Shown: positions 1-64,000 of the stretch, one piece after another
How the letters are laid out: each line of letters starts with the position of its first letter
Position numbering within the stretch: position 1 is the first letter of the stretch
From: Pseudodesulfovibrio sp. S3
Lineage (GTDB): Bacteria; Desulfobacterota; Desulfovibrionia; Desulfovibrionales; Desulfovibrionaceae
Reading direction: 5' to 3'
NCBI RefSeq assembly: GCF_004025585.1
Contig: NZ_QTZO01000001.1
Location: forward strand, 248,001-312,000
Length of the DNA: 64,000 bases
Made by a program: the position numbers and the translations under genes
Notes under the pieces: generated by a model
What the model saw: the letters and a program-made list of their open reading frames with translations, nothing else
Database searches by the model: none
Told to the model about the DNA's origin: nothing

Positions 1-264
1 GATCTGGTCTCCTTCAATGATCTGACTCTGGTGGAAAGGGCGGGTGGAAACAACTACCTTGCGCCTGTCGGCGTGGCGGAAATCCCTCCTGAAGATCTCA
101 CCGTGTCTCAGGGTTTCCTGGAAAAAGGCAATGTGGACGTGGTTACCGAAATGGTTGCCATGATTGAGGTTCAGCGGGCGTTTACCATGTATACAAAGAT
201 GATTCAGTCTGACAGCGAAATGGATACGAAGCTGATCACTCAGGTCGGTCGTCCAACCTTATAA
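1..264 (+). CDS. flgF: Flagellar basal-body rod protein FlgF, C-terminal part
   Basis: The reading frame is open from base 1 to the stop at 262-264, so the gene begins outside the window. About 87 residues remain. They carry the C-terminal signature of the rod/hook family: a stretch like VEMVAMIEVQRAFTMYTK, which forms the terminal helix that packs in the proximal rod core. FlgF is a proximal rod subunit assembled by the flagellar export apparatus. The next gene, flgG, starts 17 bases downstream, the usual flgF-flgG order. FlgF rather than FlgG or FlgE is inferred from this order and from the presence of a separate complete FlgG. Confidence 0.9.
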   Translation, partial: DLVSFNDLTLVERAGGNNYLAPVGVAEIPPEDLTVSQGFLEKGNVDVVTEMVAMIEVQRAFTMYTKMIQSDSEMDTKLITQVGRPTL

Positions 265-281
265 TTTCGGAGGCTTTGACT

Positions 282-1064
282 ATGATGCGTTCTCTCTGGA
301 CCTCTGCAACAGGCATGGTCGCCATGCAGACCCAAATTGACACCTTGTCCAACAACCTGGCCAACGTGAGCACCACTGGTTTCAAGAAAAGCCGGGTGGA
401 GTTCGAGGATCTCATGTACCAGACCCTCAAAATTGCAGGCGGCCAGAATGCGGATGGAAACCGGACCCCTGTGGGTATGCAGATAGGCATGGGTGTCCGC
501 CCTGTGTCGGTCCATAAATTCTTTACCCAGGGCGATTTTCAGAACACGGGCAACCCGCTGGACATGGCCATCGAGGGTGAAGGGTTCTTCAAGATCATGA
601 TGAATGGCGATGAAGTCTATACCCGCGATGGTTCCTTCAAGCTGGACGATGAGGGCAAGGTGGTCACCGCCGGTGGACATGCTCTTCAGCCGGAATTCAG
701 CGTTCCGGCCGAGACGGTCAGCCTCACCATTTCCGAAACCGGCAACATGGCCGCCCTGGACAAGGACGGCACTGTCTTGGCCGAGACGGATATCGATCTC
801 TACCGGTTCCAGAACCCCGCGGGTCTCATTGCCGCAGGCAGGAACATCTATCGGCAAAGCGAAGCGTCGGGCACGGCCGTGGCCGGAACGCCCGGTGACG
901 AGAATTTCGGTACCATCGCCCAGGGATACCTGGAGGGGTCCAACGTGGAAATGGTGGATGAAATGGTTGGTCTCATTGTGGGACAGAGGGCTTTTGAAAT
1001 CAATTCCAAGGCCATCACCACTTCTGACGCCATGTTGCAGACCGCCATCAACATCAAGCGGTAA
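282..1064 (+). CDS. flgG: Flagellar distal rod protein FlgG
   Basis: A 260-residue protein, the normal size for the distal rod subunit that crosses the periplasm. The N-terminus has the flagellar rod signature: SLWTSATGM, then TLSNNLANVSTTGFK. The C-terminus has the matching helix VEMVDEMVGLIVGQRAFEINSK. ATG 282 is chosen because GGAGG at 269-273 sits 8 bases upstream; an in-frame TTG at 276 is too close to that site. It lies between flgF and flgA in a tightly packed operon, so co-transcription with the ring genes is likely. Confidence 0.96.
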   Translation: MMRSLWTSATGMVAMQTQIDTLSNNLANVSTTGFKKSRVEFEDLMYQTLKIAGGQNADGNRTPVGMQIGMGVRPVSVHKFFTQGDFQNTGNPLDMAIEGEGFFKIMMNGDEVYTRDGSFKLDDEGKVVTAGGHALQPEFSVPAETVSLTISETGNMAALDKDGTVLAETDIDLYRFQNPAGLIAAGRNIYRQSEASGTAVAGTPGDENFGTIAQGYLEGSNVEMVDEMVGLIVGQRAFEINSKAITTSDAMLQTAINIKR

Positions 1065-1100
1065 CGGGTAGTCGGTTTCAGTCCGTTGCAAGGTAGGTTC

Positions 1101-2114
1101 ATGCATATGTCGAGCAAGCAGAATTCGAACACATCAAGGTCAAGGATCATCCGTTACATCGTTGCGGCGTGCCTGGCCGCTGCCGTGCTGTCCTTGCCGG
1201 CCCTGACCGGGGCGGACAAGGGGAAAGCCTGGCAGGCCCTTGTGAGAAGCGCTGCCTGCGTAAAGGGTCCTGACGTCCTTCTCGGAGAGATCGCGGACCC
1301 GGTCAACGACATCGCCCGGAACCAATGGAAGACCCTGGCGTCCATCAAGCTTTGGAGAGCCTCCACCAAGCCGGGACATCCCGTGATCGTGACCAGGGAA
1401 AAGCTGAAAGGCGCACTGAAATACTACATCGGCGACATGGTGAACAACCTTGTCCTTCCCAGCCAGTTGAGCGTGCAGACTTCGGGCCGGGTGATCGACG
1501 AACCGGAACTGAAGTCCCGTATTGTCGCATTTTTGACGCCACGGGCTGCAGACCTGGGCGGGGATGTGGAATTCACCGATGTCCAAATGCCACGGAATAT
1601 GTTTTTCCCCAACATGTATGACGAGTTGATCATCAGCATGGACTCGGACTTGAAGCCGGGACGCAATCAGATCAAATTGCATGGCGTCACGCCTGACGGG
1701 AAGGTCATTTCCCGTAAGTCCGCCGTGGTTTTCGTCAACGTCTGGAAGGCGGTGCCGGTGGCTGCAAGGCCGTTGAACAGGAATGAGCGTTTGACCAAGG
1801 ACAAGATATCATTTCGCCGGGTGAATCTGGCTTACAAAACAAATGTGTGGGACGGCACCGGCGGACCGTGGCGCATGGCCCGCACCCTTGGAACGGGACA
1901 GGCCTTTACCTTGTCCCATCTGGAACCGGTTCCTCTCATCGAAAAGGGGGAGCGGGTCACGCTGATGTACCAGGGAAATCGGGTGCAGCTCGCCATCAAG
2001 GTCGAAGCCTTGGGTGAGGCCGGTATGGGGCAGCAGGTGTCTGTACGGAACATGCAGAGCAACAAGATCATAATGGCAACCGTGACCGGTGACGACACCG
2101 TGGTTGTCAGGTAG
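1101..2114 (+). CDS. flgA: P-ring assembly chaperone FlgA
   Basis: About 337 residues. The N-terminus has a basic stretch followed by a hydrophobic segment (VAACLAAAVLSLPALTGA) that reads as a Sec signal peptide, fitting the periplasmic chaperone that helps FlgI form the P ring. The C-terminal third has the SAF-like features of FlgA: VPVAARPLNRNERLTKDKI, and a terminal SVRNMQSNKIIMATVTGDDT resembling the conserved end of the family. The start is uncertain: ATG 1101 and ATG 1107 are both served by AAGGTAGG at 1090-1097. Position directly before flgH and flgI supports the call. Confidence 0.9.
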   Translation: MHMSSKQNSNTSRSRIIRYIVAACLAAAVLSLPALTGADKGKAWQALVRSAACVKGPDVLLGEIADPVNDIARNQWKTLASIKLWRASTKPGHPVIVTREKLKGALKYYIGDMVNNLVLPSQLSVQTSGRVIDEPELKSRIVAFLTPRAADLGGDVEFTDVQMPRNMFFPNMYDELIISMDSDLKPGRNQIKLHGVTPDGKVISRKSAVVFVNVWKAVPVAARPLNRNERLTKDKISFRRVNLAYKTNVWDGTGGPWRMARTLGTGQAFTLSHLEPVPLIEKGERVTLMYQGNRVQLAIKVEALGEAGMGQQVSVRNMQSNKIIMATVTGDDTVVVR

Positions 2115-2129
2115 CCAAGGAGACACGTC

Positions 2130-2825
2130 ATGAGGCGGTATTTCATCATAGCCATGGCATCCATATTGTTGGCGGCCGGTTGTGCCCCCAAGTACGAGGA
2201 GCAGCCCATGCCCGAATTGACTCAGCCCGTTTTCGAGGAACAGGATCCGGCCTTGAATCCCGGTTCGCTTTTCGACTCGGGCAGGTCTGAATTTCTTTAT
2301 GACGACAACCGTGCCAGCCGTGTGGGCGACATCGTCATGGTGCAGGTGGCGGAGTCCGCCACCACCAAGATCAAGTCCGAAACCACGGCTGACAAGTCGA
2401 ACGACATCAATACGTCGGTTACCGCCATGCCCACGACCGGCCTGATCGGGGCCATTCCGCTTGCGGAAACCCTGGGCGCCAAAGCCGGCATGGGCATCAG
2501 GGCCAATCAGTCCTCCGAGTTCAGCGGCAACGGTGAAACCAAGCAGGAATCTGAGTTTGACGCCACGGTGGCCACCCGGATCGTGCGCAGACTGCCCGGC
2601 AACATCCTTCAGGTGGAAGGGGCACGCCGCATCAGGGTCAACCACGAAACGCAATTCCTGGTGGTGCGCGGCCTGATCCGTCAGCGGGACATTTCGTCCA
2701 ACAATACAATTCCCTCCACCAGCCTGGCAGAGGCCCAGATCGAAATCTACGGTCAGGGTGTGCTGGCGGACAAGCAGCGTCCCGGTTGGCTGTCAAGGAT
2801 TCTGGACAACATATACCCCTTCTAA
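2130..2825 (+). CDS. flgH: Flagellar L-ring protein FlgH
   Basis: A 231-residue lipoprotein. The N-terminus has a signal peptide with lipobox LLAAGC, so Cys18 should be lipidated and the protein anchored in the outer membrane. The body contains the FlgH hallmarks SLFDSGRSEFLYDDNRASRVGD and a C-terminal stretch around RQRDISSNNTIPST. It forms the L ring around the rod in the outer membrane. ATG 2130 is preceded by AAGGAGA. Presence of both L- and P-ring genes shows a diderm envelope. Confidence 0.96.
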   Translation: MRRYFIIAMASILLAAGCAPKYEEQPMPELTQPVFEEQDPALNPGSLFDSGRSEFLYDDNRASRVGDIVMVQVAESATTKIKSETTADKSNDINTSVTAMPTTGLIGAIPLAETLGAKAGMGIRANQSSEFSGNGETKQESEFDATVATRIVRRLPGNILQVEGARRIRVNHETQFLVVRGLIRQRDISSNNTIPSTSLAEAQIEIYGQGVLADKQRPGWLSRILDNIYPF

Positions 2826-2872
2826 TGAGCATGGGTAAACACAGTATATCAAGAGGTTGAGGAGTGAATATC

Positions 2873-4030
2873 ATGATCCTGAATCAGCGCGCAAACCGAA
2901 TCGATACCGGCAGGACGATCCGTTCTTTGAGTCTGGCATTGTTTTTTGTCATGCTGATTGTTCCCTGGGCGACCGTCCTGATGTCTTCTGAAGCACGGGC
3001 GGCCCGCTTGAAGGACATTGCCAGTTTCAGCGGGGTGCGAACCAACGAATTGGTCGGGTATGGTCTGGTGGTCGGCCTGGCAGGTACAGGTGACGGTACC
3101 TCAAGCACGTTCACCATGCGTTCCATGTCCAACATGTTGGAGAAGATGGGCGTTGAGACGGATCCCGACAATCTCAAACCCAAGAACGTGGCTGCGGTCA
3201 TGGTTACGGCCAAGATGCCTGTTTCCACTCAGCCCGGTTCTGCCATCAACGTGACCGTCTCCTCTCTGGGCGATGCCAAGAGCCTGTACGGCGGTGTCCT
3301 GCTGGTCACCCCTCTCAAGGGGCTGGATGGGCAGGTCTATGCCGTGGCGCAGGGGTCCTTGACCATCGGCGGTTTTTCCGTAGGCGGTGAGGCGGCCGAT
3401 GCCCAGAAGAATATTCCCACGGTGGGGCTTATCCCGAATGGCGCATTGGTGGAACGGGGCGTTCCCTTCAAATTCAACAATCAGGAGCGTATGACCTTGA
3501 ACCTGACCGTGCGGGATTTCGGCACCACCATGCAGGTTGTCAACAAGATCAACTCCAGCATGGGCGGCAGTTTTGCCGCAGCCAGGGATATATCCACCAT
3601 TGAGCTGCAGTTGCCGGATCAATTCCGTGGCAACATGGTTCCCCTGATGGCCTCTTTGGAAAATCTCGAGATTTCGCCCGACGGCAAGGCCCGTGTGGTG
3701 GTGGATGAGAAAACCGGCACCGTGGTTCTCGGGCAGGACGTGCGTTTGAACAAGGTTGCCGTGGCCCACGGGAATCTGCAGATCGTTGTTTCCGAAAGCC
3801 AACAGGTCAGTCAGCCCGGACCGTTCTCCGACGGCGAGACCGTGGTCACTCCCCAGACGGACATCCAGGTCCAGGAGCAGAACAACCAGTTGATGCTCAT
3901 GGAAGGTGCGACCCTCCAGGAGCTGGTCGACGGCCTCAACTCCATCGGGGCAACCCCCCGCGACCTCATTTCCATCATCAGAGCGTTGAAGGTGGCAGGT
4001 TCCCTGCATGCCGAACTGGAGGTTATCTAG
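2873..4030 (+). CDS. flgI: Flagellar P-ring protein FlgI
   Basis: About 385 residues, a normal FlgI length. A hydrophobic signal ([17 protein letters not shown]) ends near an AxA cleavage site before [13 protein letters not shown], the typical mature FlgI start. Motifs [15 protein letters not shown] and the C-terminal [20 protein letters not shown] are family signatures. It forms the periplasmic ring around the distal rod, assembled with FlgA. ATG 2873 is preferred because GAGGAG at 2859-2864 lies 8 bases upstream; GTG 2864 is a possible alternative. Confidence 0.96.
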
Positions 4031-4031
4031 C

Positions 4032-4793
4032 ATGATCAGCAGTAATATTGATCCCAAAATGGCGGCCAGTGTAGCCGATACTCAGGATCTCGCCAGATTC
4101 AAGACCCAAATGGACGGGCTCAAGCGGAATCTTTCCGGCGGCGGCAAGGACGAGCAGGAGCAGCTCAAGGAAGCCTGCAAGAGCTTTGAGGCCGTGTTCA
4201 TCGGCAAGCTGTGGCAGCAGATGAAGGATTCCGTGCCCAAGGAGGGCTACCTGCATTCCAAGCAGGAAGACAGCTACATGTCCATGTTCGACAAGGAATT
4301 TTCAGAGAAGATGGCTGACGCCGGAGGCATTGGTCTGGCCGACATGATCTATGCCCAGTTGAGCCAGAGACTCAAGCAAACCAGTGACACGACCCTGTCC
4401 GGCGGAGTCGAAATCAAGCCTCTTGTCCCCAAGCCTATCGCCTTGAACCCGAAGAGTGAAGCCATTCCGCTTTCCGGCAAGGAAGAGGGAATGACTCTGG
4501 AGGATTGGGGCGGCTCGGAAACTGTAAGCATCTCAGGCGGCAATCGGATTGAGAAGGCAACGGAAGCATCCGTATCCTCCGGGGCCGAGGTCCGCATGTC
4601 CGCACCCCAACGTCTGAACGATATGGAAGTTCAGTCACGGCTTGATGAGTTGACTCGTCGGCTTGAGGCTCAGAGAATTCGCGATGGGTTGTTGAGCGGT
4701 GCTTCCGTTGAAAAACAGGTCAAGGGTTACAAGACCGGCAGCAGCAACGGCGGGAATGGGATCATTGGCCGGAAACTTGCAGAAATCGGTTGA
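4032..4793 (+). CDS. flgJ: FlgJ-type rod-binding protein without muramidase domain
   Basis: A 253-residue protein. Residues about 35-115 match the N-terminal rod-binding domain of FlgJ (KEACKSFEAVFIGKLWQQM and MFDKEFSEKMADAGGIGLAD). The C-terminal muramidase domain of enterobacterial FlgJ is absent and replaced by a low-complexity, polar tail. This single-domain form is common outside gammaproteobacteria and implies that another enzyme opens the peptidoglycan for the rod. GGAGG at 4018-4022, inside the end of flgI, serves ATG 4032, so translation is probably coupled. Confidence 0.88.
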   Translation: MISSNIDPKMAASVADTQDLARFKTQMDGLKRNLSGGGKDEQEQLKEACKSFEAVFIGKLWQQMKDSVPKEGYLHSKQEDSYMSMFDKEFSEKMADAGGIGLADMIYAQLSQRLKQTSDTTLSGGVEIKPLVPKPIALNPKSEAIPLSGKEEGMTLEDWGGSETVSISGGNRIEKATEASVSSGAEVRMSAPQRLNDMEVQSRLDELTRRLEAQRIRDGLLSGASVEKQVKGYKTGSSNGGNGIIGRKLAEIG

Positions 4794-4869
4794 GCACGCT
4801 GGGCGAGGTGCTGCTAAAATTAAGATTTATTAAGAAAATATAAACGATTAGACTAAATGAGGTGGCAGA

Positions 4870-5349
4870 ATGATTCGTCTGATAGAGGAAAATTTGGTCA
4901 GGCAGAACAAGGCGATGATGCTCATGTCCTATCTGCTTGAGGAAGAATTTTCCCGCCTCACCAATCTTAAGCCTCAATCGGTTTCCCAGATAGAACTCTC
5001 CATTCAAGAGCTTATGCGTCAGATAGCAGCGGAACGGATTTCTCTGCGCAATCTGGTGGCCAAGGTCGATCCTGTGGCCAAACGCGTCAAGGAGCTGCTG
5101 CCCGGCTTAGGCGATGCCGAGGGGGAGAGTCTTCAGGCGCTGTTGAAAATGCTCGATGACACTGAACAGAAGTGCGGTGTCCAGGCAGCCAAGAATCAGC
5201 AGATGGCCATGGCCTTGTTCGACCAGAGCAAGGGGTTGCTCAACTTCATGCATGATCAGATCAAGCCCAAGAGCACAACGGCATACGGCCGGTCCGGTCG
5301 GTTTGCCAAGGGTGCCAACTCAGCTCGTCTGTTGAGCGGGAGGTTGTAA
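4870..5349 (+). CDS. flgN: FlgN-family flagellar export chaperone
   Basis: A 159-residue, mostly helical protein with heptad-like Leu spacing (LIEENLVRQNKAMMLMSYLL, then SIQELMRQIAAERISLRNL). This fits FlgN, the cytoplasmic chaperone for the hook-filament junction proteins FlgK and FlgL. The next two genes are flgK and flgL, and the stop codon overlaps the flgK start by one base, so the chaperone is made together with its clients. GAGG at 4859-4862 precedes ATG 4870. FlgN sequences are weakly conserved, so the call leans on context. Confidence 0.82.
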   Translation: MIRLIEENLVRQNKAMMLMSYLLEEEFSRLTNLKPQSVSQIELSIQELMRQIAAERISLRNLVAKVDPVAKRVKELLPGLGDAEGESLQALLKMLDDTEQKCGVQAAKNQQMAMALFDQSKGLLNFMHDQIKPKSTTAYGRSGRFAKGANSARLLSGRL

Positions 5350-7484
5350 TGTCCTTCGGCGCCAACTCGTTGTTGGATATGGGCCGGTGGGCCCTGTTCG
5401 CCTCGCAGGTGCAGTTGCAGGTCACCGGTGAAAACATTGCCAATGTCAACACCGATGGGTATTCCCGCCGTTCCGTGATCCTGGAAGAGGGACCATCCAT
5501 AAACTATTCCCCCGGCCAACTCGGCACGGGTGTGGTCGCCAAGGAAGTCGTCCGGCATTTCGACGATATGGTGGAGGCCATGTATCTCGGGCAGTCTTCC
5601 CTGACCAACATGTGGGGCAACCTGTGGGAGCAGCTCAAGGGCGTTGAGAACCTGCTCAATGAGTCCAGCAACAGCGGTGTCAGCGACGCCCTTTCCTCAT
5701 ATTTCAATTCCTGGAACGAAGTGGCGCAGCGGCCGGACAACTATGGTGCCCGTCAGACGGTAGTCAACGATGCCGCTACGCTTATCTCCACCCTGAAGCA
5801 GGTGGATACCGACCTGTCGCTCATGCAGGAGCGGATCAACAAGGAAGTTGCGGCCCAGGTCTCTGAAGCCAACACCCTCATGCAGGAGATCGCCGATCTG
5901 AATCGGGAGATCCAGGTCAATAACGTTGAAGGGCAGAACAATACCAATGCCCTGTTCGATGAGCGGGCGCGGAAGACTCGTGCGTTGGCACTGCTGGTGG
6001 ATATCAAGACCATCGACAACGGGGGCGGCAATTTTACCATTTTGACGGAGTCCGGACAAAACCTCGTGGACGGGGAGAGCTTCTTTTCCCTGGAGTTCAA
6101 TTCCGCCCGTAACACGGTTGACCTGCGTCCTTCCTCAACCTTCGAAGGCAATGTGTATTTCGACGGGAACGACGATTACGAATACACCATTGAATTCGTG
6201 GCTTCCAATGCCGGTGATCCGTCCGGACAGGTCGGTTCGGGCGCCGGGGCCGCTCAGTTCAAGGTTTCTCTGGACGGCGGGGTGAGCTGGCTCACCAATG
6301 AGGATGGCAGTGAAAAGCACTTTTCCGCCCGTGAGTATGACAGCCGTGTCAATGTCGAAGGGTTGCAGATATGGTTCGGTTCAACCACTGACTCGCAGGG
6401 GACGCCTTCAGGGACGTTCGTTGACGGTGACCGGTTCATAATCAGTCCGCACCAGGGCTTGTACTGGGTTCAGAACACCTCCCACGCAGAGGAAATCACT
6501 CCGCAGCAGCATTTCAATGGCGAGGTCAACACCCAGCGGTTGACCGGCGGGAGCATCGCGGCCCTGCTGACCTTCCGCGACACGTATGTCGGCAAGTACC
6601 GGTCCAAGCTCGACGAACTGGCCGAGTCCGTGGTTTGGGAAACCAACCGCAGACACAGCCAGGGCGCGGGGTTGCAGGCGTTTACCTCTGTCGAGGGAAC
6701 CTACAAGGTGGACTACGTCAACAAGGCGCTCGGAAGCGATTCCACCGGCCTGGCCTTTGGTGACAGAATCCAATCGGGCAGTTCATTCGTTTATGTGTAC
6801 AACAAGTCGACAGGCCTGCTGACGTCGAGTGCCGCCCTTGATTTCGACGGCACAGGCGGCACGTTCAATCCTGCCATTCACACCCTGGAAGATGTCCGGG
6901 ATGCCTTCAACTCCACCTATGCCGGGACCATCAATGCCAGTATCGTGAACAACCAGCTCAGGTTGGAGGCCGAGCCCGGGTATACGTTCGCCTTCGGGAC
7001 CGATTCGGCGGGACTGTACGCGGCGCTCGGAATCAATACCTTCCTCAAAGGTGATAGTGCCGGAACCATGGCCGTCAACGAGAAAATAACAAGCGACCTC
7101 GATTACCTGGCCACGGGGCATGTGAACGGGGCGGGCGAAATGAATACGGGCGACAATACCACCGCACTGTCCATGTATGAACTTCGCGAGGTCAATGTCA
7201 CCACCAGAACGGCCGCTGAAGGAACCACGTCGCAGACCATTCTGGATTACTACAACGGCATCGTCGGCAATGTGGGCACGGACACCAATCGGGCAAATTT
7301 CAATAAGAATTTCTTCGGCACCCTGTCCAAGGATCTGAACGAGCGGCAGCAGCAGGTTTCCGGTGTGAATCTGGATGAAGAAATGAGCGATCTCATTAAG
7401 TATCAGGCATCTTACACGGCGGCGGCCAAGCTCATCACTACGGCGGATCAGATGTTACAGACGATCCTGTCGCTCAAGCCGTAA
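5349..7484 (+). CDS. flgK: Hook-associated protein 1 FlgK, long form
   Basis: A 711-residue protein; enterobacterial FlgK has about 550. The N-terminus has the rod/hook signature (ANSLLDMGRWALFASQVQL, then TGENIANVNTDGYSRR), and the C-terminus the matching helix (VNLDEEMSDLIKYQASYTAA, then ADQMLQTILSL). It forms the first hook-filament junction ring and is exported with FlgN. The extra length lies in the surface-exposed middle, where a section around FKVSLDGGVSWL to GDRFIISPHQ resembles two sections of the neighbouring FlgL. The start overlaps the flgN stop by one base and has GGGAGG at 5338-5343. Confidence 0.96.
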   Translation: MSFGANSLLDMGRWALFASQVQLQVTGENIANVNTDGYSRRSVILEEGPSINYSPGQLGTGVVAKEVVRHFDDMVEAMYLGQSSLTNMWGNLWEQLKGVENLLNESSNSGVSDALSSYFNSWNEVAQRPDNYGARQTVVNDAATLISTLKQVDTDLSLMQERINKEVAAQVSEANTLMQEIADLNREIQVNNVEGQNNTNALFDERARKTRALALLVDIKTIDNGGGNFTILTESGQNLVDGESFFSLEFNSARNTVDLRPSSTFEGNVYFDGNDDYEYTIEFVASNAGDPSGQVGSGAGAAQFKVSLDGGVSWLTNEDGSEKHFSAREYDSRVNVEGLQIWFGSTTDSQGTPSGTFVDGDRFIISPHQGLYWVQNTSHAEEITPQQHFNGEVNTQRLTGGSIAALLTFRDTYVGKYRSKLDELAESVVWETNRRHSQGAGLQAFTSVEGTYKVDYVNKALGSDSTGLAFGDRIQSGSSFVYVYNKSTGLLTSSAALDFDGTGGTFNPAIHTLEDVRDAFNSTYAGTINASIVNNQLRLEAEPGYTFAFGTDSAGLYAALGINTFLKGDSAGTMAVNEKITSDLDYLATGHVNGAGEMNTGDNTTALSMYELREVNVTTRTAAEGTTSQTILDYYNGIVGNVGTDTNRANFNKNFFGTLSKDLNERQQQVSGVNLDEEMSDLIKYQASYTAAAKLITTADQMLQTILSLKP

Positions 7485-7497
7485 CGGGAGAAGGGAT

Positions 7498-9165
7498 ATG
7501 CGCGTTACACAGCAGATGCTTTTCAGCAGGTACGTAAACAATTTGAACTCGTCATTGACCAGTCTCATGGATTTGAACGTCAAGGCTCAGACCCAGAAGG
7601 CCATCAACAAGCCCAGTGACGATCCGACCGGCATGACTCGGATTTTGGACCATCGCGACACCCTGCGGTCTCTGGACCAATATTCGGAGAACATATCCAC
7701 GGCCAAGGGCTGGCTCGGCAGCGCGGACGAGTCGCTGATGCAGGTGTCCACCATCCTGACCCGTGCCAAGGAGTTGGCCACGCAGGCGGCTACCGGCACG
7801 GTGGATGAAAACAACCGTGAGCAGATCAGTTACGAGTTGCGTTCCCTGTTCGAACAATTGATAGGGCTGGCAAATTCGGACTTCGAGGGCAATTCCATAT
7901 TTGCCGGTCACAAGGTGGATTCACCGGCATTCAAGGAAATCATGTGGCTGACCACCAATGACGAGGATTTTGGTTCCACTGCGGAATTTACGGTCAACGG
8001 TTCCTCGAAGTCCACGGTGCTTGTGCAGTATCTCGATTCGACCGGCGCAACTCCGGTGGGTGGTAACATGAACCTGTCCGACGCCAATCTGGGCGTGCGG
8101 TATTCCATCGACGGAGGCCGTACCTGGCAGACAGACGGAAGCATGACCTTTGCCGCAGGGCAGGGGACATTGAATCTTCCCCAGAGCGGCACCAGCGTCA
8201 CCTTCCATGGGGACGCGACCGTCAAGGTCAATGATCCCACGGACAAGTCCAAGGCTGACGGTACGTGGATGTGGATCAGGCCGTCGGCCCAGTATATCGG
8301 CGACGACGATGATGCACCGCCGCATGTGGACTCCCTTGGGCCCGGAACCAAACAGATATCGGCCACGGCATCAGGATCGTTTCTGGATTCCAACGTGACC
8401 ATTCGTATCGATAATTCGTCAAACGTGGCCATGAATGAGGATATCGAATATTCCTACAGCATGGACGGCGGCATAAACTGGGTGACGGGCAACGTGGCCC
8501 AGGCCGACACCACAAGCAACGCCGCCGTGTTCAGCGTTGCCAACGGCGGCATCCTGACCCTGGCGTCCAACGGCTCCAACGTGCTCCGGCCGGGACAGCA
8601 GTATATCATCAGACCTCGGACTGCCGCCATCAATCTTGATGTTTCTTCCAGTGAGCAGGTTCAGCTCAATGATGTGGGCAAGGATATCTTCGGCGGCATA
8701 TATATGGACCCGGATGTCATTTTGTCATCCAATGGTTCCATTCTGACATTGGGCAGCATGAATGCCAGTCGGGTGTTTCACTCAGGCGGCGCGCCCAATA
8801 TGTCTCTGACCATCCAGGGTGACGACGAGTTGTCCAAGAACCTGTTCGAGGTCATGGGCAATTTGATCGCATTCGCCGAGACCAACAACCAGACCGGTGT
8901 ACAGCAGTCCCTGGCCAATCTGGTGAGGGCTCAGGAGCACATCATGAACTCCGTTGCCGAAATCGGCGGCCGTGAGAACCGGCTGAGTATCGGAGAGAAC
9001 ATCCTGGAAGGCCTCAAGCTCAACGAAAAGACCATGCTCAGCTCCATCGAGGACGCCGACGTATCTGAGTTGATGACCGAACTGGCTCAACAGCAGATCG
9101 TCTATGAGTCGGTGTTGCGTTCCACATCCATGATCATGCAACTCAACTTGGGCAAGTTTATTTAA
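7498..9165 (+). CDS. flgL: Hook-associated protein 3 FlgL, long form
   Basis: A 555-residue protein; the enterobacterial form has about 315. The flagellin-like N-terminus (MRVTQQMLFSRYVNNLNSSL, then NKPSDDPTGM) and C-terminus (ELAQQQIVYESVLRSTSMIM) are intact, so it should form the second junction ring. The middle holds a large insertion with two similar sections, each with a Y-S-x-D-G-G-x-x-W motif and an I-R-P motif about 50-55 residues later. GGGAGAAGGG lies just upstream of ATG 7498. The flgK stop is 13 bases away. Confidence 0.95.
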   Translation: MRVTQQMLFSRYVNNLNSSLTSLMDLNVKAQTQKAINKPSDDPTGMTRILDHRDTLRSLDQYSENISTAKGWLGSADESLMQVSTILTRAKELATQAATGTVDENNREQISYELRSLFEQLIGLANSDFEGNSIFAGHKVDSPAFKEIMWLTTNDEDFGSTAEFTVNGSSKSTVLVQYLDSTGATPVGGNMNLSDANLGVRYSIDGGRTWQTDGSMTFAAGQGTLNLPQSGTSVTFHGDATVKVNDPTDKSKADGTWMWIRPSAQYIGDDDDAPPHVDSLGPGTKQISATASGSFLDSNVTIRIDNSSNVAMNEDIEYSYSMDGGINWVTGNVAQADTTSNAAVFSVANGGILTLASNGSNVLRPGQQYIIRPRTAAINLDVSSSEQVQLNDVGKDIFGGIYMDPDVILSSNGSILTLGSMNASRVFHSGGAPNMSLTIQGDDELSKNLFEVMGNLIAFAETNNQTGVQQSLANLVRAQEHIMNSVAEIGGRENRLSIGENILEGLKLNEKTMLSSIEDADVSELMTELAQQQIVYESVLRSTSMIMQLNLGKFI

Positions 9166-9256
9166 TCATCCGCTTTACTTGCGTGTGAACGTCATGTAAT
9201 CGGCATTGTACATTCCGCCTGAAGCGGACAAGCCGAAGGAAAGACTTGGTAATGAC

Positions 9257-9499
9257 ATGTTGATTTTGACCCGGAGACCGGGAGAAAGCCTCTACCTGGG
9301 CGATACCATCAAACTGAAAATCCTGAGTGTTCAGGGGAAGCAGATAAAGATCGGCCTGGATGTACCCGAAGACATGACCGTCTATCGGGAAGAGGTCTAT
9401 TTGAAGATCAAGGAACAGAACAGGCAGGCGCTGGAAATAAGCCAGCAGGACCTGCTCGCGGCGGCAGCGCTATGGCAAAAGAAAGAACGCAAAAAATAA
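9257..9499 (+). CDS. csrA: Carbon storage regulator CsrA
   Basis: An 80-residue protein starting [16 protein letters not shown], the invariant CsrA N-terminus. CsrA dimers bind GGA motifs in mRNA leaders and repress or stabilise transcripts, classically flagellin mRNA. The start at ATG 9257 is chosen from the protein signature. AAGGAA at 9237-9242 is far away (14 bases), so initiation may be weak or regulated; that GGA could also be a CsrA contact, which is inference. The fliW gene overlaps the 3' end. About 20 residues follow the conserved core. Confidence 0.95.
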
Positions 9500-9918
9500 T
9501 GACGAGGCTGGGCGAGCGAGAAATCAGCTCGGACGGTATCATCTATTTCCCCAGAGGTCTTGTGGGTCTTGAGGACAAGCGCGAGTTCACCCTGCTCAGC
9601 GTCAAGGAAGGCGACTCGCCGTTTCTGCTGTTGCAGTGCCTGACGGATCCGGGGCTTGGGCTTCTTGTGGCAGACCCCTACAGCTTCATCGACGATTATG
9701 ATGTGAAGATCGAGAATGTGGACCGCAAGGCCCTGAAGGTGGAAAATATTCGCCAGTTGGCTATCCTGGTGACCGTGACCATACCACAGGACAAGCCTGA
9801 AGACACTACTCTCAATCTCCAGGGGCCGATTGTCATCAACACCGAGACGAAGATAGGTCTTCAGATTCCACAGACGGAAGCGGGGTATCCCACGCACTTC
9901 TATCCGATTGGTTCCTAA
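9472..9918 (+). CDS. fliW: Flagellar assembly factor FliW
   Basis: A 148-residue protein with the FliW features: [20 protein letters not shown] near the N-terminus and [15 protein letters not shown] near the C-terminus. FliW binds flagellin and also binds CsrA as an allosteric antagonist, forming a partner switch that ties flagellin synthesis to export. Overlap with csrA by 28 bases supports coupled expression. A shorter start at ATG 9499, overlapping the csrA stop by one base, is equally possible because neither site has a strong ribosome-binding site. Confidence 0.94.
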
Positions 9919-9944
9919 TCAGTCGATCAATACCTTTTTTCAGG

Positions 9945-10253
9945 CTAAACGAGAAGATCGAGGTCGTCACGAACCAAGTTCGCGGCGGCCCTTTTCAGGT
10001 CGGGCTCATAGGTCCCGTCCTTCACCTTGCGCTTGAGTTCATCCACCTTTTCGCGGCGGACATCGGGCGCTTCCTTGGCCGATTGCAGGGCAGCCCCTCT
10101 TAGGCGGGCTTCCGATGAGAGTACAACCCGGTCTGCGGATTCCCCGGAGCTCTTGACGCTTTCCTGCGTCTTCAGGGCTTCCTTGGATTCCGGCCTGTCG
10201 ATCTTCTTGTTTGCGTAAGGATTTTGATCCCCTACAATGTTTCTAATAACCAT
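9945..10253 (-). CDS. flgM: Anti-sigma-28 factor FlgM
   Basis: A 102-residue, hydrophilic protein. The central SADRVVLSSEARL and the helical C-terminus (VRREKVDELKRKVKDGTYE) match the FlgM family, which binds the flagellar sigma factor FliA until it is exported through the finished hook. It runs convergent to fliW and follows an uncharacterised gene by 27 bases, so both probably share the FliA-type promoter at 10718-10744. FlgM expressed from a FliA promoter would make a negative feedback loop, as in other flagellar systems. Confidence 0.92.
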   Translation of the reverse strand: MVIRNIVGDQNPYANKKIDRPESKEALKTQESVKSSGESADRVVLSSEARLRGAALQSAKEAPDVRREKVDELKRKVKDGTYEPDLKRAAANLVRDDLDLLV

Positions 10254-10280
10254 GTTGTGCCTCCCCTTTGTGCAGGGTTA

Positions 10281-10691
10281 TCAAAGCATGGTGCCATCCA
10301 CCTTTGACAATGTTATTTCCCACAACCGCCGCATGACCTTGTTCCGTTCGGTTCCTTCAACGTCAAGCGGTCCCTGTTGTGTTTCCTTGATGATCTGAAC
10401 GTCGCCTCCGTCAAGTGGGTACTCAAAGACGTACCTGTGTCCGAATTCCTGCTCCAATTGGGCAAGGACAGCCTTGACCACGGGCGAGTGGGAGGAGTTG
10501 ACTATCAGGTTTTCAATGACCTCGTGTGATATTCGCTGCACCAATTCGCGACGCTTTGCCTGCTTGGCGATATCGTCCATTGGTTCAATGTCGCCCAGCG
10601 CCTGTCTGAAGCGTGCAAGACGCTTGGCGCTTGTAAGCTGCTTACCGTAAGTGCGCAGCATGGTGCGAACATTGGCCGATGGTGCATTCAC
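10281..10691 (-). CDS. Uncharacterised conserved protein upstream of flgM
   Basis: A 136-residue, mostly helical, charged protein that I do not recognise with confidence. GTG 10691 is chosen as start because GGAAGGGAG lies just upstream; a longer frame to 10757 would run through the promoter. Visible features are a basic N-terminal half (LRTYGKQLTSAKRLARFRQAL) and a C-terminal half with RNKVMRRLWEITLSKV. There is no signal peptide or membrane segment. It is first in a two-gene unit with flgM, behind a FliA promoter match, so a late flagellar role is likely. Confidence 0.8.
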   Translation of the reverse strand: MNAPSANVRTMLRTYGKQLTSAKRLARFRQALGDIEPMDDIAKQAKRRELVQRISHEVIENLIVNSSHSPVVKAVLAQLEQEFGHRYVFEYPLDGGDVQIIKETQQGPLDVEGTERNKVMRRLWEITLSKVDGTML

Positions 10692-10717
10692 GGTATTTCT
10701 CCCTTCCTTGATTGTTA

Positions 10718-10744
10718 CAATCGTCGCTCTGAAAATTAACTTTA
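10718..10744 (-). promoter_or_regulatory. Candidate FliA (sigma-28) promoter for the flgM unit
   Basis: Reading the minus strand, TAAAGTTA (10744-10737) matches the FliA -35 consensus TAAAGTTT at 7 of 8 bases. After exactly 11 bases, GACGATTG (10725-10718) matches the -10 consensus GCCGATAA at 5 of 8. The predicted start of transcription leaves a leader of about 20 bases containing the ribosome-binding site of the downstream gene. Placement upstream of flgM is what the flagellar hierarchy predicts. Confidence 0.65.
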
Positions 10745-10826
10745 GGGTGAATACCAAAAAAAATCTAGAAAAGTTCTTTTTCTGATTTTTCTAAAGCCGT
10801 GAAAAAGGGATAAAGGTTGAATGTTT

Positions 10827-10851
10827 TTCAAATTTTAACTACAAATTTGAA
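10827..10851. promoter_or_regulatory. Inverted repeat just before the NAD kinase start
   Basis: TTCAAATTT and AAATTTGAA form a perfect 9-base inverted repeat with a 7-base centre, ending 2 bases before ATG 10854. In RNA it would fold over the only GAAG-like ribosome-binding site of nadK; as DNA it could be an operator. Neither role is shown. Confidence 0.45.
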
Positions 10852-10853
10852 GC

Positions 10854-11705
10854 ATGAACCGCCCTGTAAAAAAAATACTGATCGTTGTGAAAACGGAAGA
10901 CCGGAACGCCCAGGTTATCCGGGTCGCAATGACGCAATTTCTTGTTGGAAGGGGGGTTGAAGTCCAGACCTGCGAGCACCGTCCGAACGATTGCACGGAG
11001 GCGGAAGAGACGGCCGGTGATTTCGATTTGGTCATCGTGCTGGGTGGAGATGGAACCTTTATCGGCGTGGCCCGCCGTTTGCTCCCTTTCGGATTGCCGC
11101 TCATGGGCGTCAACCTCGGGCGGGTGGGGTTCCTGACCCAACTCAATCGCGACCATTGGCGTCAGTGGCTGGAGGTCATTCTCAAGGATGGCTTCAAGGT
11201 CGCCCGACGGCTGGTTCTGACCTATGCCCTTGAGCGTGAAGGGAAGGTCGTGCACACGGGGGTGATCATCAATGACCTCGTGGTCAGCCGGGGGGAGTTG
11301 GCGAGGCTTATCCGCCTGGGTGTTTCCTTTGATGGGATGGAGATATCGTCCCTGCGGGCGGATGGGTTGATCGTGTCCACCCCTACGGGATCATCGGCCT
11401 ATGGCGTGTCCGCCGGCGGGCCGCTCATGCACGCAGAGTTGCAGGCGTATTGCGTGACGCCGGTCTGTCCTTTTCTGAACAGTTTCAAGCCCATGGTTTT
11501 TCCGGCCGAGGGCGTTGTTCGGATAAGGGTGGAGGAAAAGGGGGGCGAGGTCAATCTGACCGAGGACGGCCAGTCGATCGTCAGCTTGCTTTTTGGGGAT
11601 GAAGTCGTACTTGAAAAGGCCGAAATTGATCTGTTGGTGGTGGATCTTGGGCCGAGGGCCTATTTTGAGAAATTGAAGAAACACGGTTTCCTGAGCGAGA
11701 GGTGA
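10854..11705 (+). CDS. nadK: NAD kinase
   Basis: A 283-residue cytosolic enzyme that phosphorylates NAD to NADP with ATP. The family motif GGDGT is at residues 64-68, followed by GVNLGRVGFLTQ. The second conserved region is NDLVVSRGELARLI, and STPTGSSAYGVSAGGPLMHA is the NAD-binding stretch. The start sits 2 bases after an inverted repeat that may affect translation. The stop overlaps the next gene's possible GTG start, and the two are likely co-transcribed. Confidence 0.96.
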   Translation: MNRPVKKILIVVKTEDRNAQVIRVAMTQFLVGRGVEVQTCEHRPNDCTEAEETAGDFDLVIVLGGDGTFIGVARRLLPFGLPLMGVNLGRVGFLTQLNRDHWRQWLEVILKDGFKVARRLVLTYALEREGKVVHTGVIINDLVVSRGELARLIRLGVSFDGMEISSLRADGLIVSTPTGSSAYGVSAGGPLMHAELQAYCVTPVCPFLNSFKPMVFPAEGVVRIRVEEKGGEVNLTEDGQSIVSLLFGDEVVLEKAEIDLLVVDLGPRAYFEKLKKHGFLSER

Positions 11706-11707
11706 TC

Positions 11708-13471
11708 ATGGGTTTGGCGAAGAAGTTCGATTCGGTGCTTGATATCAAATACGGGCAGGATGCTGCCCTGGATGCGCTGTTGCTTCATTTCATGACGGAA
11801 AATCATCTGGAATACAGCATCGATCCTCATAAAAACGCTTCCGGCGAGCAGATGCGTTTCATGATGGCTTTGGAAGACGGTGAATTTTACGGCCCATGCT
11901 CGGACTGGATGTTTCAGATGCTTTTGGAGGACGGATTACCCGATCGGCTGCTCAAGAAATACCTTCAGCAATGGAAACGGTTCATCCGCCTGTCCCGGAA
12001 TTTCTGCTCTGATCGGCAACAGGCCAAGCGGTTCATTCTGCTTGCCCGTCACAAGTTCCGCATGACCCTGGCTTCACCCATCGTCATGCCTTCGAGGTTG
12101 ATGAAGCGGTTCATCACCATCTTCATGACCCAGAGCGGCATAGACGATCCTTACAGGGATGTGCGCAAGGGCATGAACCGGATTGCTTCGGAAATCGTCG
12201 AAAGCGAGTATTTTGATGAGATGGTCCATGGCAGATCCATACACGCTGATACATCCGACCGGATCGACGATCTGCGTTTCAAGATCGACATGCTTGAGAT
12301 CGAGCGGCTCATGCGCATTTCCTGCCTCACCGATTCCTGGACTCCGGAGACCTTTTCGGTGGAAGGAGTCCGTGCTTCTGGATTGGCTGACGAGGTCAGG
12401 GAAGGGTCAGAGTTGTTTACCGAGTTGTTCGAGCGGCTGGGCAAGAACGGGGAGAAGCCGCGGCGCATTCTCTACCTGCCCAACCGGGCGGGCGGCATCA
12501 TGTTTGATTTGCAGGTGGTGAAGATGCTGCTCCGGCTGGGCCACCGCGTGGTCATGGCCCTCAAGGAGGGGTTCTTCTTCGATCACCCCACATTCTGGGA
12601 CCGCGACAATGACCCTGTGCTGGCCAAGGCATTCAATGGAGCATATTTTGTCAGCGAGGACAAGTTGTCCAAGAACGAGCTGCTGTCCATCATGGCACAT
12701 CATCCGTTTGTGGTCATTTCCGACGGAACCCGTGAGAAATTCAATCCCTATCGAACTTCGGTCTCTTTTGCACGGGCATGGAAGGAGTGCGACTTGATTC
12801 TGGCCAAAGGCGAGGCCATGCATGACCGGCTCATCCTCAATTCCCACGAATTCACCAGGGATATCGTCAATTTCTATCGGGATCATGGTGGCGAGTTCCA
12901 TCTGCATTTTCGACCCAAACCGGACCGGGTGCGTACCTTTTCGGAGCAGTACATTACCTCCAAGGCCGAGGAGATCATCAACGAGATGCGTCAGGCCCGT
13001 TCACAGGGCAAGACGGTCATGTTTTATTCGGGTATAATCGGGTCCGTGCCCGGCCAGACCCAGGCTGCCATAGGGGTGATCACCACCTTTGTGGAACACC
13101 TGCGCAAACAACTGGACGATGCCTATATAATCAATCCCGGAGAGCATTTCGAAGAGGGAATGGACGCCGACGATCTGATGTTCATGTGGGAGAAGGTTCA
13201 GCGCAGCGGGTATATCAATGTCTGGCGTTTCCAGACGTATTTCGATATTGAAAAGAGCTTCGAGTTGATGGGCAAGAGGGTGCCCCCGGTCTGGACCGGG
13301 AAGGACGCTACCTACTCGACGGGATGCACCAAGGAAATGCACATCGCCCTGGACGTGCAGAAGCTGCATCCTGAGTTGCAGATCATCGGTCCCAATCCTG
13401 AGAAATTCTTCCGCAGGCGGGAGTACGGTGTGGGTAAATTTTGTGATGTGGCTATTGATTCTTGCGGATAG
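11708..13471 (+). CDS. ARMT1/DUF89-like protein (metal-dependent phosphatase-like domain)
   Basis: A 587-residue soluble protein. Residues about 250-375 resemble the DUF89/ARMT1 damage-control phosphatase fold: LYLPNRAGGIMFDLQ (256-270) stands where the family has a DNAGE-type metal site, and VVISDGT and CDLILAKGEAMHD follow in the expected order. The usual Asp before Asn in the first motif is Pro here, so metal binding may differ. N- and C-terminal parts match nothing I recognise. ATG 11708 is preferred over GTG 11702. Coupling to NAD kinase suggests a role in nucleotide or cofactor housekeeping, which is inference. Confidence 0.62.
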   Translation: MGLAKKFDSVLDIKYGQDAALDALLLHFMTENHLEYSIDPHKNASGEQMRFMMALEDGEFYGPCSDWMFQMLLEDGLPDRLLKKYLQQWKRFIRLSRNFCSDRQQAKRFILLARHKFRMTLASPIVMPSRLMKRFITIFMTQSGIDDPYRDVRKGMNRIASEIVESEYFDEMVHGRSIHADTSDRIDDLRFKIDMLEIERLMRISCLTDSWTPETFSVEGVRASGLADEVREGSELFTELFERLGKNGEKPRRILYLPNRAGGIMFDLQVVKMLLRLGHRVVMALKEGFFFDHPTFWDRDNDPVLAKAFNGAYFVSEDKLSKNELLSIMAHHPFVVISDGTREKFNPYRTSVSFARAWKECDLILAKGEAMHDRLILNSHEFTRDIVNFYRDHGGEFHLHFRPKPDRVRTFSEQYITSKAEEIINEMRQARSQGKTVMFYSGIIGSVPGQTQAAIGVITTFVEHLRKQLDDAYIINPGEHFEEGMDADDLMFMWEKVQRSGYINVWRFQTYFDIEKSFELMGKRVPPVWTGKDATYSTGCTKEMHIALDVQKLHPELQIIGPNPEKFFRRREYGVGKFCDVAIDSCG

Positions 13472-13497
13472 ATGAACCGGAAACAACATTGGTTTTC

Positions 13498-14865
13498 ATG
13501 CGTGAAATAAAAACTGATATGCATAAAGACGCCTGGCGTGCAGCCCGGCTTTTGGTCGCAGGAGCCTGTCTGGCCGTGCTGTTTTCCTGCGTCAAGGATG
13601 GGTCGGTCTACAGGGCTGAGGTGGAAACGGCTCCGCCTTTGGCCGAAGTGGGCACCCCGGAAGACGCCCCGGTCGAGGTTTCTGCCGATTCCGCCAGCCT
13701 GTATCGCTCTCGGGTGCTGACGCGGCTGACCCTGCGGCCGGTTCGCGAACCCCTTTCCATTCCCATGTGCGACATGTTCTTTCCCCTGTCCAATCTGGAA
13801 GGAGCACAGAGCATGGCCCGGGTGGACATTGCCAGCCAGGGGCTGACCTCCTGGACGGCCCTGGAAGACCCTGTGCAACGCAGTTTGGAGTATGCCCTGA
13901 ACATGCCGCAGGATCAGCCTGCACTGGCCCGCCCCGGCATGGCCCTCACCTGGGGTCAGGTGGTCCGGTCTTTGGAGGAATTTCTTGATCTCCTGCCGTA
14001 TCTGGATAAGGAGCCCGATCTGCTTCCCGAACGGTTCGTCTGGTATGGTATGCGGAAAAAACCATTGATGACAGGCTATTATACGCCTGAAATCGAAGCA
14101 AGCCTGGTCCGCCAACCCGGATACGAGTATCCCATTTACGGTGTTCCCGACGACCTGCGCTTCGGCCGGGTGCGCGGCAGCGAGCAGTTCTATCGGGTGG
14201 AAAAGGGCAGGGTGCTGCCGTATTACCGGCGTGGCGACGTGGACGTGCGCAAGGTGCTGGACGGCAGGGGGCTGGAGATCGCATGGGCCAAGGACCCCAT
14301 AGATGTCTTCTACATGCAGGTGGAAGGGTGCGGGCGGCTGCGGCTTCCTGACGGCACTACTCGGAACGTGCTCTATGGAGCCAAGAACGGCCATGGCTTC
14401 AGGAGCTTGGGGCGTATCCTTCATTCCAAGGGATTGTTGCCCAAGGGTCAGCTTTCCAAGGAACATGTGCGACAATATTTTGCGAAACATTCCGAACAGA
14501 TGTTTCAGCTCATGGCGGAAAACCGCAGTTATGTTTTCTTTCGGTTGGAGAACTCCCCGCCCGAGGGAACCATCGGAAAGCCGTTGACGCCGATGGTTTC
14601 ACTGGCTACAGACCGGAAGCTCCTGCCGCTCGGCAGTCTCCTCGCCTTCGAGGCTGAAATCCCCGAGGCGCGAAACGGACGCCCGGTCGGCAAACGCAAA
14701 GTCATGGGTATCGGTCTGGCGCAGGACACCGGCACAGCCATTCGAGGCTCCCGGGTTGATTATTACATTGGAGAAGGGAACGCGGTGGAACCCATTGCCA
14801 ACAACATCATGACCGAGGCTACCGTTTACCTCCTCATAAGCAAAGAAGCTCTGATAAATGGCTGA
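13498..14865 (+). CDS. mltA: Membrane-bound lytic murein transglycosylase A
   Basis: About 455 residues. A hydrophobic N-terminus ends in a lipobox-like VLFSC, so it is probably an outer-membrane lipoprotein. The MltA core has TGYYTPEIEASL, then YMQVEGCGRLRLPDG, and the C-terminal 3D domain GIGLAQDTGTAIRGSRVDYY contains the catalytic Asp position of the family. It cleaves the MurNAc-GlcNAc bond with 1,6-anhydro product formation. The start is uncertain (ATG 13498 or 13519; neither has a strong ribosome-binding site). The stop overlaps the next gene by 8 bases. Confidence 0.93.
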   Translation: MREIKTDMHKDAWRAARLLVAGACLAVLFSCVKDGSVYRAEVETAPPLAEVGTPEDAPVEVSADSASLYRSRVLTRLTLRPVREPLSIPMCDMFFPLSNLEGAQSMARVDIASQGLTSWTALEDPVQRSLEYALNMPQDQPALARPGMALTWGQVVRSLEEFLDLLPYLDKEPDLLPERFVWYGMRKKPLMTGYYTPEIEASLVRQPGYEYPIYGVPDDLRFGRVRGSEQFYRVEKGRVLPYYRRGDVDVRKVLDGRGLEIAWAKDPIDVFYMQVEGCGRLRLPDGTTRNVLYGAKNGHGFRSLGRILHSKGLLPKGQLSKEHVRQYFAKHSEQMFQLMAENRSYVFFRLENSPPEGTIGKPLTPMVSLATDRKLLPLGSLLAFEAEIPEARNGRPVGKRKVMGIGLAQDTGTAIRGSRVDYYIGEGNAVEPIANNIMTEATVYLLISKEALING

Positions 14866-15502
14866 GATAAAAATAGATACTGTTAAGGGTGCCATCAAGG
14901 ACGCCATCGCGCATCAAATCCGTTCCGTCACAGATTGGCATTTTGGTGAGCCGGTGTACGATGTCGATCCCGCTGGAGATTTGAGCGGCGTGTCCGGTCT
15001 TCGCGAGTTGATCGGCCGCCAGCATTGGGCCAATTTTCAACTCTGGCACGTCGAGGACCGCGCCCGCCGCAAGGATGTGGACGCCAAAGTGATTGCAGAT
15101 TGCAAGTACGCCATCGACAAGCTGAACCAGAAGCGCAACGATCTCATTGAGCGTGTGGACGAGTGTCTCATCAATTTGATGGAATCGTTGCTGCCCCCCG
15201 ATGCGCCGGAAAAATACAATACCGAGACCATCGGGGCGGCCCTTGACCGGTTGTCCATCCAGGCGCTCAAGATTTACCACATGAAGGAGCAGTGCTCCCG
15301 TAGGGACGTGGACCAGGATCATGTCAACGAGTGCAACGACAAGGTTTCCGTCCTGCAGCGTCAGCACGATGATCTGGCGCAGGCCATTCTCGAACTCCTG
15401 GACGAGTATTTCGCCGGGAGCAAGAAACCCAAGGTTTATTTCCAGTTCAAGATGTACAATGATCCGCGATTGAACCCGGAACTTTACGCAAACAAGAAAT
15501 AG
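14858..15502 (+). CDS. DUF4254 domain protein
   Basis: A 214-residue soluble, helical protein matching DUF4254: ETIGAALDRLSIQALKIYHM in the centre and VYFQFKMYNDPRLNPELY at the C-terminus. The family's biochemical function is not established to my knowledge. It overlaps the end of mltA by 8 bases and is 9 bases from gatB, so it is translated with a cell-wall enzyme gene and an aminoacyl-tRNA amidotransferase gene. Confidence 0.85.
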   Translation: MAEIKIDTVKGAIKDAIAHQIRSVTDWHFGEPVYDVDPAGDLSGVSGLRELIGRQHWANFQLWHVEDRARRKDVDAKVIADCKYAIDKLNQKRNDLIERVDECLINLMESLLPPDAPEKYNTETIGAALDRLSIQALKIYHMKEQCSRRDVDQDHVNECNDKVSVLQRQHDDLAQAILELLDEYFAGSKKPKVYFQFKMYNDPRLNPELYANKK

Positions 15503-15511
15503 GGGAAGCCC

Positions 15512-16945
15512 ATGTCCCGGTATGAAACCGTCATTGGTCTGGAAGTTCACGCCCAGCTCAAGACGCAGACCAAGATTTTCTGTTCCTGTTCCACCAAGTT
15601 CGGCAATGAACCCAATGAGAACGTGTGTGCGGTCTGCTCCGGCATGCCTGGGGTTTTGCCCGTGCTCAACGAGAAGGTGGCCGAGTACGCCACCAAAATG
15701 GGGTTGGCCACCAACTGTGAAATCAACCTCAAGTCCGTTTTTGCGCGCAAGAATTACTTTTATCCCGATCTGCCCAAGGGGTATCAGATATCCCAGTTCG
15801 AACTGCCCATCTGTGAGCACGGCTATGTGGATATCGAAGTGGACGGACAGGGCAAGCGCGTGGGCCTGACCCGTATCCATATGGAAGAGGACGCGGGCAA
15901 GAGCATCCACTCCTCCGCTGACAACGTCAGCTACGTGGACCTGAACCGGACCGGCGTACCGTTGATCGAGATCGTGTCCGAACCGGACATGCGTTCCGCC
16001 GAAGAGGCCGTTGCCTATCTCAAGGAGTTGCGCAGCGTGTTGCTGTACCTCGATATCTGCGACGGCAACATGGAAGAAGGCAGTTTTCGCTGTGACGCCA
16101 ACGTTTCTGTCCGGCCCTATGGGCAGGAGGAGTTCGGAACCCGGGCGGAACTCAAGAATCTCAACTCTTTCAAGCACATCCAGAAGGCCATCGAATACGA
16201 AGTGGAACGCCAGATCGACCTGGTCGAAGACGGCGAGCAGGTGGTGCAGGAAACACGGCTCTACAACGTGGAAAAGGGCACCACCCATTCCATGCGCGGC
16301 AAGGAAGAGGCCCATGATTACCGGTATTTTCCGGACCCGGACCTGGTGCCCCTGGTACTGGAGGAGGCCTGGGTATCGAAGTGGAAATCCGAACTGCCCG
16401 AACTGCCCAGCGCCAAGCGAGAGCGGTTCATGGCCGAATATGCGTTGGCGGACTACGACGCTGCTTTGATAACCGGCGAACTGGCCGTGGCCGATTATTA
16501 CGAGGCCGCTGTCAGGGCCTATGGCGGTGAGGCCAAGAAGGTGACCAACTGGATGGTGGGCGAGTTGCTGCCGTTTTGCAACGATACGGCGGCGCAGGCC
16601 TGCGATGTCAAACTTTCGCCGGAGAGGTTGGCCCTGCTGCTCGGGCTTGTGGACGACGGCACCATTTCCGTCAAGATCGGCAAGGATATCTTCCGCGACC
16701 TGTGTGTGTCCGGTGACGACCCGGCCGCGTTTGTCGCGGCCAAGGGATTGGCGCAGGTGTCCGATTCCGGCGAGTTGGAAGCCATGGTGGACCAGGTCAT
16801 CAAGGAGAATCCCTCCGAGGTTGAGGCCTTTAAAGGCGGCAAGACCAAGCTCATGAGCTTCTTCATGGGGCAGGTCATGCGCCTCTCCAAAGGGCAGGCC
16901 AATCCCGGCGTGGTCACTAAGCTGATCCAGGAAAAGCTATCGTAA
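15512..16945 (+). CDS. gatB: Aspartyl/glutamyl-tRNA amidotransferase subunit B
   Basis: A 477-residue protein of full length. It starts [13 protein letters not shown], the GatB signature, and has CSCSTKFG with Cys residues of the zinc site. The kinase motif region AGKSIHS and the YqeY-like helical C-terminus are present. GatB activates misacylated Glu-tRNA(Gln) or Asp-tRNA(Asn) and receives ammonia from GatA. gatA and gatC are not in this window. AGGGGAAG precedes ATG 15512. Confidence 0.97.
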
Positions 16946-17150
16946 TGTGAACCGGGAGAGGAGAGTCCTTCGGTTTCTTGCGACACGGCGTCGGGGATGA
17001 TTTGGGGAACGTCCTGACGGTTGGCGGCATGGTGCGCGTGGCGTCTTTTTCGTTATTGAAGGATTTTTGGTATTGGCCCAATCGGCGCATACGGATTTGG
17101 GGGTGACCCTTATCCATCCAGTGCCGCGACAAAAAGTTTTGAAGGGGAGT

Positions 17151-17186
17151 CCGGAGGGGAAACTTTTCCAAAAGTTTCCCCTCTGG
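17151..17186. repeat. Long palindromic element upstream of mtnA
   Basis: Two 17-base arms (17151-17167 and 17170-17186) pair with a single G-T mismatch around a CC centre; the inner 12 bases on each side (GGGGAAACTTTT and its complement) are perfect. It is followed at once by the CGGAGG ribosome-binding site of mtnA. I recall similar palindromes ending in GGCCGCCGGAGGC in other Desulfovibrio genomes, which would need a search to confirm. Confidence 0.6.
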
Positions 17187-17204
17187 CCGCCGGAGGCAAA
17201 AAAA

Positions 17205-18245
17205 ATGACCGATCATATTCAGTATTCGCCTGAAAAGGACGCCCTGATCCTGTTGGACCAGCGTTATCTGCCCAACCGTGAGGACTGGTTCGAGTGCAGG
17301 ACCACGGACGACATCTGTTTCGCCCTGGTGGTCATGGTGGTGCGCGGTGCGCCCGCCATCGGCGTGACCGCGGCCTATGGCTGTTATCTGGCCGGACGCG
17401 AGGTCCAGGGCATGGACGGCGACTGGAAGGTCAACCTGGACGCCAAGCTCGACCAGATTCACGACGCCAGGCCAACAGCGGTCAACCTGCGCTGGGCCGT
17501 GCGCGAGATGCGCTCCATCTGGAAGGAGGCCGGCGATGTTTCCTTGGAAAAGCTGCTCGGCATCTGGCTTGAGCGGGCCAGGGAAATCCATAAGGGCGAT
17601 ATCGAGATGTGCGAACTCATCGGCAAGTTCGGCGGAGAATTGATGGACGACGGCGACACCATCATGACCCACTGCAATGCCGGAGCCCTGGCTACGGCCG
17701 GATACGGCACGGCGCTGGGCGTGGTCCGCGGCGCCATTGATCAGGGCAAGAAGGTATCGGTCATTGCCAATGAGACACGCCCGTTTTTGCAGGGTGCGCG
17801 GTTGACCGCGTATGAGCTGCACAAGGATGGCATCCCGGTCAAGGTGGCTTGCGACAACGCCTGTGCCCTGCTCATGAAGCGCGGGCTGGTGGACAAGGTT
17901 GTGGTCGGAGCCGATAGAGTCACTGCCAACGGCGATGCCGTGAACAAGATCGGGACATTCGGGGTGGCTGTGCTGGCCGACCGTTTCAATATTCCTTTCT
18001 ACGTGGCCGCCCCGGTCTATACGATCGATATCGAGACCCCCACGGGCGACGATGTCCCCATTGAGGACCGTGACCCCAGGGAGGTGACCCACATCGGGGA
18101 TCACCGTATCCCGCCGGAGGGAGTGGAGGTGTATAATCTCGCCTTTGACCCGACTCCCAATGAATTGATCACGGGTATCATTACAGAGAAGGGTGTTTTG
18201 TATCCGCCCTATACCGAAGCCATTAAAAAATTGTTCGAAAAATAG
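17205..18245 (+). CDS. mtnA: S-methyl-5-thioribose-1-phosphate isomerase
   Basis: A 346-residue enzyme of the eIF2B-like isomerase family. It has [14 protein letters not shown], the active-site Cys in [13 protein letters not shown] and the Asp in [13 protein letters not shown]. It converts methylthioribose-1-phosphate to the ribulose form in methionine salvage. ATG 17205 is set by CGGAGG at 17191-17196; an open frame upstream runs through the palindrome and is not coding. No other methionine-salvage gene lies nearby, so an alternative use on 5-deoxyribose-1-phosphate is possible. A strong terminator follows. Confidence 0.94.
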
Positions 18246-18266
18246 GCCAAACAGATTGAGTTGATG

Positions 18267-18302
18267 AAGGCGGCACCGTGTTACGGTGCCGCCTTTGTTT
18301 GT
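18267..18302 (+). terminator. Rho-independent terminator after mtnA
   Basis: GGCGGCACCG (18269-18278), loop TGTTA, CGGTGCCGCC (18284-18293), then TTTGTTTG: a perfect 10-base-pair GC-rich stem followed by a T-rich tract 23 bases after the mtnA stop. Confidence 0.92.
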
Positions 18303-18331
18303 AACGTATTTGTTGGTCCTGTTGCTTAAAG

Positions 18332-18361
18332 TTGACAGAAGAAGACCTGTGAACATATGAA
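18332..18361 (+). promoter_or_regulatory. Candidate sigma-70 promoter for the chemoreceptor gene
   Basis: TTGACA at 18332-18337 is a perfect -35 match. TATGAA at 18356-18361 is a 4-of-6 -10 match with an 18-base spacer. It lies about 50 bases before the chemoreceptor start and after the mtnA terminator. Confidence 0.45.
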
Positions 18362-18412
18362 TGCTTAGTTGTGGTCATATAAATATTCAATGAGGAGAAT
18401 AGGTTGTTCATT

Positions 18413-20734
18413 ATGAAGATGAAAAGCGTCAATACTGCCATCACCCTGTTAATATCATTGATCCTGGCCGTGACCATCGCAGCTGGCGTCGCGTGGGTCA
18501 GCAACAACACTCGCAATACAGTGTTCGAGGAAGCCCAGATTTCCATGGAAAACATGGTGGAACAATCCATGGCCGCCTTGGAAAGCTATATCACTCAAAC
18601 CGGCGGCATGACCCGCATGCTTGCCTCCCAGCAGGCCATTGTCGATGCGCTCGACGGGCGGGACGCCCTGCCTGCGGATTGGTTGTTCAAGGATTTGCTC
18701 GCGACCTCCGACGACTACTGGGCTGCCTTTGCCTTTGACAAGAATGGCAAGGTGGTCGCGGGGTACAATGCCAAAGGTGCGAACATGGCCGGGGCCGACC
18801 GCAGCGACCGAGCCTATGTCAAGGCCGTCCTGTCCGGCAAGGCAGACAATTTTCTCTCGGATGATATCCTCATATCAAAGAGTGGTGGCGGTATTCTCAT
18901 ATTCGCTGCGGCCAGCGTGGTTCGTGATCACACCGGTGAAATCATCGGCGGTGTCGGCCTCTTCCCGAAATGGGAGGCTTTTACGTCCAGATTCATCGAT
19001 CCGTTCCGTGTGGCCGGGGCTGGTTACGGATTCATGCTCGATCGCAAGGGGAGGGTCATTGCCCATGCAGTCAACAAGGATCTTTACCTCAAGGATTTGA
19101 GTGCCCACGATTTTGTCCAGACGGTCCTGAATGAAAAGAAAGGGAATACCCTGTATGAATGGGAAGGGCGCGAGAAGTATATGGTTTTCGACTCCCTGCC
19201 CAGTACGGGGTGGATCATGGTCATGAGCGCCTATGAGGAAGACATGGCTGCCGCTGCAACTTTACAGAGAAATGAACTGGCAATCGGCGGGGCCCTGGTG
19301 TGTCTTCTGCTCATCGGGGTCATGATTTTCATCATCCGCAGAACCGTGACAACGCCGGTCAGAAATATCTTGAACTTTGCCTCGGAAGTGGCCGAGGGGA
19401 ACCTCAATGCCGGTCTTGAGGGAAAATACCAGTTTGAATTCCAGGGCCTGGCTGAACAGATCAAGGTCATGGTCAGCGAGTTGAAAGCCAAGCTCGGTTT
19501 TTCGGACGGTGTTCTCAAGGGGGTAACCCTGCCTTGCGGGTTGACCGGTCCGGATTCCAACATGCTCTGGGTTAATCAGTATATGCTTGATTTGACGGGG
19601 CAAACAAAGACGATGCAAGAGTGTGTGGGCATGTCCGCCGGAGAGTTCTTCTATCGTGATCCCAACAGGGAAACCTTCACGCACAGGGCTATCAGCGAAA
19701 AGCAGTCCCTGAGCGACGAGATTACCTATGTGACCCCCAGTGGAGCTGAACTTGTCATTAGCCGGACGGTCACGCCATTTTACGACATGGACGGCAAGCT
19801 GCTCGGCTCCCTGTCCATCTGGTTCGATATGACCGAGATTCGGTCCCAGCAGCAAAAGATCGAGGAGCAGAACAGGCGTATCTCCCAGACTGCCAGCATG
19901 GCGGAGGATATTTCTCAGAGCCTTTCTTCTGCCGCAGAGGAATTGTCCGCGCAGATTGAACAGGCATCCCATGGGGCGGAACAGCAGCGTGACCGCGCCA
20001 CTGAGACCGCCGCAGCCATGGAGGAGATGAACGCCACGGTGCTGGAGGTTGCACGCAACGCCAGCCAGGCTGCCGAGGATGCGGACACGGCCAGGCAGAA
20101 TGCTCAGATTGGCGAGGATATTGTCGGGCAGGTGGTTGAGGCCGTCAGTGATGTTCAGGTCCAGGCCGACAACCTCAAGACCTCCATGGAAGACCTTGGG
20201 CATCGGGCTGCCGACATCGGCAAGGTTCTCGAGGTCATCACCGACATCGCAGATCAGACCAACCTGCTGGCTCTGAATGCCGCCATTGAAGCGGCCCGCG
20301 CCGGTGAAGCCGGACGCGGGTTTGCCGTGGTCGCAGACGAAGTCCGAAAGCTGGCTGAAAAGACCATGGCCGCAACCAGTGAAGTGGGCGAAGCCATCGG
20401 CAGGATTCAGTCCATGACCAAGGATAATATCCGGGCCACTGAAGTCGCTGTCACTTCCGTTTCCCGCAGTACCGGTCTTGCCCAGGATTCCGGCAATGCG
20501 CTTCGGGAAATTGTTGGAAACGTGGAGAATGCCTTTGATCAGGTGCGGGCCATTGCCGCTGCTTCCGAGCAGCAGTCGGCCACCAGTGAAGAGATCAATC
20601 GTGCCACGGACGAAGTGAACGCCATCTCACAGGAGACTTCGCAGGTCATGGTTGAGGCCACGCAGGCCATCAGGGAAATTGCTGAAATGGCCAGTCGTCT
20701 CAATTCTGTCATAGAGGAAATGGTGGCAGAATAA
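18413..20734 (+). CDS. Methyl-accepting chemotaxis protein with Cache, HAMP and PAS domains
   Basis: About 773 residues. A first membrane helix (residues about 8-29) is followed by a periplasmic double-Cache-like domain (about 35-280, with a [14 protein letters not shown] motif), a second helix ([18 protein letters not shown]), a HAMP linker, a PAS domain (about 365-485), and the signalling coiled coil with hairpin tip [20 protein letters not shown]. It senses an unknown small molecule and controls CheA. No CheR-binding pentapeptide is seen at the end. TTG 18404 has a better-spaced GAGGAG and is a real alternative to ATG 18413. Confidence 0.95.
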
Positions 20735-20790
20735 TCACGCCGAAAAGGATTGTGGAGAACATTGGACTCGACAATTAAATAAAGATAAGC

Positions 20791-20828
20791 TAATCCCGCG
20801 CTTCCCTCTTCACGGAAGTGCGGGATTA
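20791..20828. terminator. Hairpin between the chemoreceptor gene and der
   Basis: Fifteen-base arms (20791-20805 and 20814-20828) starting TAATCCCGCGCTTCC pair with one wobble around an 8-base loop. Only a short T-rich stretch follows, so termination efficiency is uncertain. It lies about 57 bases after the chemoreceptor stop and 37 bases before der. Confidence 0.7.
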
Positions 20829-20865
20829 TCATTATCCCGTGTCACTTACATTATCGGAGCCAAAC

Positions 20866-22452
20866 ATGCTGCCTGTCGTTGCCCTTGTGGGACGCCCCAA
20901 TGTGGGTAAGTCCACTCTATTCAACCGATTGTTAAGAAAGTCGCGGTCCATCACTCACGACCTTCCGGGGGTGACGCGCGATCGTATCTACGGCGAGTGC
21001 GTCATGGGCGACGTTCGGTTTGACCTCGTCGATACCGGCGGCATGGTCCTGGAATCCGAAGCCACGCCCGAACTTTCCAAGGATTTTGAAGACGAGATAT
21101 TCGACCAGGCCCAAGAGGCCATAGAAGAGGCCAACATTATCCTCTTCGTTGTGGACGGCAAAGAGGGGTTGACCCCGCTGGACGAACAGGCTGCCGAGTA
21201 CGTGCGCCGGTCCGGCAAGACCGTCTTCATGCTGGTGAACAAGGTGGACGGCAGCGAGTTCGCGCCCCAGATGACGGCGGAGTTCCATTCCCTGGGCATA
21301 GAGTTCCTGCCTGTGTCAGCGTCCCACGGTTACAACCTGAATGACGTGCGCGCTCAGGTGCGCAGATTGGTTATTGATCTGGACTTCCCTGAGGAAGAAG
21401 ACGACGGCATTGAAAAGGGGCTGCGGATAACCATGCTGGGACGGCCCAATGCGGGCAAGTCCTCCATTATCAACGCGCTTATCGGCAAGGATCGGCTCAT
21501 TGTGTCCGATGTGGCCGGGACCACCCGTGATTCCATTGACGTCACTTTCGAGAAGCAGGGCAAGCGGTATACCTTCGTGGACACGGCAGGCGTGCGCAAG
21601 CGGGCCAATATTCAGGAGCATCTTGAGAAAATCAGCGTTATCCGTGCGCTCAGGAATTCCAAGCGTTCCGATGTGACCGTCCTGATTATCGACATCACCC
21701 TGGGCGTGGGCCGACAGGACAAGCGGCTTATCGAATTTCTGGCCAAGGAGAAGACCCCGTTCATCGTGGTGGTGAACAAGGCGGATCTTGTCCCCCGCAA
21801 CGAGACCAACCAGGCCTTGGAAGCATTCAGGGAAGAACTGAGAATCATCCCGCATGTGCCCATCGTCATGACCAGCGCGCACAAGGGCGTGGGCATCGGC
21901 AAGCTTTTGCCCATGGCCGAAACCCTGCGCCGCGAGTGCGAGATCAGGGTTGGTACCGGCGAGTTGAACCGTGCCCTGGCCAAGGTGGTCGAGAAGGTTC
22001 AGCCCCCGGTGGTCAAGCGCAGACGGCCCAAATTTTATTACGTCACCCAGGCGGACGAACCCATTCCGACGTTCGTGTTTTTCTGCAACGACCACACCAT
22101 TGTCAAGGACTCCTACGTCCGCTATCTGGAGAATCAGTTTCGCAAACTGCTCGGCATCAAGTCCGCGCCCGTGAATATCGTCTTTCGTTCCAGCCACGAC
22201 AAGAAAGAGTGGGAAAAGAACCGGGGCATCTCGGCTATGGGCAAGCGCGGTCCCGGTCGTGAACGCATCGGCGGCGCCAAGACTCGTCGTCATGAGGACA
22301 AGTACAAGGCCCTCAAGAGCCGTCGGCATCGAGAGGAGAAGGACGAAAAGGACGCGAAAGCCGGTAAAGGCAAGAGCAAGGGCGTAAGGAGCGACAAGGG
22401 CACCAGGAGTGACAGGGGTGGCAAGGGCGGCTCCGGGAAAAAAGGCAAATAA
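20866..22452 (+). CDS. der: Ribosome-assembly GTPase Der
   Basis: A 528-residue tandem GTPase. G domain 1 has GRPNVGKST and DTGG; G domain 2 (from about residue 187) has GRPNAGKSS, DTAG and NKAD. A KH-like C-terminal domain follows. Der assists maturation of the 50S subunit. The last 60 or so residues are a Lys/Arg/Gly-rich tail (for example GVRSDKGTRSDRGG), an extension typical of some proteobacterial Der proteins and probably RNA-binding. ATG 20866 has GGAG 6 bases upstream; the longer GTG frame begins inside the upstream hairpin. Confidence 0.96.
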   Translation: MLPVVALVGRPNVGKSTLFNRLLRKSRSITHDLPGVTRDRIYGECVMGDVRFDLVDTGGMVLESEATPELSKDFEDEIFDQAQEAIEEANIILFVVDGKEGLTPLDEQAAEYVRRSGKTVFMLVNKVDGSEFAPQMTAEFHSLGIEFLPVSASHGYNLNDVRAQVRRLVIDLDFPEEEDDGIEKGLRITMLGRPNAGKSSIINALIGKDRLIVSDVAGTTRDSIDVTFEKQGKRYTFVDTAGVRKRANIQEHLEKISVIRALRNSKRSDVTVLIIDITLGVGRQDKRLIEFLAKEKTPFIVVVNKADLVPRNETNQALEAFREELRIIPHVPIVMTSAHKGVGIGKLLPMAETLRRECEIRVGTGELNRALAKVVEKVQPPVVKRRRPKFYYVTQADEPIPTFVFFCNDHTIVKDSYVRYLENQFRKLLGIKSAPVNIVFRSSHDKKEWEKNRGISAMGKRGPGRERIGGAKTRRHEDKYKALKSRRHREEKDEKDAKAGKGKSKGVRSDKGTRSDRGGKGGSGKKGK

Positions 22453-22464
22453 GGGCTATCTTTA

Positions 22465-22494
22465 TTGACAATCGGTGTCCTAAAAGTGTAGACG
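22465..22494 (+). promoter_or_regulatory. Candidate promoter of tRNA-Ser(GCU)
   Basis: TTGACA at 22465-22470 is a perfect -35. TAGACG at 22489-22494 is a weak -10, preceded by TG, with an 18-base spacer. The distance to the tRNA (44 bases) is close to that seen at the second serine tRNA in this window. Confidence 0.42.
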
Positions 22495-22538
22495 GTTTTT
22501 CCTCGATGCGAAGAGTATCCCTTTTCGTGACGAGCCCA

Positions 22539-22632
22539 GGAGAAGTGGCCGAGTTGGCTGAAGGCGCACGCCTGCTAAGCGTGTTATGGGCGTAAACCCC
22601 ATACGAGAGTTCAAATCTCTCCTTCTCCGCCA
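22539..22632 (+). tRNA. tRNA-Ser (anticodon GCU)
   Basis: Acceptor arms GGAGAAG (22539-22545) and CTTCTCC (22622-22628) pair fully, with discriminator G and an encoded CCA at 22630-22632. The anticodon stem CACGC/GCGTG encloses loop CTGCTAA with anticodon GCT at 22574-22576. A long variable arm and the T-arm AGAGTTCAAATCTCT are present, as expected for a class II serine tRNA reading AGC/AGU. Confidence 0.96.
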
Positions 22633-22639
22633 GATTTCA

Positions 22640-22670
22640 AGGGCTTACGATGTACATCGTAAGCCTTTTC
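22640..22670 (+). terminator. Terminator after tRNA-Ser(GCU)
   Basis: A palindrome GGCTTACGATG/CATCGTAAGCC with a minimal loop, followed by TTTTCTG, 8 bases after the encoded CCA. Confidence 0.88.
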
Positions 22671-22948
22671 TGTTGCTATCTTGATTAGTGTACATCCCTG
22701 TTTCGCATCCTTGCGTTCATTTTTGTCATCATGCCCAACTGAAATTGACTCTAGTACATCGTCAAGGTTGTCATTGAGTGGTCTGTCTAATTAGCGGCCA
22801 TGAGTGTTTTGTCGGTTCAACTTCTTGAAAAAATGGACATCCCAATAATAGGTGGATTACCGGCCTGTTATGTGATTTGATGAGCGCGTCTGTGAATGGA
22901 ATTACACTTTTTTAGTAAAGTACAACAAAAATAAATAGTTGAGAGATC
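22671..22948. other. Non-coding stretch between tRNA-Ser(GCU) and the PhnA-like gene
   Basis: AT-rich sequence with no plausible gene on either strand. The last 60 bases probably hold the promoter of the downstream gene, but I see no clear -35/-10 pair. No copy of the tRNA 3' end is visible here. Confidence 0.6.
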
Positions 22949-23284
22949 ATGGAAAATTTACCAAATTGTCCGAAGTGCAATTGTGAGTATGTGTATTTTG
23001 ATGGCAGTATCCTTGTTTGCCCGGATTGCAGTTTTGAGTTTCAAGCTGAAGACGCTGCAGGAAGAGTGTATAAAGACGCCAACGGCAATGTCCTGGTTGA
23101 TGGGGACACGGTCATAGTCATTCAGAATTTACAGGTCAAAGGGGCTTCCTCTGATATCAAGAAGGGGACAAAGGTCAAGAACATCAGGTTGGTAGAACCA
23201 GAGGACGGCGTTCATGACATTTCCTGCAAAATCCCCGGATTCGGTTCAATGATGCTCAAGACATCGGTAGTCAAGAAAGGTTGA
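22949..23284 (+). CDS. phnA: PhnA-like zinc-ribbon protein (YjdM family)
   Basis: A 111-residue protein. The N-terminal zinc ribbon has CPKC and CPDC pairs, then the family core DANGNVLVDGDTVIVIQNLQVKGASS and KGTKVKNIRLV. Despite its name, this family is not a proven part of the C-P lyase pathway and its role in E. coli is unclear. It is flanked by a tRNA terminator and its own terminator, so it is monocistronic. A phosphonate locus begins 130 bases away on the opposite strand, which may be meaningful or chance. Confidence 0.9.
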   Translation: MENLPNCPKCNCEYVYFDGSILVCPDCSFEFQAEDAAGRVYKDANGNVLVDGDTVIVIQNLQVKGASSDIKKGTKVKNIRLVEPEDGVHDISCKIPGFGSMMLKTSVVKKG

Positions 23285-23310
23285 GAATCCTGGCGGTTCC
23301 GTCATTGATG

Positions 23311-23346
23311 AAAAGGCCCCTGCAGTGAAGTGCAAGGGCCTTTTCT
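23311..23346. terminator. Terminator between phnA and phnM (convergent)
   Basis: AAGGCCC-x-TGCA pairs with TGCA-x-GGGCCTT around a 6-base loop, with one mismatch, followed by TTTTCTTTG on the plus strand and preceded by AAAA, which gives a T-run for minus-strand transcripts. It can serve both convergent genes. Confidence 0.85.
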
Positions 23347-23417
23347 TTGTCGGATTGATCGAAGGTACATCGGCTTGGCAGTGCGCAGAAAGACTGGATT
23401 CTGTGCATGCGTCCCTG

Positions 23418-24566
23418 TTAGCCTGCTAGGCCGTTGGAGCTGAAGACGGGGGCGCCTTGTCTGAGGGTCAGGACCGTGAAGGGCAGGTCCGGGTCGCTGT
23501 GGTCCACGATGATCAGGTCGGCCCGTTTGCCCGGTTCTATGGCGGCCCGATCTTGCAGGCCGACGGCCTTGGCCGGTCCGGCGGAGACCAGGTTCCATGC
23601 TTCAGGGAAAGTGCAGACGTTTTCTGCCGCCAGGGTGAAGGCAGCCTGAAGCAGTGAAGGGTAATAGTAATCCGAGGTCAGGGCGTCGCACAGGCCCATT
23701 TGAATGGCGTCGCGGGCCATGAGCCTGTTTATGTGGCTTTTGCCCCGCAGGGCATTGGGTGCGCCCAGGATGACGGCGTTGCCCATGTCTCGTGCTGCGC
23801 GGGCAGTGTTCTCGTCGAGTGGGAATTCGGAGATGGCGCAGCCCATCGAGTTGTACCAGGCCCGTGTTTCCTGGTCGGGGTCGTCGTGGGATGCCATGGG
23901 GATGCCCTGTTCGCGGGCGGTGCCCGCCAACCTGGAGATGGCCTTCGGCACAGCCCCGGCACGCCCCTTTATCTCGGTGATCAGTTCAATGAATTCTTCA
24001 CGGTTCAAGCCGGTCCGATCGAGATAGCCCGACATCTTGGAGTACCGGTCCAGGTTGGTGAACATGGCATCGATGTGGTCGTTGAAGGCGAGCATGTCCA
24101 CCAGCCCCTGGCGCATCCATGTATGAACCTCCTCCATTGCCGGGAGGTTGTAGGTTTCGAACCGCAGGTGCAGGCGGGTGTCGCATCCCAACCTGTCCCG
24201 GAGTGAGGCGAAGTCTTTCATGAACGCCTGAGCGGCGTCACGGCTTCGCAGTCCGGGTTCCCATGAGCAGGTCAGGCCATGGAAGGCCGTGGTGATCCCG
24301 TTCGCCGTCATGGTCCTGTCTGTGTCGAGCAGGCCCAGCGAGCGCTTGAAGGAGACCCCGGCTCGCGGCATGATGTGGCGCTCGAACCCGTCCCCATGCA
24401 GGTCGACGATGCCCGGCAAGACCAGCTTGCCCTTGGCGTCGATGGTCTTGCCGCCCGTGCCTGTCGTGCCGATCTCCTGAATGAGCCCCTCGGCCAGTCT
24501 CAGATCCACACCCCGTATCTCGCCGCTTGGCAGCAGCACATGCCCATTTCGAATATTCATAGTCAT
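23418..24566 (-). CDS. phnM: Alpha-D-ribose 1-methylphosphonate 5-triphosphate diphosphatase PhnM
   Basis: A 382-residue amidohydrolase-superfamily protein. The PhnM metal site is clear in LPGIVDLHGDGFERH; ASHDD and the late LTSDYYYPSLLQA are also typical. In the C-P lyase pathway it removes pyrophosphate from ribose 1-methylphosphonate 5-triphosphate. It is divergent from phnD with 302 bases between. The C-P lyase core genes phnGHIJKL are not in the window, so its substrate supply must be encoded elsewhere, or the protein acts in another phosphonate route. Confidence 0.93.
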   Translation of the reverse strand: MTMNIRNGHVLLPSGEIRGVDLRLAEGLIQEIGTTGTGGKTIDAKGKLVLPGIVDLHGDGFERHIMPRAGVSFKRSLGLLDTDRTMTANGITTAFHGLTCSWEPGLRSRDAAQAFMKDFASLRDRLGCDTRLHLRFETYNLPAMEEVHTWMRQGLVDMLAFNDHIDAMFTNLDRYSKMSGYLDRTGLNREEFIELITEIKGRAGAVPKAISRLAGTAREQGIPMASHDDPDQETRAWYNSMGCAISEFPLDENTARAARDMGNAVILGAPNALRGKSHINRLMARDAIQMGLCDALTSDYYYPSLLQAAFTLAAENVCTFPEAWNLVSAGPAKAVGLQDRAAIEPGKRADLIIVDHSDPDLPFTVLTLRQGAPVFSSNGLAG

Positions 24567-24868
24567 TTGATTCTCTCTTGTGTCGGGAAGGAGTTCATGA
24601 AGAATGCATGGTTGTCCTGTGACAAGGCCGTGTCGTTTCAGGAAGTGTGTATGAATCCGATTTCATTATCAAAAACATTACCTTTGTGCGGCATGTTCGT
24701 TTACGCGAGCCTAAAAAGTAAAGCAGTAGACATGTGCAGGAGTTGTCTAGGGCAAGTTCGTCTTATGTTCGTTCAAACGTCATTCGCGCGTAACCGAAAT
24801 TCAATACTCTGCGGTCGGAATGAGTGACGGCTTTCTGTTAACAAAACCGGTAATACTGGAGAGATGAA
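24567..24868. promoter_or_regulatory. Divergent control region between phnM and phnD
   Basis: A 302-base non-coding stretch that must hold both promoters. The most notable element is TAGACA (24727-24732) and TGTCTA (24744-24749), an inverted repeat with an 11-base centre, a candidate site for the GntR-type regulator PhnF encoded at the end of the locus. No convincing -35/-10 pair stands out. Confidence 0.4.
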
Positions 24869-25750
24869 ATGAAACGCACGTTTGCAATGGTGATTATGGT
24901 GATGCTCATGACGATGGTCATGGGCACGGGGGCCATGGCCGCCCAGAAGGTCCGTTTGGCTGTAACCGACCTGGAAGGCATGGAAGAACTTCAGCGCGAG
25001 TTCGGTATCTTCCGGGACAAGCTGGGCAGCCTGACGGGGTATGAATTCGAGTTTTCGCCGGTCAACAACCGCACGGCGGCCGTCGAGGCCCTCAAGTCCA
25101 AGCGCGTGGATTTCGTGCTCACCGGACCAGCCGAGTACGTGGTGTTCAAGAAGCGGGTGCAGGCCACCCCTGTGGTCGGTTTTTCCAGGCCCGACTATTT
25201 CGGTTCCATCATTGTTCTCTCTGCGGGCGGCATCAATTCGGTGAAGGATCTCATTGGTGAAAAAGTGGCCATGGGCGATGTCGGCTCCACTTCGAAGCAC
25301 CTTGCTCCCATGCAGATATTGCAGGACAACGGTTTGAATCCGCTCAAGGACATCAAGACCGTGCATGTGGACTACAAGGTCGGTTTCGAGTCCCTCAAGC
25401 GCGGTGACGTCAAGGCTCTGGGAACGACCAACGACAAGTTCATGAAGATGCGCGCCAAGGACAAGCAGTTGTCTCCCGGCGCCTTCAAGGTCATCGCCCG
25501 CGGCCCTGATCTTCCCAATGACGTGCTGCTTGTGGGCCCTCACGTGGACAAGGACGTAATCGAAAAGGTGCGTGCCGCATTCCGTGACCATGGCGATGAA
25601 ATGATCGCTGCCATCCTGACGGGTGAAGACAACCAGAAGTACAAGGGCATGGTCTTTTTGCCCGAGGTCAAGGACTCGGACTACAACTATGTCCGCGCCA
25701 TGTATGCCACCATCGGGTATCCGCAGTATTCGGAATTCGTGGGCGACTGA
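24869..25750 (+). CDS. phnD: Phosphonate ABC transporter substrate-binding protein PhnD
   Basis: A 293-residue periplasmic protein. The signal peptide has a Met-rich hydrophobic core and ends GAMAAQ. The mature part has the PhnD/SsuA-like pattern: DFVLTGPAEYVVFKKR, then VAMGDVGSTSKHLAPMQILQ with the Ser-Thr-Ser phosphonate-binding loop typical of the family. It delivers phosphonate or a phosphite/phosphate-like ligand to PhnE. GGAGAG lies 4 bases before ATG 24869. The stop overlaps phnC by one base. Confidence 0.94.
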   Translation: MKRTFAMVIMVMLMTMVMGTGAMAAQKVRLAVTDLEGMEELQREFGIFRDKLGSLTGYEFEFSPVNNRTAAVEALKSKRVDFVLTGPAEYVVFKKRVQATPVVGFSRPDYFGSIIVLSAGGINSVKDLIGEKVAMGDVGSTSKHLAPMQILQDNGLNPLKDIKTVHVDYKVGFESLKRGDVKALGTTNDKFMKMRAKDKQLSPGAFKVIARGPDLPNDVLLVGPHVDKDVIEKVRAAFRDHGDEMIAAILTGEDNQKYKGMVFLPEVKDSDYNYVRAMYATIGYPQYSEFVGD

Positions 25751-26544
25751 TGTTCAAATTCAATATGCCCGCCGGGGAACATGCCTCGGCGGGCCGCTCC
25801 ATCGAGTCTTGCGAGATTGATGTACGCGGCCTTTCCAAGTCGTTCGGGCGCAACGCTGTCCTGAACGGCGTGGACCTGACTGTGAAAAAAGGAGAGGCAG
25901 TGGCCCTTGTCGGGTCCAACGGGGCGGGCAAGTCCACCTTGTTGCGTTGTCTGCTCCGACTCATCGAGCCTACGGAAGGTTCGGTCCAAATGGGTGGCGC
26001 CGAAGTCATGGCCTTGAACCGCTCTCATTTGCGCAAACTGAGAAGCGAGGTCGGTTTCGTCTTCCAAAAGCACAACCTTGTCCCGCGTCTGTCGGCGTTG
26101 ACCAATGTCCTGCATGGGGCGCAAAGCAGGAAACGCGGCCCCCGGGTCTGGTGGCACATGCTGGCGACCGCAGGGGAACGCCAGGAGGCCATGCGCTGTC
26201 TTCAGCTTGTGGGGTTGTCCCATGTCGCGGAACAGCGCGTGGACCGACTCTCCGGCGGCCAGTCGCAGCGGGTGGCCATAGCACGGGCCCTCATGCAGCG
26301 GCCGAGGATCATGTTTGCGGACGAACCCGTGGCCAGCCTCGACCCCAACGCCGGGGAAGAGGTCATGAGGCTCTTTGTGGATTTGATCCGCAGCAGGGGG
26401 CTGACCTTGGTGTACACGTCCCATTCCGTGCGGCATGCCCTGGAGTATTCCGACCGGGTGGTGGGCCTGAGGGCGGGCAAGGTGGAACTGGACTCTCGGT
26501 CAAGTGATTTAAGTGCCGATGCCTTGCGGAGGATATATGGCTGA
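25750..26544 (+). CDS. phnC: Phosphonate ABC transporter ATP-binding protein PhnC
   Basis: A 264-residue ATPase. Walker A is GSNGAGKST, the signature is LSGGQSQRVAIARAL, and Walker B leads into ADEPVASLDP. The Q-loop FVFQKHNLVPRLSALTNVLHG is characteristic of PhnC. About 25 residues precede the ABC core, longer than usual. It powers uptake with PhnE and PhnD. Translation is coupled at both ends by overlaps with phnD (1 base) and phnE (8 bases). Confidence 0.95.
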   Translation: MFKFNMPAGEHASAGRSIESCEIDVRGLSKSFGRNAVLNGVDLTVKKGEAVALVGSNGAGKSTLLRCLLRLIEPTEGSVQMGGAEVMALNRSHLRKLRSEVGFVFQKHNLVPRLSALTNVLHGAQSRKRGPRVWWHMLATAGERQEAMRCLQLVGLSHVAEQRVDRLSGGQSQRVAIARALMQRPRIMFADEPVASLDPNAGEEVMRLFVDLIRSRGLTLVYTSHSVRHALEYSDRVVGLRAGKVELDSRSSDLSADALRRIYG

Positions 26545-27370
26545 GCGAGTGGGAAATGAGTTTGTCTTTGACGGTCAGGCCGCTGATCCTGTGTTGCTGC
26601 CGATCCGGTTCCCCCGGCCAAGCGCATTGGCCTTTGTCTTCTACGCCGTTGCCGTTGCCTTTTTCGTCGTATCCATGCGGAACACGGACTTTTCTCTGAC
26701 CGGATTCGTGGATGGTTTTCCTTACATCGTCGACCTTGTCAGCGAGATGTTTCCACCGTCCCTGCGGCGGATCGACGCCGTTGCCCTGTCCTTGTTGGAG
26801 ACATTGCAGATGGCGCTGGTGGGGACGGTGTTCGGCGTGCTCTTCAGCCTGGTGCTCGGCATCCTGGCAAGCAAGAGCCAGACCCCGAACAAGGTGTTGT
26901 ATTATGTGTCGCGGAACGTCATCGCGTTGTTTCGGACCGTGCCCGATCTCATATGGGCGTTGTTCTTCGTCATCATGGTGGGGCTGGGGCCGTTTGCAGG
27001 GACGCTGGCCATCATGATCGACACCATCGGATTTTGCGGCCGCTTCTTTGCCGAGGAGATGGAAGAGGTGGACAAGGGGCCGCAGGAGGCCCTGGAAGCC
27101 CTTGGGGCCAGCAGGATCGGGACGGTTTTCTGCGCCGTCATTCCGGCCGCCCTGCCTTCATTCGTGAATACCGCCCTGTTCAGCCTGGAAAAGGCCACAC
27201 GTTCGTCCGTAGTGCTCGGACTCGTCGGCGCGGGCGGCATCGGGATAGAACTCAAGGTGTCCATGGACATGTTCATGTATTCGGAGGCGTCCACCATAAT
27301 CCTGCTGATATTCGGGCTGGTGCTGGTGGTGGAGCAGTTCTCCTCCCGGCTGCGGAAGATGATTATTTAG
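26537..27370 (+). CDS. phnE: Phosphonate ABC transporter permease PhnE
   Basis: A 277-residue inner-membrane protein with about six hydrophobic segments and the permease EAA-like loop ALEALGASRIGTVFCAVIPAALP. DLIWALFFVIMVGLGPFAG is the conserved PhnE segment. ATG 26537 is preceded by GGAGGA and overlaps the end of phnC by 8 bases; a longer in-frame start lies deeper in phnC. Only one permease gene is present, consistent with a homodimer. The gene ends 5 bases from the convergent phnF. Confidence 0.94.
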   Translation: MAERVGNEFVFDGQAADPVLLPIRFPRPSALAFVFYAVAVAFFVVSMRNTDFSLTGFVDGFPYIVDLVSEMFPPSLRRIDAVALSLLETLQMALVGTVFGVLFSLVLGILASKSQTPNKVLYYVSRNVIALFRTVPDLIWALFFVIMVGLGPFAGTLAIMIDTIGFCGRFFAEEMEEVDKGPQEALEALGASRIGTVFCAVIPAALPSFVNTALFSLEKATRSSVVLGLVGAGGIGIELKVSMDMFMYSEASTIILLIFGLVLVVEQFSSRLRKMII

Positions 27371-27375
27371 TCTGC

Positions 27376-28143
27376 TCAAAATGTCTTGATGACCAACTGG
27401 ATCTTGTCGCCGACATAGCGCGTGATGCCGAAGTCGACGGGAAGCCCGAGTTCGTCCACATTGATGGATCTCGTTTCCAGAATCGGGCGGTTCCGGGGGA
27501 GGCCGAGTTGTCTGGCTTCCTCCGTGGTCGGCGGACGGGTGACGATTCGCGTCTCGTCCCGAAAGTAGTCCTCGACCCCGTGGGCGACGAAACAAGCCGT
27601 TATCGACCGGGTTTTCTTGAACGTGTCATGTATCCCTGCAAATCGTGGCAGGGGAAAGTAATGCGTGGTCAACGACAGGGGGCGGCCATCGGCCTTGCGC
27701 ATTATGTCGAGCATGGCCACCGGAGAGGTTACGGGTATCTGGAGTGCTTCGGAAACGGATTTGGCAGGTTCCATCACTTTGTGGCGCATGAGTATCCCGT
27801 CAGGGGCACAGTTCTGACGGTTCAGTATTTCGCTGAATCGGGTGCGCCGTGATACGTGATATTCGACAACGCTTTCGTTGACAAAGGAGCCGCGCCCCCG
27901 CTCCGATTTTATCAACATTCTGCTCTGGAGTTCGGACAGGGCGCGCCGGACGGTGTGGCGGTTCACTCTGTACCATTTCGCCAAAGTGCCCTCGGATGGC
28001 AGTTGGTCCCCGGGTGCGAACTGTCCCTGACGTATTTCTTTTTCCAGGGCCAAAGCAATCTGCTGCCATAGGGGTGAACGGTGATTTCTGTTCAACAGGA
28101 AACGCCTGTCGTAGTTGTCGGCATAGGATACTGACTCATTCAT
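27376..28143 (-). CDS. phnF: GntR/HutC-family regulator PhnF
   Basis: A 255-residue protein. The N-terminal winged helix (residues about 22-90) has SPLWQQIALALEKEIRQGQF, PSEGTLAKWYRVNRHTVRRA and RGRGSFV, all typical GntR features. The C-terminal UTRA domain (about 105-250) binds the effector. Placement beside phnDCE supports PhnF, a repressor of phosphonate uptake or use. It is convergent with phnE and has its own promoter region upstream. The operator may be the inverted repeat at 24727-24749, which is inference. Confidence 0.9.
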   Translation of the reverse strand: MNESVSYADNYDRRFLLNRNHRSPLWQQIALALEKEIRQGQFAPGDQLPSEGTLAKWYRVNRHTVRRALSELQSRMLIKSERGRGSFVNESVVEYHVSRRTRFSEILNRQNCAPDGILMRHKVMEPAKSVSEALQIPVTSPVAMLDIMRKADGRPLSLTTHYFPLPRFAGIHDTFKKTRSITACFVAHGVEDYFRDETRIVTRPPTTEEARQLGLPRNRPILETRSINVDELGLPVDFGITRYVGDKIQLVIKTF

Positions 28144-28472
28144 ACTTGGTTCATTGGCATTGTTGCAGGGATTTGTCTGTGTCGGTGCTGTGACGATTGC
28201 ATCCTGAGGCGGGGCAGGGCATCAAGGCTGCCAGCAATGCTCCGGTTTTTCGGATGCATTTCTTGAGGCGTTGTCGGCTGAGCCACGGCAAATCATCAGT
28301 TGAATAATATTCCATAAAACAGCATGTTGCCTTGTTGCTGTCATTTCGCTGAAATTCTTTCATTAACAATGAATGGTGAGTGATATATGCTCCCCCCAGT
28401 TTTCGTGTGCGGTCTGGTTGCATGGGAATCTGAGACAGTGGTGTCCTTTAACAAAAAAATATTAATATCAAT
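28144..28472. other. Non-coding region between phnF and the APS-kinase fusion gene
   Basis: A 329-base divergent region with no credible gene. It must hold the phnF promoter on the minus strand and the promoter for 28473 on the plus strand. The last 30 bases are AT-rich with no clear ribosome-binding site before ATG 28473. Confidence 0.6.
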
Positions 28473-30167
28473 ATGATGCAATATTCCGATTCACTCCCGG
28501 CCTATAATGCGGAAAGCCTGCTTGTTCATTTTCGGAGGGCCGAGCAACTCAAGGCCCGTGCCGCCGAATTCAAATCCGTATCTCTTTCTCCTCCGCAGCT
28601 CAGCGATCTGGAGATGCTTCTCAACAGGGCGTATTACCCCCTTGAAGGCTACATGGGCCGCAAGGATTACGAAAGCGTGCTCTCGGACATGCGGCTTGGG
28701 GACGGCTCCTTGTGGCCGTTGCCCATCTGTCTCGGCGTGAATGAAGAGTTCGCCCAGAGCCTGACCGAGGGCGAGTGCCTTGCAGTGCGGGATGCCGAGG
28801 GCTTCATGCTGGCCGTTCTTAACGTCAGCGACATCTGGAAGCCCGACCTGGAAAAGGAAGCCGTAGCCATATGGGGGGACACCGTCCCGCCCGGTCGGGT
28901 GAGCGCATGCAATTGCGGGCTGAAAAAAGTCTGGTATGTCGGCGGCAGGGTGGAAGGGCTTGCCTTTCCCCAGCGGTACGACTTCACGGATATCAGGCTG
29001 ACGCCTGCCGAAATGCACCGCTTCTGCGCGGATAAGGGATGGCGTAACATCATCGGCGTCCAGGCCGGGCGGCCCCTGCATAAGGCGGATAGGGCCATGC
29101 TTGAGGAGATCGCCCTGGAAGTGGGAGCCAGTCTCCTTCTGTCGCCGCTGATATCACCCTCCACCTATTCCAGCGTGGACCATTTCAGCATTGTCCGCTG
29201 TCTCCAACAGTTTGCCGATACCTTTCCGAGGAACATGGCCAAGCTGAATCTCATGCCGTGGTTCGAGCGGAAGATGGGCCCCAAGGGTGCCTTGCTGCGG
29301 GCCATCGTGAACAAGAATTACGGCTGTACCCACATGCTTGTGTGGGACTCCGGCAAGGCCGAGCCAAGGCTCAACGTACTTTCCGAAGATTATCAGTCCC
29401 ATATCAATTGGCTCGCCGCGCAGCAGGAAGCCACGGGCATCACTCCTGTCAAGGAGCGTTGCATGGCCCTTGATGCGGAGAGCGGACGCTATGTTTCTTC
29501 GGAAACCGGCGGACTGTGCGCCAACGATCACGACACCATTGTCCGGCTGCTCATGCAAGGGGAGACTGTCCCGGACTGGATGTCCTATCCGGGGGTGCTC
29601 AAGGAACTGGGCAGAAAATTCAAGCCGCGTTCCAAACAGGGGTTCACGCTCTTCTTTACTGGTCTCTCCGGCGCGGGCAAATCGACCCTGGCGAAGATCC
29701 TGTATGTGAAGCTGTTGGAACTCAATGAACGGCCTGTGACCCTGCTCGATGGAGATATCGTGCGTACGAACCTTTCCAGCGAGCTTGATTTCAGCCGGGA
29801 GCACAGAAACCTGAACGTCACCCGCATCGGCTTCGTGGCCAGTGAGATCGTCAAGAATGGGGGTGTGGCCGTATGTGCGCCGATCGCCCCGTATGCGGAA
29901 TCGCGTCGTCTGGTCCGGGAGAATGTGGAGCAGTACGGCGGGTTCATAGAGATTCATGTGAGCACTCCGCTCAATGTCTGCGAGCAGCGTGACCGAAAGG
30001 GCATTTATGCCAAGGCCAGAGCGGGGATAATCAAAGGCCTGACCGGTGTGGATGATCCGTATGTCGAACCCGAAAAGCCGGAACTGCGCATTGACACGTC
30101 GGAGCTTACCCCAAGCGAAGCCGCTGAAGAGGTCATGCGGTTCTTGTCAGACAATAAATATATCTGA
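28473..30167 (+). CDS. Sulfate adenylyltransferase-like/APS kinase fusion; sulfurylase motifs lost
   Basis: A 564-residue protein. Residues 390-560 are a complete APS kinase: Walker A GLSGAGKST (397-405), DGD (426-428), CAPIAPYAESRR and KGIYAKAR. Residues 1-385 align with ATP sulfurylase by scaffold (AYYPLEGYMGRKDYESVL, DIRLTPAEMH), but its active-site motifs are gone: QTRNPxHxAH is QAGRPLHKAD (197-206), GRDHAG is WDSGKA (291-296). The sulfurylase half is therefore probably not catalytic and may regulate or bind nucleotide. The kinase would make PAPS for assimilation or sulfation. Start ATG 28473 lacks a clear ribosome-binding site; ATG 28476 is possible. Confidence 0.9.
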   Translation: MMQYSDSLPAYNAESLLVHFRRAEQLKARAAEFKSVSLSPPQLSDLEMLLNRAYYPLEGYMGRKDYESVLSDMRLGDGSLWPLPICLGVNEEFAQSLTEGECLAVRDAEGFMLAVLNVSDIWKPDLEKEAVAIWGDTVPPGRVSACNCGLKKVWYVGGRVEGLAFPQRYDFTDIRLTPAEMHRFCADKGWRNIIGVQAGRPLHKADRAMLEEIALEVGASLLLSPLISPSTYSSVDHFSIVRCLQQFADTFPRNMAKLNLMPWFERKMGPKGALLRAIVNKNYGCTHMLVWDSGKAEPRLNVLSEDYQSHINWLAAQQEATGITPVKERCMALDAESGRYVSSETGGLCANDHDTIVRLLMQGETVPDWMSYPGVLKELGRKFKPRSKQGFTLFFTGLSGAGKSTLAKILYVKLLELNERPVTLLDGDIVRTNLSSELDFSREHRNLNVTRIGFVASEIVKNGGVAVCAPIAPYAESRRLVRENVEQYGGFIEIHVSTPLNVCEQRDRKGIYAKARAGIIKGLTGVDDPYVEPEKPELRIDTSELTPSEAAEEVMRFLSDNKYI

Positions 30168-30349
30168 AGCCCACAGTGATCATAGCGGGACATGGCCGGG
30201 GTGCTGCAACAGATTGAGTGATATGTGTTCCCATTCAAAAGCGGGTTTTCCCTATGGTGAAATGTGCCCGATTTTGTTAAGGGTTACTTGGTCGAAGACT
30301 CGGGGTTGTCTTCGGGCATCCGGCTCATGAAGCAGAGGGTGGAGGGGCT

Positions 30350-31009
30350 ATGTCAAAAAGGCCGGGATCGGGCAGCGCCAGTGAGTTCAGGGTTACCATG
30401 GACCATTGGGCGGATCATCGTATCTATTTCGGTGCCAACGTGCACGTCAGCAAGGTCTTTGAGCGGAAGAAACTCAGTGGACGCATTGTCGGGCTGTCCG
30501 AATACAAGTACCTGATTCTGGAAATCCCCTTTGGTCATAGGGCACAGGGCGCGTTATGTCCCCGGTTCCACGGTCATCGTTAAATTGGTCAGGGAAGGGA
30601 CGGTGTACGGTTTCTACTCAGAGGGCTTCAACTCCATTACGAACCGGCTCCGGTCATGTACCTCAAGCATCCGGGTGAGGTGGAGTTTTTTTGAATTTCG
30701 CTCCGCAAAACGGTTCATGTGCAATGATCCGGCACGAATGTACAACGACAATGCCCATTATTATTGTTTGATCAATGACATAAGTGCGGGCGGTTGCAAT
30801 CAGTCCAGTCTCAAGGGGGACGAGCATATCAATGCCGAGGAAGACGCCAAACTTCTTCTGAACCTCTACGGACTGGGGAGCTTGAGCTGGACTGCCACGT
30901 TCGGATCGTTACGAAATCCGGCGGCGGCTTATCCCATGGCGTCCAATTCGACGAGACCGGGGATTTCTATGCTCTGATTTCGAAATATCTAGATATGCTG
31001 TGTTGTTAG
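30350..31009 (+). pseudogene. PilZ-type (YcgR-like) protein gene broken by several single-base shifts
   Basis: A protein of about 220 residues can be read only by switching frame four times, between two frames. Segments in order are LSGRIVGLSEYKYLILEIP (frame of 30350), ARYVPGSTVIVKLVREGTVYG (frame of 30531), PAPVMYLKHPGEVEFF (from 30644), EFRSAKRFMCNDPAR to INDISAGGC (after a run of 7 T near 30686), and ELELDCHVRIVTKSGG to the stop at 31009. Order and content match YcgR-like N-terminal plus PilZ domains that bind c-di-GMP. All shifts lie in or beside short homopolymers, so sequencing error cannot be excluded. Confidence 0.72.
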
Positions 31010-31152
31010 CCCCAGCCATACAATAAGTGCGGCTCTCCTGTTGCTGGGCGGTGGCATTGCAACTCCGCTCTTGATTGGCGGAAGGTATTGAAATTGCAAT
31101 CGGTTGGACATACATATTCCTTATGTCAATATCTTGAACTGCAACCGGTGGG

Positions 31153-32142
31153 ATGATGTTCGATTACCTGGTCCGATCAAATTATTTGCGCGAGGTTCAG
31201 CGCACTTTCGGAGGTACCGGGCACCTTGATGTCATGGGGCTTATCACCCAGGCTTTGTCTGTGGCGATTCCCGTGCTTGTGGTGGGCGTTCTCTGGCATT
31301 ATCGTACCCTTATCTGGTTCAACGCAGCTCGTATGATAGCTCGTTTTTTGACTTCCCGAAGCCAGAAAATCGTGGAAAATTATCTGGTCTCACGAGGTGT
31401 CGTCCTTGAGGTGTGCCATTACGCAAACGGGAGGGTAGGGCGTAAGATTTGTGATGCCAGAGTGACGAGCGTGACTGGCGGCAGGATGAAAATGCAACTG
31501 CTCAACGCCTGTCCCACCATCCTGAAGCTCAAGAATGCGCAGGTGATCTGTTTCACCAAGCCGTTCGCCTATGCCGGAAAACGAATGAACGCCTTTGTCA
31601 CCATGGTCAGCCATGTGAGAAAAAAGGGTATTGTACTCAAGGAGTTGTCGATGATGACGCCGATTCGATACAAGTTCATCATCAGGCGGCGTCACTCCCG
31701 ACAGCGGGTGGCTCGCGAGGGGGCGGTCAGGGTCAAGGCGTGGAGTGGACGCAAGGCCAACACGTTTTGGATGATCAGGCCGGATTTGCAGACTGTGAAC
31801 AATCCGGCACGCTATGGGGACAAAACTCGTTTGGAGGTGGAAAACATCTCTGCGGGGGGGATGCGCATGTTCGTCATCAATCCCAAGGGTACACTTCCTC
31901 CGTTACAACAGGGGAATCAGTTGGTCTTGCGTGTCAGCATATGGAATCCAAAAACAAGAAAATATAATTTTTTCACAGCATTGGGGACAATTCGAAGTCG
32001 CTTCTCCGGCAAAGGCGGTTCCGTTGGTCTGGGTATCCAGTTCAATTCAGAAGGCGAAAAGATTGGCTCTCGATATGCGTGGAACACCGTACACGGCGAA
32101 ATCAAGCCTTTGGCTGAATTCCTATCACAGATAGAAGAGTAG
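31153..32142 (+). CDS. PilZ-domain protein with N-terminal membrane helix
   Basis: A 329-residue protein. A hydrophobic helix (residues about 35-52, LSVAIPVLVVGVLWHY) is followed by a flavodoxin-less, YcgR-like middle part and a C-terminal PilZ domain. The c-di-GMP motif is present: RRRHSRQRVAR (RxxxR) and, later, ENISAGGMRM (D/NxSxxG with Asn in the first position). It is probably a membrane-tethered c-di-GMP effector for motility or surface behaviour. It follows the broken PilZ gene by 143 bases. ATG 31153 and 31156 are equivalent starts. Confidence 0.85.
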   Translation: MMFDYLVRSNYLREVQRTFGGTGHLDVMGLITQALSVAIPVLVVGVLWHYRTLIWFNAARMIARFLTSRSQKIVENYLVSRGVVLEVCHYANGRVGRKICDARVTSVTGGRMKMQLLNACPTILKLKNAQVICFTKPFAYAGKRMNAFVTMVSHVRKKGIVLKELSMMTPIRYKFIIRRRHSRQRVAREGAVRVKAWSGRKANTFWMIRPDLQTVNNPARYGDKTRLEVENISAGGMRMFVINPKGTLPPLQQGNQLVLRVSIWNPKTRKYNFFTALGTIRSRFSGKGGSVGLGIQFNSEGEKIGSRYAWNTVHGEIKPLAEFLSQIEE

Positions 32143-32162
32143 CCCGGTCTGTTGGGACAGGG

Positions 32163-32603
32163 CTATTTGCGGCAGTCTGCGCAGACGCCGTAAAGGTACA
32201 TCTTGTGTTTCAGCAGCCTGAAGCCGTGTTCGCGGGCAAGCTCTTCCTGACGACGTTCGATGACCGGGTCCATGATTTCGATGTTTTTGCCGCATCGTTC
32301 ACAGATAAGGTGGTCGTGGTGATCCTTGCCGTAGCTCAGCTCGTAGCGTGTCACGCCATCCGCGAAATCAAGTGCTTCGATCAGCCCGGAGTCGTTGAGC
32401 AGTTTAAGGGTCCGGTAGACCGTTGCCTGGCCGATGGACGCGTCTCGCTTCTTTACTCGGGCATAGAGTTCTTCGGAAGAAAGATGTTCGTTTTGGCGCA
32501 GCAGAGTGTCTAGAATGATCCGTCTCTGCGGAGTCATTTTGAGGTTCTCATCGGCCAGATATTCGGCAAAGACAATTTGAGGGGCTTTCATAGGATATCC
32601 CAT
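32163..32603 (-). CDS. fur: Fur-family metal-dependent regulator
   Basis: A 146-residue protein (142 if ATG 32591 is used). The winged helix has KMTPQRRIILDTLL and ASIGQATVYRTLKLL. The metal part has HHDHLICERCGKNIEI and a C-terminal CADC pair that makes a structural zinc site with the first CERC. Fur, Zur and PerR cannot be separated by these features alone. It ends convergent to the PilZ gene. An inverted repeat 28 bases upstream is a candidate autoregulatory site. Confidence 0.92.
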   Translation of the reverse strand: MGYPMKAPQIVFAEYLADENLKMTPQRRIILDTLLRQNEHLSSEELYARVKKRDASIGQATVYRTLKLLNDSGLIEALDFADGVTRYELSYGKDHHDHLICERCGKNIEIMDPVIERRQEELAREHGFRLLKHKMYLYGVCADCRK

Positions 32604-32630
32604 CGTTTTGTTTTAATTTCAATCAGTTCA

Positions 32631-32649
32631 TCTCATACTGGAAATGAGA
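32631..32649. promoter_or_regulatory. Candidate operator upstream of fur
   Basis: TCTCAT (32631-32636) and ATGAGA (32644-32649) form a 6-base inverted repeat with a 7-base centre, the 19-base overall size of Fur-type boxes. The base match to the classical Fur box is only partial. Confidence 0.35.
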
Positions 32650-32704
32650 ATCGGTGTCAAACACCCTTGCCCCGACGCAGAATTGACCGAAATTGTTTTG
32701 TGTC

Positions 32705-32733
32705 TTGACTTTCCCTGCCGTGGTTCCTACAAC
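32705..32733 (+). promoter_or_regulatory. Candidate promoter of tRNA-Ser(UGA)
   Basis: TTGACT at 32705-32710 (5 of 6) and TACAAC at 32728-32733 (4 of 6) with an ideal 17-base spacer, 42 bases before the tRNA. Confidence 0.6.
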
Positions 32734-32775
32734 CGTTTTCCCGAAAGTCGGCATTTTTTCTTTGTCGCACCCAAC

Positions 32776-32867
32776 GGAGAGGTGGCAGAGCTCGGTTTAA
32801 TGCGCTGGTCTTGAAAACCAGAGACGGGGCAACTCGTCCGGGGGTTCGAATCCCTCCCTCTCCGCCA
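32776..32867 (+). tRNA. tRNA-Ser (anticodon UGA)
   Basis: Acceptor arms GGAGAGG (32776-32782) and CCTCTCC (32857-32863) pair fully, with discriminator G and encoded CCA at 32865-32867. The anticodon stem CTGGT/ACCAG encloses CTTGAAA with anticodon TGA at 32812-32814. The long variable arm contains GACGGGGCAACTCGTC. The T-arm GGGGGTTCGAATCCCTC is normal. Confidence 0.96.
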
Positions 32868-32875
32868 GTAATATC

Positions 32876-32910
32876 AAGGGCTTGTCTCGTAAGAGGCAAG
32901 CCCTTTTTGT
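32876..32910 (+). terminator. Terminator after tRNA-Ser(UGA)
   Basis: AAGGGCTTGTCTC pairs with GAGGCAAGCCCTT (one wobble) around a GTAA loop, followed by TTTGTG; with the pairing Ts it gives a run of five T. It lies 8 bases after the CCA end. Confidence 0.92.
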
Positions 32911-33324
32911 GAGTCTATTGTTAGGCGGTCTCCACGTTAGTCCTCGCATAGGGTAATGACATTGGCTTTGTTGTGGAATTGTATGTTTATATATGCTGCC
33001 CTGTTTTTTGGGGCGGATAGGTGTAAAGTTCCCCCTCTTAGGGCCAGCTTGGAGGTGCACACTTTGAAAGGAAAATCTGGCAAGTTTCCGCCATTCGGCA
33101 ACCGCTGATGGCCATACAGATTAAGTTCCATAAATTATTTTACACGATTAGACGCGCTTTTCCTCTCAAGAACTGGTGTGACGATCAAGCTGATGAAATT
33201 GCTATGACTTACGTGATGAAGAACATGTATCTTTATCAACAAGATGACGTTGATTCCTTTGGTAAATCAAAGTGAGATTAATTTCCTCGACCAGCTATCG
33301 CTGTGAGCCGAAGTAAGGTTTGTA
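32911..33324. other. Non-coding, AT-rich junction between tRNA-Ser(UGA) and the glycan locus
   Basis: About 410 bases without a credible gene on either strand. Base composition is visibly more AT-rich than the flanking genes. I found no integrase fragment and no second copy of the tRNA 3' end here, so tRNA-site integration is suggested by position only. Confidence 0.55.
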
Positions 33325-34548
33325 TTAGATCGTGTGTAATTCTGGGATTGCTGTAAAGAAGGAGCCGCCCCAGTCAGCTATATACCCGTGCTGGCGTAAA
33401 ATTTCATTTTTTATATTCCATGGTAGGATTAGGACGTAGTCCGGTCTGCGGTCTTTGAGTGTTTCTGGGGCTAAGATCGGGATATGGCTCTGGGGCATGA
33501 ACAGCCCCTGTTTATGCGGCGAGGCGTCCACGCAGAAATCGATTAAGTCGGTAGTTACGCCGCAATAATTAAGCAGGGTGTTGCCCTTGGCTGCGGCCCC
33601 GTAGGCGGCGACGGACTTGCCCTCGCGCTTTTTCTCTCTCAGGAACTCGAGAAGATCGTCCCGGATGGCGTCAGCCCCCGCCTGGAAGGTGTCGTAGTAG
33701 GGAAGGGTATTCATGCCTGCGGCGGATTCACGCCCGAGGATTTCCGTTACCGTCCCGCCGGTCTCCCGCGCGTCGTCTTCGTGGCAGATGAAGACGCGAA
33801 GGGACCCTCCGTGAGTGGGCAACTCTTCCACGTCGAAGATGCGTAGCCCGGCTCTGGAGAGGATGCGCCCGACCGTGTTCAGTGAGAGGTAAGAGAAGTG
33901 TTCGTGGTAGATAGTGTCGAACTGGCGTTCGGCCACGAGTCGCATAAGGTGCGGAAATTCAAGGGTAGCCGTGCCGCCTTCTCTGAGGATTATCCCAATG
34001 CCCTGAACGAAATCGTTGATGTCCGGCACGTGCGCCAGGACGTTGTTGCCGATGAGTAGGTCCACCGGACCGCGTTCATGTCTGAGCTGTTCGGCCAGCT
34101 TGCTGCCGAAAAAGTCGCGCACGGACTCAATACCTTTTGTGGCCGCGACGTCCGCCGTGGCCGTGGACGGCTCCACCCCATAGCAGGGAATTTTTTTTTC
34201 ACGCATGAATTGAAGCAGGTAGCCATCGTTGGAGGCGATCTCTGTCACAAGTGAGTTTTCGTCCAGGTTGAAGCGGTGCGCTGCCATGTCCGCGTAGCGC
34301 TGGGCGTGTTCAAGCCAGGAGGAACTGTAAGAGGAATAGTAGACGTATTCCTCGTTGAATATTTCCGTGGATTGCTTGTACTCGTCCACCTGGACCAAGA
34401 AGCAGTTGGAGCAGGTGTAGACCTTCAGGGGATACTTGGGCTCGGGTTCGCTAAGCCGGTTTGCGGTCACGAATGAGTTGGAAGGCGGATGCTCGCCGAG
34501 GTCGATGAAAAGGTGTTCGAGCGGGGTGTTGCAGTGGCGACAGTTCAT
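33325..34548 (-). CDS. NDP-sugar C-methyltransferase (TylC3/EvaC-like)
   Basis: A 407-residue SAM-dependent enzyme with the three-part layout of sugar C-methyltransferases. The N-terminus holds a zinc site (CRHC, later CSNC) and YPLKVYTCSNCFLVQVDEY. The central SAM domain has EIASNDGYLLQ. The catalytic-region motif HEHFSYLSL is intact. The C-terminal part has a Rossmann-like AAYGAAAKGNTLL module. It should add a methyl branch to a 4-keto-6-deoxy sugar, probably the CDP-sugar made by RfbF and RfbG. Its ATG overlaps the epimerase stop by 4 bases. It is the last gene of the locus. Confidence 0.85.
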   Translation of the reverse strand: MNCRHCNTPLEHLFIDLGEHPPSNSFVTANRLSEPEPKYPLKVYTCSNCFLVQVDEYKQSTEIFNEEYVYYSSYSSSWLEHAQRYADMAAHRFNLDENSLVTEIASNDGYLLQFMREKKIPCYGVEPSTATADVAATKGIESVRDFFGSKLAEQLRHERGPVDLLIGNNVLAHVPDINDFVQGIGIILREGGTATLEFPHLMRLVAERQFDTIYHEHFSYLSLNTVGRILSRAGLRIFDVEELPTHGGSLRVFICHEDDARETGGTVTEILGRESAAGMNTLPYYDTFQAGADAIRDDLLEFLREKKREGKSVAAYGAAAKGNTLLNYCGVTTDLIDFCVDASPHKQGLFMPQSHIPILAPETLKDRRPDYVLILPWNIKNEILRQHGYIADWGGSFFTAIPELHTI

Positions 34549-35096
34549 ATTCGTATCCCTTTGAATGTGGGGTCTATGAGGGGGTGGTTCCTGTCCCGCT
34601 CAGAGAGGTCGGAAGGGGGCAGCGGCCACTCGATGCTCAGGGCCGGGTCGTCGAAGCGGACCCCGCCCTCGGCGTCCGGGCTGTAGGGAGCGGTATGCAG
34701 ATAGAGCAACTCCGAGTCCGGCTCGAGGACCTGGAACCCGTGGGCAAACCCTTCGGGGATGAATAGGGCTTGCCGATTCTCTGAGGTCAGCTTCTGCCCG
34801 TGCCATTGCAGAAAGGTCGGCGACCCTTGGCGCAGATCTACGGCAATATCGAAGACGCTCCCCCGCAAACAGCGGACGATCTTGGTTTCGGCGTGGGGTG
34901 GGTGTTGGAAATGCATGCCCCGGATGCTTCCGGGGGCAACAGTTTGGGAGAGGTTGATCTGTGCGAGCGGCTTGGTCAAGCCGATGGTCTTAAATTCCTG
35001 TGAGCAGAAGACGCGGGCGAAGGAGCCGCGTTCATCCTCGATGGGTTGGGTGGTGACCAGATACAGGCCGTCCATGGGTAAAGGGGTGATGGTCAT
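34545..35096 (-). CDS. dTDP-4-dehydrorhamnose 3,5-epimerase-like protein (RfbC family)
   Basis: A 183-residue cupin-fold enzyme. It has the RfbC features RGSFARVFCSQEFK, INLSQTVAPGSIRGMHFQ (catalytic His in GMH), CLRGSVFDIAVDLR and FIPEGFAHGFQVLE. In this cluster the substrate is more likely a CDP-4-keto-6-deoxyhexose than the dTDP sugar, since rfbF and rfbG are next to it and no rmlA, rmlB or rmlD is seen. ATG 35096 overlaps the rfbG stop by 4 bases; longer frames into rfbG are not needed. Confidence 0.88.
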   Translation of the reverse strand: MTITPLPMDGLYLVTTQPIEDERGSFARVFCSQEFKTIGLTKPLAQINLSQTVAPGSIRGMHFQHPPHAETKIVRCLRGSVFDIAVDLRQGSPTFLQWHGQKLTSENRQALFIPEGFAHGFQVLEPDSELLYLHTAPYSPDAEGGVRFDDPALSIEWPLPPSDLSERDRNHPLIDPTFKGIRI

Positions 35097-36151
35097 CGTA
35101 TCCCTTCGTATTGGCGGATCTGGGCCCGCGTCAGGTCCATGAGGACTGTGGGGTCGGTGCTCCAGGCCGCATACCATTCAGAGGTCCATTTCAGCGCGGT
35201 GGTTACGTCGGTCCTGGGAAGCCAGTCAAAACGCTCGCGGACCTTGGCACAGTCCAGGTGCAGAACCTGGGCCTCGTGCGGGTGGTCGTCCGCGTCCGCC
35301 TGAATCCGAGCCGTCCCGGGCCACAGCCCGGCGAAGCGGTCGGCGATTTCGCCTACAGTCAGGGTGTCGGACCCTGACGGACCGAAATTCCATCCGCCCG
35401 TGGCCTTCCGGTCGCCGTTCAGGATCGCCCGGGCCAGGGTCAGGTATCCGGAAAGTGGCTCGAGGACGTGCTGCCAGGGACGGATTGCCTTGGGGGAGCG
35501 GATGGATACCGGTTCCCCGAGGGAGAAAGCCCGGACCATGTCCGGCAGGAGCCGGTCCTCGCCGAAGTCCCCACCGCCGATGACGTTGCCCGCCCGGACT
35601 GAGGCCAGGATGACGTCCTTGGCCTCGAAAAAGGATGCATTCCAGGAGTGGGCCGCCAGCTCGGCGCACCCCTTGCTGGCCGAGTATGGGTCGTTGCCAC
35701 CCATGGGATCGGTCTCCCGGAAGGCGTGTCCCTGCTCCCGGTTTTCGTAGCACTTGTCGCTGGTCACGTTGATCACCCCGCGCACGGTGGGGGTGGAGCG
35801 GACCGCCTCAAGTACGTTGACAGTGCCGAGAACGTTGGTGGTGAAGGTCTCCACCGGCTCGCGGTAGGAGCGGCGAACCAGCGGCTGGGCCGCCATGTGC
35901 ACAACCAGTTCTGGACGGGCGTCATGCATGGCCGCTTTCAGCTCTTTGAGGTCGCGGATGTCCCCCTTGATCCCCCGGAAATCTCGGTCCATGTCTAGAA
36001 GTTCGAACATGGAGGGCGTGGACGGCGGTTCCAAGGAGAAGCCTTTTACCTCTGCCCCGAGCAGATTCAGCCAGAGGGTCAGCCAGCTCCCCTTGAAACC
36101 GGTGTGGCCCGTCAGGAAGACGCGTTTGCCGTGGAAGGTGTTCCCAAACAT
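35093..36151 (-). CDS. rfbG: CDP-glucose 4,6-dehydratase
   Basis: A 352-residue extended short-chain dehydrogenase. The NAD site is TGHTGFKGSWL, a pattern specific to RfbG, followed by VHMAAQPLVRRSY, the catalytic YSASKG and SVRAGNVIGGGDFGEDRL. It converts CDP-glucose to CDP-4-keto-6-deoxyglucose, the branch point to many 6-deoxy and 3,6-dideoxy sugars. ATG 36151 starts 7 bases after the rfbF stop. No rfbH-type dehydrase is present, so the product is more likely a C-methylated 6-deoxyhexose than a dideoxy sugar. Confidence 0.94.
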   Translation of the reverse strand: MFGNTFHGKRVFLTGHTGFKGSWLTLWLNLLGAEVKGFSLEPPSTPSMFELLDMDRDFRGIKGDIRDLKELKAAMHDARPELVVHMAAQPLVRRSYREPVETFTTNVLGTVNVLEAVRSTPTVRGVINVTSDKCYENREQGHAFRETDPMGGNDPYSASKGCAELAAHSWNASFFEAKDVILASVRAGNVIGGGDFGEDRLLPDMVRAFSLGEPVSIRSPKAIRPWQHVLEPLSGYLTLARAILNGDRKATGGWNFGPSGSDTLTVGEIADRFAGLWPGTARIQADADDHPHEAQVLHLDCAKVRERFDWLPRTDVTTALKWTSEWYAAWSTDPTVLMDLTRAQIRQYEGIR

Positions 36152-36158
36152 CGTGTTT

Positions 36159-36938
36159 CTACCAGACCTTCCAGGCCGCCTCGCCCGTATTCCAGATCTG
36201 GTTGAGTGCCTCAGTGTCGCGCAGGGTGTCCATGCATGCCCAGAAGCCATTGTGTTGGAACACGTGGAGCTCTCCATCTATTGCGAGACGCTCCAGCGGG
36301 CCATACTCAAAGTCACAATCCTCGTCCGGGGTCAGGTAGTCGAAAATCTTGCGGTTCAGGACCATGTAGCCGCCATTGATCAGATTGTTCCCGGCCTCCT
36401 TAGGCTTTTCCCGGAAAGAGACAACGGTGGTGCCGTCGATCTTCATCTCGCCGAAGCGCTGCGCCGGGTTTACACCGGTGATAGTAGCGATCTTGCCGTG
36501 GGTATGGTGGAACTCGACCAGCCTGTTGATATCAACATCGGCCACGCCGTCGCCGTAGGTCAGCAGGAAGGTATCGCCTTCGATGTATTTCTCAATGCGT
36601 TTGATTCGGCCTCCCTTGAAGGTAGCCTGTCCGGTGTCGGCTAGGGTGATTCGCCACCCGGTCTCATCATGGCATTCGTGCAGGCATAAGGCATCGGGTT
36701 TGCCCAGTTCCAGGGTAATGTCGTTGTTCATCCATTCGTAGTTCACGAAAAAATCACGAATCATCTCGCCCTTATAGCCTAGCGGCAGGACAAAGTCGGT
36801 GTGCCCGTGGTGGGCGAATATCTTCATGATGTGCCAGAGGATCGGGCGGGATCCTATGTTGACCATGGGCTTGGGCCTAAATTCGGTTTCTTCGCGGAGA
36901 CGGGTACCCAGGCCTCCGCAGAGGATGACGGTTTCCAT
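36159..36938 (-). CDS. rfbF: Glucose-1-phosphate cytidylyltransferase
   Basis: A 259-residue nucleotidyltransferase starting METVILCGGLGTRLREETEF, the RfbF signature; RPKPMVNIGSRPILWHIMK and LTYGDGVADVDI also fit. It makes CDP-glucose from CTP and glucose-1-phosphate and so opens the CDP-sugar branch. It precedes rfbG in the direction of transcription. Confidence 0.95.
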   Translation of the reverse strand: METVILCGGLGTRLREETEFRPKPMVNIGSRPILWHIMKIFAHHGHTDFVLPLGYKGEMIRDFFVNYEWMNNDITLELGKPDALCLHECHDETGWRITLADTGQATFKGGRIKRIEKYIEGDTFLLTYGDGVADVDINRLVEFHHTHGKIATITGVNPAQRFGEMKIDGTTVVSFREKPKEAGNNLINGGYMVLNRKIFDYLTPDEDCDFEYGPLERLAIDGELHVFQHNGFWACMDTLRDTEALNQIWNTGEAAWKVW

Positions 36939-36968
36939 AAAATTCTCTTGTGGTTGTGGATGGTTGAG

Positions 36969-37838
36969 TTACAATTGTGCTTTTGGGGACTGTGACAGCA
37001 ATTCGTTGAGCCGGTCAGTGCTGCCCCAGAACCGAAACGGCTCCCATTCCGGATACGGGAAAACTCCTAAATTGAGTCGGATCGAGCTGCTCCGGCGACG
37101 TAGGTGTTCTTTCACTAACGTTCTGAGTTCCGTCTGTCGGCCCGAGCAGACGTTCACCGTGCTGGGGTGAGGGTTGTCGAGCAGAAGGACTGCGAGAATC
37201 CCGGCAGCGGTGTCCACTGGTAGATAATCTCTTATCTGTTTCCCGCCGGACATGTCAAAATCGCTCTTGTTTTCATCGATGGCCCTGTCCAGTTGGGCGA
37301 ACAGGGAATTGGGTGACTGACCCTCTCCGTGGAGATAGAAGAGCCTTGCCCAGCTCAGAGTGCAGCCGGTCCCCCGGACGCGATCCTCGAGGTGGAGTCT
37401 GAGCTGATTCTTGGCCTGGCCATATAGGGTGGTCGGGGTGATTATCATATCCTCGCGAAGCTCTCCCTCGATCATGCCGTATTCAAAGCAGGTTCCGGCC
37501 ACCACCAGCCGTTGGAGCCCTTCCCGCAGGAGGGCGTCGAGGAACCGCTTGCTTTGCGGCAGGGCGTGTTCCATGTGGCGGTCTGCCAGATAGTTGGGCA
37601 GCCCGGGCCATGCCAGGTGGAGACAGTGGGTGGGGCGCCCCAGGGTTTTATGGAGGTCTTTGGGGAGGTCGTCGAGATCCAGGACTACGCGGGAAACGCG
37701 CGGGTTATCCTTAAAAAAAAGCAGCCTATCAGTGGAACGCCCCACGACCGTGACTGTCTCGCCACGCCTGGTCAGGGCGCGCACTGCGTGCCTGCCGATG
37801 AAGCCTGTGGCGCCGGTGACAAGGATGCGTTTTTTCAT
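36969..37838 (-). CDS. NAD-dependent epimerase/dehydratase (extended SDR), probable sugar reductase
   Basis: A 289-residue Rossmann protein. The cofactor loop is TGATGFIGRHA and the catalytic pair is in YGQAKNQ (Y-x-x-x-K). The C-terminal part is variable, as in sugar-specific members. In a cluster that makes CDP-4-keto-6-deoxy sugars it is the best candidate for the final 4-keto reduction. ATG 37838 is set by CGGAGC just upstream; the longer frame runs into the upstream gene. Confidence 0.82.
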   Translation of the reverse strand: MKKRILVTGATGFIGRHAVRALTRRGETVTVVGRSTDRLLFFKDNPRVSRVVLDLDDLPKDLHKTLGRPTHCLHLAWPGLPNYLADRHMEHALPQSKRFLDALLREGLQRLVVAGTCFEYGMIEGELREDMIITPTTLYGQAKNQLRLHLEDRVRGTGCTLSWARLFYLHGEGQSPNSLFAQLDRAIDENKSDFDMSGGKQIRDYLPVDTAAGILAVLLLDNPHPSTVNVCSGRQTELRTLVKEHLRRRSSSIRLNLGVFPYPEWEPFRFWGSTDRLNELLSQSPKAQL

Positions 37839-37857
37839 GATGCTCCGGGGCGACGGG

Positions 37858-39045
37858 TCAGGCCACGACGATGGTGCCTGAGTACCCTGCGTTTTTGAGA
37901 TCATGGGAAATGGATGCCCCGCAGGGGCCGCGCCAGACGACCACGGCGGAGTCGGGAGAGGCACCTTCTATTGCCGAAGGTGGGCTGATCGGTTTGCCCT
38001 CGATGGTCTTGGTCTGCTTGATTGCGTCCCTGTCGATGAGGGCGACGATGTTGCAGTCCTTGAGCGGGGTCATGGCCATGACTCGCTGGAGGAAAAAGTT
38101 GATGCCCCAGATGTATACTTCGGCCCCGGATTCGGCCAGCTTCTGCAGGGTCCGGTTGGCCGGGGTGGAGTCCCCGGCGAACAGCTTGAGGTATTCATCG
38201 GGAGAGCCTGGCTCGAGCGTTTGGACCTTGTCTGGCACTGCAAGCTTGTTGCCCTTCTGCAGGACCGCGAAGCAGCCGGGGATGGACGGCTCTAGTTCCT
38301 CGTCCAGCACCTTGCGGCCGTAGTCGATCATGGTCAGTCCGGCCTCGGCAAACAGCCGCTTCAGGGTGTACGGGGTGAAGTGGTTGATGTGTTCGTAGAA
38401 GAGGTAGGTGATCGGGGCCCTACCCGGGAAGGCATCGTACCGGGTCAGATCCGGGACTTCGATGTAGGCCAGTCCTTCATCGGCGAGCAGGTCGGCTATG
38501 GACCGGGCCGCCTCGGGCAGGTCCATAATGTGCTCGAAGGTGTGCGTCGAGAGAATGCAGTCGAAGCTCCCTGGTTGGTGTACTGTGTCGGTTGCCGTGC
38601 CCAGGGTCACGTTCAGGTCGTGCTCCCGGTTGAGGTACTCCACACAATCCAGAGACGGGTCCACGCCGAACAGGTTGGCGTACCCCTGTCGCTTGAAGGA
38701 CAGGAGTAGGTCGCCTTTGCCGCAGCCGATGTCGCAAATACGGGCGTCGTCGCGCAGTCGAGGCCCCATGACCTCGAAGGGTGAGTTCTTGGCCCGCATG
38801 ACCGCCACGTCACCCTTGGCGGTGTAACCGGAGACGAAATAGTGCTGTTCGTAGAAAAGGGTGAAGTCCTCGAGGGTGTTGGGTGTGTCGTAGAAGACGA
38901 AGGAGCACTCGTCGCAGAGGATCACTTCGAACTCGCCGGTCAGCGGGCAGTCATCGAACACGGCGAAGCGCATGGCCCGCAGCACTGTGCCGTGGGTCGC
39001 GCCGCAGACGGGGCAGGGACGGAGTAAAGTTTTGGTATTTCGCAT
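37858..39045 (-). CDS. SAM-dependent methyltransferase with zinc-finger N-terminus and Rossmann-like C-terminus
   Basis: A 395-residue protein. The N-terminus has CPVCG and CDECSFVF, a zinc-ribbon pattern. The SAM site is ICDIGCGKGDLLLSF, and YEHINHFTPYTLKRLFAEAGL is typical of Methyltransf_23 proteins from polysaccharide loci. The C-terminal about 90 residues have VYIWGINFFLQ and LIDRD, a module also seen in four other proteins of this locus. The acceptor is unknown, probably a sugar or glycan end. Start and the preceding radical-SAM stop overlap by one base. Confidence 0.82.
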   Translation of the reverse strand: MRNTKTLLRPCPVCGATHGTVLRAMRFAVFDDCPLTGEFEVILCDECSFVFYDTPNTLEDFTLFYEQHYFVSGYTAKGDVAVMRAKNSPFEVMGPRLRDDARICDIGCGKGDLLLSFKRQGYANLFGVDPSLDCVEYLNREHDLNVTLGTATDTVHQPGSFDCILSTHTFEHIMDLPEAARSIADLLADEGLAYIEVPDLTRYDAFPGRAPITYLFYEHINHFTPYTLKRLFAEAGLTMIDYGRKVLDEELEPSIPGCFAVLQKGNKLAVPDKVQTLEPGSPDEYLKLFAGDSTPANRTLQKLAESGAEVYIWGINFFLQRVMAMTPLKDCNIVALIDRDAIKQTKTIEGKPISPPSAIEGASPDSAVVVWRGPCGASISHDLKNAGYSGTIVVA

Positions 39046-40067
39046 CAGACAAGTCCCGCGTGCTGGCTGACCTTTTCGTAGAGGGCGTCCCGAAATTCGT
39101 CGATGTTGTCGGCCATGCCGTAGGCGAGCTGCATGCAGTCCTTGCAGAATGGCATGTGCTGCCGTTCGCCTTTGAGGAAATCCAGTCGGTAGCGATTCAT
39201 GGCATCCGAGTTCCAGATGGCTTTCACGTCTTCCGTGTTGGCGTCGCCGACGATGAGGTCGTGCTTCCAGTCGAGGAAGCAGACGCTGGCCCGACCGTCC
39301 GCATTGATGGACATGGAGTAGAAGACGTAGGGGCAGGTGTCCACCGAGGCGATAGGCTGGCCGTAGATGCCTGTCTCCAGGCTCGCGTCGATCTTCTCGA
39401 GGACGTCGAACTCCGGCCAGCAGGGGGCCACATGCTCCACAAAGATTTTGTCGGCGATGGGCGAGAAATACTCGAAGAAGAGCTTTTCCGTGTCCGGGGT
39501 GAGAATCTCCTTGACCGTCTTGATCAGGATATTGCAGTCGCCCCGGTTTTCGTAGAGCGTTTTGATGTTCTCCCGGTACCGGGCAAAATCGACCTTGGTG
39601 TGGGTGAAGTCCTTGAACTGCTCGTCGCTCATGCCGTCCAGGGAGATATTGATCTGGTCGATCCCGGCCTCGGCCACGGGCAGGGCCCGCTCCGGAGTCA
39701 GCAGCGAGCCGTTGGTCGTGGTGTCCACGGAGAGAATCTTGTTGCTCTGCTTGGCGTAGCGCACCATGTCCGCCAGTCTCGGGTTGAGGAACGGCTCGCC
39801 GTCCTTGTACAACCGCAGCACCTTGAGCTGTCCGTCGAACTTCTCCAGATCATCGATGATCTTGGTGAACAGGTCGTAGTCGAGGAGGACGTTTTGGCGG
39901 CTGGACGTCTTCAGTAACTCCTTGTTGCCGGTGGGGCAGAAGTTGCAGCGGAAATTGCAGCGGCTGGAGGGGTCTAGAAACAGGACGAACGGAGTCTCAA
40001 GTGGAATAACATCCTGCAGTGGTGTCCGGTTTCTTTGGTCGATGCGTGTATCTAGGGTCGCGCTCAT
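39045..40067 (-). CDS. Radical SAM/SPASM-domain protein
   Basis: A 340-residue protein. The radical-SAM cluster motif is CNFRCNFCPTG, followed by YKDGEPFLNP and INISLDG. The C-terminal SPASM-like part has CPYVFYSMSINADGRASVC and a late CKDCMQ, which can bind an auxiliary iron-sulfur cluster. Members found in glycan loci are thought to modify sugars, for example by dehydration or epimerisation, but the reaction here cannot be read from sequence. It lies between two methyltransferase genes and is translationally coupled to the downstream one. Confidence 0.85.
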   Translation of the reverse strand: MSATLDTRIDQRNRTPLQDVIPLETPFVLFLDPSSRCNFRCNFCPTGNKELLKTSSRQNVLLDYDLFTKIIDDLEKFDGQLKVLRLYKDGEPFLNPRLADMVRYAKQSNKILSVDTTTNGSLLTPERALPVAEAGIDQINISLDGMSDEQFKDFTHTKVDFARYRENIKTLYENRGDCNILIKTVKEILTPDTEKLFFEYFSPIADKIFVEHVAPCWPEFDVLEKIDASLETGIYGQPIASVDTCPYVFYSMSINADGRASVCFLDWKHDLIVGDANTEDVKAIWNSDAMNRYRLDFLKGERQHMPFCKDCMQLAYGMADNIDEFRDALYEKVSQHAGLV

Positions 40068-40105
40068 GGGGTCCTTGGCGTGTTCGTTTAGGGAATTATG
40101 TCCGG

Positions 40106-40843
40106 CTACTTGATCTTTTTCAGGTATCCGTCGGAACAGGAGGTGATCAGCAGCTTGTCCTCGATCTCGCGGGCCACGGCAAATGAGTCGTCGGATTTGA
40201 GATATTCGTGGACGGCGGTCTTGGGGTTGTTGCCTTTACCCCACGGGCGGTCATTGCAGGTGGGGTTGTCCGGCAGATTCTCCACGCCGCTGTCGAAGAC
40301 CACGCAGTAGCTGCCCTTGGTTACCATGGGGGCGTAGTGTTTCAGCTCGGCCAGGACGTGGTCATGGGTGTGGTTGGAGTCCAGGGCCACGAGGACGCGC
40401 TCGGCCCTCTTGACGAATTCGTGGACCTTGGTCACGGTCCCGGTGTCGATGGAACTGCCTTCCAACAGAGTCACGCGCCGATACATGGGGTGCTGAATGA
40501 TCGCCCGGTAGTTGTGCGCACGGATGTCGATGTCGATGCCCAGGACGTGGCCGTCCAATCCCATCATTTCCATCATCGAGGCATAGAAAATGATCGATCC
40601 GCCTCGGGCCACTCCGGTCTCGATGACGAGGTCGGGCTTCACCTCCCAAAGTATCTCCTGCATGGCGACGATGTCTTGCGGGGCCTGGATGATGGGCAGC
40701 CCCATCCAGGTGAAGTTATGGGAGTAGTTGTACTTGAGGACCTCGGAGAGCCATTCCAGGGTCACTTCCCTGCATCGTTTCGACTCGCCGAGATTCTTGA
40801 TGTTTTCTTTAACGCTCTGGGCAAATTCTTTGGTATCATCCAT
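40106..40843 (-). CDS. Cephalosporin-hydroxylase (CmcI) family protein, probable O-methyltransferase
   Basis: A 245-residue protein. It has YNWMG-like context (YSHNFTWMGLPIIQAPQD), the SAM-type loop VIETGVARGGSIIFYA and DSNHTHDHVLAEL, all characteristic of the CmcI family. In spite of the name, family members in polysaccharide loci are generally methyltransferases. ATG 40843 is chosen because AAAGGAAC lies just upstream; a start at 40864 lacks one. The acceptor is presumably a glycan hydroxyl. Confidence 0.84.
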   Translation of the reverse strand: MDDTKEFAQSVKENIKNLGESKRCREVTLEWLSEVLKYNYSHNFTWMGLPIIQAPQDIVAMQEILWEVKPDLVIETGVARGGSIIFYASMMEMMGLDGHVLGIDIDIRAHNYRAIIQHPMYRRVTLLEGSSIDTGTVTKVHEFVKRAERVLVALDSNHTHDHVLAELKHYAPMVTKGSYCVVFDSGVENLPDNPTCNDRPWGKGNNPKTAVHEYLKSDDSFAVAREIEDKLLITSCSDGYLKKIK

Positions 40844-40867
40844 TGAGTTGTTCCTTTGGTGCATAAA

Positions 40868-41974
40868 CTAGTAGCAATAGAGGACATAGTCGCCCAGGAC
40901 CGGGGTATGCCAGCGGAAGGCGAAGCGGTAACTGGGTGCGATCTCCTGAACGTTTTCGGCCAGGGAGAAGAGATCAACGGGGTAATGGTAGGCACAGACG
41001 GCGAGTTTGGGTTGTTGCCGGGCGATAGTCTGTCGGGCGCCGGAGAGCAGTTGCGCCTCCATTCCCTCCACGTCCATTTTGATCATCGTCACCCGCCGGT
41101 CTCCGATGAAGTCGTCCAGCCTGTGGATCGGCACGGTGTCCGCGGATTGTGCCCTGACGCCCCCGGCCCCGTGGTTCGAGGTCGGCAGGCCGGACTTGTC
41201 GATCGCCATGTGGCCGTTCTTGTCGGCCAGCGCGCCTTGGACGGCGGTGATAGCGCCTTCGCCCAGAGCCCACTCTACGCGCAGTCTGCGGATGCGCTCT
41301 TTCATGGCAGCGAACTGTCGCGCGCCGGGTTCGAAAGCCAGGATGCTTTCGAAGGAGCCGCCGCACTTCCAGATAAATTTTTCAAGGGTATCGCCGACGT
41401 AGGCTCCGGCGTCCACGAAGGATTCGGAGTAGCCGCAGGCGAACTGCGGGACCGAGAAGTACATGTTGTTGTCTAGCACCGGGTAGCACTGCTCAAGAGA
41501 GTTGCTCAGCAGGGCGTGGATAACGGCGTTGTAAGAACGACGACTGATCCCGTCATCTTCGAACATGTCCCTGGCTTGGGCGATCCGATCGCGATTGGTG
41601 ACGATCACAAAGGCGTCCAGGGACATGATGTTGGCGTAGTGGGGGGCGCAGCGGGCGGCAATCGGTTGTACGTGGTGCCTGGCGGAAATGAGTAGCGATC
41701 GGCTTCGTCCGATTCCGTCATCGTGCCGGAGGGTAGGGATAGCCTTGTAGGTTGTTCCCTGTTTGTCGGGGGCGTTGTCGATAATGCAGTTGATGGCGGC
41801 TCCGACCCCGGAGAGGTGAGAGGCTCCCCATTGCCCGACCACGCCCTGTCCGTAAAGGGTCACTCCGTCGCCGAAATCGTCGACAATGGCGTGTGCCTTG
41901 GGCAGGAGTTCCTCGATGAGGTCATTGATGGTCGTGTCGGTAACTGCTTTCATGTCCATTGTTTTTATCGTCAT
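40868..41974 (-). CDS. FkbM-family methyltransferase with N-terminal Rossmann-like module
   Basis: A 368-residue protein. Residues about 38-90 hold a Rossmann-like module (TLYGQGVVGQWGA, then CIIDNAPDKQG). The FkbM methyltransferase follows from about residue 175: SFVDAGAYVGDTLEKF, ILAFEPGARQF and IKMDVEGMEAQLLSGA, the last being the FkbM hallmark. It probably O-methylates a sugar. ATG 41974 overlaps the upstream stop by 4 bases. Confidence 0.87.
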   Translation of the reverse strand: MTIKTMDMKAVTDTTINDLIEELLPKAHAIVDDFGDGVTLYGQGVVGQWGASHLSGVGAAINCIIDNAPDKQGTTYKAIPTLRHDDGIGRSRSLLISARHHVQPIAARCAPHYANIMSLDAFVIVTNRDRIAQARDMFEDDGISRRSYNAVIHALLSNSLEQCYPVLDNNMYFSVPQFACGYSESFVDAGAYVGDTLEKFIWKCGGSFESILAFEPGARQFAAMKERIRRLRVEWALGEGAITAVQGALADKNGHMAIDKSGLPTSNHGAGGVRAQSADTVPIHRLDDFIGDRRVTMIKMDVEGMEAQLLSGARQTIARQQPKLAVCAYHYPVDLFSLAENVQEIAPSYRFAFRWHTPVLGDYVLYCY

Positions 41975-44646
41975 TTCACTTGGCGCGTGACCTGGTTTTG
42001 GTTGCGCGTGAGTCGCTCTTCGGGGATCGCATAGAATACCGCCGAGTTGCCGCAATAGTCATGCAGATGGAAGAACAGCCTATACCTATTGAGTCCTATC
42101 AGGAAATCGGGGATGGCGTCGAGGCCGGCGGCGGAGTGATCGGCCAAGACCATGATCACGGGGCGGTTTCGCTGAATGAAGGATTTTGCTCCCCTGAGCA
42201 CGGCAAGTTCTTCTCCTTCCACATGAATCTTAAGAAAGCTTTGCGTAACATCAGGCATTGAATCCAGACAAGCTGTTTTTACGGATAGTTCACCTTTCTC
42301 GGAGAGCATGGAAGCGAAATCCATGCCCTGTCGAAATCGGCTTTCCCTTCGTTCGCAGGAGGATATCGCTATTTGCTCCAGGTGTATCCTCGGGTCGTCG
42401 TAGCGCTGGTTCAATTTCTTGAAGGTCTCTGGATCGGGTTCGAAGGCGAGGACGGCCCCGAAACGGTCGCTGGTGTACTCGATGAAGGCATCGATGGTCT
42501 GCCCCAGGTGTGCTCCGCAGTCGATCAGATTTTCCCCGCCCCGGGAAGCCGGGACGCAGGGGGCATTGAAATACTTTCGCCCCGAAAGGACCGGATGGGC
42601 ACGGTCGTTTACTTCGCGTCGGGCCACGCGCCACCAGAGGAAATGGCAGAAATGCGACAGGGAACCAGGGTCATGGGACAGCTGCTTACCTATGCGCTCA
42701 AGTAGGGGCCTATCCGGCGACTCGATGACCCAGCCGTTGGGCATGATTTCGGGAAAGGTGCTTTCGCTGAGGTCGTAGAAATGCCGAACATCCGTGCAGC
42801 CGAGACCTTTGAGAAAGTCGGCCAGGGGAGCGAATTCCAGGGTGGCGATGCAGACGACGAAGGTCATCGTCGTTTTGGCCTGCTTGGGGATATCGTCAGG
42901 CGTGACCACTGGAACGCCCCGAAGGCTGTCGCTGCCGTAGTCCCTGTCGACGATCAGGCGCGCTTGGATGCCCGCATGGGCCAGGCAGTCCAGGGCCATT
43001 TGTCCCATCTTCCCGGCGCCGTAGAGGACGATGCCTTCCGCCGACACGGGGCGCAGGGGCGAAGGCACGAGCAAGGGAGTTTCGAGGATCGCTTTCAGTT
43101 CGTTTTTGAAGCGGGCGTATGCCTGGGCTCGGGCTTGCAATTCGTCCAATAGCCTGACGGCCTCCGTGGGGTTCGGGGAACCCGGCATGGCTTCCCCGAG
43201 GAGGGGGTGACAAGCGTCAGCGGCTTCCATGTCGCCGAGAGCCTCTTGGCTTTGGATCAGATGCCACAGGATGCGCCAGTGGCCGAAACCGTGTTCCCGA
43301 GCCCGGGAAAAGAGGGTGGCAGCCCGGGCGTGATTCCCCTGTTTCTGGCGGATGAGACCGTGCCAGAATCCGAGTACCGGGTCTTCCGGGAAAAGGGTGG
43401 CGTAGTGGATGACGCTCCCCTTGGTCGGGGTGGTCATCTCCTCCGGGCTGTCGGCGATTGCCAGGTCGGTCTCAAGCAGTACGTCAAGTTCTTCCGAAAG
43501 GGTGTTGGTCGCGAATGGCTCGGCACTGTCTCCCAGGGATCGGAGGAATATCCGGTGGCCTGGGAGCGGAGGCCGGATCGCATCGTCAAACTCGTGGAGC
43601 CGTTTGGGCCGCTTAAGGAGTTCGGCATAGAGTTTGTGGAAACGGTCCACGGTCTTTTCCAGGGTGAAGTGGGTCTTTGTGTACCGCCTCGCGTTGTCAC
43701 CCAGTCGTCTGCGCTCTTCTGGATGGCTGTAAAGGAATTCGATGGCATCGGCGTAGGCCTGCGGGCTGTCCACCAGCAAGCCGGTCTCTCCGTCTTGGAT
43801 GATGGTCCTTTCACAGCCATTGGCAAAGGCTACAGGGGGCACGCCTGCGGCCATGGCCTCGAGCAGGGCCTGTTCTCCCGTGCCGTAGTGCCTGGCGTTC
43901 AGTGGGTACCCGAAGACGTCCAATTCCCGGAAGACCTCGGCGATGTCGTCCACATGTCCTTTGAACGAGAACCGACCCGCCAGTCCCAGGTCGGCCGCAG
44001 CGTTTTCGAGTTCCGGCCGTGCCGCTCCTTCTCCGCAGACCACGAAGCGGACGCCCGGGATATTGACGGCCGCGCTCATATGGAGGAATTCCGGGTGCAT
44101 CTTACAGAAATCGACCGTCCCGACGTAGCCGACATTGAACTCCGTGTGCGGCCTGGGGGTGATGCCCGCGACCCGCTTGGTGCTCCCCCCGGCGATGAAG
44201 AGGGTGCAGACCTTTTCCGGCTGTTGCGCCCGGATGAGCGGATGGTCTTCGGAATAAGGGGTCGAGAGGCAGAAGATGTCGGCCAGATCGAGGGCGTCAC
44301 GGGTGAAGACGGCGGGCGGATGGAAGCCGGAGACATGGGAGAAGAAGAGTGTCCTCGCGGGTGGAAGCGTAACCGAATACAGGAATTTGTTCAGCAGGGG
44401 GTGGTTCCACCACTCCACCTGGATGATGTCCGCCTGTTCCGCTTTCCGCAATATTCGGTCGTAGGGAACCTCGGAGTGCGCCGTGATTGCGCGGCGCGCG
44501 CACAAATCCCGGGAGTGGGCACTGAGCCGGTCCAGGCAGACGACCTCGTGGATGAAACTGCTGGCGCCGGAACTGCCGACGATATTGGTGACGACTTGCC
44601 CGACACCGCCTCCCAGGTGTGTGGTGATGTGGAGAATGGTGGGCAT
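41971..44646 (-). CDS. Glycosyltransferase family 4 fused to FkbM-family methyltransferase
   Basis: An 891-residue fusion. Residues 1-345 are a GT4 (GT-B) glycosyltransferase with THLGGGVGQVV at the N-terminus and EQALLEAMAAGVPPV (258-272) and DGETGLLVDS in the donor domain. Residues about 410-515 look like helical repeats. Residues 538-590 are a Rossmann-like module (LYGAGKMGQ, IVDRDYGSDSLRG). Residues 706-880 are FkbM (LIDCGAHLGQTIDAF, LAFEPDPE, LKIHVEGEELAVLRGA). It could add a sugar and then methylate it, a capping arrangement known to stop chain growth in some O-antigens. Here this is inference. Confidence 0.88.
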   Translation of the reverse strand: MPTILHITTHLGGGVGQVVTNIVGSSGASSFIHEVVCLDRLSAHSRDLCARRAITAHSEVPYDRILRKAEQADIIQVEWWNHPLLNKFLYSVTLPPARTLFFSHVSGFHPPAVFTRDALDLADIFCLSTPYSEDHPLIRAQQPEKVCTLFIAGGSTKRVAGITPRPHTEFNVGYVGTVDFCKMHPEFLHMSAAVNIPGVRFVVCGEGAARPELENAAADLGLAGRFSFKGHVDDIAEVFRELDVFGYPLNARHYGTGEQALLEAMAAGVPPVAFANGCERTIIQDGETGLLVDSPQAYADAIEFLYSHPEERRRLGDNARRYTKTHFTLEKTVDRFHKLYAELLKRPKRLHEFDDAIRPPLPGHRIFLRSLGDSAEPFATNTLSEELDVLLETDLAIADSPEEMTTPTKGSVIHYATLFPEDPVLGFWHGLIRQKQGNHARAATLFSRAREHGFGHWRILWHLIQSQEALGDMEAADACHPLLGEAMPGSPNPTEAVRLLDELQARAQAYARFKNELKAILETPLLVPSPLRPVSAEGIVLYGAGKMGQMALDCLAHAGIQARLIVDRDYGSDSLRGVPVVTPDDIPKQAKTTMTFVVCIATLEFAPLADFLKGLGCTDVRHFYDLSESTFPEIMPNGWVIESPDRPLLERIGKQLSHDPGSLSHFCHFLWWRVARREVNDRAHPVLSGRKYFNAPCVPASRGGENLIDCGAHLGQTIDAFIEYTSDRFGAVLAFEPDPETFKKLNQRYDDPRIHLEQIAISSCERRESRFRQGMDFASMLSEKGELSVKTACLDSMPDVTQSFLKIHVEGEELAVLRGAKSFIQRNRPVIMVLADHSAAGLDAIPDFLIGLNRYRLFFHLHDYCGNSAVFYAIPEERLTRNQNQVTRQVK

Positions 44647-44688
44647 GTTTGTATGGTACCTTTCGCTCGGGAGGACAATGGTTCGTGG

Positions 44689-45717
44689 CTATTGATGGCT
44701 GCAGCCGATCAACTTGCAGATTCTCTTGTAATCTTCGGCTGCCGTCGGATCTTCGGCGAGCACGTCCTGAATGCTGGTCTTTCTGGGCTTGGGTGGTTTG
44801 GGAATGGGAAGGCCGACGCGCCTGAAAAGGGCGTTTAACTCGAACCTGATCCGATCCATGAAGGTCTTGGGAGGGCGGTCGCGCATCCAGTACCATTTAT
44901 TCTTCTTGGGCAGAATGCTCAGCATCATTATGCGCATGGTGTTGTCTACGTAGAACGTGGCCTTTGTGGTGGAGATCCCTTTTTCTTCGACCAGGTAGTT
45001 CACGATGTCATTCTTCAGCGTTGCCAGTTCGGGATAGTATTTGTTTTTCCGGACCAGGTTCTTGGAGGTTGCCAGGACGGATTTGAAGTTCTTGGTGCTT
45101 TTCGGTTCATCGCAAATGACTTGATGGAAAGAGTTGACTGTAGCCACCTTGCCCTGAGCGATCAGGATCAGGGCGAAATATAATTCACAGAAGTTGTAGT
45201 CGACAACTCCCTCTGGGAATCGATCCAGGGCGAACTGGAGGCATTCAGTCCGTTGCAGGGAGTAAAATACAGGGTGATAATAGGTGAAAAATTGAAGTAA
45301 GCGTGTGGCCGGGCAGTCTGCATCCGCCTGAAAAAAATGGGCCTCGGGTCTTCTGAGGACAATTTTCCCATTGGAATTGAAGAAAACCTTTCCCTGAATG
45401 GCGGCATAGTCTGGATTGCTTTCCAGGAAAGCCAGACTTTTTTTCAAAAAGGACAGCGATGGGTAGATGTCATCGGCGGTAACCATGGTGTAGGGGGTTT
45501 GCGTACGCTTTGTGGCCTCGCGAAATCTGGCCAGCGGATGGACGCCCGGAGCATGATAGTACTCAATGTTCTTGAAATCGAATTGAGGAATGAATTTGGA
45601 TTCTGTCGCGTCCATGACAATAATTTTAACTTCGAATTCATCCAGAAAGGACAGGATATTATCGAGTAAGTGGTGCCTGTTTAACGTCAGGAGAATCAAG
45701 GTGATTTCGTTCTTCAT
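44689..45717 (-). CDS. Glycosyltransferase, GT2-like N-terminus
   Basis: A 342-residue protein starting MKNEITLILLTLNRHHLLDN, a GT-A pattern, with VTADDIYPS as the DxD-like metal site. The C-terminal half is basic and ends with a Pro/Lys-rich stretch. It probably transfers a sugar in the surface glycan. AAGGAC precedes ATG 45717. A diverged, broken paralog of its first 70 residues lies directly upstream at 45814-46062. Codon use looks somewhat more AT-rich than in neighbouring genes. Confidence 0.78.
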   Translation of the reverse strand: MKNEITLILLTLNRHHLLDNILSFLDEFEVKIIVMDATESKFIPQFDFKNIEYYHAPGVHPLARFREATKRTQTPYTMVTADDIYPSLSFLKKSLAFLESNPDYAAIQGKVFFNSNGKIVLRRPEAHFFQADADCPATRLLQFFTYYHPVFYSLQRTECLQFALDRFPEGVVDYNFCELYFALILIAQGKVATVNSFHQVICDEPKSTKNFKSVLATSKNLVRKNKYYPELATLKNDIVNYLVEEKGISTTKATFYVDNTMRIMMLSILPKKNKWYWMRDRPPKTFMDRIRFELNALFRRVGLPIPKPPKPRKTSIQDVLAEDPTAAEDYKRICKLIGCSHQ

Positions 45718-45813
45718 TTCGGTCCTTCGTAAATGTAATCCAGTGCTCAATGAGTTGAGCCTGCTTTTTTTCGTAAGTGATGCCACCCTAAACCTAAGCG
45801 GAGTGTTTAGCTC

Positions 45814-46062
45814 TTAGTTGGGACAGCTCCTTATCAAATTAGGGCCTGCTTCTTGAGAGCCTGTTGGATCTTTTTGGCCGGATGCATCCCCGGAGCATGA
45901 ATATAGAGAATGTTGGAAAAGGTCTTTTGTGTCTCGTACCGGGGTCTGCGTGGAGTCGATTGCAACCGTTTTTATGTTGAATTCGTCCAGAAACGGCAGG
46001 GTATCGTCGAGCAGGTGATGCCGGTTGTGCGTCGGGAGGATTATGGTGATGTCAGAGTGCAT
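45814..46062 (-). pseudogene. Truncated, frameshifted paralog of the adjacent glycosyltransferase
   Basis: The open frame (82 residues) starts MHSDITIILPTHNRHHLLDD, parallel to the N-terminus of the gene at 45717 (LDEFNIK against LDEFEVK). After about residue 48 homology continues only in another frame, which reads NILYIHAPGMHPAKK, matching NIEYYHAPGVHPLAR of the intact gene. The DxD region and everything after are missing. It is a decayed copy, diverged enough not to be a recent duplication. Confidence 0.75.
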
Positions 46063-46122
46063 ATAGGTCCGTGTCGATTGGTTGCGGGTGGTTGATTGCT
46101 TTTGGATCAGCGGTCGGGTTCC

Positions 46123-47301
46123 CTAGAGTTCCATCAGGTCGATTCTGTTCAGAGTGGTGTGCTCCTTGGAACGGGCGCTGAGGTCGTGTCCGACGACCGT
46201 GCCGTTGGTCTCCATCCTGTCCGCTCCGTCCAGGATGCGGCGCTCCTTCTCCTTTCGGTTGACCTGGCCGTCCATGGCGGCGGCCTCGGTGTTCGGCCCG
46301 GCCATGAAAATGTTCCCCATGACGTAGCGGAACCGGTACTGCAGGATGAATTCCACGGTTTCCTCCCATTCCTCGGAGGTTTCCGTGGGGAAGCCCGCGA
46401 TCACGTGGGTCTCCAATTCCACCCGGGAGCCGTCGAAGATCGAGTTGAACACCGTGTGCAACTCTTCTTTCGTGTAACCTCGCTTCATGGCCGCTAGCAC
46501 CCTGTCGTTGGCCGACTGGATAGGCACGAGCGCCTGAAAGATCGTGCCGTCCTTGACAAGCGCGCTCAACTCTTCGGTATAGTGCAGGCACCAGGCGGGG
46601 TGGATCTGTTTGAGGCTGATCCGGACGTCGGGGTGTATGGCTTTGAGTTCCCGGATGAGTTCGATGAGGGTTGTGCCGGTATCCACTCCATAGGCACCGA
46701 TGTCGTCACCGAAGAGGGCGATATTCTTGACCTCGGTCTTCTCGACCATTTCCCGGGCCTTGGCGACGAGCTTTTCTTTGGGGAAGCTCCGGTAGGGCGG
46801 GAAGGCCCGCACCTCGGTGCAGTAGGTACAGAGCCTGGTGCAGCCCTCGGACAGGAAAATTTTGATGTATTGGTCGTCGTTGCCGATTTTTAATTCGGGG
46901 TGGAGTTTCTTGTACTCGTCGATGGGCAGGGGGATGGGCGCCTCGACCACAGGGTACGGAGCGTCCATATGCTCAACCCCGAAGACCTTGGCGAACTCCT
47001 CACGGTCGTTGTTGTAGTGGATGATCTCGCCGTGAAAATTGTTCTCTACTTCCGAGGGGTCGATGGACGGCAGGCAACCTGCGGCCACCACCGAAAATCC
47101 CCTGGACTCGAAGTCCTTGAGAACCGAGATGCTGTTGTCGTGGAAGTCGCCTCTCACGGCGCAGGTCCAGACAAGAACCTTGTCCGCTTTCTCGGGGGTA
47201 TCGACCAACTCGTGGCCGTTCTGTAGAAGGGCTTCCCTGTACTGTGTGGTGTTGACTCTGCGCATGGGGCATATATTCAATGTCTTGATATAAACTTTCA
47301 T
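46123..47301 (-). CDS. Methylthiotransferase-like radical SAM protein (MiaB/RimO family layout)
   Basis: A 392-residue protein. The N-terminal UPF0004-type domain keeps three Cys for an auxiliary cluster: C11 (NICPM), C47 (WTCAV) and C76 (AAGCL). The radical-SAM motif is CTRLCTYC (C154, C158, C161), in EGCTRLCTYCTEVRAFPPYRS. A C-terminal TRAM domain, used by MiaB and RimO to hold their substrates, appears to be missing. Location inside a glycan locus argues against tRNA or ribosomal protein S12 as substrate. The real substrate is unknown. Confidence 0.82.
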   Translation of the reverse strand: MKVYIKTLNICPMRRVNTTQYREALLQNGHELVDTPEKADKVLVWTCAVRGDFHDNSISVLKDFESRGFSVVAAGCLPSIDPSEVENNFHGEIIHYNNDREEFAKVFGVEHMDAPYPVVEAPIPLPIDEYKKLHPELKIGNDDQYIKIFLSEGCTRLCTYCTEVRAFPPYRSFPKEKLVAKAREMVEKTEVKNIALFGDDIGAYGVDTGTTLIELIRELKAIHPDVRISLKQIHPAWCLHYTEELSALVKDGTIFQALVPIQSANDRVLAAMKRGYTKEELHTVFNSIFDGSRVELETHVIAGFPTETSEEWEETVEFILQYRFRYVMGNIFMAGPNTEAAAMDGQVNRKEKERRILDGADRMETNGTVVGHDLSARSKEHTTLNRIDLMEL

Positions 47302-47305
47302 AATG

Positions 47306-48418
47306 CTAGACCGTGTACATGATGGTGTCGTTACAGCTTGTGGAGTGGTGCCTGATGTAAATCCGGTAGTCCGGGGCGATGTCGTGTATATACTCGGGGA
47401 TTTCCAGGAGGTCGATGATGTTGTGGTAGAGACAGATGCCGAGCTTGGGGTGGTGTTTCTGGATAGTATCCTTCGCGCCTTTCAGGGCATTCAGCTCGGC
47501 CCCTTCCAAATCCATTTTGATGATTGAGACAGGGACGTCCTTCAATTCATCGTCGATTCTGACTACTTCAATGCCGTCATCATTTTTTTTGTCCATGACC
47601 GAGGCGTTTGATTCGCTGACCGCGGAATAGACGCCGTCCCAACTGAAGCCGATGGAACCGTTGCGGTTGTACACTCCCTTGGGGATGATCGTAACATTGT
47701 CTATGCCGTTGTCGGCGATGCACGCAGCAAGGGCTTCAAGGATGTTTTTGTCCGGTTCGAATGCGTAGATGTGTTTGTACCGGCCCTTGGACGTTTTATT
47801 GAAAAGCGTAATGGTGTCACCATCGAAGGCTCCGCAGTCGACATAGACTGAGTCCTCGTCCGCCGCCAGCAGCGATTTGAACAGGTACCAGTCGTCATCG
47901 ACCCGGGGAATGGACTCGAAGTCTTCTCGTTTTCCCGTGCTGTGTGCCTTCAGGACCTGGCGATAAACTTGACGCGACAGATCGTCAGCCAGAAAAGCTT
48001 CCACGGCCTTGAACCGTTCTATGTGTTGCGTGAAGTAGGGTTGGAATTGTTTGCCGGAGAAATAATGGGTGCAGTTGAAGTCCACGGGGCAGACCGAATT
48101 CGCACCGAATTGAGTCTCCAGTTGTTCCTTAATCTCCCAGAAGTAGGCGGGGGAAGTGACGACAAAGGTCTTGGTGTCAGGCAGCGAGGCTACCTGATCG
48201 AGAGACTGGACGGTATACCCTAAAATCTGTCTGCCGTGCTTCTTCTTGTCGTTGTCGCAGATGGACAGGGCCGTGAATCCTTTTTGCTCAAAGCGTTGCA
48301 GAATGCCCTTGAGCGCGAAGCCTGCGCCGAAGAACACGATGGGTGCCGCCTTGTCCCGGGATGCAAAAAAGGCGTCCGCAACGTTGGAGTTCATTGTCAG
48401 TTGTTCATATGAAAGCAT
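47306..48418 (-). CDS. FkbM-family methyltransferase with N-terminal Rossmann-like module
   Basis: A 370-residue protein. Residues 25-75 form the module VFFGAGFALKGILQ, ICDNDKKKHGRQILG. The FkbM domain starts near residue 190: VYVDCGAFDGDTITLF, YAFEPDKNILEAL and IKMDLEGAELNALKGA. The layout equals that of the protein at 40868-41974, so the two may act on successive residues or positions. AGGATAG precedes ATG 48418. The next gene follows after 4 bases. Confidence 0.87.
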   Translation of the reverse strand: MLSYEQLTMNSNVADAFFASRDKAAPIVFFGAGFALKGILQRFEQKGFTALSICDNDKKKHGRQILGYTVQSLDQVASLPDTKTFVVTSPAYFWEIKEQLETQFGANSVCPVDFNCTHYFSGKQFQPYFTQHIERFKAVEAFLADDLSRQVYRQVLKAHSTGKREDFESIPRVDDDWYLFKSLLAADEDSVYVDCGAFDGDTITLFNKTSKGRYKHIYAFEPDKNILEALAACIADNGIDNVTIIPKGVYNRNGSIGFSWDGVYSAVSESNASVMDKKNDDGIEVVRIDDELKDVPVSIIKMDLEGAELNALKGAKDTIQKHHPKLGICLYHNIIDLLEIPEYIHDIAPDYRIYIRHHSTSCNDTIMYTV

Positions 48419-48450
48419 GGACTATCCTATCGATTGAGCTTGACGGGGGC

Positions 48451-50226
48451 CTACTCTGCGTTTTTTTGATTGTCTTCGAATTGCATTTTGTAAAGATTGG
48501 CATAAAGGGGGCAGCTCTCAATGAGTTCAGCGTGTGTCCCGGAGGTGACTATGCGGCCGTTCTCCATGACCAAGATGACGTCGGCGTTGAGGATAGTGGA
48601 GAGCCGATGCGCGATGACAATGGAGGTGCGCCCCTCCATGAGGTTGTCCAAAGCCATCTGGACTACACGTTCAGACTCGGTGTCTAGGGCGCTGGTGGCC
48701 TCGTCCAGGATGAGCAGGGAGGGATCTTTCATGATCGCGCGAGCTATGGTCAGTCGCTGCTTCTGCCCTCCCGATATCTTGACCCCGCCTTCACCGACGA
48801 CCGTGTCGTAGCCTTCAGGCATGGCTGAGACGAATTCATGGGCGTAGGCACCCTTGGCCGCACGCACCACCGCATCCATATCGTAGTCATCGTGGGCGTA
48901 GGCGATGTTCTCCGAAACGGAGACGTTGAACAGAAAGGTGTCCTGTGAGACCAAACCAATCCCTTGGCGTAAGCTCTTCAGTGTATATTGCTGGATGGGA
49001 CGTCCGTTGAGCAGGATACGTCCTTTGTCCAAATCGTAGAAGCGCGGCAAAAGATTTACCAGGGTAGTCTTTCCTGCGCCACTCGGTCCGACTATCGCTA
49101 CCCGTTGCCCAGCCTTGATGTTCAGGTTGATGTTGCTCAGTGACGGGTGGTTTGTACGCGGATAGGCAAAGTCTACGTTTTCGTAGGTGAGTTCCCTCAA
49201 CTGGCCGTCGAATTCGAAGTCACCGTCAGTTTCAGCCTGGATGTCCGGGGAGTCGAGCATGTCGAATACTCGCTCCGTACCCGCCAAGCCGGTCTGTATC
49301 GATTGGTTGGCTGAGTTCATCTTTTTGATCGGATCGTACAGTTGGATCAGGCACACCAGGAACGCCGTCAGGTCTCCCGGCGTCATCACGCCTTCAACCA
49401 CTCTCATTCCGCCTACCCAGAGGACCGTGGCGCCGGCTGCGGCGGCAATGATGTCCATAATCCGGGATGACCCTTCGTTGTAAAGGAGACTACGGATGAG
49501 TAATCTGGTGAGGTTCTCGTTTTCGTGGGCGAAGGCAGATTCCGTGCGCTGTTCGTTTGCGAATCCCTTGATGACTTTAATTCCCGAGAAGTTTTCCTCC
49601 AATAAAACATTAAGTCCTGAGAGGTTCGCTTGTGTTCTTCTGCCATATTTTCGAATCTTTTGGCCGAAGTAGATAAATGGATAAATTGCTATGGGCATGA
49701 CCAGTAGGCTCCAGAAAGCTAGGTATGCGTCGAGGAAAATGGTCGTGCCGATCAATCCGGCAAGAGTAAATATCTGGCGTACGAACATGATCACGTTTGG
49801 CAAACAAGCGCGGACCGAGGTCACGTCACCCCCGACGCGGTTCATGAGCATGCCTATTTCGCTATCGGCAAAATACGCCATGGGCAGGCGGATGATCTTG
49901 GAGAACATGTCCCTGCGGAGGTCTCTTAAAACCTCCAGGCCCGTGGCGTTCATGATGACAACCTGGCCTATCTGTGTGATGCATTTGGAAACGATAAGAA
50001 TGACGAAAGCGAGGATGCAGAGTTTGAGCGTTGCGGCGTCCTTATCGATGAGGACTTGGTCTGTGACGTATTTAGTTAACCAAGCCAGTGCAGGGCCTAT
50101 GGGGGCATAAAGTAGCATGGCCAATATGGCAAATAGAATGCGCGATTTATACGGACCGAAATAGCCTATGCTCCGTTTTAGCAAATACCAGCTGGAAAAT
50201 TTAAACAATTTAACGTTGTTAGCCAA
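48451..50226 (-). CDS. MsbA-like ABC exporter (permease-ATPase fusion)
   Basis: A 591-residue half-transporter. Residues 20-315 hold about six membrane helices of type IV ABC exporters; residues 340-585 are the ATPase with Walker A VGPSGAGKTT, signature ISGGQKQRLTIARAI, Walker B LLILDEATSALD and the H-loop His in IVIAHRLST. This layout fits flipping of lipid-linked glycan or lipid A-like molecules. As first gene of the locus it probably exports its product. The start is a TTG at 50226 with GGAGA upstream. Confidence 0.92.
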   Translation of the reverse strand: MANNVKLFKFSSWYLLKRSIGYFGPYKSRILFAILAMLLYAPIGPALAWLTKYVTDQVLIDKDAATLKLCILAFVILIVSKCITQIGQVVIMNATGLEVLRDLRRDMFSKIIRLPMAYFADSEIGMLMNRVGGDVTSVRACLPNVIMFVRQIFTLAGLIGTTIFLDAYLAFWSLLVMPIAIYPFIYFGQKIRKYGRRTQANLSGLNVLLEENFSGIKVIKGFANEQRTESAFAHENENLTRLLIRSLLYNEGSSRIMDIIAAAAGATVLWVGGMRVVEGVMTPGDLTAFLVCLIQLYDPIKKMNSANQSIQTGLAGTERVFDMLDSPDIQAETDGDFEFDGQLRELTYENVDFAYPRTNHPSLSNINLNIKAGQRVAIVGPSGAGKTTLVNLLPRFYDLDKGRILLNGRPIQQYTLKSLRQGIGLVSQDTFLFNVSVSENIAYAHDDYDMDAVVRAAKGAYAHEFVSAMPEGYDTVVGEGGVKISGGQKQRLTIARAIMKDPSLLILDEATSALDTESERVVQMALDNLMEGRTSIVIAHRLSTILNADVILVMENGRIVTSGTHAELIESCPLYANLYKMQFEDNQKNAE

Positions 50227-50429
50227 AATATCTCCAATTATTATTCTGTAGCAAAATTCTATTAAGGTGATTAATTAAGTGTGTAAAGTGTAAAATTATG
50301 TAAATATTTATTGTCAGTAGGCTAAGTTCGGCCGACTCGGGGTGACCATCTCCCGGGTGACCTTGTCCGCTGGACAATTCCGGGCGGCAAGGCCTGCGGG
50401 TCTCTGCTGGAGTTGTTTTACAAGCAAAT

Positions 50430-51000
50430 TCGATCAGGCTGCAAGCGATTACTCCAGGGCTGCATGTGAGTAGCACAACCCTGAACATCCCAAGTTCCGA
50501 TATCTGCTGAAATGAGTTGCCATTCAGCGAAAAATAAAGCTTGGAGCACAGACATTGCCTATATCCCCATGCAGCGCGGTTTTCTGTGTCTGGTAGCAGG
50601 CATAGAGACTGGTGGAGCCGATTTGTGTTGGCGTGGGAGCTATCGAAGTCGATGGACAGTTCCTTCTGCATGCACTGAACAAGGCATTGTAAAGATCTAC
50701 ACCAGTGGTGTTCAATACGGACCAGGGGGCGCAATTCACGAGCTGTGAATTTCCCCACGTCTTGCAGGACAATGGCATCGCCATCAGCATGGACGGCAAA
50801 GGCCGCGCAATCGACAACGTGTTCATCGAGCGGTTGTGGTGGACGGTGAAATACGAGGATGTCCATCCCAAGTCGGACTCTGATGGAATCGAGCCATATT
50901 ATGGTTTGACGCGCTGTTTCGATACTACAATGAGGAACGCAGACATTCGTCGTTGGACAGAATAACTCCCGTTGCTGTATACGGGAGCAGCTTGAATTTT
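50430..51000 (+). pseudogene. Remnant of an IS3-family transposase (OrfB)
   Basis: Pieces of an IS3-type integrase core appear in order but in different frames: IRLQAITPG near 50433, NKAWSTDIAYIPMQRGFL (50527 onward), VVFNTDQGAQFTS (50705 onward), DGKGRAIDNVFIERLWW with TVKYED, and LFRYYNEERRHSSLDRITP (to about 50990). The DDE residues lie in STDI, NTDQG and the IERLWW region. Several stops and shifts separate the pieces, so it cannot make a working transposase. OrfA and clear terminal inverted repeats were not found. It sits between the glycan locus and the sugar locus. Confidence 0.85.
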
Positions 51001-51186
51001 CATTGAATTGGCTCGAAGCCTTTGCTCCGCCCTCGGCCACCGACGGTCTACGCTCTGCAACTACTCCGGCGTCCTTTCTCCTCGGAGGCATAAACTCTGA
51101 CGCTGGATTTCATCTTAAAATGACCGATCAGTGGTCCAGAGGATGTGGGGGCGAGGATGTGGGGGCATCGAGCCGGAATCGTCTCT

Positions 51187-52392
51187 TTACAACGCGCAGC
51201 TCTGATGGAGTTTTTGCAGGACAAGGGCGCCGGCCCCGCGGGCGTAGTTTTCTTCCTGCCAGGGGCTGATCACGAGCTTTGGGGTGACGCGGAATACTTC
51301 TGAAGTGCAGGTTTCCATGGCCTGGGCCAATGGTTCGAAGAGCATGTCCTTGGCGAGGTTGCTCTTGCCCGTGATGATGATGGTCTCCGGGTCCAGGATG
51401 CGTGTCAGGTCGGCAATGCGCTGGCCGAGTATGGTGCCGGCTTGGGTAAATATATCCTGCAGCGCCTTTTCTCCGCTTTCAGCCGCTCGGATGACTTCTT
51501 CCAGTGTGATCCGGTCAGGATGCAACGGGTGCCAGCGGCCTGAGATGATCGCTTTCTTGGCCTCCTTGAGAATGGCGTGGGGGGAGGCCATTGCTTCGAG
51601 GCAGCCTTTCATGCCGCACCGGCAGGTGCACTCGCGCGCATCGCCCCTGACATGGCCGAATTCTCCGGCAATGCCCTGCCAGCCACGAACCAGGGCTCCA
51701 TTGACATACAGTCCCAGGCCGATGCCGTGCTCCAGGGTGACCACGAAAAAATTGTCGATGCCTCTGGACGCGCCGAACCAGTGTTCATAGATGGCCAGCG
51801 TGTTGGAACTGTTCTCGATGAAGGTTTGGAAGCCGGTGCGCTTTTCCACCAGATCCTTGAACGGAATATCGGTCCAGTCGAATCCCTTGTTGAAACCGGG
51901 ATGGAAATGGATCAGGCCCTCGTCGGAATTGACCAGGCCCGGAATGCCGAGTCCGAGCCCGGAGATATCCTCCGGTATGAAACCGTATCGGGTGCAGCAG
52001 GTTCTGACCGCTTCGGCAATCCTGTCCGCGATGGCCTCGGGCGTGGTGATGCTTTTGTCCAGCGGCAGGGCGTGCGAACCGATGACGCGGGCCTCCAGGT
52101 TGATGACCACCACGCTTATTTTTCCGGAAGAGATATAGGCTCCGGCCACAAAGGCCCCGTCGGGATTGAGGGCCAGGAGGATGGGCGGGCGTCCGGTGTG
52201 TTTGCCAGGCGCAGTTTTTTCGAAGATCAGGCCTTCGCCGATCAACGAGGCGGTGATGTCCGTAACAGTGGACTGTCCCAACCCGGTCTGTTCGGCGATT
52301 TCCTTGCGCGAGATGTTGCCTTGCAGCCGGATGGTCCGAAGTACGTTGTCCCGGTTGATGGCCCGCATGAGATCTCTGTTGGCAGCCTGCAC
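51187..52392 (-). CDS. ROK-family transcriptional regulator (NagC-like)
   Basis: A 401-residue protein. The N-terminal winged helix has GNISRKEIAEQTGLGQSTVTD. The ROK domain has LGLGIPGLVN, GEFGHVR and the zinc-site Cys cluster CTCRCGMKGCLEA. Such proteins bind amino sugars or their phosphates. It lies at the end of an amino-sugar import cluster and probably represses it. GTG 52392 is chosen because GGGAGG lies 7 bases upstream. It has its own promoter match and a terminator separates it from the ABC genes. Confidence 0.9.
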   Translation of the reverse strand: MQAANRDLMRAINRDNVLRTIRLQGNISRKEIAEQTGLGQSTVTDITASLIGEGLIFEKTAPGKHTGRPPILLALNPDGAFVAGAYISSGKISVVVINLEARVIGSHALPLDKSITTPEAIADRIAEAVRTCCTRYGFIPEDISGLGLGIPGLVNSDEGLIHFHPGFNKGFDWTDIPFKDLVEKRTGFQTFIENSSNTLAIYEHWFGASRGIDNFFVVTLEHGIGLGLYVNGALVRGWQGIAGEFGHVRGDARECTCRCGMKGCLEAMASPHAILKEAKKAIISGRWHPLHPDRITLEEVIRAAESGEKALQDIFTQAGTILGQRIADLTRILDPETIIITGKSNLAKDMLFEPLAQAMETCTSEVFRVTPKLVISPWQEENYARGAGALVLQKLHQSCAL

Positions 52393-52418
52393 TCGATTTC
52401 CTCCCTTGATTGAACCGA

Positions 52419-52447
52419 TCTATAGTCTCCCCTGATGATTCTTTCAA
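52419..52447 (-). promoter_or_regulatory. Candidate sigma-70 promoter of the ROK regulator
   Basis: On the minus strand TTGAAA (52447-52442) and TATAGA (52424-52419) have a 17-base spacer. The predicted leader of about 20 bases contains the GGGAGG site of the GTG start at 52392. Confidence 0.55.
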
Positions 52448-52460
52448 TGTTTGAAATGTA

Positions 52461-52496
52461 CATAAACAGAAAGGCCGCCGGACGTTCCGACGGCCT
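52461..52496 (-). terminator. Terminator after the ABC importer operon
   Basis: On the minus strand AGGCCGTCGGA pairs with TCCGGCGGCCT (one wobble) around a 3-base loop (52496-52472), followed by TTCTGTTTATG. It lies 27 bases after the stop of the ATPase gene. Confidence 0.85.
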
Positions 52497-52522
52497 CTGG
52501 GCGGTATGCGGTTTTGGAGCGT

Positions 52523-53602
52523 TTATTTCCAGGCGTTGCCGTCCGGTCCGAAGACATGAATCTTCTCGGTTCGGGCGGTCAGATGGACCGTGTCGCCGGT
52601 CTTGGCAAGGCTGGTGCCGGGGGCGCTGGCGATGATTGGGGTGCCGTCGGGCAGGGTACAGTAAATATAGCTGACGTCGCCCAGCCGTTCCACCACGTCC
52701 ACCTGGGCCTTGAGCAGGCCGGTTTCCGCGGTGTCGAGCAGCAGATGTTCCGGTCGGATGCCGATGGTGGCTTCGTCGTTCTCGCTGGCAGGCGTGGTGT
52801 GCTCGAAACGGAGGGTCTTGTCGCCGGGCAGACGGACGGCAACGGTGTTTCCTGCGACTGAGGCCACCGTCCCCTTGAGGAAGTTCATTCTGGGCGAGCC
52901 GATGAATCCGGCCACGAACATGTTGGCGGGGCTGTTGTAGAGTTCGAGCGGGGCGCCGATCTGTTCCACCCGGCCATTGTTGAGAACCACGATCCTGTCG
53001 GCCAGGGTCATGGCCTCCACCTGATCGTGGGTGACATACACGATGGTGGCGTTGAGCTGCTTGTGCAGTCTGGCAATCTCGATGCGGGTCTGGACCCGAA
53101 GGGCGGCGTCGAGGTTGGAGAGCGGCTCGTCAAAGAGAAAGACCTTGGGCTTTCGAACAATGGCCCGACCGATGGCCACACGCTGTCTTTGGCCCCCCGA
53201 GAGTTCGGCGGGACGTCGGTCCAGGTAGTCGGTCAACTGGAGGGTCGCGGCCGCGTTGCGCACCCGTTGGTCGATCTCCTGCCTGTCGTGCTTCTTGAGT
53301 CTCAGACCGAAGGACATGTTCTTGTAGACCGTCATGTGCGGGTACAGCGCGTAGGACTGAAAGACCATGGCGATGCCCCTTTCGCGGGGCTGGACATCAT
53401 TGACCATTGCGCCGTCGATGAAGATTTTTCCGGCGGTGACGTTTTCCAGTCCGGCGATGACCCTGAGCAGCGTGGACTTGCCGCAGCCGGAAGGGCCGAC
53501 GAAGACAACGAATTCACCGTCGGATACATCGAGGTCGACGCCATGGAGGACTTTGACTTTGCCAAAGGCCTTGTCGATGCTTTTCAATCGGATATCAGAC
53601 AT
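52523..53602 (-). CDS. Carbohydrate ABC transporter ATP-binding protein (UgpC/MsmK type)
   Basis: A 359-residue ATPase. It has FVGPSGCGKST, LSGGQRQRVAIGRAI and FLFDEPLSNLDA, and a C-terminal OB-fold (TOBE) regulatory domain with IGIRPEHLLL. This CUT1-type subunit energises uptake of oligosaccharides or sugar derivatives. It is the last gene of a binding protein-permease-permease-ATPase run and starts 9 bases after the upstream permease. Confidence 0.94.
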   Translation of the reverse strand: MSDIRLKSIDKAFGKVKVLHGVDLDVSDGEFVVFVGPSGCGKSTLLRVIAGLENVTAGKIFIDGAMVNDVQPRERGIAMVFQSYALYPHMTVYKNMSFGLRLKKHDRQEIDQRVRNAAATLQLTDYLDRRPAELSGGQRQRVAIGRAIVRKPKVFLFDEPLSNLDAALRVQTRIEIARLHKQLNATIVYVTHDQVEAMTLADRIVVLNNGRVEQIGAPLELYNSPANMFVAGFIGSPRMNFLKGTVASVAGNTVAVRLPGDKTLRFEHTTPASENDEATIGIRPEHLLLDTAETGLLKAQVDVVERLGDVSYIYCTLPDGTPIIASAPGTSLAKTGDTVHLTARTEKIHVFGPDGNAWK

Positions 53603-53611
53603 GTTCTTCCC

Positions 53612-54448
53612 TTATTTGACCGCTCCGGCGGTGATGCCCCGGATCAGGTGTCTGGAGAGCAGGATGTATATGATCAGTATGGGCACGATGGCCAGGGTCA
53701 GCGAGGCCAGGACCGAGTTCCAGTCCGTGACGTACTGACCGATGAACTGCTGGACGCCCAAGGTGATGGTCTGGGTCTGGTCGCTGGGGGCCAGGATGAG
53801 CGGAAACCAGAGATCGTTCCAGACCGGCACCAGCGTGAACACCCCGACCGTGGCAATGGCCGGGCGCGTCAATGGCAGTATCACCTTGAAGAAAATGGTG
53901 TATTCGCTCACTCCGTCGCAGCGGGCGGCCTCTTTCAGGTCATTGGGTATCTGCTGCATGAACTCCGACAGGATGAATATGGCCAGGGGCAGGCTCTGGG
54001 CTATGTAGACGAGCACCAGGGCGGTCAGGGTGTTGGCGAGGTTCATGCTCACGATGAGATGGAGCAGGCTGACACTGCCGAGCCGGATGGGGATCATGAT
54101 GCCTATGGCCAGATAGAGGCCAAGCCACTTGTTGCCCTTGAAGCGGTATTCGGACAAGGCCCAGGCGGCCATGGCGCCGAGCAGCAACACCAGGACCAGC
54201 GTTGCCACCGTGACGATGATGGAGTTCATGAAATAGATTTCGAAGTTGGAGCGCAGCAGCACCTTTTCGAATCCGTTCAGGCTGAAGGTGTCCAATCCGG
54301 GCAGTCCCGTGGGGTCCTTGAAGATGGCCTTTCTCGTTTTGAACGAATTGATGATGGTCAGGAAAATGGGCCACAGGGCGAGCACGGTGTAAGCCAGAAG
54401 AATGGCGTGGATACCTGCGATGCTGACGGCTTTTTTTGTTTTGTACAT
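53612..54448 (-). CDS. Carbohydrate ABC transporter permease (MalG type)
   Basis: A 278-residue protein with six membrane segments. The EAA loop is EAARCDGVSEYTIFFKVILP. The N-terminus and the ending GAVK match MalG-like CUT1 permeases. It pairs with the MalF-type permease encoded 15 bases upstream. Confidence 0.93.
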   Translation of the reverse strand: MYKTKKAVSIAGIHAILLAYTVLALWPIFLTIINSFKTRKAIFKDPTGLPGLDTFSLNGFEKVLLRSNFEIYFMNSIIVTVATLVLVLLLGAMAAWALSEYRFKGNKWLGLYLAIGIMIPIRLGSVSLLHLIVSMNLANTLTALVLVYIAQSLPLAIFILSEFMQQIPNDLKEAARCDGVSEYTIFFKVILPLTRPAIATVGVFTLVPVWNDLWFPLILAPSDQTQTITLGVQQFIGQYVTDWNSVLASLTLAIVPILIIYILLSRHLIRGITAGAVK

Positions 54449-54463
54449 GTGTCTGCGCCTGCC

Positions 54464-55396
54464 TTAGAGCGCGTACCGGCGCAGTTTCCGTTGCAGGACG
54501 AACAGGTAGAAGAGCACGCCTGCGAGTATGACCAGGAACATCATGGTGGCCACGGTGGCCCCCATGGTCGGGTTGCCGAGCTGGAGCTGGAAGCCGAAGA
54601 AAGTGCGGTAGAAAAAGGTGCCCATGATGTCCGTGGAGAAGTTGGGGCCGGCCAGCGCGCCCTTGACCGAATAGATCAGGTCAAAGGCATTGAAGTTGGC
54701 AACGAATGTCAGGATGGAGATCATGGCTATGGTGGGCAGGATCAGCGGCAATTTGATGTGCCAGAAAATGTCCCAATGGGTCGCGCCGTCGATAATGGCG
54801 CCTTCTTCCAGTTCATGGGGGATGTTCAGCATGGCGGCATAGATGAGCATCATGGGTATGCCCACGAATTGCCAGACAGAGATCAGGGAAAGCGTGATCA
54901 GGGCCGAATTCTCCTGGCCGAGCCACGGCTGGAACCAGTCGGCCAGTCCGACAAATCCGAGAATGCCCTCGCTGACGCCCCATAGCGGGCTCAGGATAAG
55001 CTGCCAGATGAAACCGATGATGACCACAGAGAGCATGGTGGGCATGAAAATGAGCGTGCGGTACGCGGTCCTGCCGGTGAGTTTGGGCAGACTGAGAAGC
55101 GCGGCCAGCATGATGCCGATGGGGTTTTGCACCAGCATGTGAATGGAGAAGAAAATGAAGTTGTTCTTGAGCGCGTTCCAGAACGGTTCCGACCATTGGG
55201 GGTTGCTGACGAGGTCGATGTAGTTGGCCAGGCCGGTGAAATGGTATGCGCCGGTTCCGTCCGTGGTGTAGAGGCTCAGCCGGATGGAGTCGAGCAGGGG
55301 GTAAACCATGAACAGGGTGTAGATGATCGTGGCCGGAGCCAGAAACAGCACAATGTGGTGCGGAAAACGGTTGAATCCGCTGCCTGGTGAACTCAT
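54464..55396 (-). CDS. Carbohydrate ABC transporter permease (MalF type)
   Basis: A 310-residue protein with six membrane segments and the EAA loop EEGAIIDGATHWDIFWHIKLP. It is the partner of the MalG-type permease. ATG 55396 has AAGGAA about 7 bases upstream. A hairpin lies between it and the binding-protein gene, which would lower permease expression relative to the binding protein. Confidence 0.93.
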   Translation of the reverse strand: MSSPGSGFNRFPHHIVLFLAPATIIYTLFMVYPLLDSIRLSLYTTDGTGAYHFTGLANYIDLVSNPQWSEPFWNALKNNFIFFSIHMLVQNPIGIMLAALLSLPKLTGRTAYRTLIFMPTMLSVVIIGFIWQLILSPLWGVSEGILGFVGLADWFQPWLGQENSALITLSLISVWQFVGIPMMLIYAAMLNIPHELEEGAIIDGATHWDIFWHIKLPLILPTIAMISILTFVANFNAFDLIYSVKGALAGPNFSTDIMGTFFYRTFFGFQLQLGNPTMGATVATMMFLVILAGVLFYLFVLQRKLRRYAL

Positions 55397-55410
55397 GGTT
55401 TGTTTCCTTG

Positions 55411-55448
55411 AAAAAGACAAAGGGACCCCTTTTGAGGAGCCCCTTTGT
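55411..55448 (-). terminator. Intercistronic hairpin after the binding-protein gene
   Basis: On the minus strand ACAAAGGGGCTCC pairs with GGGGTCCCTTTGT (two wobbles) around TCAAAA, followed by CTTTTTC. It looks like a partial terminator or 3'-end stabiliser, common after highly expressed binding-protein genes. Confidence 0.75.
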
Positions 55449-55457
55449 TTTCATTTG

Positions 55458-56717
55458 CTATTGTTGGGGCTTATACCATTTATCCAGGCCGGCCTGGGTT
55501 TCCTTGCCAGCTTCCTCGGGAGTCATTGTCCCGTTGATGACCTGGGCGCTGACGTTCCACAGCTGATTTTCCAGGTTCGGGGTGCCGCGGGAAAGGATCT
55601 GGTATGAGTTTCGGATGGTGGACTCGTGTGTGTTGCGCCAGTTCACGAATTCCTGTGCGACCGGGTCGCTCAATGTGACCTTGTGGCTGGACAGGGGGAA
55701 GAAGCCGGGCAAGGCGTTGGCGTAGAGGTCCGCGAATTCGGCGGTGGTCATCCAGGCCAGGAATGTACGGGCCGCTTCCTGATTCTTGGAGGCTGCGTTC
55801 AGGCCGAGCGCGATGTCGGTGTGGTCGGAGATGTAGCCTTTGGTCGCACCTGCGGGCAGGGGCGGCGGGAAGGCGCCGAACTTGAAGTCAGCCTGGGTGT
55901 TGAAGGTGGTGATGTCCCAGGAACCGGCAGGGTAGATGACTGCACGGCCCAGGGTGAACAGGTTCTGGCTGTCGGGGTATTTTTGGGCCTTGAACCCCTT
56001 GCCCATGTAGGGAGCCCACGCGGCAAGCTGTTTCCAGGTGTCGGTGTAGGGTTTGTCGGTCAGCTTGGCCGTACCGGCGATGAGCGCCTTGCGGCCTTTT
56101 TCGCCTTCCCAGTAGTTGGGGCCGATGTTCTGGAAGCCCATGGTGGCTGCTTCCCATTGGTCGGCGGTGCCCATGGCCAGGGGAATGTAGTTTCCGTCAG
56201 CCTTGATCTTGTCGAGAACGGCGAAGAATTCGGTTTCGGTCTTGGGAACGGTCAGGCCCAGTTCCTTGAAGGCGTCCATGTTGTAGATGAAGCCGTGGAT
56301 GACGGACGCCATGGGGACGGCGAAAGTGGCCTTGCCGTCATCGGTCTGCCAGGCGGATTTGGCCACGTCCGAAAATTCGTTCATGCCGTCCAGGTTGTCC
56401 AGGGCGACAAGGTAGCCCTTGTTGAAGAGTTCCAGGGAGGCATCAAAGGGACGGCAGGTGATCAGGTCGCCTGCGGTGCCGCCGGCCAGTTTGGCGTTGA
56501 GGCCTGCATTGTACTCGGCAGGGGGCATGGGTGAGAAAACGACCTTGATGTCCGGGTACTTCTTGTTGAAGGCCGGGATGATGGTGTCGTTCCAGATGTC
56601 GATATCGTCATTACGCCAACTTTCGATGGTCAATGATGCGCCGGCCAGCGCTACGGTGGTGATCATGGATGTGACCATCAGCGCGGCCAGGGCAATCCCG
56701 GTAAGTCTTTTCAGCAT
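55458..56717 (-). CDS. Extracellular sugar-binding protein of the ABC importer
   Basis: A 419-residue periplasmic protein. The N-terminus is a Sec signal (KRLTGIALAALMVTSM, ending near ALAGA) with no lipobox. The mature part shows the CUT1 binding-protein pattern: NKKYPDIKVVFSPMPPAEYN, then NLDGMNEFSDVAKSAWQTDD and YPAGSWDITTFN. The ligand is not readable; the gene neighbours point to GlcNAc, MurNAc or a muropeptide-derived disaccharide. AGGAGG just before ATG 56717 is an excellent ribosome-binding site. It starts 45 bases after murQ. Confidence 0.92.
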   Translation of the reverse strand: MLKRLTGIALAALMVTSMITTVALAGASLTIESWRNDDIDIWNDTIIPAFNKKYPDIKVVFSPMPPAEYNAGLNAKLAGGTAGDLITCRPFDASLELFNKGYLVALDNLDGMNEFSDVAKSAWQTDDGKATFAVPMASVIHGFIYNMDAFKELGLTVPKTETEFFAVLDKIKADGNYIPLAMGTADQWEAATMGFQNIGPNYWEGEKGRKALIAGTAKLTDKPYTDTWKQLAAWAPYMGKGFKAQKYPDSQNLFTLGRAVIYPAGSWDITTFNTQADFKFGAFPPPLPAGATKGYISDHTDIALGLNAASKNQEAARTFLAWMTTAEFADLYANALPGFFPLSSHKVTLSDPVAQEFVNWRNTHESTIRNSYQILSRGTPNLENQLWNVSAQVINGTMTPEEAGKETQAGLDKWYKPQQ

Positions 56718-56762
56718 GAATCCTCCTGGTTTGGAAATATTATCAACAATATACATACCCGA

Positions 56763-57680
56763 TCAGGCTTCGGCAATGCGAATCAGCGCGGTGCGGAGAT
56801 TCTGTCCGGATTCGGACAGAACACTCCGAGCCTGGGTCGGAGTCAATCCGGTTGCCGTGAGTACGGCTGTCTTGACATGCCCGTTGCTTTCGGCAAGCGC
56901 CTTGCGGGCGGTTTCATCTTCCACTCCAGCGATGGTGGCCACCATTCGGGCGGCGCGGTCCCTGAGCTTGCCGTTGCCGGGTTCCAGATCCACCATCATG
57001 CCGTCGTAGACATGCCCGAGCCGGATCATGACCAGGGTCGAGAACAGGTTGAGGGCCGTTTTCTGGGAGGTTCCCGCCTTGAGACGAGTGGAACCGGCGA
57101 TCACTTCCGGCCCGGTTTCGAGCAGGATGGGGTGGTCTGCGATGCGCAGCAGCTTGGCGTCGGTATTGTTTGCAATGGCAACGACCAAGGCACCGTGTTT
57201 TCTGGCCAGTTCGGCAAAAAGGCAGGTGTAGGGGGTGCTGCCGCTTGCCGAAACCGTCACGACCACATCCAGTTCGCAAACAGCGCTTTTCTCCATATCG
57301 TTTCGGGCCGCATCCAGGCCGTCGTCACCTGCTGTCTCAATGGTCAGGATGTTGTTGGGATCATCTGCGCGGAAAACGGCCAGACGTTCTTTGGGCCAGC
57401 CGAAGGTGCATGGCAGTTCCAGTCCGTCCAGGGCGGCCAGTACGCCCGAAGTGCCAGCTCCCACGTAAATGAGGCGGCTGTCAGGGATGCGCAATCGCTC
57501 TACTGTGGCCAGGGCGGCCTTTTCGATGTGGCTTATGGCCTTTTCGACGGCGGACACGCCGTCGAGCTGGTCCTGCCACAGGACCGAAAGCACGGCTTCC
57601 GAGGGCCAGGTGTCGATTCCCGCCGAGCCATGGCTGACGTGTTCCGTGACGGATGGAGTGGAATCAATTTTTGCTGACAT
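56763..57680 (-). CDS. murQ: N-acetylmuramic acid 6-phosphate etherase family protein (MurQ-like)
   Basis: A 305-residue SIS-domain protein. GAGTSGVLAALDGLELPCTF contains the first catalytic Glu position (E88). VSASGSTPYT and GPEVIAGSTRLKAGTSQKTALNL are family signatures. MurQ splits MurNAc-6-phosphate into GlcNAc-6-phosphate and D-lactate. In the segment where the family has AEDD, this protein has AGDD (G118), so the second catalytic Glu may be missing. ATG 57680 has no ribosome-binding site; the bases before it read CCTCCT on the coding strand. It is the first gene of the minus-strand sugar operon. Confidence 0.88.
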   Translation of the reverse strand: MSAKIDSTPSVTEHVSHGSAGIDTWPSEAVLSVLWQDQLDGVSAVEKAISHIEKAALATVERLRIPDSRLIYVGAGTSGVLAALDGLELPCTFGWPKERLAVFRADDPNNILTIETAGDDGLDAARNDMEKSAVCELDVVVTVSASGSTPYTCLFAELARKHGALVVAIANNTDAKLLRIADHPILLETGPEVIAGSTRLKAGTSQKTALNLFSTLVMIRLGHVYDGMMVDLEPGNGKLRDRAARMVATIAGVEDETARKALAESNGHVKTAVLTATGLTPTQARSVLSESGQNLRTALIRIAEA

Positions 57681-57694
57681 AGGAGGCTTCTTAG

Positions 57695-57708
57695 CACACA
57701 GGTGTGTG
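57695..57708. promoter_or_regulatory. Palindrome in the divergent murQ/kinase control region
   Basis: CACACAGGTGTGTG has perfect 6-base arms around GG. It lies 15 bases before the murQ start and about 100 bases before the kinase start, in the 125-base divergent region, so it is a candidate operator for the ROK regulator or another repressor. Confidence 0.45.
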
Positions 57709-57805
57709 ACAGGAAAGAAAATCAACTTATTTCGGTCACCGAGTTTAGCCGATTTGTTTGCACTGGGAGTGTCTATTGGGTACGTCTTATACAGGAGTGT
57801 AAACC

Positions 57806-58687
57806 ATGCAAGATCAAAGGCTCTTGGTAGGAATAGATGGCGGCGGCACGAAATGTCGCGCCAGGGTGGCCACCATGGACGGTGAAGTCCTGGGTGAAGG
57901 GCAGGGCGGTCCGGCCAACACCCGTTTGGGGCTCGATGTCGCCTTCGGCAGTATCATTGCTGCCGTTGATATAGCCCTGGCTTCGTCAGGCCTTGATCTG
58001 GACAGGAAAAAGGAAATCCACGCCGGGCTTGGGCTGGCCGGTCTGTCTCTCAAACGGGAACGAGACATGGTGGCTGCGTATGATCATCCCTTTGCCTCCA
58101 TGACCGTTGAATCCGATGCCTATATCGCCTGTCTGGGCGCGCATGGTCGGACCGACGGGGCTATTCTCATCCTCGGCACGGGCAGTTGCGGCACCGCTCT
58201 TTTGGGCGGTGTGGAGCACACGGTGGGCGGCTGGGGGTTTGAAATATCGGATCATGCCAGTGGTGCCCATATCGGCTACCAGGCTGTCCGGGCTTCTCTG
58301 CTCGCCCTGGAGGGCGTCATTCCTTGGGGTGGGCTGTCCAGCGAGATCATGGAACAACTGGGCAATTCACCGGAGAAGGCCGTGCCTTGGGCCGAGACGG
58401 CCACCCCTGGAAAATATGGTAAATTTGCTCCCAGTGTCTCCAAATGGGCCATGGAGGGTGACCCCCTGGCAATTCGCATCATGCGTGAGGCAGGCGAAGA
58501 CGCCGGATTGCTGCTTCGGGCCTTGGAGGCCAAGGGTGCGGAATGCGTTGCGCTCATAGGCGGCGTGGCCTCGGTCATTGAGCCGTGGCTGCCCGCGGAC
58601 GTGATGCACCTGATTGTTTCCCCTGCGGGAGATTCGTTGGACGGAGCCTTGTTGCTGGCCCGCATGCATCTTGAAGGAGGAGAGTGA
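57806..58687 (+). CDS. BadF/BadG-family sugar kinase, probable GlcNAc/MurNAc kinase
   Basis: A 293-residue ATPase of the actin-like fold. The phosphate-1 motif is VGIDGGGTKCRARV; ILGTGSCGTAL and the adenosine motif ALIGGVASVIEPWL follow. Family members phosphorylate GlcNAc or glucosamine, and the clostridial MurK enzyme phosphorylates both MurNAc and GlcNAc. Together with MurQ and an ABC importer that delivers unphosphorylated sugar, a MurK-like role is the best fit. CAGGAGT precedes ATG 57806. Confidence 0.87.
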   Translation: MQDQRLLVGIDGGGTKCRARVATMDGEVLGEGQGGPANTRLGLDVAFGSIIAAVDIALASSGLDLDRKKEIHAGLGLAGLSLKRERDMVAAYDHPFASMTVESDAYIACLGAHGRTDGAILILGTGSCGTALLGGVEHTVGGWGFEISDHASGAHIGYQAVRASLLALEGVIPWGGLSSEIMEQLGNSPEKAVPWAETATPGKYGKFAPSVSKWAMEGDPLAIRIMREAGEDAGLLLRALEAKGAECVALIGGVASVIEPWLPADVMHLIVSPAGDSLDGALLLARMHLEGGE

Positions 58688-58689
58688 CC

Positions 58690-59733
58690 ATGAGCGAGGC
58701 GATTGATCCTACCGCGACCTTGATGCACAAGGAGACGTGCGAAGCCCCTGCCGTGGTCGCGCTCCAAAAGGAGAAAAACGACACTGTCTGCGCCGAACTC
58801 GCAGCCCGCTTTCTCAGCAATCCTCCCCGCTTGGTGGCGACCTGCGCAAGGGGGAGTTCCGACCATGCGGCCACCTATGCCAAGTACCTGATGGAAATCC
58901 ATCTCGGCATTCCGGTCATGTCCGTGGGCCCTTCGGTGGGGTCGATATATAAGCGTCCCATGAATTTCAAGGATTGTCTTTTTGTGGTCATATCCCAGTC
59001 CGGCAAAAGCCCGGACCTTCTCGCCAGTGTTGAATGGGCCAGAGACAACGGCGCCTTCGTCCTGGCCCTGGTGAACCGGGAGGATTCCCCTGCGGCAGCC
59101 ATGGCGGATGCGGTCATTCCCCTTCTGGCCGGAGCGGAAAAGAGCGTGGCCGCCACCAAATCCTATATCGCCTCGTTGAGCGCATTGCTCCATTTCACTG
59201 CCGCCGTGTCCGGTGACATGGCCTTGGGCCGTGCCTTCAACACCCTGCCGGAGGAATTGGAAAGAGCCTTGGGACTCTCCTGGGACGAAGCAGTGGAACC
59301 GCTGGCCGATGCCGAGAATCTGTTCGTGATCGGGCGTGGACTGAGTTTCGGGGTGGCGCTGGAAGCCGCCCTCAAGCTCAAGGAGACTTCCGGCCTCCAC
59401 GGCGAGGGCATCAGCGGTGCGGAGATCATGCACGGTCCGCTGGCCCTTGTACGCCGCCGGTCCAGGATATTGGCCTTCAGCCAGGAGGACGAAACCCGTC
59501 CAGGCCTGTTGGAACTGGCCGGGGTCCTGCGCGGCAAGGGGGCCAAGCTCTACATGGCCGAAGAAGGTGAGCCGATGCCGGGGCGTCTGCCCATCGTGCC
59601 GGGGATGCATCCCGCTGCCGCTCCCATCGCCATGATTCAGTCCTTTTACTGCATGGCGAACCTGCTTTCCTTGGCCCGAGGCATGAACCCGGATACCCCG
59701 CCTTCGCTCAAGAAAGTTACGGAGACCCTGTGA
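58690..59733 (+). CDS. SIS-domain glucosamine-6-phosphate deaminase (NagB-II type)
   Basis: A 347-residue protein with two SIS domains and no glutaminase domain, like the C-terminal half of GlmS. Motifs are ATCARGSSDHAATYAKY, VISQSGKSPD, AAEKSVAATKSY-like AGAEKSVAATKSYIAS and LKLKETSGLHGEGISGAEIMHGP. This is the layout of NagB-II, which turns glucosamine-6-phosphate into fructose-6-phosphate and ammonia. ATG 58690 follows AAGGAGGAGAG. It is 2 bases after the kinase stop and overlaps nagA by one base. Confidence 0.9.
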   Translation: MSEAIDPTATLMHKETCEAPAVVALQKEKNDTVCAELAARFLSNPPRLVATCARGSSDHAATYAKYLMEIHLGIPVMSVGPSVGSIYKRPMNFKDCLFVVISQSGKSPDLLASVEWARDNGAFVLALVNREDSPAAAMADAVIPLLAGAEKSVAATKSYIASLSALLHFTAAVSGDMALGRAFNTLPEELERALGLSWDEAVEPLADAENLFVIGRGLSFGVALEAALKLKETSGLHGEGISGAEIMHGPLALVRRRSRILAFSQEDETRPGLLELAGVLRGKGAKLYMAEEGEPMPGRLPIVPGMHPAAAPIAMIQSFYCMANLLSLARGMNPDTPPSLKKVTETL

Positions 59734-60875
59734 TGCGACAGTTTTTCGTCAACGGGCGAATTTTCACCGGCGACATGTTTGCCGACGGGTATGGAGTGGA
59801 AGTGCGGGACGGGATGATTACGGCCCTGCACCCCGAGGAACTTCCGCCCGGAGATGCCCGGGTGGTTGATCTCGGCGGCAACCTGCTTGCGCCCGGATTT
59901 ATCGATATCCAGGTCAACGGGGGCGGCGGGGTGCTTTTCAATGACACTCCGGACATGAAGACCATCGAAACGATCATCGAGGCGCATCGTCGGTTTGGTA
60001 CCACCAGCCTGCTTCCCACGTTCATTTCCGACAGATGGGACGGCATGGTCCGGGCTGCCGAGGCTGTGAGGCGGGGTATTGCGCAACGGATGCCAGGTTT
60101 GCGCGGCGTCCATTTCGAAGGTCCGTATATCAATGTGGATCGCAAGGGCATTCATCTGGAGGAGAATATCCGTTCAGTCGATGAAGCGGCTCTGGATATG
60201 CTCTCCTCGGGCGACATGGGCGTGGTGATGACCACTGTGGCCCCGGAAAAAGTGTCCCCGGAATATATCGGCTCACTGGCCAGGGCCGGAGTCCTGGTGT
60301 GCGCCGGGCATACTGCGGCCACCTATGAACAGGCCAGGGCCGGGCTTGAAGCCGGTATTGTCGGATTCACGCATCTTTTCAACGCCATGTCGCCCCTGAC
60401 GAGCAGGGAACCGGGCGTGGTCGGTGCGGCCTTGGAGGATAAGGATAGTTGGGTCGGCGTCATTGCTGACGGACATCATATTCATTTTGCCACCCTGAGG
60501 GTGGCGCTGGCCGCCAAGACACAGGGCAAGATGTTGCTGATCACCGATGCCATGCCGACCGTAGGGGCAGAAGACAAATTCTTCGTCCTGCAAGGCCAGC
60601 CCATCACCGCTGACGGAGGCCGCTGTTGTTCCGCTCAGGGAACCCTGGCCGGTTCCGATCTGGACATGGCCGGAGCGGTCAGGAATGCCGTGGAACACCT
60701 GCGCCTGCCGTTGGAGGAGGCCCTGAGGATGGCCTCGTTGTATCCGGCCCGGTTCCTGAGGTTGGATGATCGTCTGGGCCGGATTGCCCTTGGCTTTGAG
60801 GCGGATTTCGTGCTGTTGGACCACGGGTTGAACGTCAAGGAAACATGGATTGGCGGCAAGGCCGCCTCCGCCTGA
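59733..60875 (+). CDS. nagA: N-acetylglucosamine-6-phosphate deacetylase
   Basis: A 380-residue amidohydrolase. It has APGFIDIQVNGGGG, the metal-ligand Glu in FEGPYIN, and HTAATYEQARAG, FTHLFNAMSPLTSREPG and ITDAMPTVG with the catalytic Asp. It removes acetate from GlcNAc-6-phosphate. ATG 59733 overlaps the upstream stop by one base and has GGAG 8 bases before it; GTG 59730 is an alternative. Confidence 0.95.
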   Translation: MRQFFVNGRIFTGDMFADGYGVEVRDGMITALHPEELPPGDARVVDLGGNLLAPGFIDIQVNGGGGVLFNDTPDMKTIETIIEAHRRFGTTSLLPTFISDRWDGMVRAAEAVRRGIAQRMPGLRGVHFEGPYINVDRKGIHLEENIRSVDEAALDMLSSGDMGVVMTTVAPEKVSPEYIGSLARAGVLVCAGHTAATYEQARAGLEAGIVGFTHLFNAMSPLTSREPGVVGAALEDKDSWVGVIADGHHIHFATLRVALAAKTQGKMLLITDAMPTVGAEDKFFVLQGQPITADGGRCCSAQGTLAGSDLDMAGAVRNAVEHLRLPLEEALRMASLYPARFLRLDDRLGRIALGFEADFVLLDHGLNVKETWIGGKAASA

Positions 60876-60891
60876 TAAAGGATAGAGAGTC

Positions 60892-61968
60892 ATGCAGGAA
60901 AAAGTGAGAGTGCTGGTTGTCGGGTTGGGGAACATGGGCATTGCCCATGCCAAGGCATACCACGGATTGGACGGGTTCGAGATTGTCGGGTTGTGCAGCC
61001 GACAGGCAACGAGCATGACCGGGCTGCCCGCCGAATTGGCGGGGTACCCCCGGTTCGACGACTATTTCAACGCCCTTGAAGCACTCAAGCCGGATGCCGT
61101 CAGCATCAATACCTGGCCCGACACCCATGCAGAATTCGCCTGCAAGGCCTTTGAGGCGGGCGCGCATGTCTTTTTGGAGAAGCCGATCGCCGAGACAGTG
61201 GCCGAGGCCCGAAAGGTGGTGGATGCCGCTGTCAGGGCTGACCGCAAGCTGGTGGTGGGGTATATCCTGCGCCATCACCCTTCCTGGGCAAAGTTCGTGG
61301 AGCTTGCCCAGGATTTGGGCAAGCCGCTGGTCATGCGCATGAACCTGAACCAGCAGAGCAGCGGCTCCGAATGGGGTGTGCACAAGCAGTTGATGAAGAG
61401 TCTGTCGCCCATCGTGGATTGCGGCGTGCATTACGTGGACATCATGTGTCTGATGACCGGGGCGCGTCCGGTCAGGGTCAATGCCATGGGCGCACGTCTG
61501 TCCGATGAGATCGCGAAGGACATGTATAACTACGGTCAGTTGCAAGTGTTTTTCGACGACGGCTCCGTGGGCTGGTATGAAGCGGGCTGGGGGCCGATGA
61601 TGAGCGAGACCGCCTTTTTCGTGAAGGATGTGGTCGGTCCCAAGGGGTGCGTCAGCATTGTGGCGGCAGAGCAGGCTGGACAGGGGCACGAGTCATCGGA
61701 CATTGACGGACACACCAAGGCCAATCTTCTGCGCCTGCACCATGCACAGACGGATGCGGACGGCGGCTTTGTTAGAGCCGACGAGCTGATCGAAATGGAG
61801 CACGATCCCGGGCACGACGAGTTGTGCCTGTATGAACAGGAATACTTCCTCAAGGCAATACGGGAGAATATCGATCTGGCTAAACATATGCAGGATGCCG
61901 TCAACAGTCTGCGCATCGTCTTTGCTGCTGACGAATCCATTCGCACCGGAAGGCCGGTTGCTTTATAA
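60892..61968 (+). CDS. Gfo/Idh/MocA-family oxidoreductase
   Basis: A 358-residue protein. The NAD(P) site is VVGLGNMGIAHAKAY and the catalytic EKP motif is in HVFLEKPIAE; DCGVHYVDIMCLMTG carries the conserved His. Family members oxidise or isomerise sugars and inositols, and some are NAD-dependent glycosidases. As last gene of the salvage operon it may convert an imported sugar derivative before the common steps. The substrate is unknown. A terminator follows. Confidence 0.9.
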   Translation: MQEKVRVLVVGLGNMGIAHAKAYHGLDGFEIVGLCSRQATSMTGLPAELAGYPRFDDYFNALEALKPDAVSINTWPDTHAEFACKAFEAGAHVFLEKPIAETVAEARKVVDAAVRADRKLVVGYILRHHPSWAKFVELAQDLGKPLVMRMNLNQQSSGSEWGVHKQLMKSLSPIVDCGVHYVDIMCLMTGARPVRVNAMGARLSDEIAKDMYNYGQLQVFFDDGSVGWYEAGWGPMMSETAFFVKDVVGPKGCVSIVAAEQAGQGHESSDIDGHTKANLLRLHHAQTDADGGFVRADELIEMEHDPGHDELCLYEQEYFLKAIRENIDLAKHMQDAVNSLRIVFAADESIRTGRPVAL

Positions 61969-62001
61969 CTGGCGTTGAACAAGTTTTTTTGTAACGAATT
62001 C

Positions 62002-62034
62002 AAGGGCTTGCCATATGGTTGGCAGGCCTTTTTC
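62002..62034 (+). terminator. Terminator after the sugar-salvage operon
   Basis: AAGG-G-CTTGCCA pairs with TGGCAGGCCTT (one bulged G, one wobble) around TATGGT, followed by TTTCG directly after the closing TT. Confidence 0.85.
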
Positions 62035-62055
62035 GTGGCCGTTTGTGGGGAAAAA

Positions 62056-62095
62056 GTAGCCCCGCCCTCTTGTGGAAGAGCGGGGTTCCTTTTTC
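62056..62095. terminator. Bidirectional terminator between the salvage operon and the 62.1-kb gene
   Basis: CCCCG-CC-CTCTT pairs with AAGAG-CGGGG around GTGG. TTCCTTTTT follows on the plus strand, and CTACTTTTTCCCC follows on the minus strand, so it can end the convergent minus-strand gene as well. Confidence 0.8.
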
Positions 62096-62115
62096 AGGGC
62101 GTCATTCCCAGGGGT

Positions 62116-62406
62116 TCAAATGATTGAGTCGACGACCACGCCTTTGGCGTGAGCGCCGAGTACGTTGGTCTGGAAGTCATAACTTTGGGCCATGCCGGTC
62201 TTGTCCGATGACGAAGAGCCGGGATTCATGTAGTCCAAGGTTTTTGAAACGAGCGAGGCTTCGGCGGATACTTTGTCCACCGGAGCGTAGCTCGAGCCGC
62301 TGCCGGAATCGTTCATGTAGTCCAGGGTCTCGGAAACCACGGCTGCGCCGAATGTCTGCTGATCAAAGGGCGTGTAGCCTCCGAGACCGTCGATTGCCAT
62401 GGTCAT
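62116..62406 (-). CDS. Small protein with repeated TLDYMN motif, function unknown
   Basis: A 96-residue, soluble, Ser/Gly-rich protein that I do not recognise. It contains two copies of a motif: VVSETLDYMNDSGSGSSY and LVSKTLDYMNPGSSSSD, then a C-terminal SYDFQTNVLGAHAKGVVVD. There is no signal peptide or membrane segment. ATG 62406 is strongly supported by GGGAGGG 8 bases upstream; a longer frame to 62508 is not needed. The gene stands alone between a terminator and a divergent small membrane-protein gene. Confidence 0.8.
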   Translation of the reverse strand: MTMAIDGLGGYTPFDQQTFGAAVVSETLDYMNDSGSGSSYAPVDKVSAEASLVSKTLDYMNPGSSSSDKTGMAQSYDFQTNVLGAHAKGVVVDSII

Positions 62407-62545
62407 ATGTGGTACCCTCCCTGGCCGTAGGCCGGAAATAACGCTTGTCTGCCATATCGGCAGTTTGCTCGATATCTTTAGGGCGGATTGACGAAAAATG
62501 TTGGCCAATGAATACGGTACAGTGTATCGGGAGATGGGAGGCTCT

Positions 62546-62734
62546 ATGGAAATTGAGATCGGTTGGTTTATTGTTGCCGTGATTATTTCCGTCGGTATCG
62601 GCGCTCTGCTGTACAGGCGTCAGAAGCCGGCACTGTCCGTTCCGTACCTGTTGGTGGTCGTGATTGGGACACTTTTTGCGGTCTACTATATACTCAATGT
62701 GCTTTTCGGCACCGGCAGGACAGGCTGGCCTTGA
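62546..62734 (+). CDS. Small membrane protein, function unknown
   Basis: A 62-residue protein with two hydrophobic segments (GWFIVAVIISVGIGALLY and PYLLVVVIGTLFAVYYILNV) joined by a short basic loop (RRQKP), which suggests both ends outside and the loop in the cytoplasm. ATG 62546 has GGGAGG upstream. No family is recognised. It is first of three very small membrane-protein frames in a row. Confidence 0.7.
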   Translation: MEIEIGWFIVAVIISVGIGALLYRRQKPALSVPYLLVVVIGTLFAVYYILNVLFGTGRTGWP

Positions 62735-62753
62735 TGGCCGGAAGGGTGGAATA

Positions 62754-62849
62754 ATGGATCAATTGAGCATGATGGTGGCTGCGGCGGCAGTTGGAGTCGG
62801 CGTGGCCGCGTTCCTGATCTGGAAATTGCGGAGCCGCTGTGTGCCGTGA
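62754..62849 (+). CDS. Mini membrane protein (31 residues)
   Basis: MDQLSMM followed by a Gly/Ala helix (VAAAAVGVGVAAFLIWKL) and a basic tail (RSRCVP). GAAGGGTGGA lies just before ATG 62754. One membrane helix with a basic C-terminus is predicted. The core resembles the next mini frame. Confidence 0.5.
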   Translation: MDQLSMMVAAAAVGVGVAAFLIWKLRSRCVP

Positions 62850-62855
62850 CTCCTC

Positions 62856-62918
62856 ATGTATGCGGCTGTCGGCGCAGGCGTCGCCGCATTCTTTTTCCTG
62901 AAATATCTCTTCGGTTAG
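62856..62918 (+). CDS. Possible mini membrane peptide (20 residues)
   Basis: The frame reads MYAAVGAGVAAFFFLKYLFG and stops at 62918, overlapping the end of convergent mazG by 4 bases. It mirrors AAVGVGVAAFLIWKL of the preceding frame, starting only 7 bases after it. No ribosome-binding site is visible, so it depends on coupling, or is the remains of a duplication. Confidence 0.35.
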   Translation: MYAAVGAGVAAFFFLKYLFG

Positions 62919-63721
62919 GATTCGTCCCAGTTCTTCACTTCATCCCAGAGGCTGTTCATTTCTTCCAGACTGAGTTCGGACATGGTGAGGCGGCGCATTT
63001 CAGCCAGTTCTTCCATTTTGCCGAACCGTCCGAGAAATTTCTGGTTGGCGAAGTCCAGTGCGGCATTGGCCTTGATACCCTTGCGCCGTCCCAGTTCCAC
63101 CAAGGTGAAAAGGTAGTCGCCGAATTCCCTTTCCGATTCTTCCTGGTTGCCTGAATCCAGGGCTTCCTGCCATTCCTGCCATTCTTCCTTGAGCTGGTTC
63201 TCCACAGCCTCGTCCGAATCCCAGGTGAATGCATTGCGGGCGGCCTTGGAGTTGATGCGGTAGGCCTTGAGCAGGGGAGGGAGACCGGTTGGGAGGGAAT
63301 CGAACATACCCTTTTTGCCGGTCATTGCGTTCTCTGCGCGCTTGGTGCGCTCCCAGTTGTCCCAGAGCTCACTGATGTTCTTGAAATTCTTGTTGCCGAA
63401 GACATGGGGGTGTCGGCGGATCATCTTGGCTGCACTGTAATTGATGGAATCTTCCAGGGTATGCGCGCCGTCCCGCTCATAGAGGGTGGCCACGAACAGG
63501 AGGATGAACATGACGTCGCCCAACTCTTCCATGGCCTCGCGGGTGTCGCCCGACCTGATGCCCTCGATGAGTTCGAAGGCCTCCTCGATCAGGTAGTCGC
63601 ACATGGAGCGGGGGGTCTGTTCCTGGTCCCAGGGGCAGCCGTCGGGCGCGATCAGGGCGTCGATGACTGCGAGAAGTTCTTTCATGGCCCGGGCAGGGGC
63701 GTCATATCTCTTTTCGCCCAT
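62915..63721 (-). CDS. mazG: Nucleoside triphosphate pyrophosphohydrolase MazG
   Basis: A 268-residue protein with two MazG domains. The N-terminal one has CPWDQEQTPRSMCDYLIEEA and EELGDVMFILLF with the E-x-x-E...E-x-x-D metal ligands. The C-terminal one has KEEWQEWQEALDSG and EREFGDYLFTLVELGR. It hydrolyses NTPs to NMP and pyrophosphate, cleaning the nucleotide pool or lowering ppGpp effects. ATG 63721 has CGGAGG 9-10 bases upstream. Confidence 0.95.
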   Translation of the reverse strand: MGEKRYDAPARAMKELLAVIDALIAPDGCPWDQEQTPRSMCDYLIEEAFELIEGIRSGDTREAMEELGDVMFILLFVATLYERDGAHTLEDSINYSAAKMIRRHPHVFGNKNFKNISELWDNWERTKRAENAMTGKKGMFDSLPTGLPPLLKAYRINSKAARNAFTWDSDEAVENQLKEEWQEWQEALDSGNQEESEREFGDYLFTLVELGRRKGIKANAALDFANQKFLGRFGKMEELAEMRRLTMSELSLEEMNSLWDEVKNWDES

Positions 63722-63762
63722 GGCGAATATCCTCCGAAGGTGTGTTGAGACGATTTGGGGAG

Positions 63763-64000
63763 TTACTCTGCCGAATCATTGCCTTTGATGCCCAATACGC
63801 TCTTGGCGGAATTAAGGGCTTCTTCGGGGGAAGGCAGGTCGACATATTCTCCCATTTTGTTGACCATGTGCTGTGCCTGGGGCGCAATGGCCGATTCGGT
63901 GAGGATATCCGAGCGCGGAGCGAATGTCTGGAGGAACATCAGGCCCACCAGGCAGATGAGCACCCCTTCGATCAAGCCGAAAATGCCGCCGGCAGTCCTG
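63763..64000 (-). CDS. CvpA-family membrane protein, C-terminal part
   Basis: The frame is open to the window edge, so the N-terminus is missing. The visible 78 residues start RTAGGIFGLIEGVLICLVGLMFLQTF, matching the last membrane segment of CvpA-like proteins, and end in a polar tail. The family has roles in colicin V production and envelope stress in enterobacteria; its role here is unknown. It is 41 bases upstream of mazG in the same direction. Confidence 0.7.
   Translation of the reverse strand, partial: RTAGGIFGLIEGVLICLVGLMFLQTFAPRSDILTESAIAPQAQHMVNKMGEYVDLPSPEEALNSAKSVLGIKGNDSAE

Follow-up and report, generated by a model that had tools for sequence, protein, structure and literature searches.

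Radical SAM methylthiotransferases (MTTases) are known to act on substrates of two kinds only, A37 of tRNA and ribosomal protein S12 (PMC10702137). In these enzymes, one SAM molecule methylates a sulfur of the auxiliary cluster and a second SAM gives the radical (PMC10702137; PMC5352715). The published spacing of the N-terminal cysteines is Cys-X35-36-Cys-X32-33-Cys, and according to the same review every MTTase has a TRAM domain (PMC5352715). An earlier note on the DNA studied here took TRAM to be the means by which the family recognizes its substrates. TRAM does contact tRNA, but so do the other two domains of the known enzymes, so that it is not the sole recognition element (PMC10702137); loss of TRAM alone is therefore weak evidence.

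The sole methylthio-sugar of a bacterial surface glycan that we found in a literature search is MTX of mycobacterial lipoarabinomannan (LAM), which derives from 5′-methylthioadenosine and is attached by a GT-C transferase, with no MTTase involved (PMC11127046). Our searches, mostly of open papers, for TRAM-less or glycan-linked MTTases and for methylthio sugars in O-antigens returned nothing on point, and none of the open papers searched describes a methylthio-sugar in the bacteria considered here.

Results

The gene of interest is located at 46123-47301 on the minus strand of the window, by which we mean the whole 64,000-nucleotide stretch that was analyzed. Its reading frame is intact, with 392 codons from ATG to TAG and no internal stop. 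The earlier note gave these bounds exactly, leaving out the strand, and also placed the cysteines correctly at residues 11, 47, and 76 and in a CxxxCxxC motif at 154-161 (C154-x3-C158-x2-C161). Pfam assigned residues 2-89 of the protein (P0001) to UPF0004 (PF00919; 43.9 bits, cut-off 27) and residues 150-319 to Radical_SAM (PF04055; 63 bits, cut-off 29.5). Codons for the predicted auxiliary [4Fe-4S] ligands are at 47269-47271 (Cys11), 47161-47163 (Cys47), and 47074-47076 (Cys76), and the radical SAM [4Fe-4S] motif, recognized by Pfam and alignment, is encoded at 46819-46842, all on the minus strand.

A scan of genome contigs with P0001 alone found no relative, and one with a two-row alignment found four, namely two orthologues and two ordinary RimO-side proteins. 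The orthologue group has eight members from Desulfobacterota and Magnetococcales, with 33-39% identity to P0001. Profile searches located orthologues in Deltaproteobacteria bacterium SM23_61 (locus L065), in a Magnetococcales genome (L080), in three genomes of the same class as the latter (L098, L099, and L100), and, as two copies, in G544, which belongs to another genus of the family that includes the genome of the window (L087). No relative was found in the viral contigs or the PHROGs searched, and plasmids gave distant MiaB/MtaB-like matches only (the best at 25-28% identity). A search of 35 genomes of the same genus as the window yielded no reported orthologue; one of them, G030, carries a TRAM-less gene that is only distantly related and lies in a sugar locus (L007/L076). 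The P0001-type gene is present in 2 of the 288 genomes of the family, and this sparse distribution fits the turnover of glycan loci, not translation.

All six cysteines are kept in 8/8 orthologues and in the other TRAM-less rows of the alignment, and they never vary among full-length rows; the arrangement is therefore not due to chance. The Cys11-Cys47 spacing of X35 falls within the published range. The Cys47-Cys76 spacing of X28 (28-29 in aligned orthologues) falls outside it; in the same alignment, this second spacing is X30 in MtaB and X32-40 in RimO. Downstream of CxxxCxxC, the [IV]Px2RGx2[KR]S of MiaB/MtaB/RimO-type proteins, whose RG stretch has R in 51/52 and G in 52/52 comparison rows, is replaced in the orthologues by [ED]x3FPx3S. 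In P0001, the replacement for RGxx[KR]S is the family signature FPPYRSFP (residues 167-174; 46780-46803, minus strand), of which F167, P168, and S172 are invariant across the eight orthologues. There are further changes close to the other cysteines, N14 to R near Cys11 and N45 to W near Cys47.

P0001 lacks the near-invariant [IV]P..RG and has substitutions close to Cys11 and Cys47, so that its chemistry could differ from that of the known enzymes. We regard as a serious rival, albeit an unlikely one, a radical SAM enzyme that acts on a sugar and keeps the MTTase fold and both Cys triads, but in which the auxiliary cluster would bind, oxidize, or reduce the sugar (dehydration, epimerization, oxidation, or deoxygenation) and would donate no methylthio group. 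The consistency of the replacements near both cluster motifs in all eight orthologues speaks for such an enzyme, whereas the three UPF0004 cysteines that characterize MTTases are all present and do not vary.

The absence of a recognizable TRAM domain, as the earlier note had it, was borne out. Pfam gave no TRAM match to P0001, and neither did a TRAM HMM that we built from TRAM-bearing relatives (no match at E<=10). The same HMM missed 8/8 orthologues (best E 9.9), while scoring TRAM-bearing relatives at 22 bits and up. Consistent with this, P0001 has 90 residues from the start of the GFP motif to its C-terminus, compared to 132-149 in the TRAM-bearing relatives. We considered the possibility that P0001 is a truncated TRAM-bearing gene, but rejected it because there is no TRAM remnant downstream (our HMM picked up noise alone, E 1.2 or worse, in the six frames of 45401-47400) and because there are seven TRAM-less orthologues. 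Three other proteins (L044, L052, and L081) that seemed TRAM-less by length or motif count were rejected as such, since TRAM matches are present in them.

The genome encodes three other UPF0004 proteins, which NCBIfam identifies as MiaB (L001; 445 bits to TIGR01574), MtaB (L002; 349.9 bits to TIGR01579, cut-off 357), and RimO (L003; 420 bits to TIGR01125). As these are separately encoded, P0001 is a fourth paralogue; the earlier note had treated the lack of any other miaB or rimO gene as fatal to its proposal, and both genes are present. P0001 itself scores below the cut-off of every model in question: 199.9 bits against TIGR00089 for the MiaB/RimO group (cut-off 251; orthologues 154-192), 149.7 against TIGR01579 for MtaB (cut-off 357), 119 and 130 against the MiaB and RimO models (cut-offs about 355), and 195 against TIGR01578 for e-MtaB (cut-off 314.7), which is the best of the four known clade models. 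We dropped an argument from charge, that P0001 is less basic than the tRNA enzymes, as isoelectric points overlap those of RimO and some MiaB proteins.

We then built a tree of 50 rows, 20 TRAM-less and 30 of MiaB/MtaB/RimO type, with the archaeal/eukaryotic e-MtaB clade left out. The TRAM-less rows separated from the MiaB/MtaB/RimO-type rows with support of 100/100, and still with 100/99 on the 359 columns that remained after sparsely filled ones, including the TRAM region, were removed. The eight orthologues formed their own clade (100/99-100). Forcing the P0001 group together with RimO, MiaB, or MtaB was rejected by AU tests (p 9.4e-5, 2.5e-6, and 8.9e-5, respectively), so the phylogenetic check proposed in the earlier note excludes placement with any of these clades at p <= 1e-4. 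Eleven rows, all from glycan-type loci, cluster at support 85-88/78-85, a grouping that is suggestive only.

Two other TRAM-less groups were encountered. One is a more distant sister group in glycan loci (L007/L101; support 100/100; L076 7901-11191 and L101 9128-12636). Its gene in L076 adjoins C-methyltransferase-like and SPASM radical SAM genes, and that in L101 is near a CmcI-type methyltransferase gene, as in the window. The second is an MTTase-like group outside glycan loci (L066 9430-10635, L067 8736-10031, L068 7602-8819, L069 6316-7614, and L070 2206-3492). In most of these loci, the next gene encodes an acidic, uncharacterized protein that is small, at about 147-150 aa (beginning EEQLEAFWEQCDEWAQSR...), and is a possible partner or substrate of that group.

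These data bear on the idea that P0001 is a divergent MTTase for tRNA or a ribosomal protein, which lost TRAM and sits in a glycan locus by chance. In its favor, recognition by known MTTases is not by TRAM only (PMC10702137), and the top curated clade model, e-MtaB, represents a clade outside our tree. Against it are the genome's own MiaB, MtaB, and RimO, the AU tests, the absence of the gene from most relatives, and its recurrence in the sugar loci of genomes that are far apart (below); we consider it improbable. A role outside translation is, conversely, very likely.

To compare structures, we generated an AlphaFold2 model of P0001 from a 22-row alignment (mean pLDDT 89.8) and used Foldseek and VIA-align. 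The best match was MtaB (9a6d; Z 31.2, rmsd 3.0, 339 aligned residues, 24% identity), and MiaB (7mjw; Z 30.0, rmsd 2.8, 334 aligned) and RimO (4jc0; Z 29.4, rmsd 3.5, 334 aligned) also matched. The three align over model residues 1-369, and the targets are unmatched past about residue 362-392, that is, the match ends where their TRAM domain begins. The fold is also near that of MgmA (9ccb; Z 24.8) and the aminoglycoside 1,2-diol dehydratase AprD4 (6fd2; Z 21.0, 16% identity), as might be expected of a sugar-acting enzyme with non-MTTase chemistry, but MtaB, MiaB, and RimO are clearly nearer (Z 29-31). The AprD4-type diol dehydratase model, NF033070, is not among the 25 NCBIfam families listed for P0001. 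Based on its reading frame, Pfam domains, alignment, and structure, P0001 is almost certainly a TRAM-less MTTase homologue.

The gene resides in a glycan locus, a minus-strand array spanning 33325-50226. Directly upstream is an FkbM-family methyltransferase gene (47306-48418; Methyltransf_21 62 bits, TIGR01444 81 bits), whose stop is separated from the start of P0001 by 4 bases, preceded by that for an MsbA-like ABC exporter (48451-50226; TIGR02203 534 bits, below the cut-off of 602). On the other side are genes for a TIGR04440 (TIGR00180 family) glycosyltransferase (44689-45786; 128.7 bits, cut-off 70), a GT4 glycosyltransferase fused to an FkbM methyltransferase domain (41971-44646), another FkbM-family methyltransferase (40868-42055), a rhamnosyl O-methyltransferase/CmcI family protein (40106-40864; PF04989 284.6 bits), a radical SAM/SPASM protein (39045-40067; PF04055 and PF13186), and a SAM-dependent methyltransferase (37858-39045; Methyltransf_23). 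These are followed by genes for an NAD-dependent sugar epimerase/dehydratase (SDR; 36969-37964; PF01370 86 bits), an RfbF-type glucose-1-phosphate cytidylyltransferase (36159-36938; TIGR02623 333.6 bits, cut-off 300), an RfbG-type CDP-glucose 4,6-dehydratase (35093-36277; TIGR02622 463.7 bits, cut-off 278), a dTDP-4-dehydrorhamnose 3,5-epimerase (RmlC) family protein (34545-35177; TIGR01221 164.7 bits, cut-off 156), and a sugar C-methyltransferase (33325-34548; Methyltransf_13/14, PF08484 212.9 bits). From what is known of such pathways, the CDP-sugar genes suggest synthesis of a C-methylated, branched CDP-6-deoxyhexose. That the neighbors make deoxy and branched sugars is a further point in favor of non-MTTase chemistry on a sugar.

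Between the P0001 gene and the intact TIGR04440 glycosyltransferase gene is a decayed N-terminal copy of the latter (45814-46062, minus strand; MHSDITIILPTHNRHHLLDDTLPFLDEF...), which ends after about 82 codons. Some 3 kb from the glycan locus, on the plus strand, is a gene for a fused ATP sulfurylase/APS kinase (28473-30167; NF004040 641.5 bits, cut-off 669), which possibly supplies PAPS for sulfated glycans.

All orthologues with a readable neighborhood are likewise found amid genes for unusual sugars or glycans, although contigs end close to the gene in several loci and some neighborhoods are one-sided. GDP-mannose dehydratase is encoded in L080, L086, and L098, GHMP kinases in L080 and L087, and a DegT aminotransferase in L098. 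A split transketolase, HMM-checked in L098 and assigned by sequence likeness elsewhere, lies beside a Methyltransf_24 protein in L080, L086, L098, and partly L065; L100 has another TPP enzyme together with NeuB. B12 radical SAM proteins occur in L065, L086, L098, L099, and L100, and TylF-type methyltransferases adjoin or are near the orthologue in L065, L087 (twice), and L099. Thus, the partners vary from locus to locus, and the recurrent theme is the synthesis of unusual sugars. Each of the two nearby copies in L087 (659-1834 and 3526-4719) is followed by a gene for a TylF-type methyltransferase, which suggests two related modifications.

Taken with the home locus, these loci indicate a sugar or glycan intermediate as the substrate, and we think it probable that the substrate of P0001 belongs to such a pathway. 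Instead of a sugar, P0001 could modify the lipid carrier, or else a peptide or small metabolite that the same locus makes, as the nearby B12 radical SAM, SPASM radical SAM, and TPP enzymes are also known from natural-product pathways. This seems rather remote, however, given that nucleotide-sugar enzymes and glycosyltransferases dominate the neighboring genes and that an unsystematic look beside the gene revealed no ORF resembling a precursor peptide.

The class I methyltransferases of TylF/Methyltransf_24 or FkbM type that most loci encode next to the gene or not far from it are what would be expected if P0001 inserted sulfur without S-methylation, its auxiliary cluster or a polysulfide giving a bare thiol and hence a thio-sugar that a neighboring enzyme possibly methylates or links. 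We doubt this strongly, since class I methyltransferases in glycan loci are commonly O-methyltransferases. Moreover, known MTTases themselves methylate the sulfur (PMC10702137).

Discussion

The best explanation of these observations, to which we assign a probability of roughly 0.45, is that P0001 is a member of the MTTase superfamily that lacks TRAM and was recruited to the biosynthesis of unusual sugars or surface glycans, where it uses the two-cluster methylthiotransferase mechanism. The conserved parts of the protein predict the same two-cluster core as in the known enzymes, while the remodeled cluster surroundings and the missing TRAM predict another substrate. The earlier note's suggestion of a substrate other than tRNA or S12 is well supported in this respect, by the genome's own MiaB, MtaB, and RimO, the AU tests, the lack of TRAM, and the sugar and glycan loci. 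A caveat to the recruitment of an MTTase to sugar biosynthesis is that the product of a gene in a glycan locus may have a target of another kind.

From the examples of MiaB and RimO, we expect Cys154, Cys158, and Cys161 to ligate the radical SAM [4Fe-4S] cluster, and Cys11, Cys47, and Cys76 an auxiliary [4Fe-4S] cluster whose open iron site would carry sulfide or polysulfide. A first SAM would methylate the sulfur on the auxiliary cluster, and cleavage of a second would produce a 5′-deoxyadenosyl radical. This radical is predicted to abstract a C-H hydrogen from a sugar nucleotide, a lipid-linked sugar, or another glycan precursor, leaving a carbon radical that would then gain the methylthio group. 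Provided that the substrate is from a sugar or glycan pathway, we slightly favor methylthio transfer as the reaction. The retained six cysteines and the fold make a methylthio- or sulfur-bearing sugar a plausible product. Only tentatively would we go further and propose a TRAM-less fifth kind of MTTase, performing radical methylthiolation at a C-H of a nucleotide-sugar or surface glycan and yielding a methylthio-sugar by a route unlike that to mycobacterial MTX.

The interpretation given in the earlier note is thus reasonable and has gained support, with the chemistry still a prediction. P0001 represents a conserved clade of MTTase-like proteins that lack TRAM and are associated with sugar loci. 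With such a clade, the reach of radical methylthio or sulfur chemistry would widen to include carbohydrates or small molecules, and it offers a simpler enzyme in which to study the role of TRAM. It also means that automated "MiaB/RimO-like" labels, which present such genes as modifiers of tRNA or the ribosome, are probably wrong.

Among described systems, MtaB (9a6d), the bacterial t6A tRNA methylthiotransferase, shares with P0001 the UPF0004 and radical SAM fold and both Cys triads. P0001 differs from it in having no TRAM, in the change of [IV]P..RG to [ED]...FP, in forming a separate clade, and in scoring below the TIGR01579 cut-off. MiaB (7mjv/7mjw) and RimO (4jc0) are similar to P0001 in fold (Z 29-30), in CxxxCxxC, and in the three N-terminal cysteines, whereas P0001 has no TRAM and is set in a sugar locus, in a genome that already has its own MiaB and RimO. 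Unlike the archaeal/eukaryotic e-MtaB, P0001 again has no TRAM, and it falls below the TIGR01578 cut-off. AprD4 (6fd2), a radical SAM 1,2-diol dehydratase acting on paromamine, has a related fold and a substrate that contains sugar, but it is not an MTTase, is only 16% identical, and catalyzes a different reaction. Finally, the MTX capping of mycobacterial LAM shows that the surface glycan of a bacterium can contain a methylthio-sugar.
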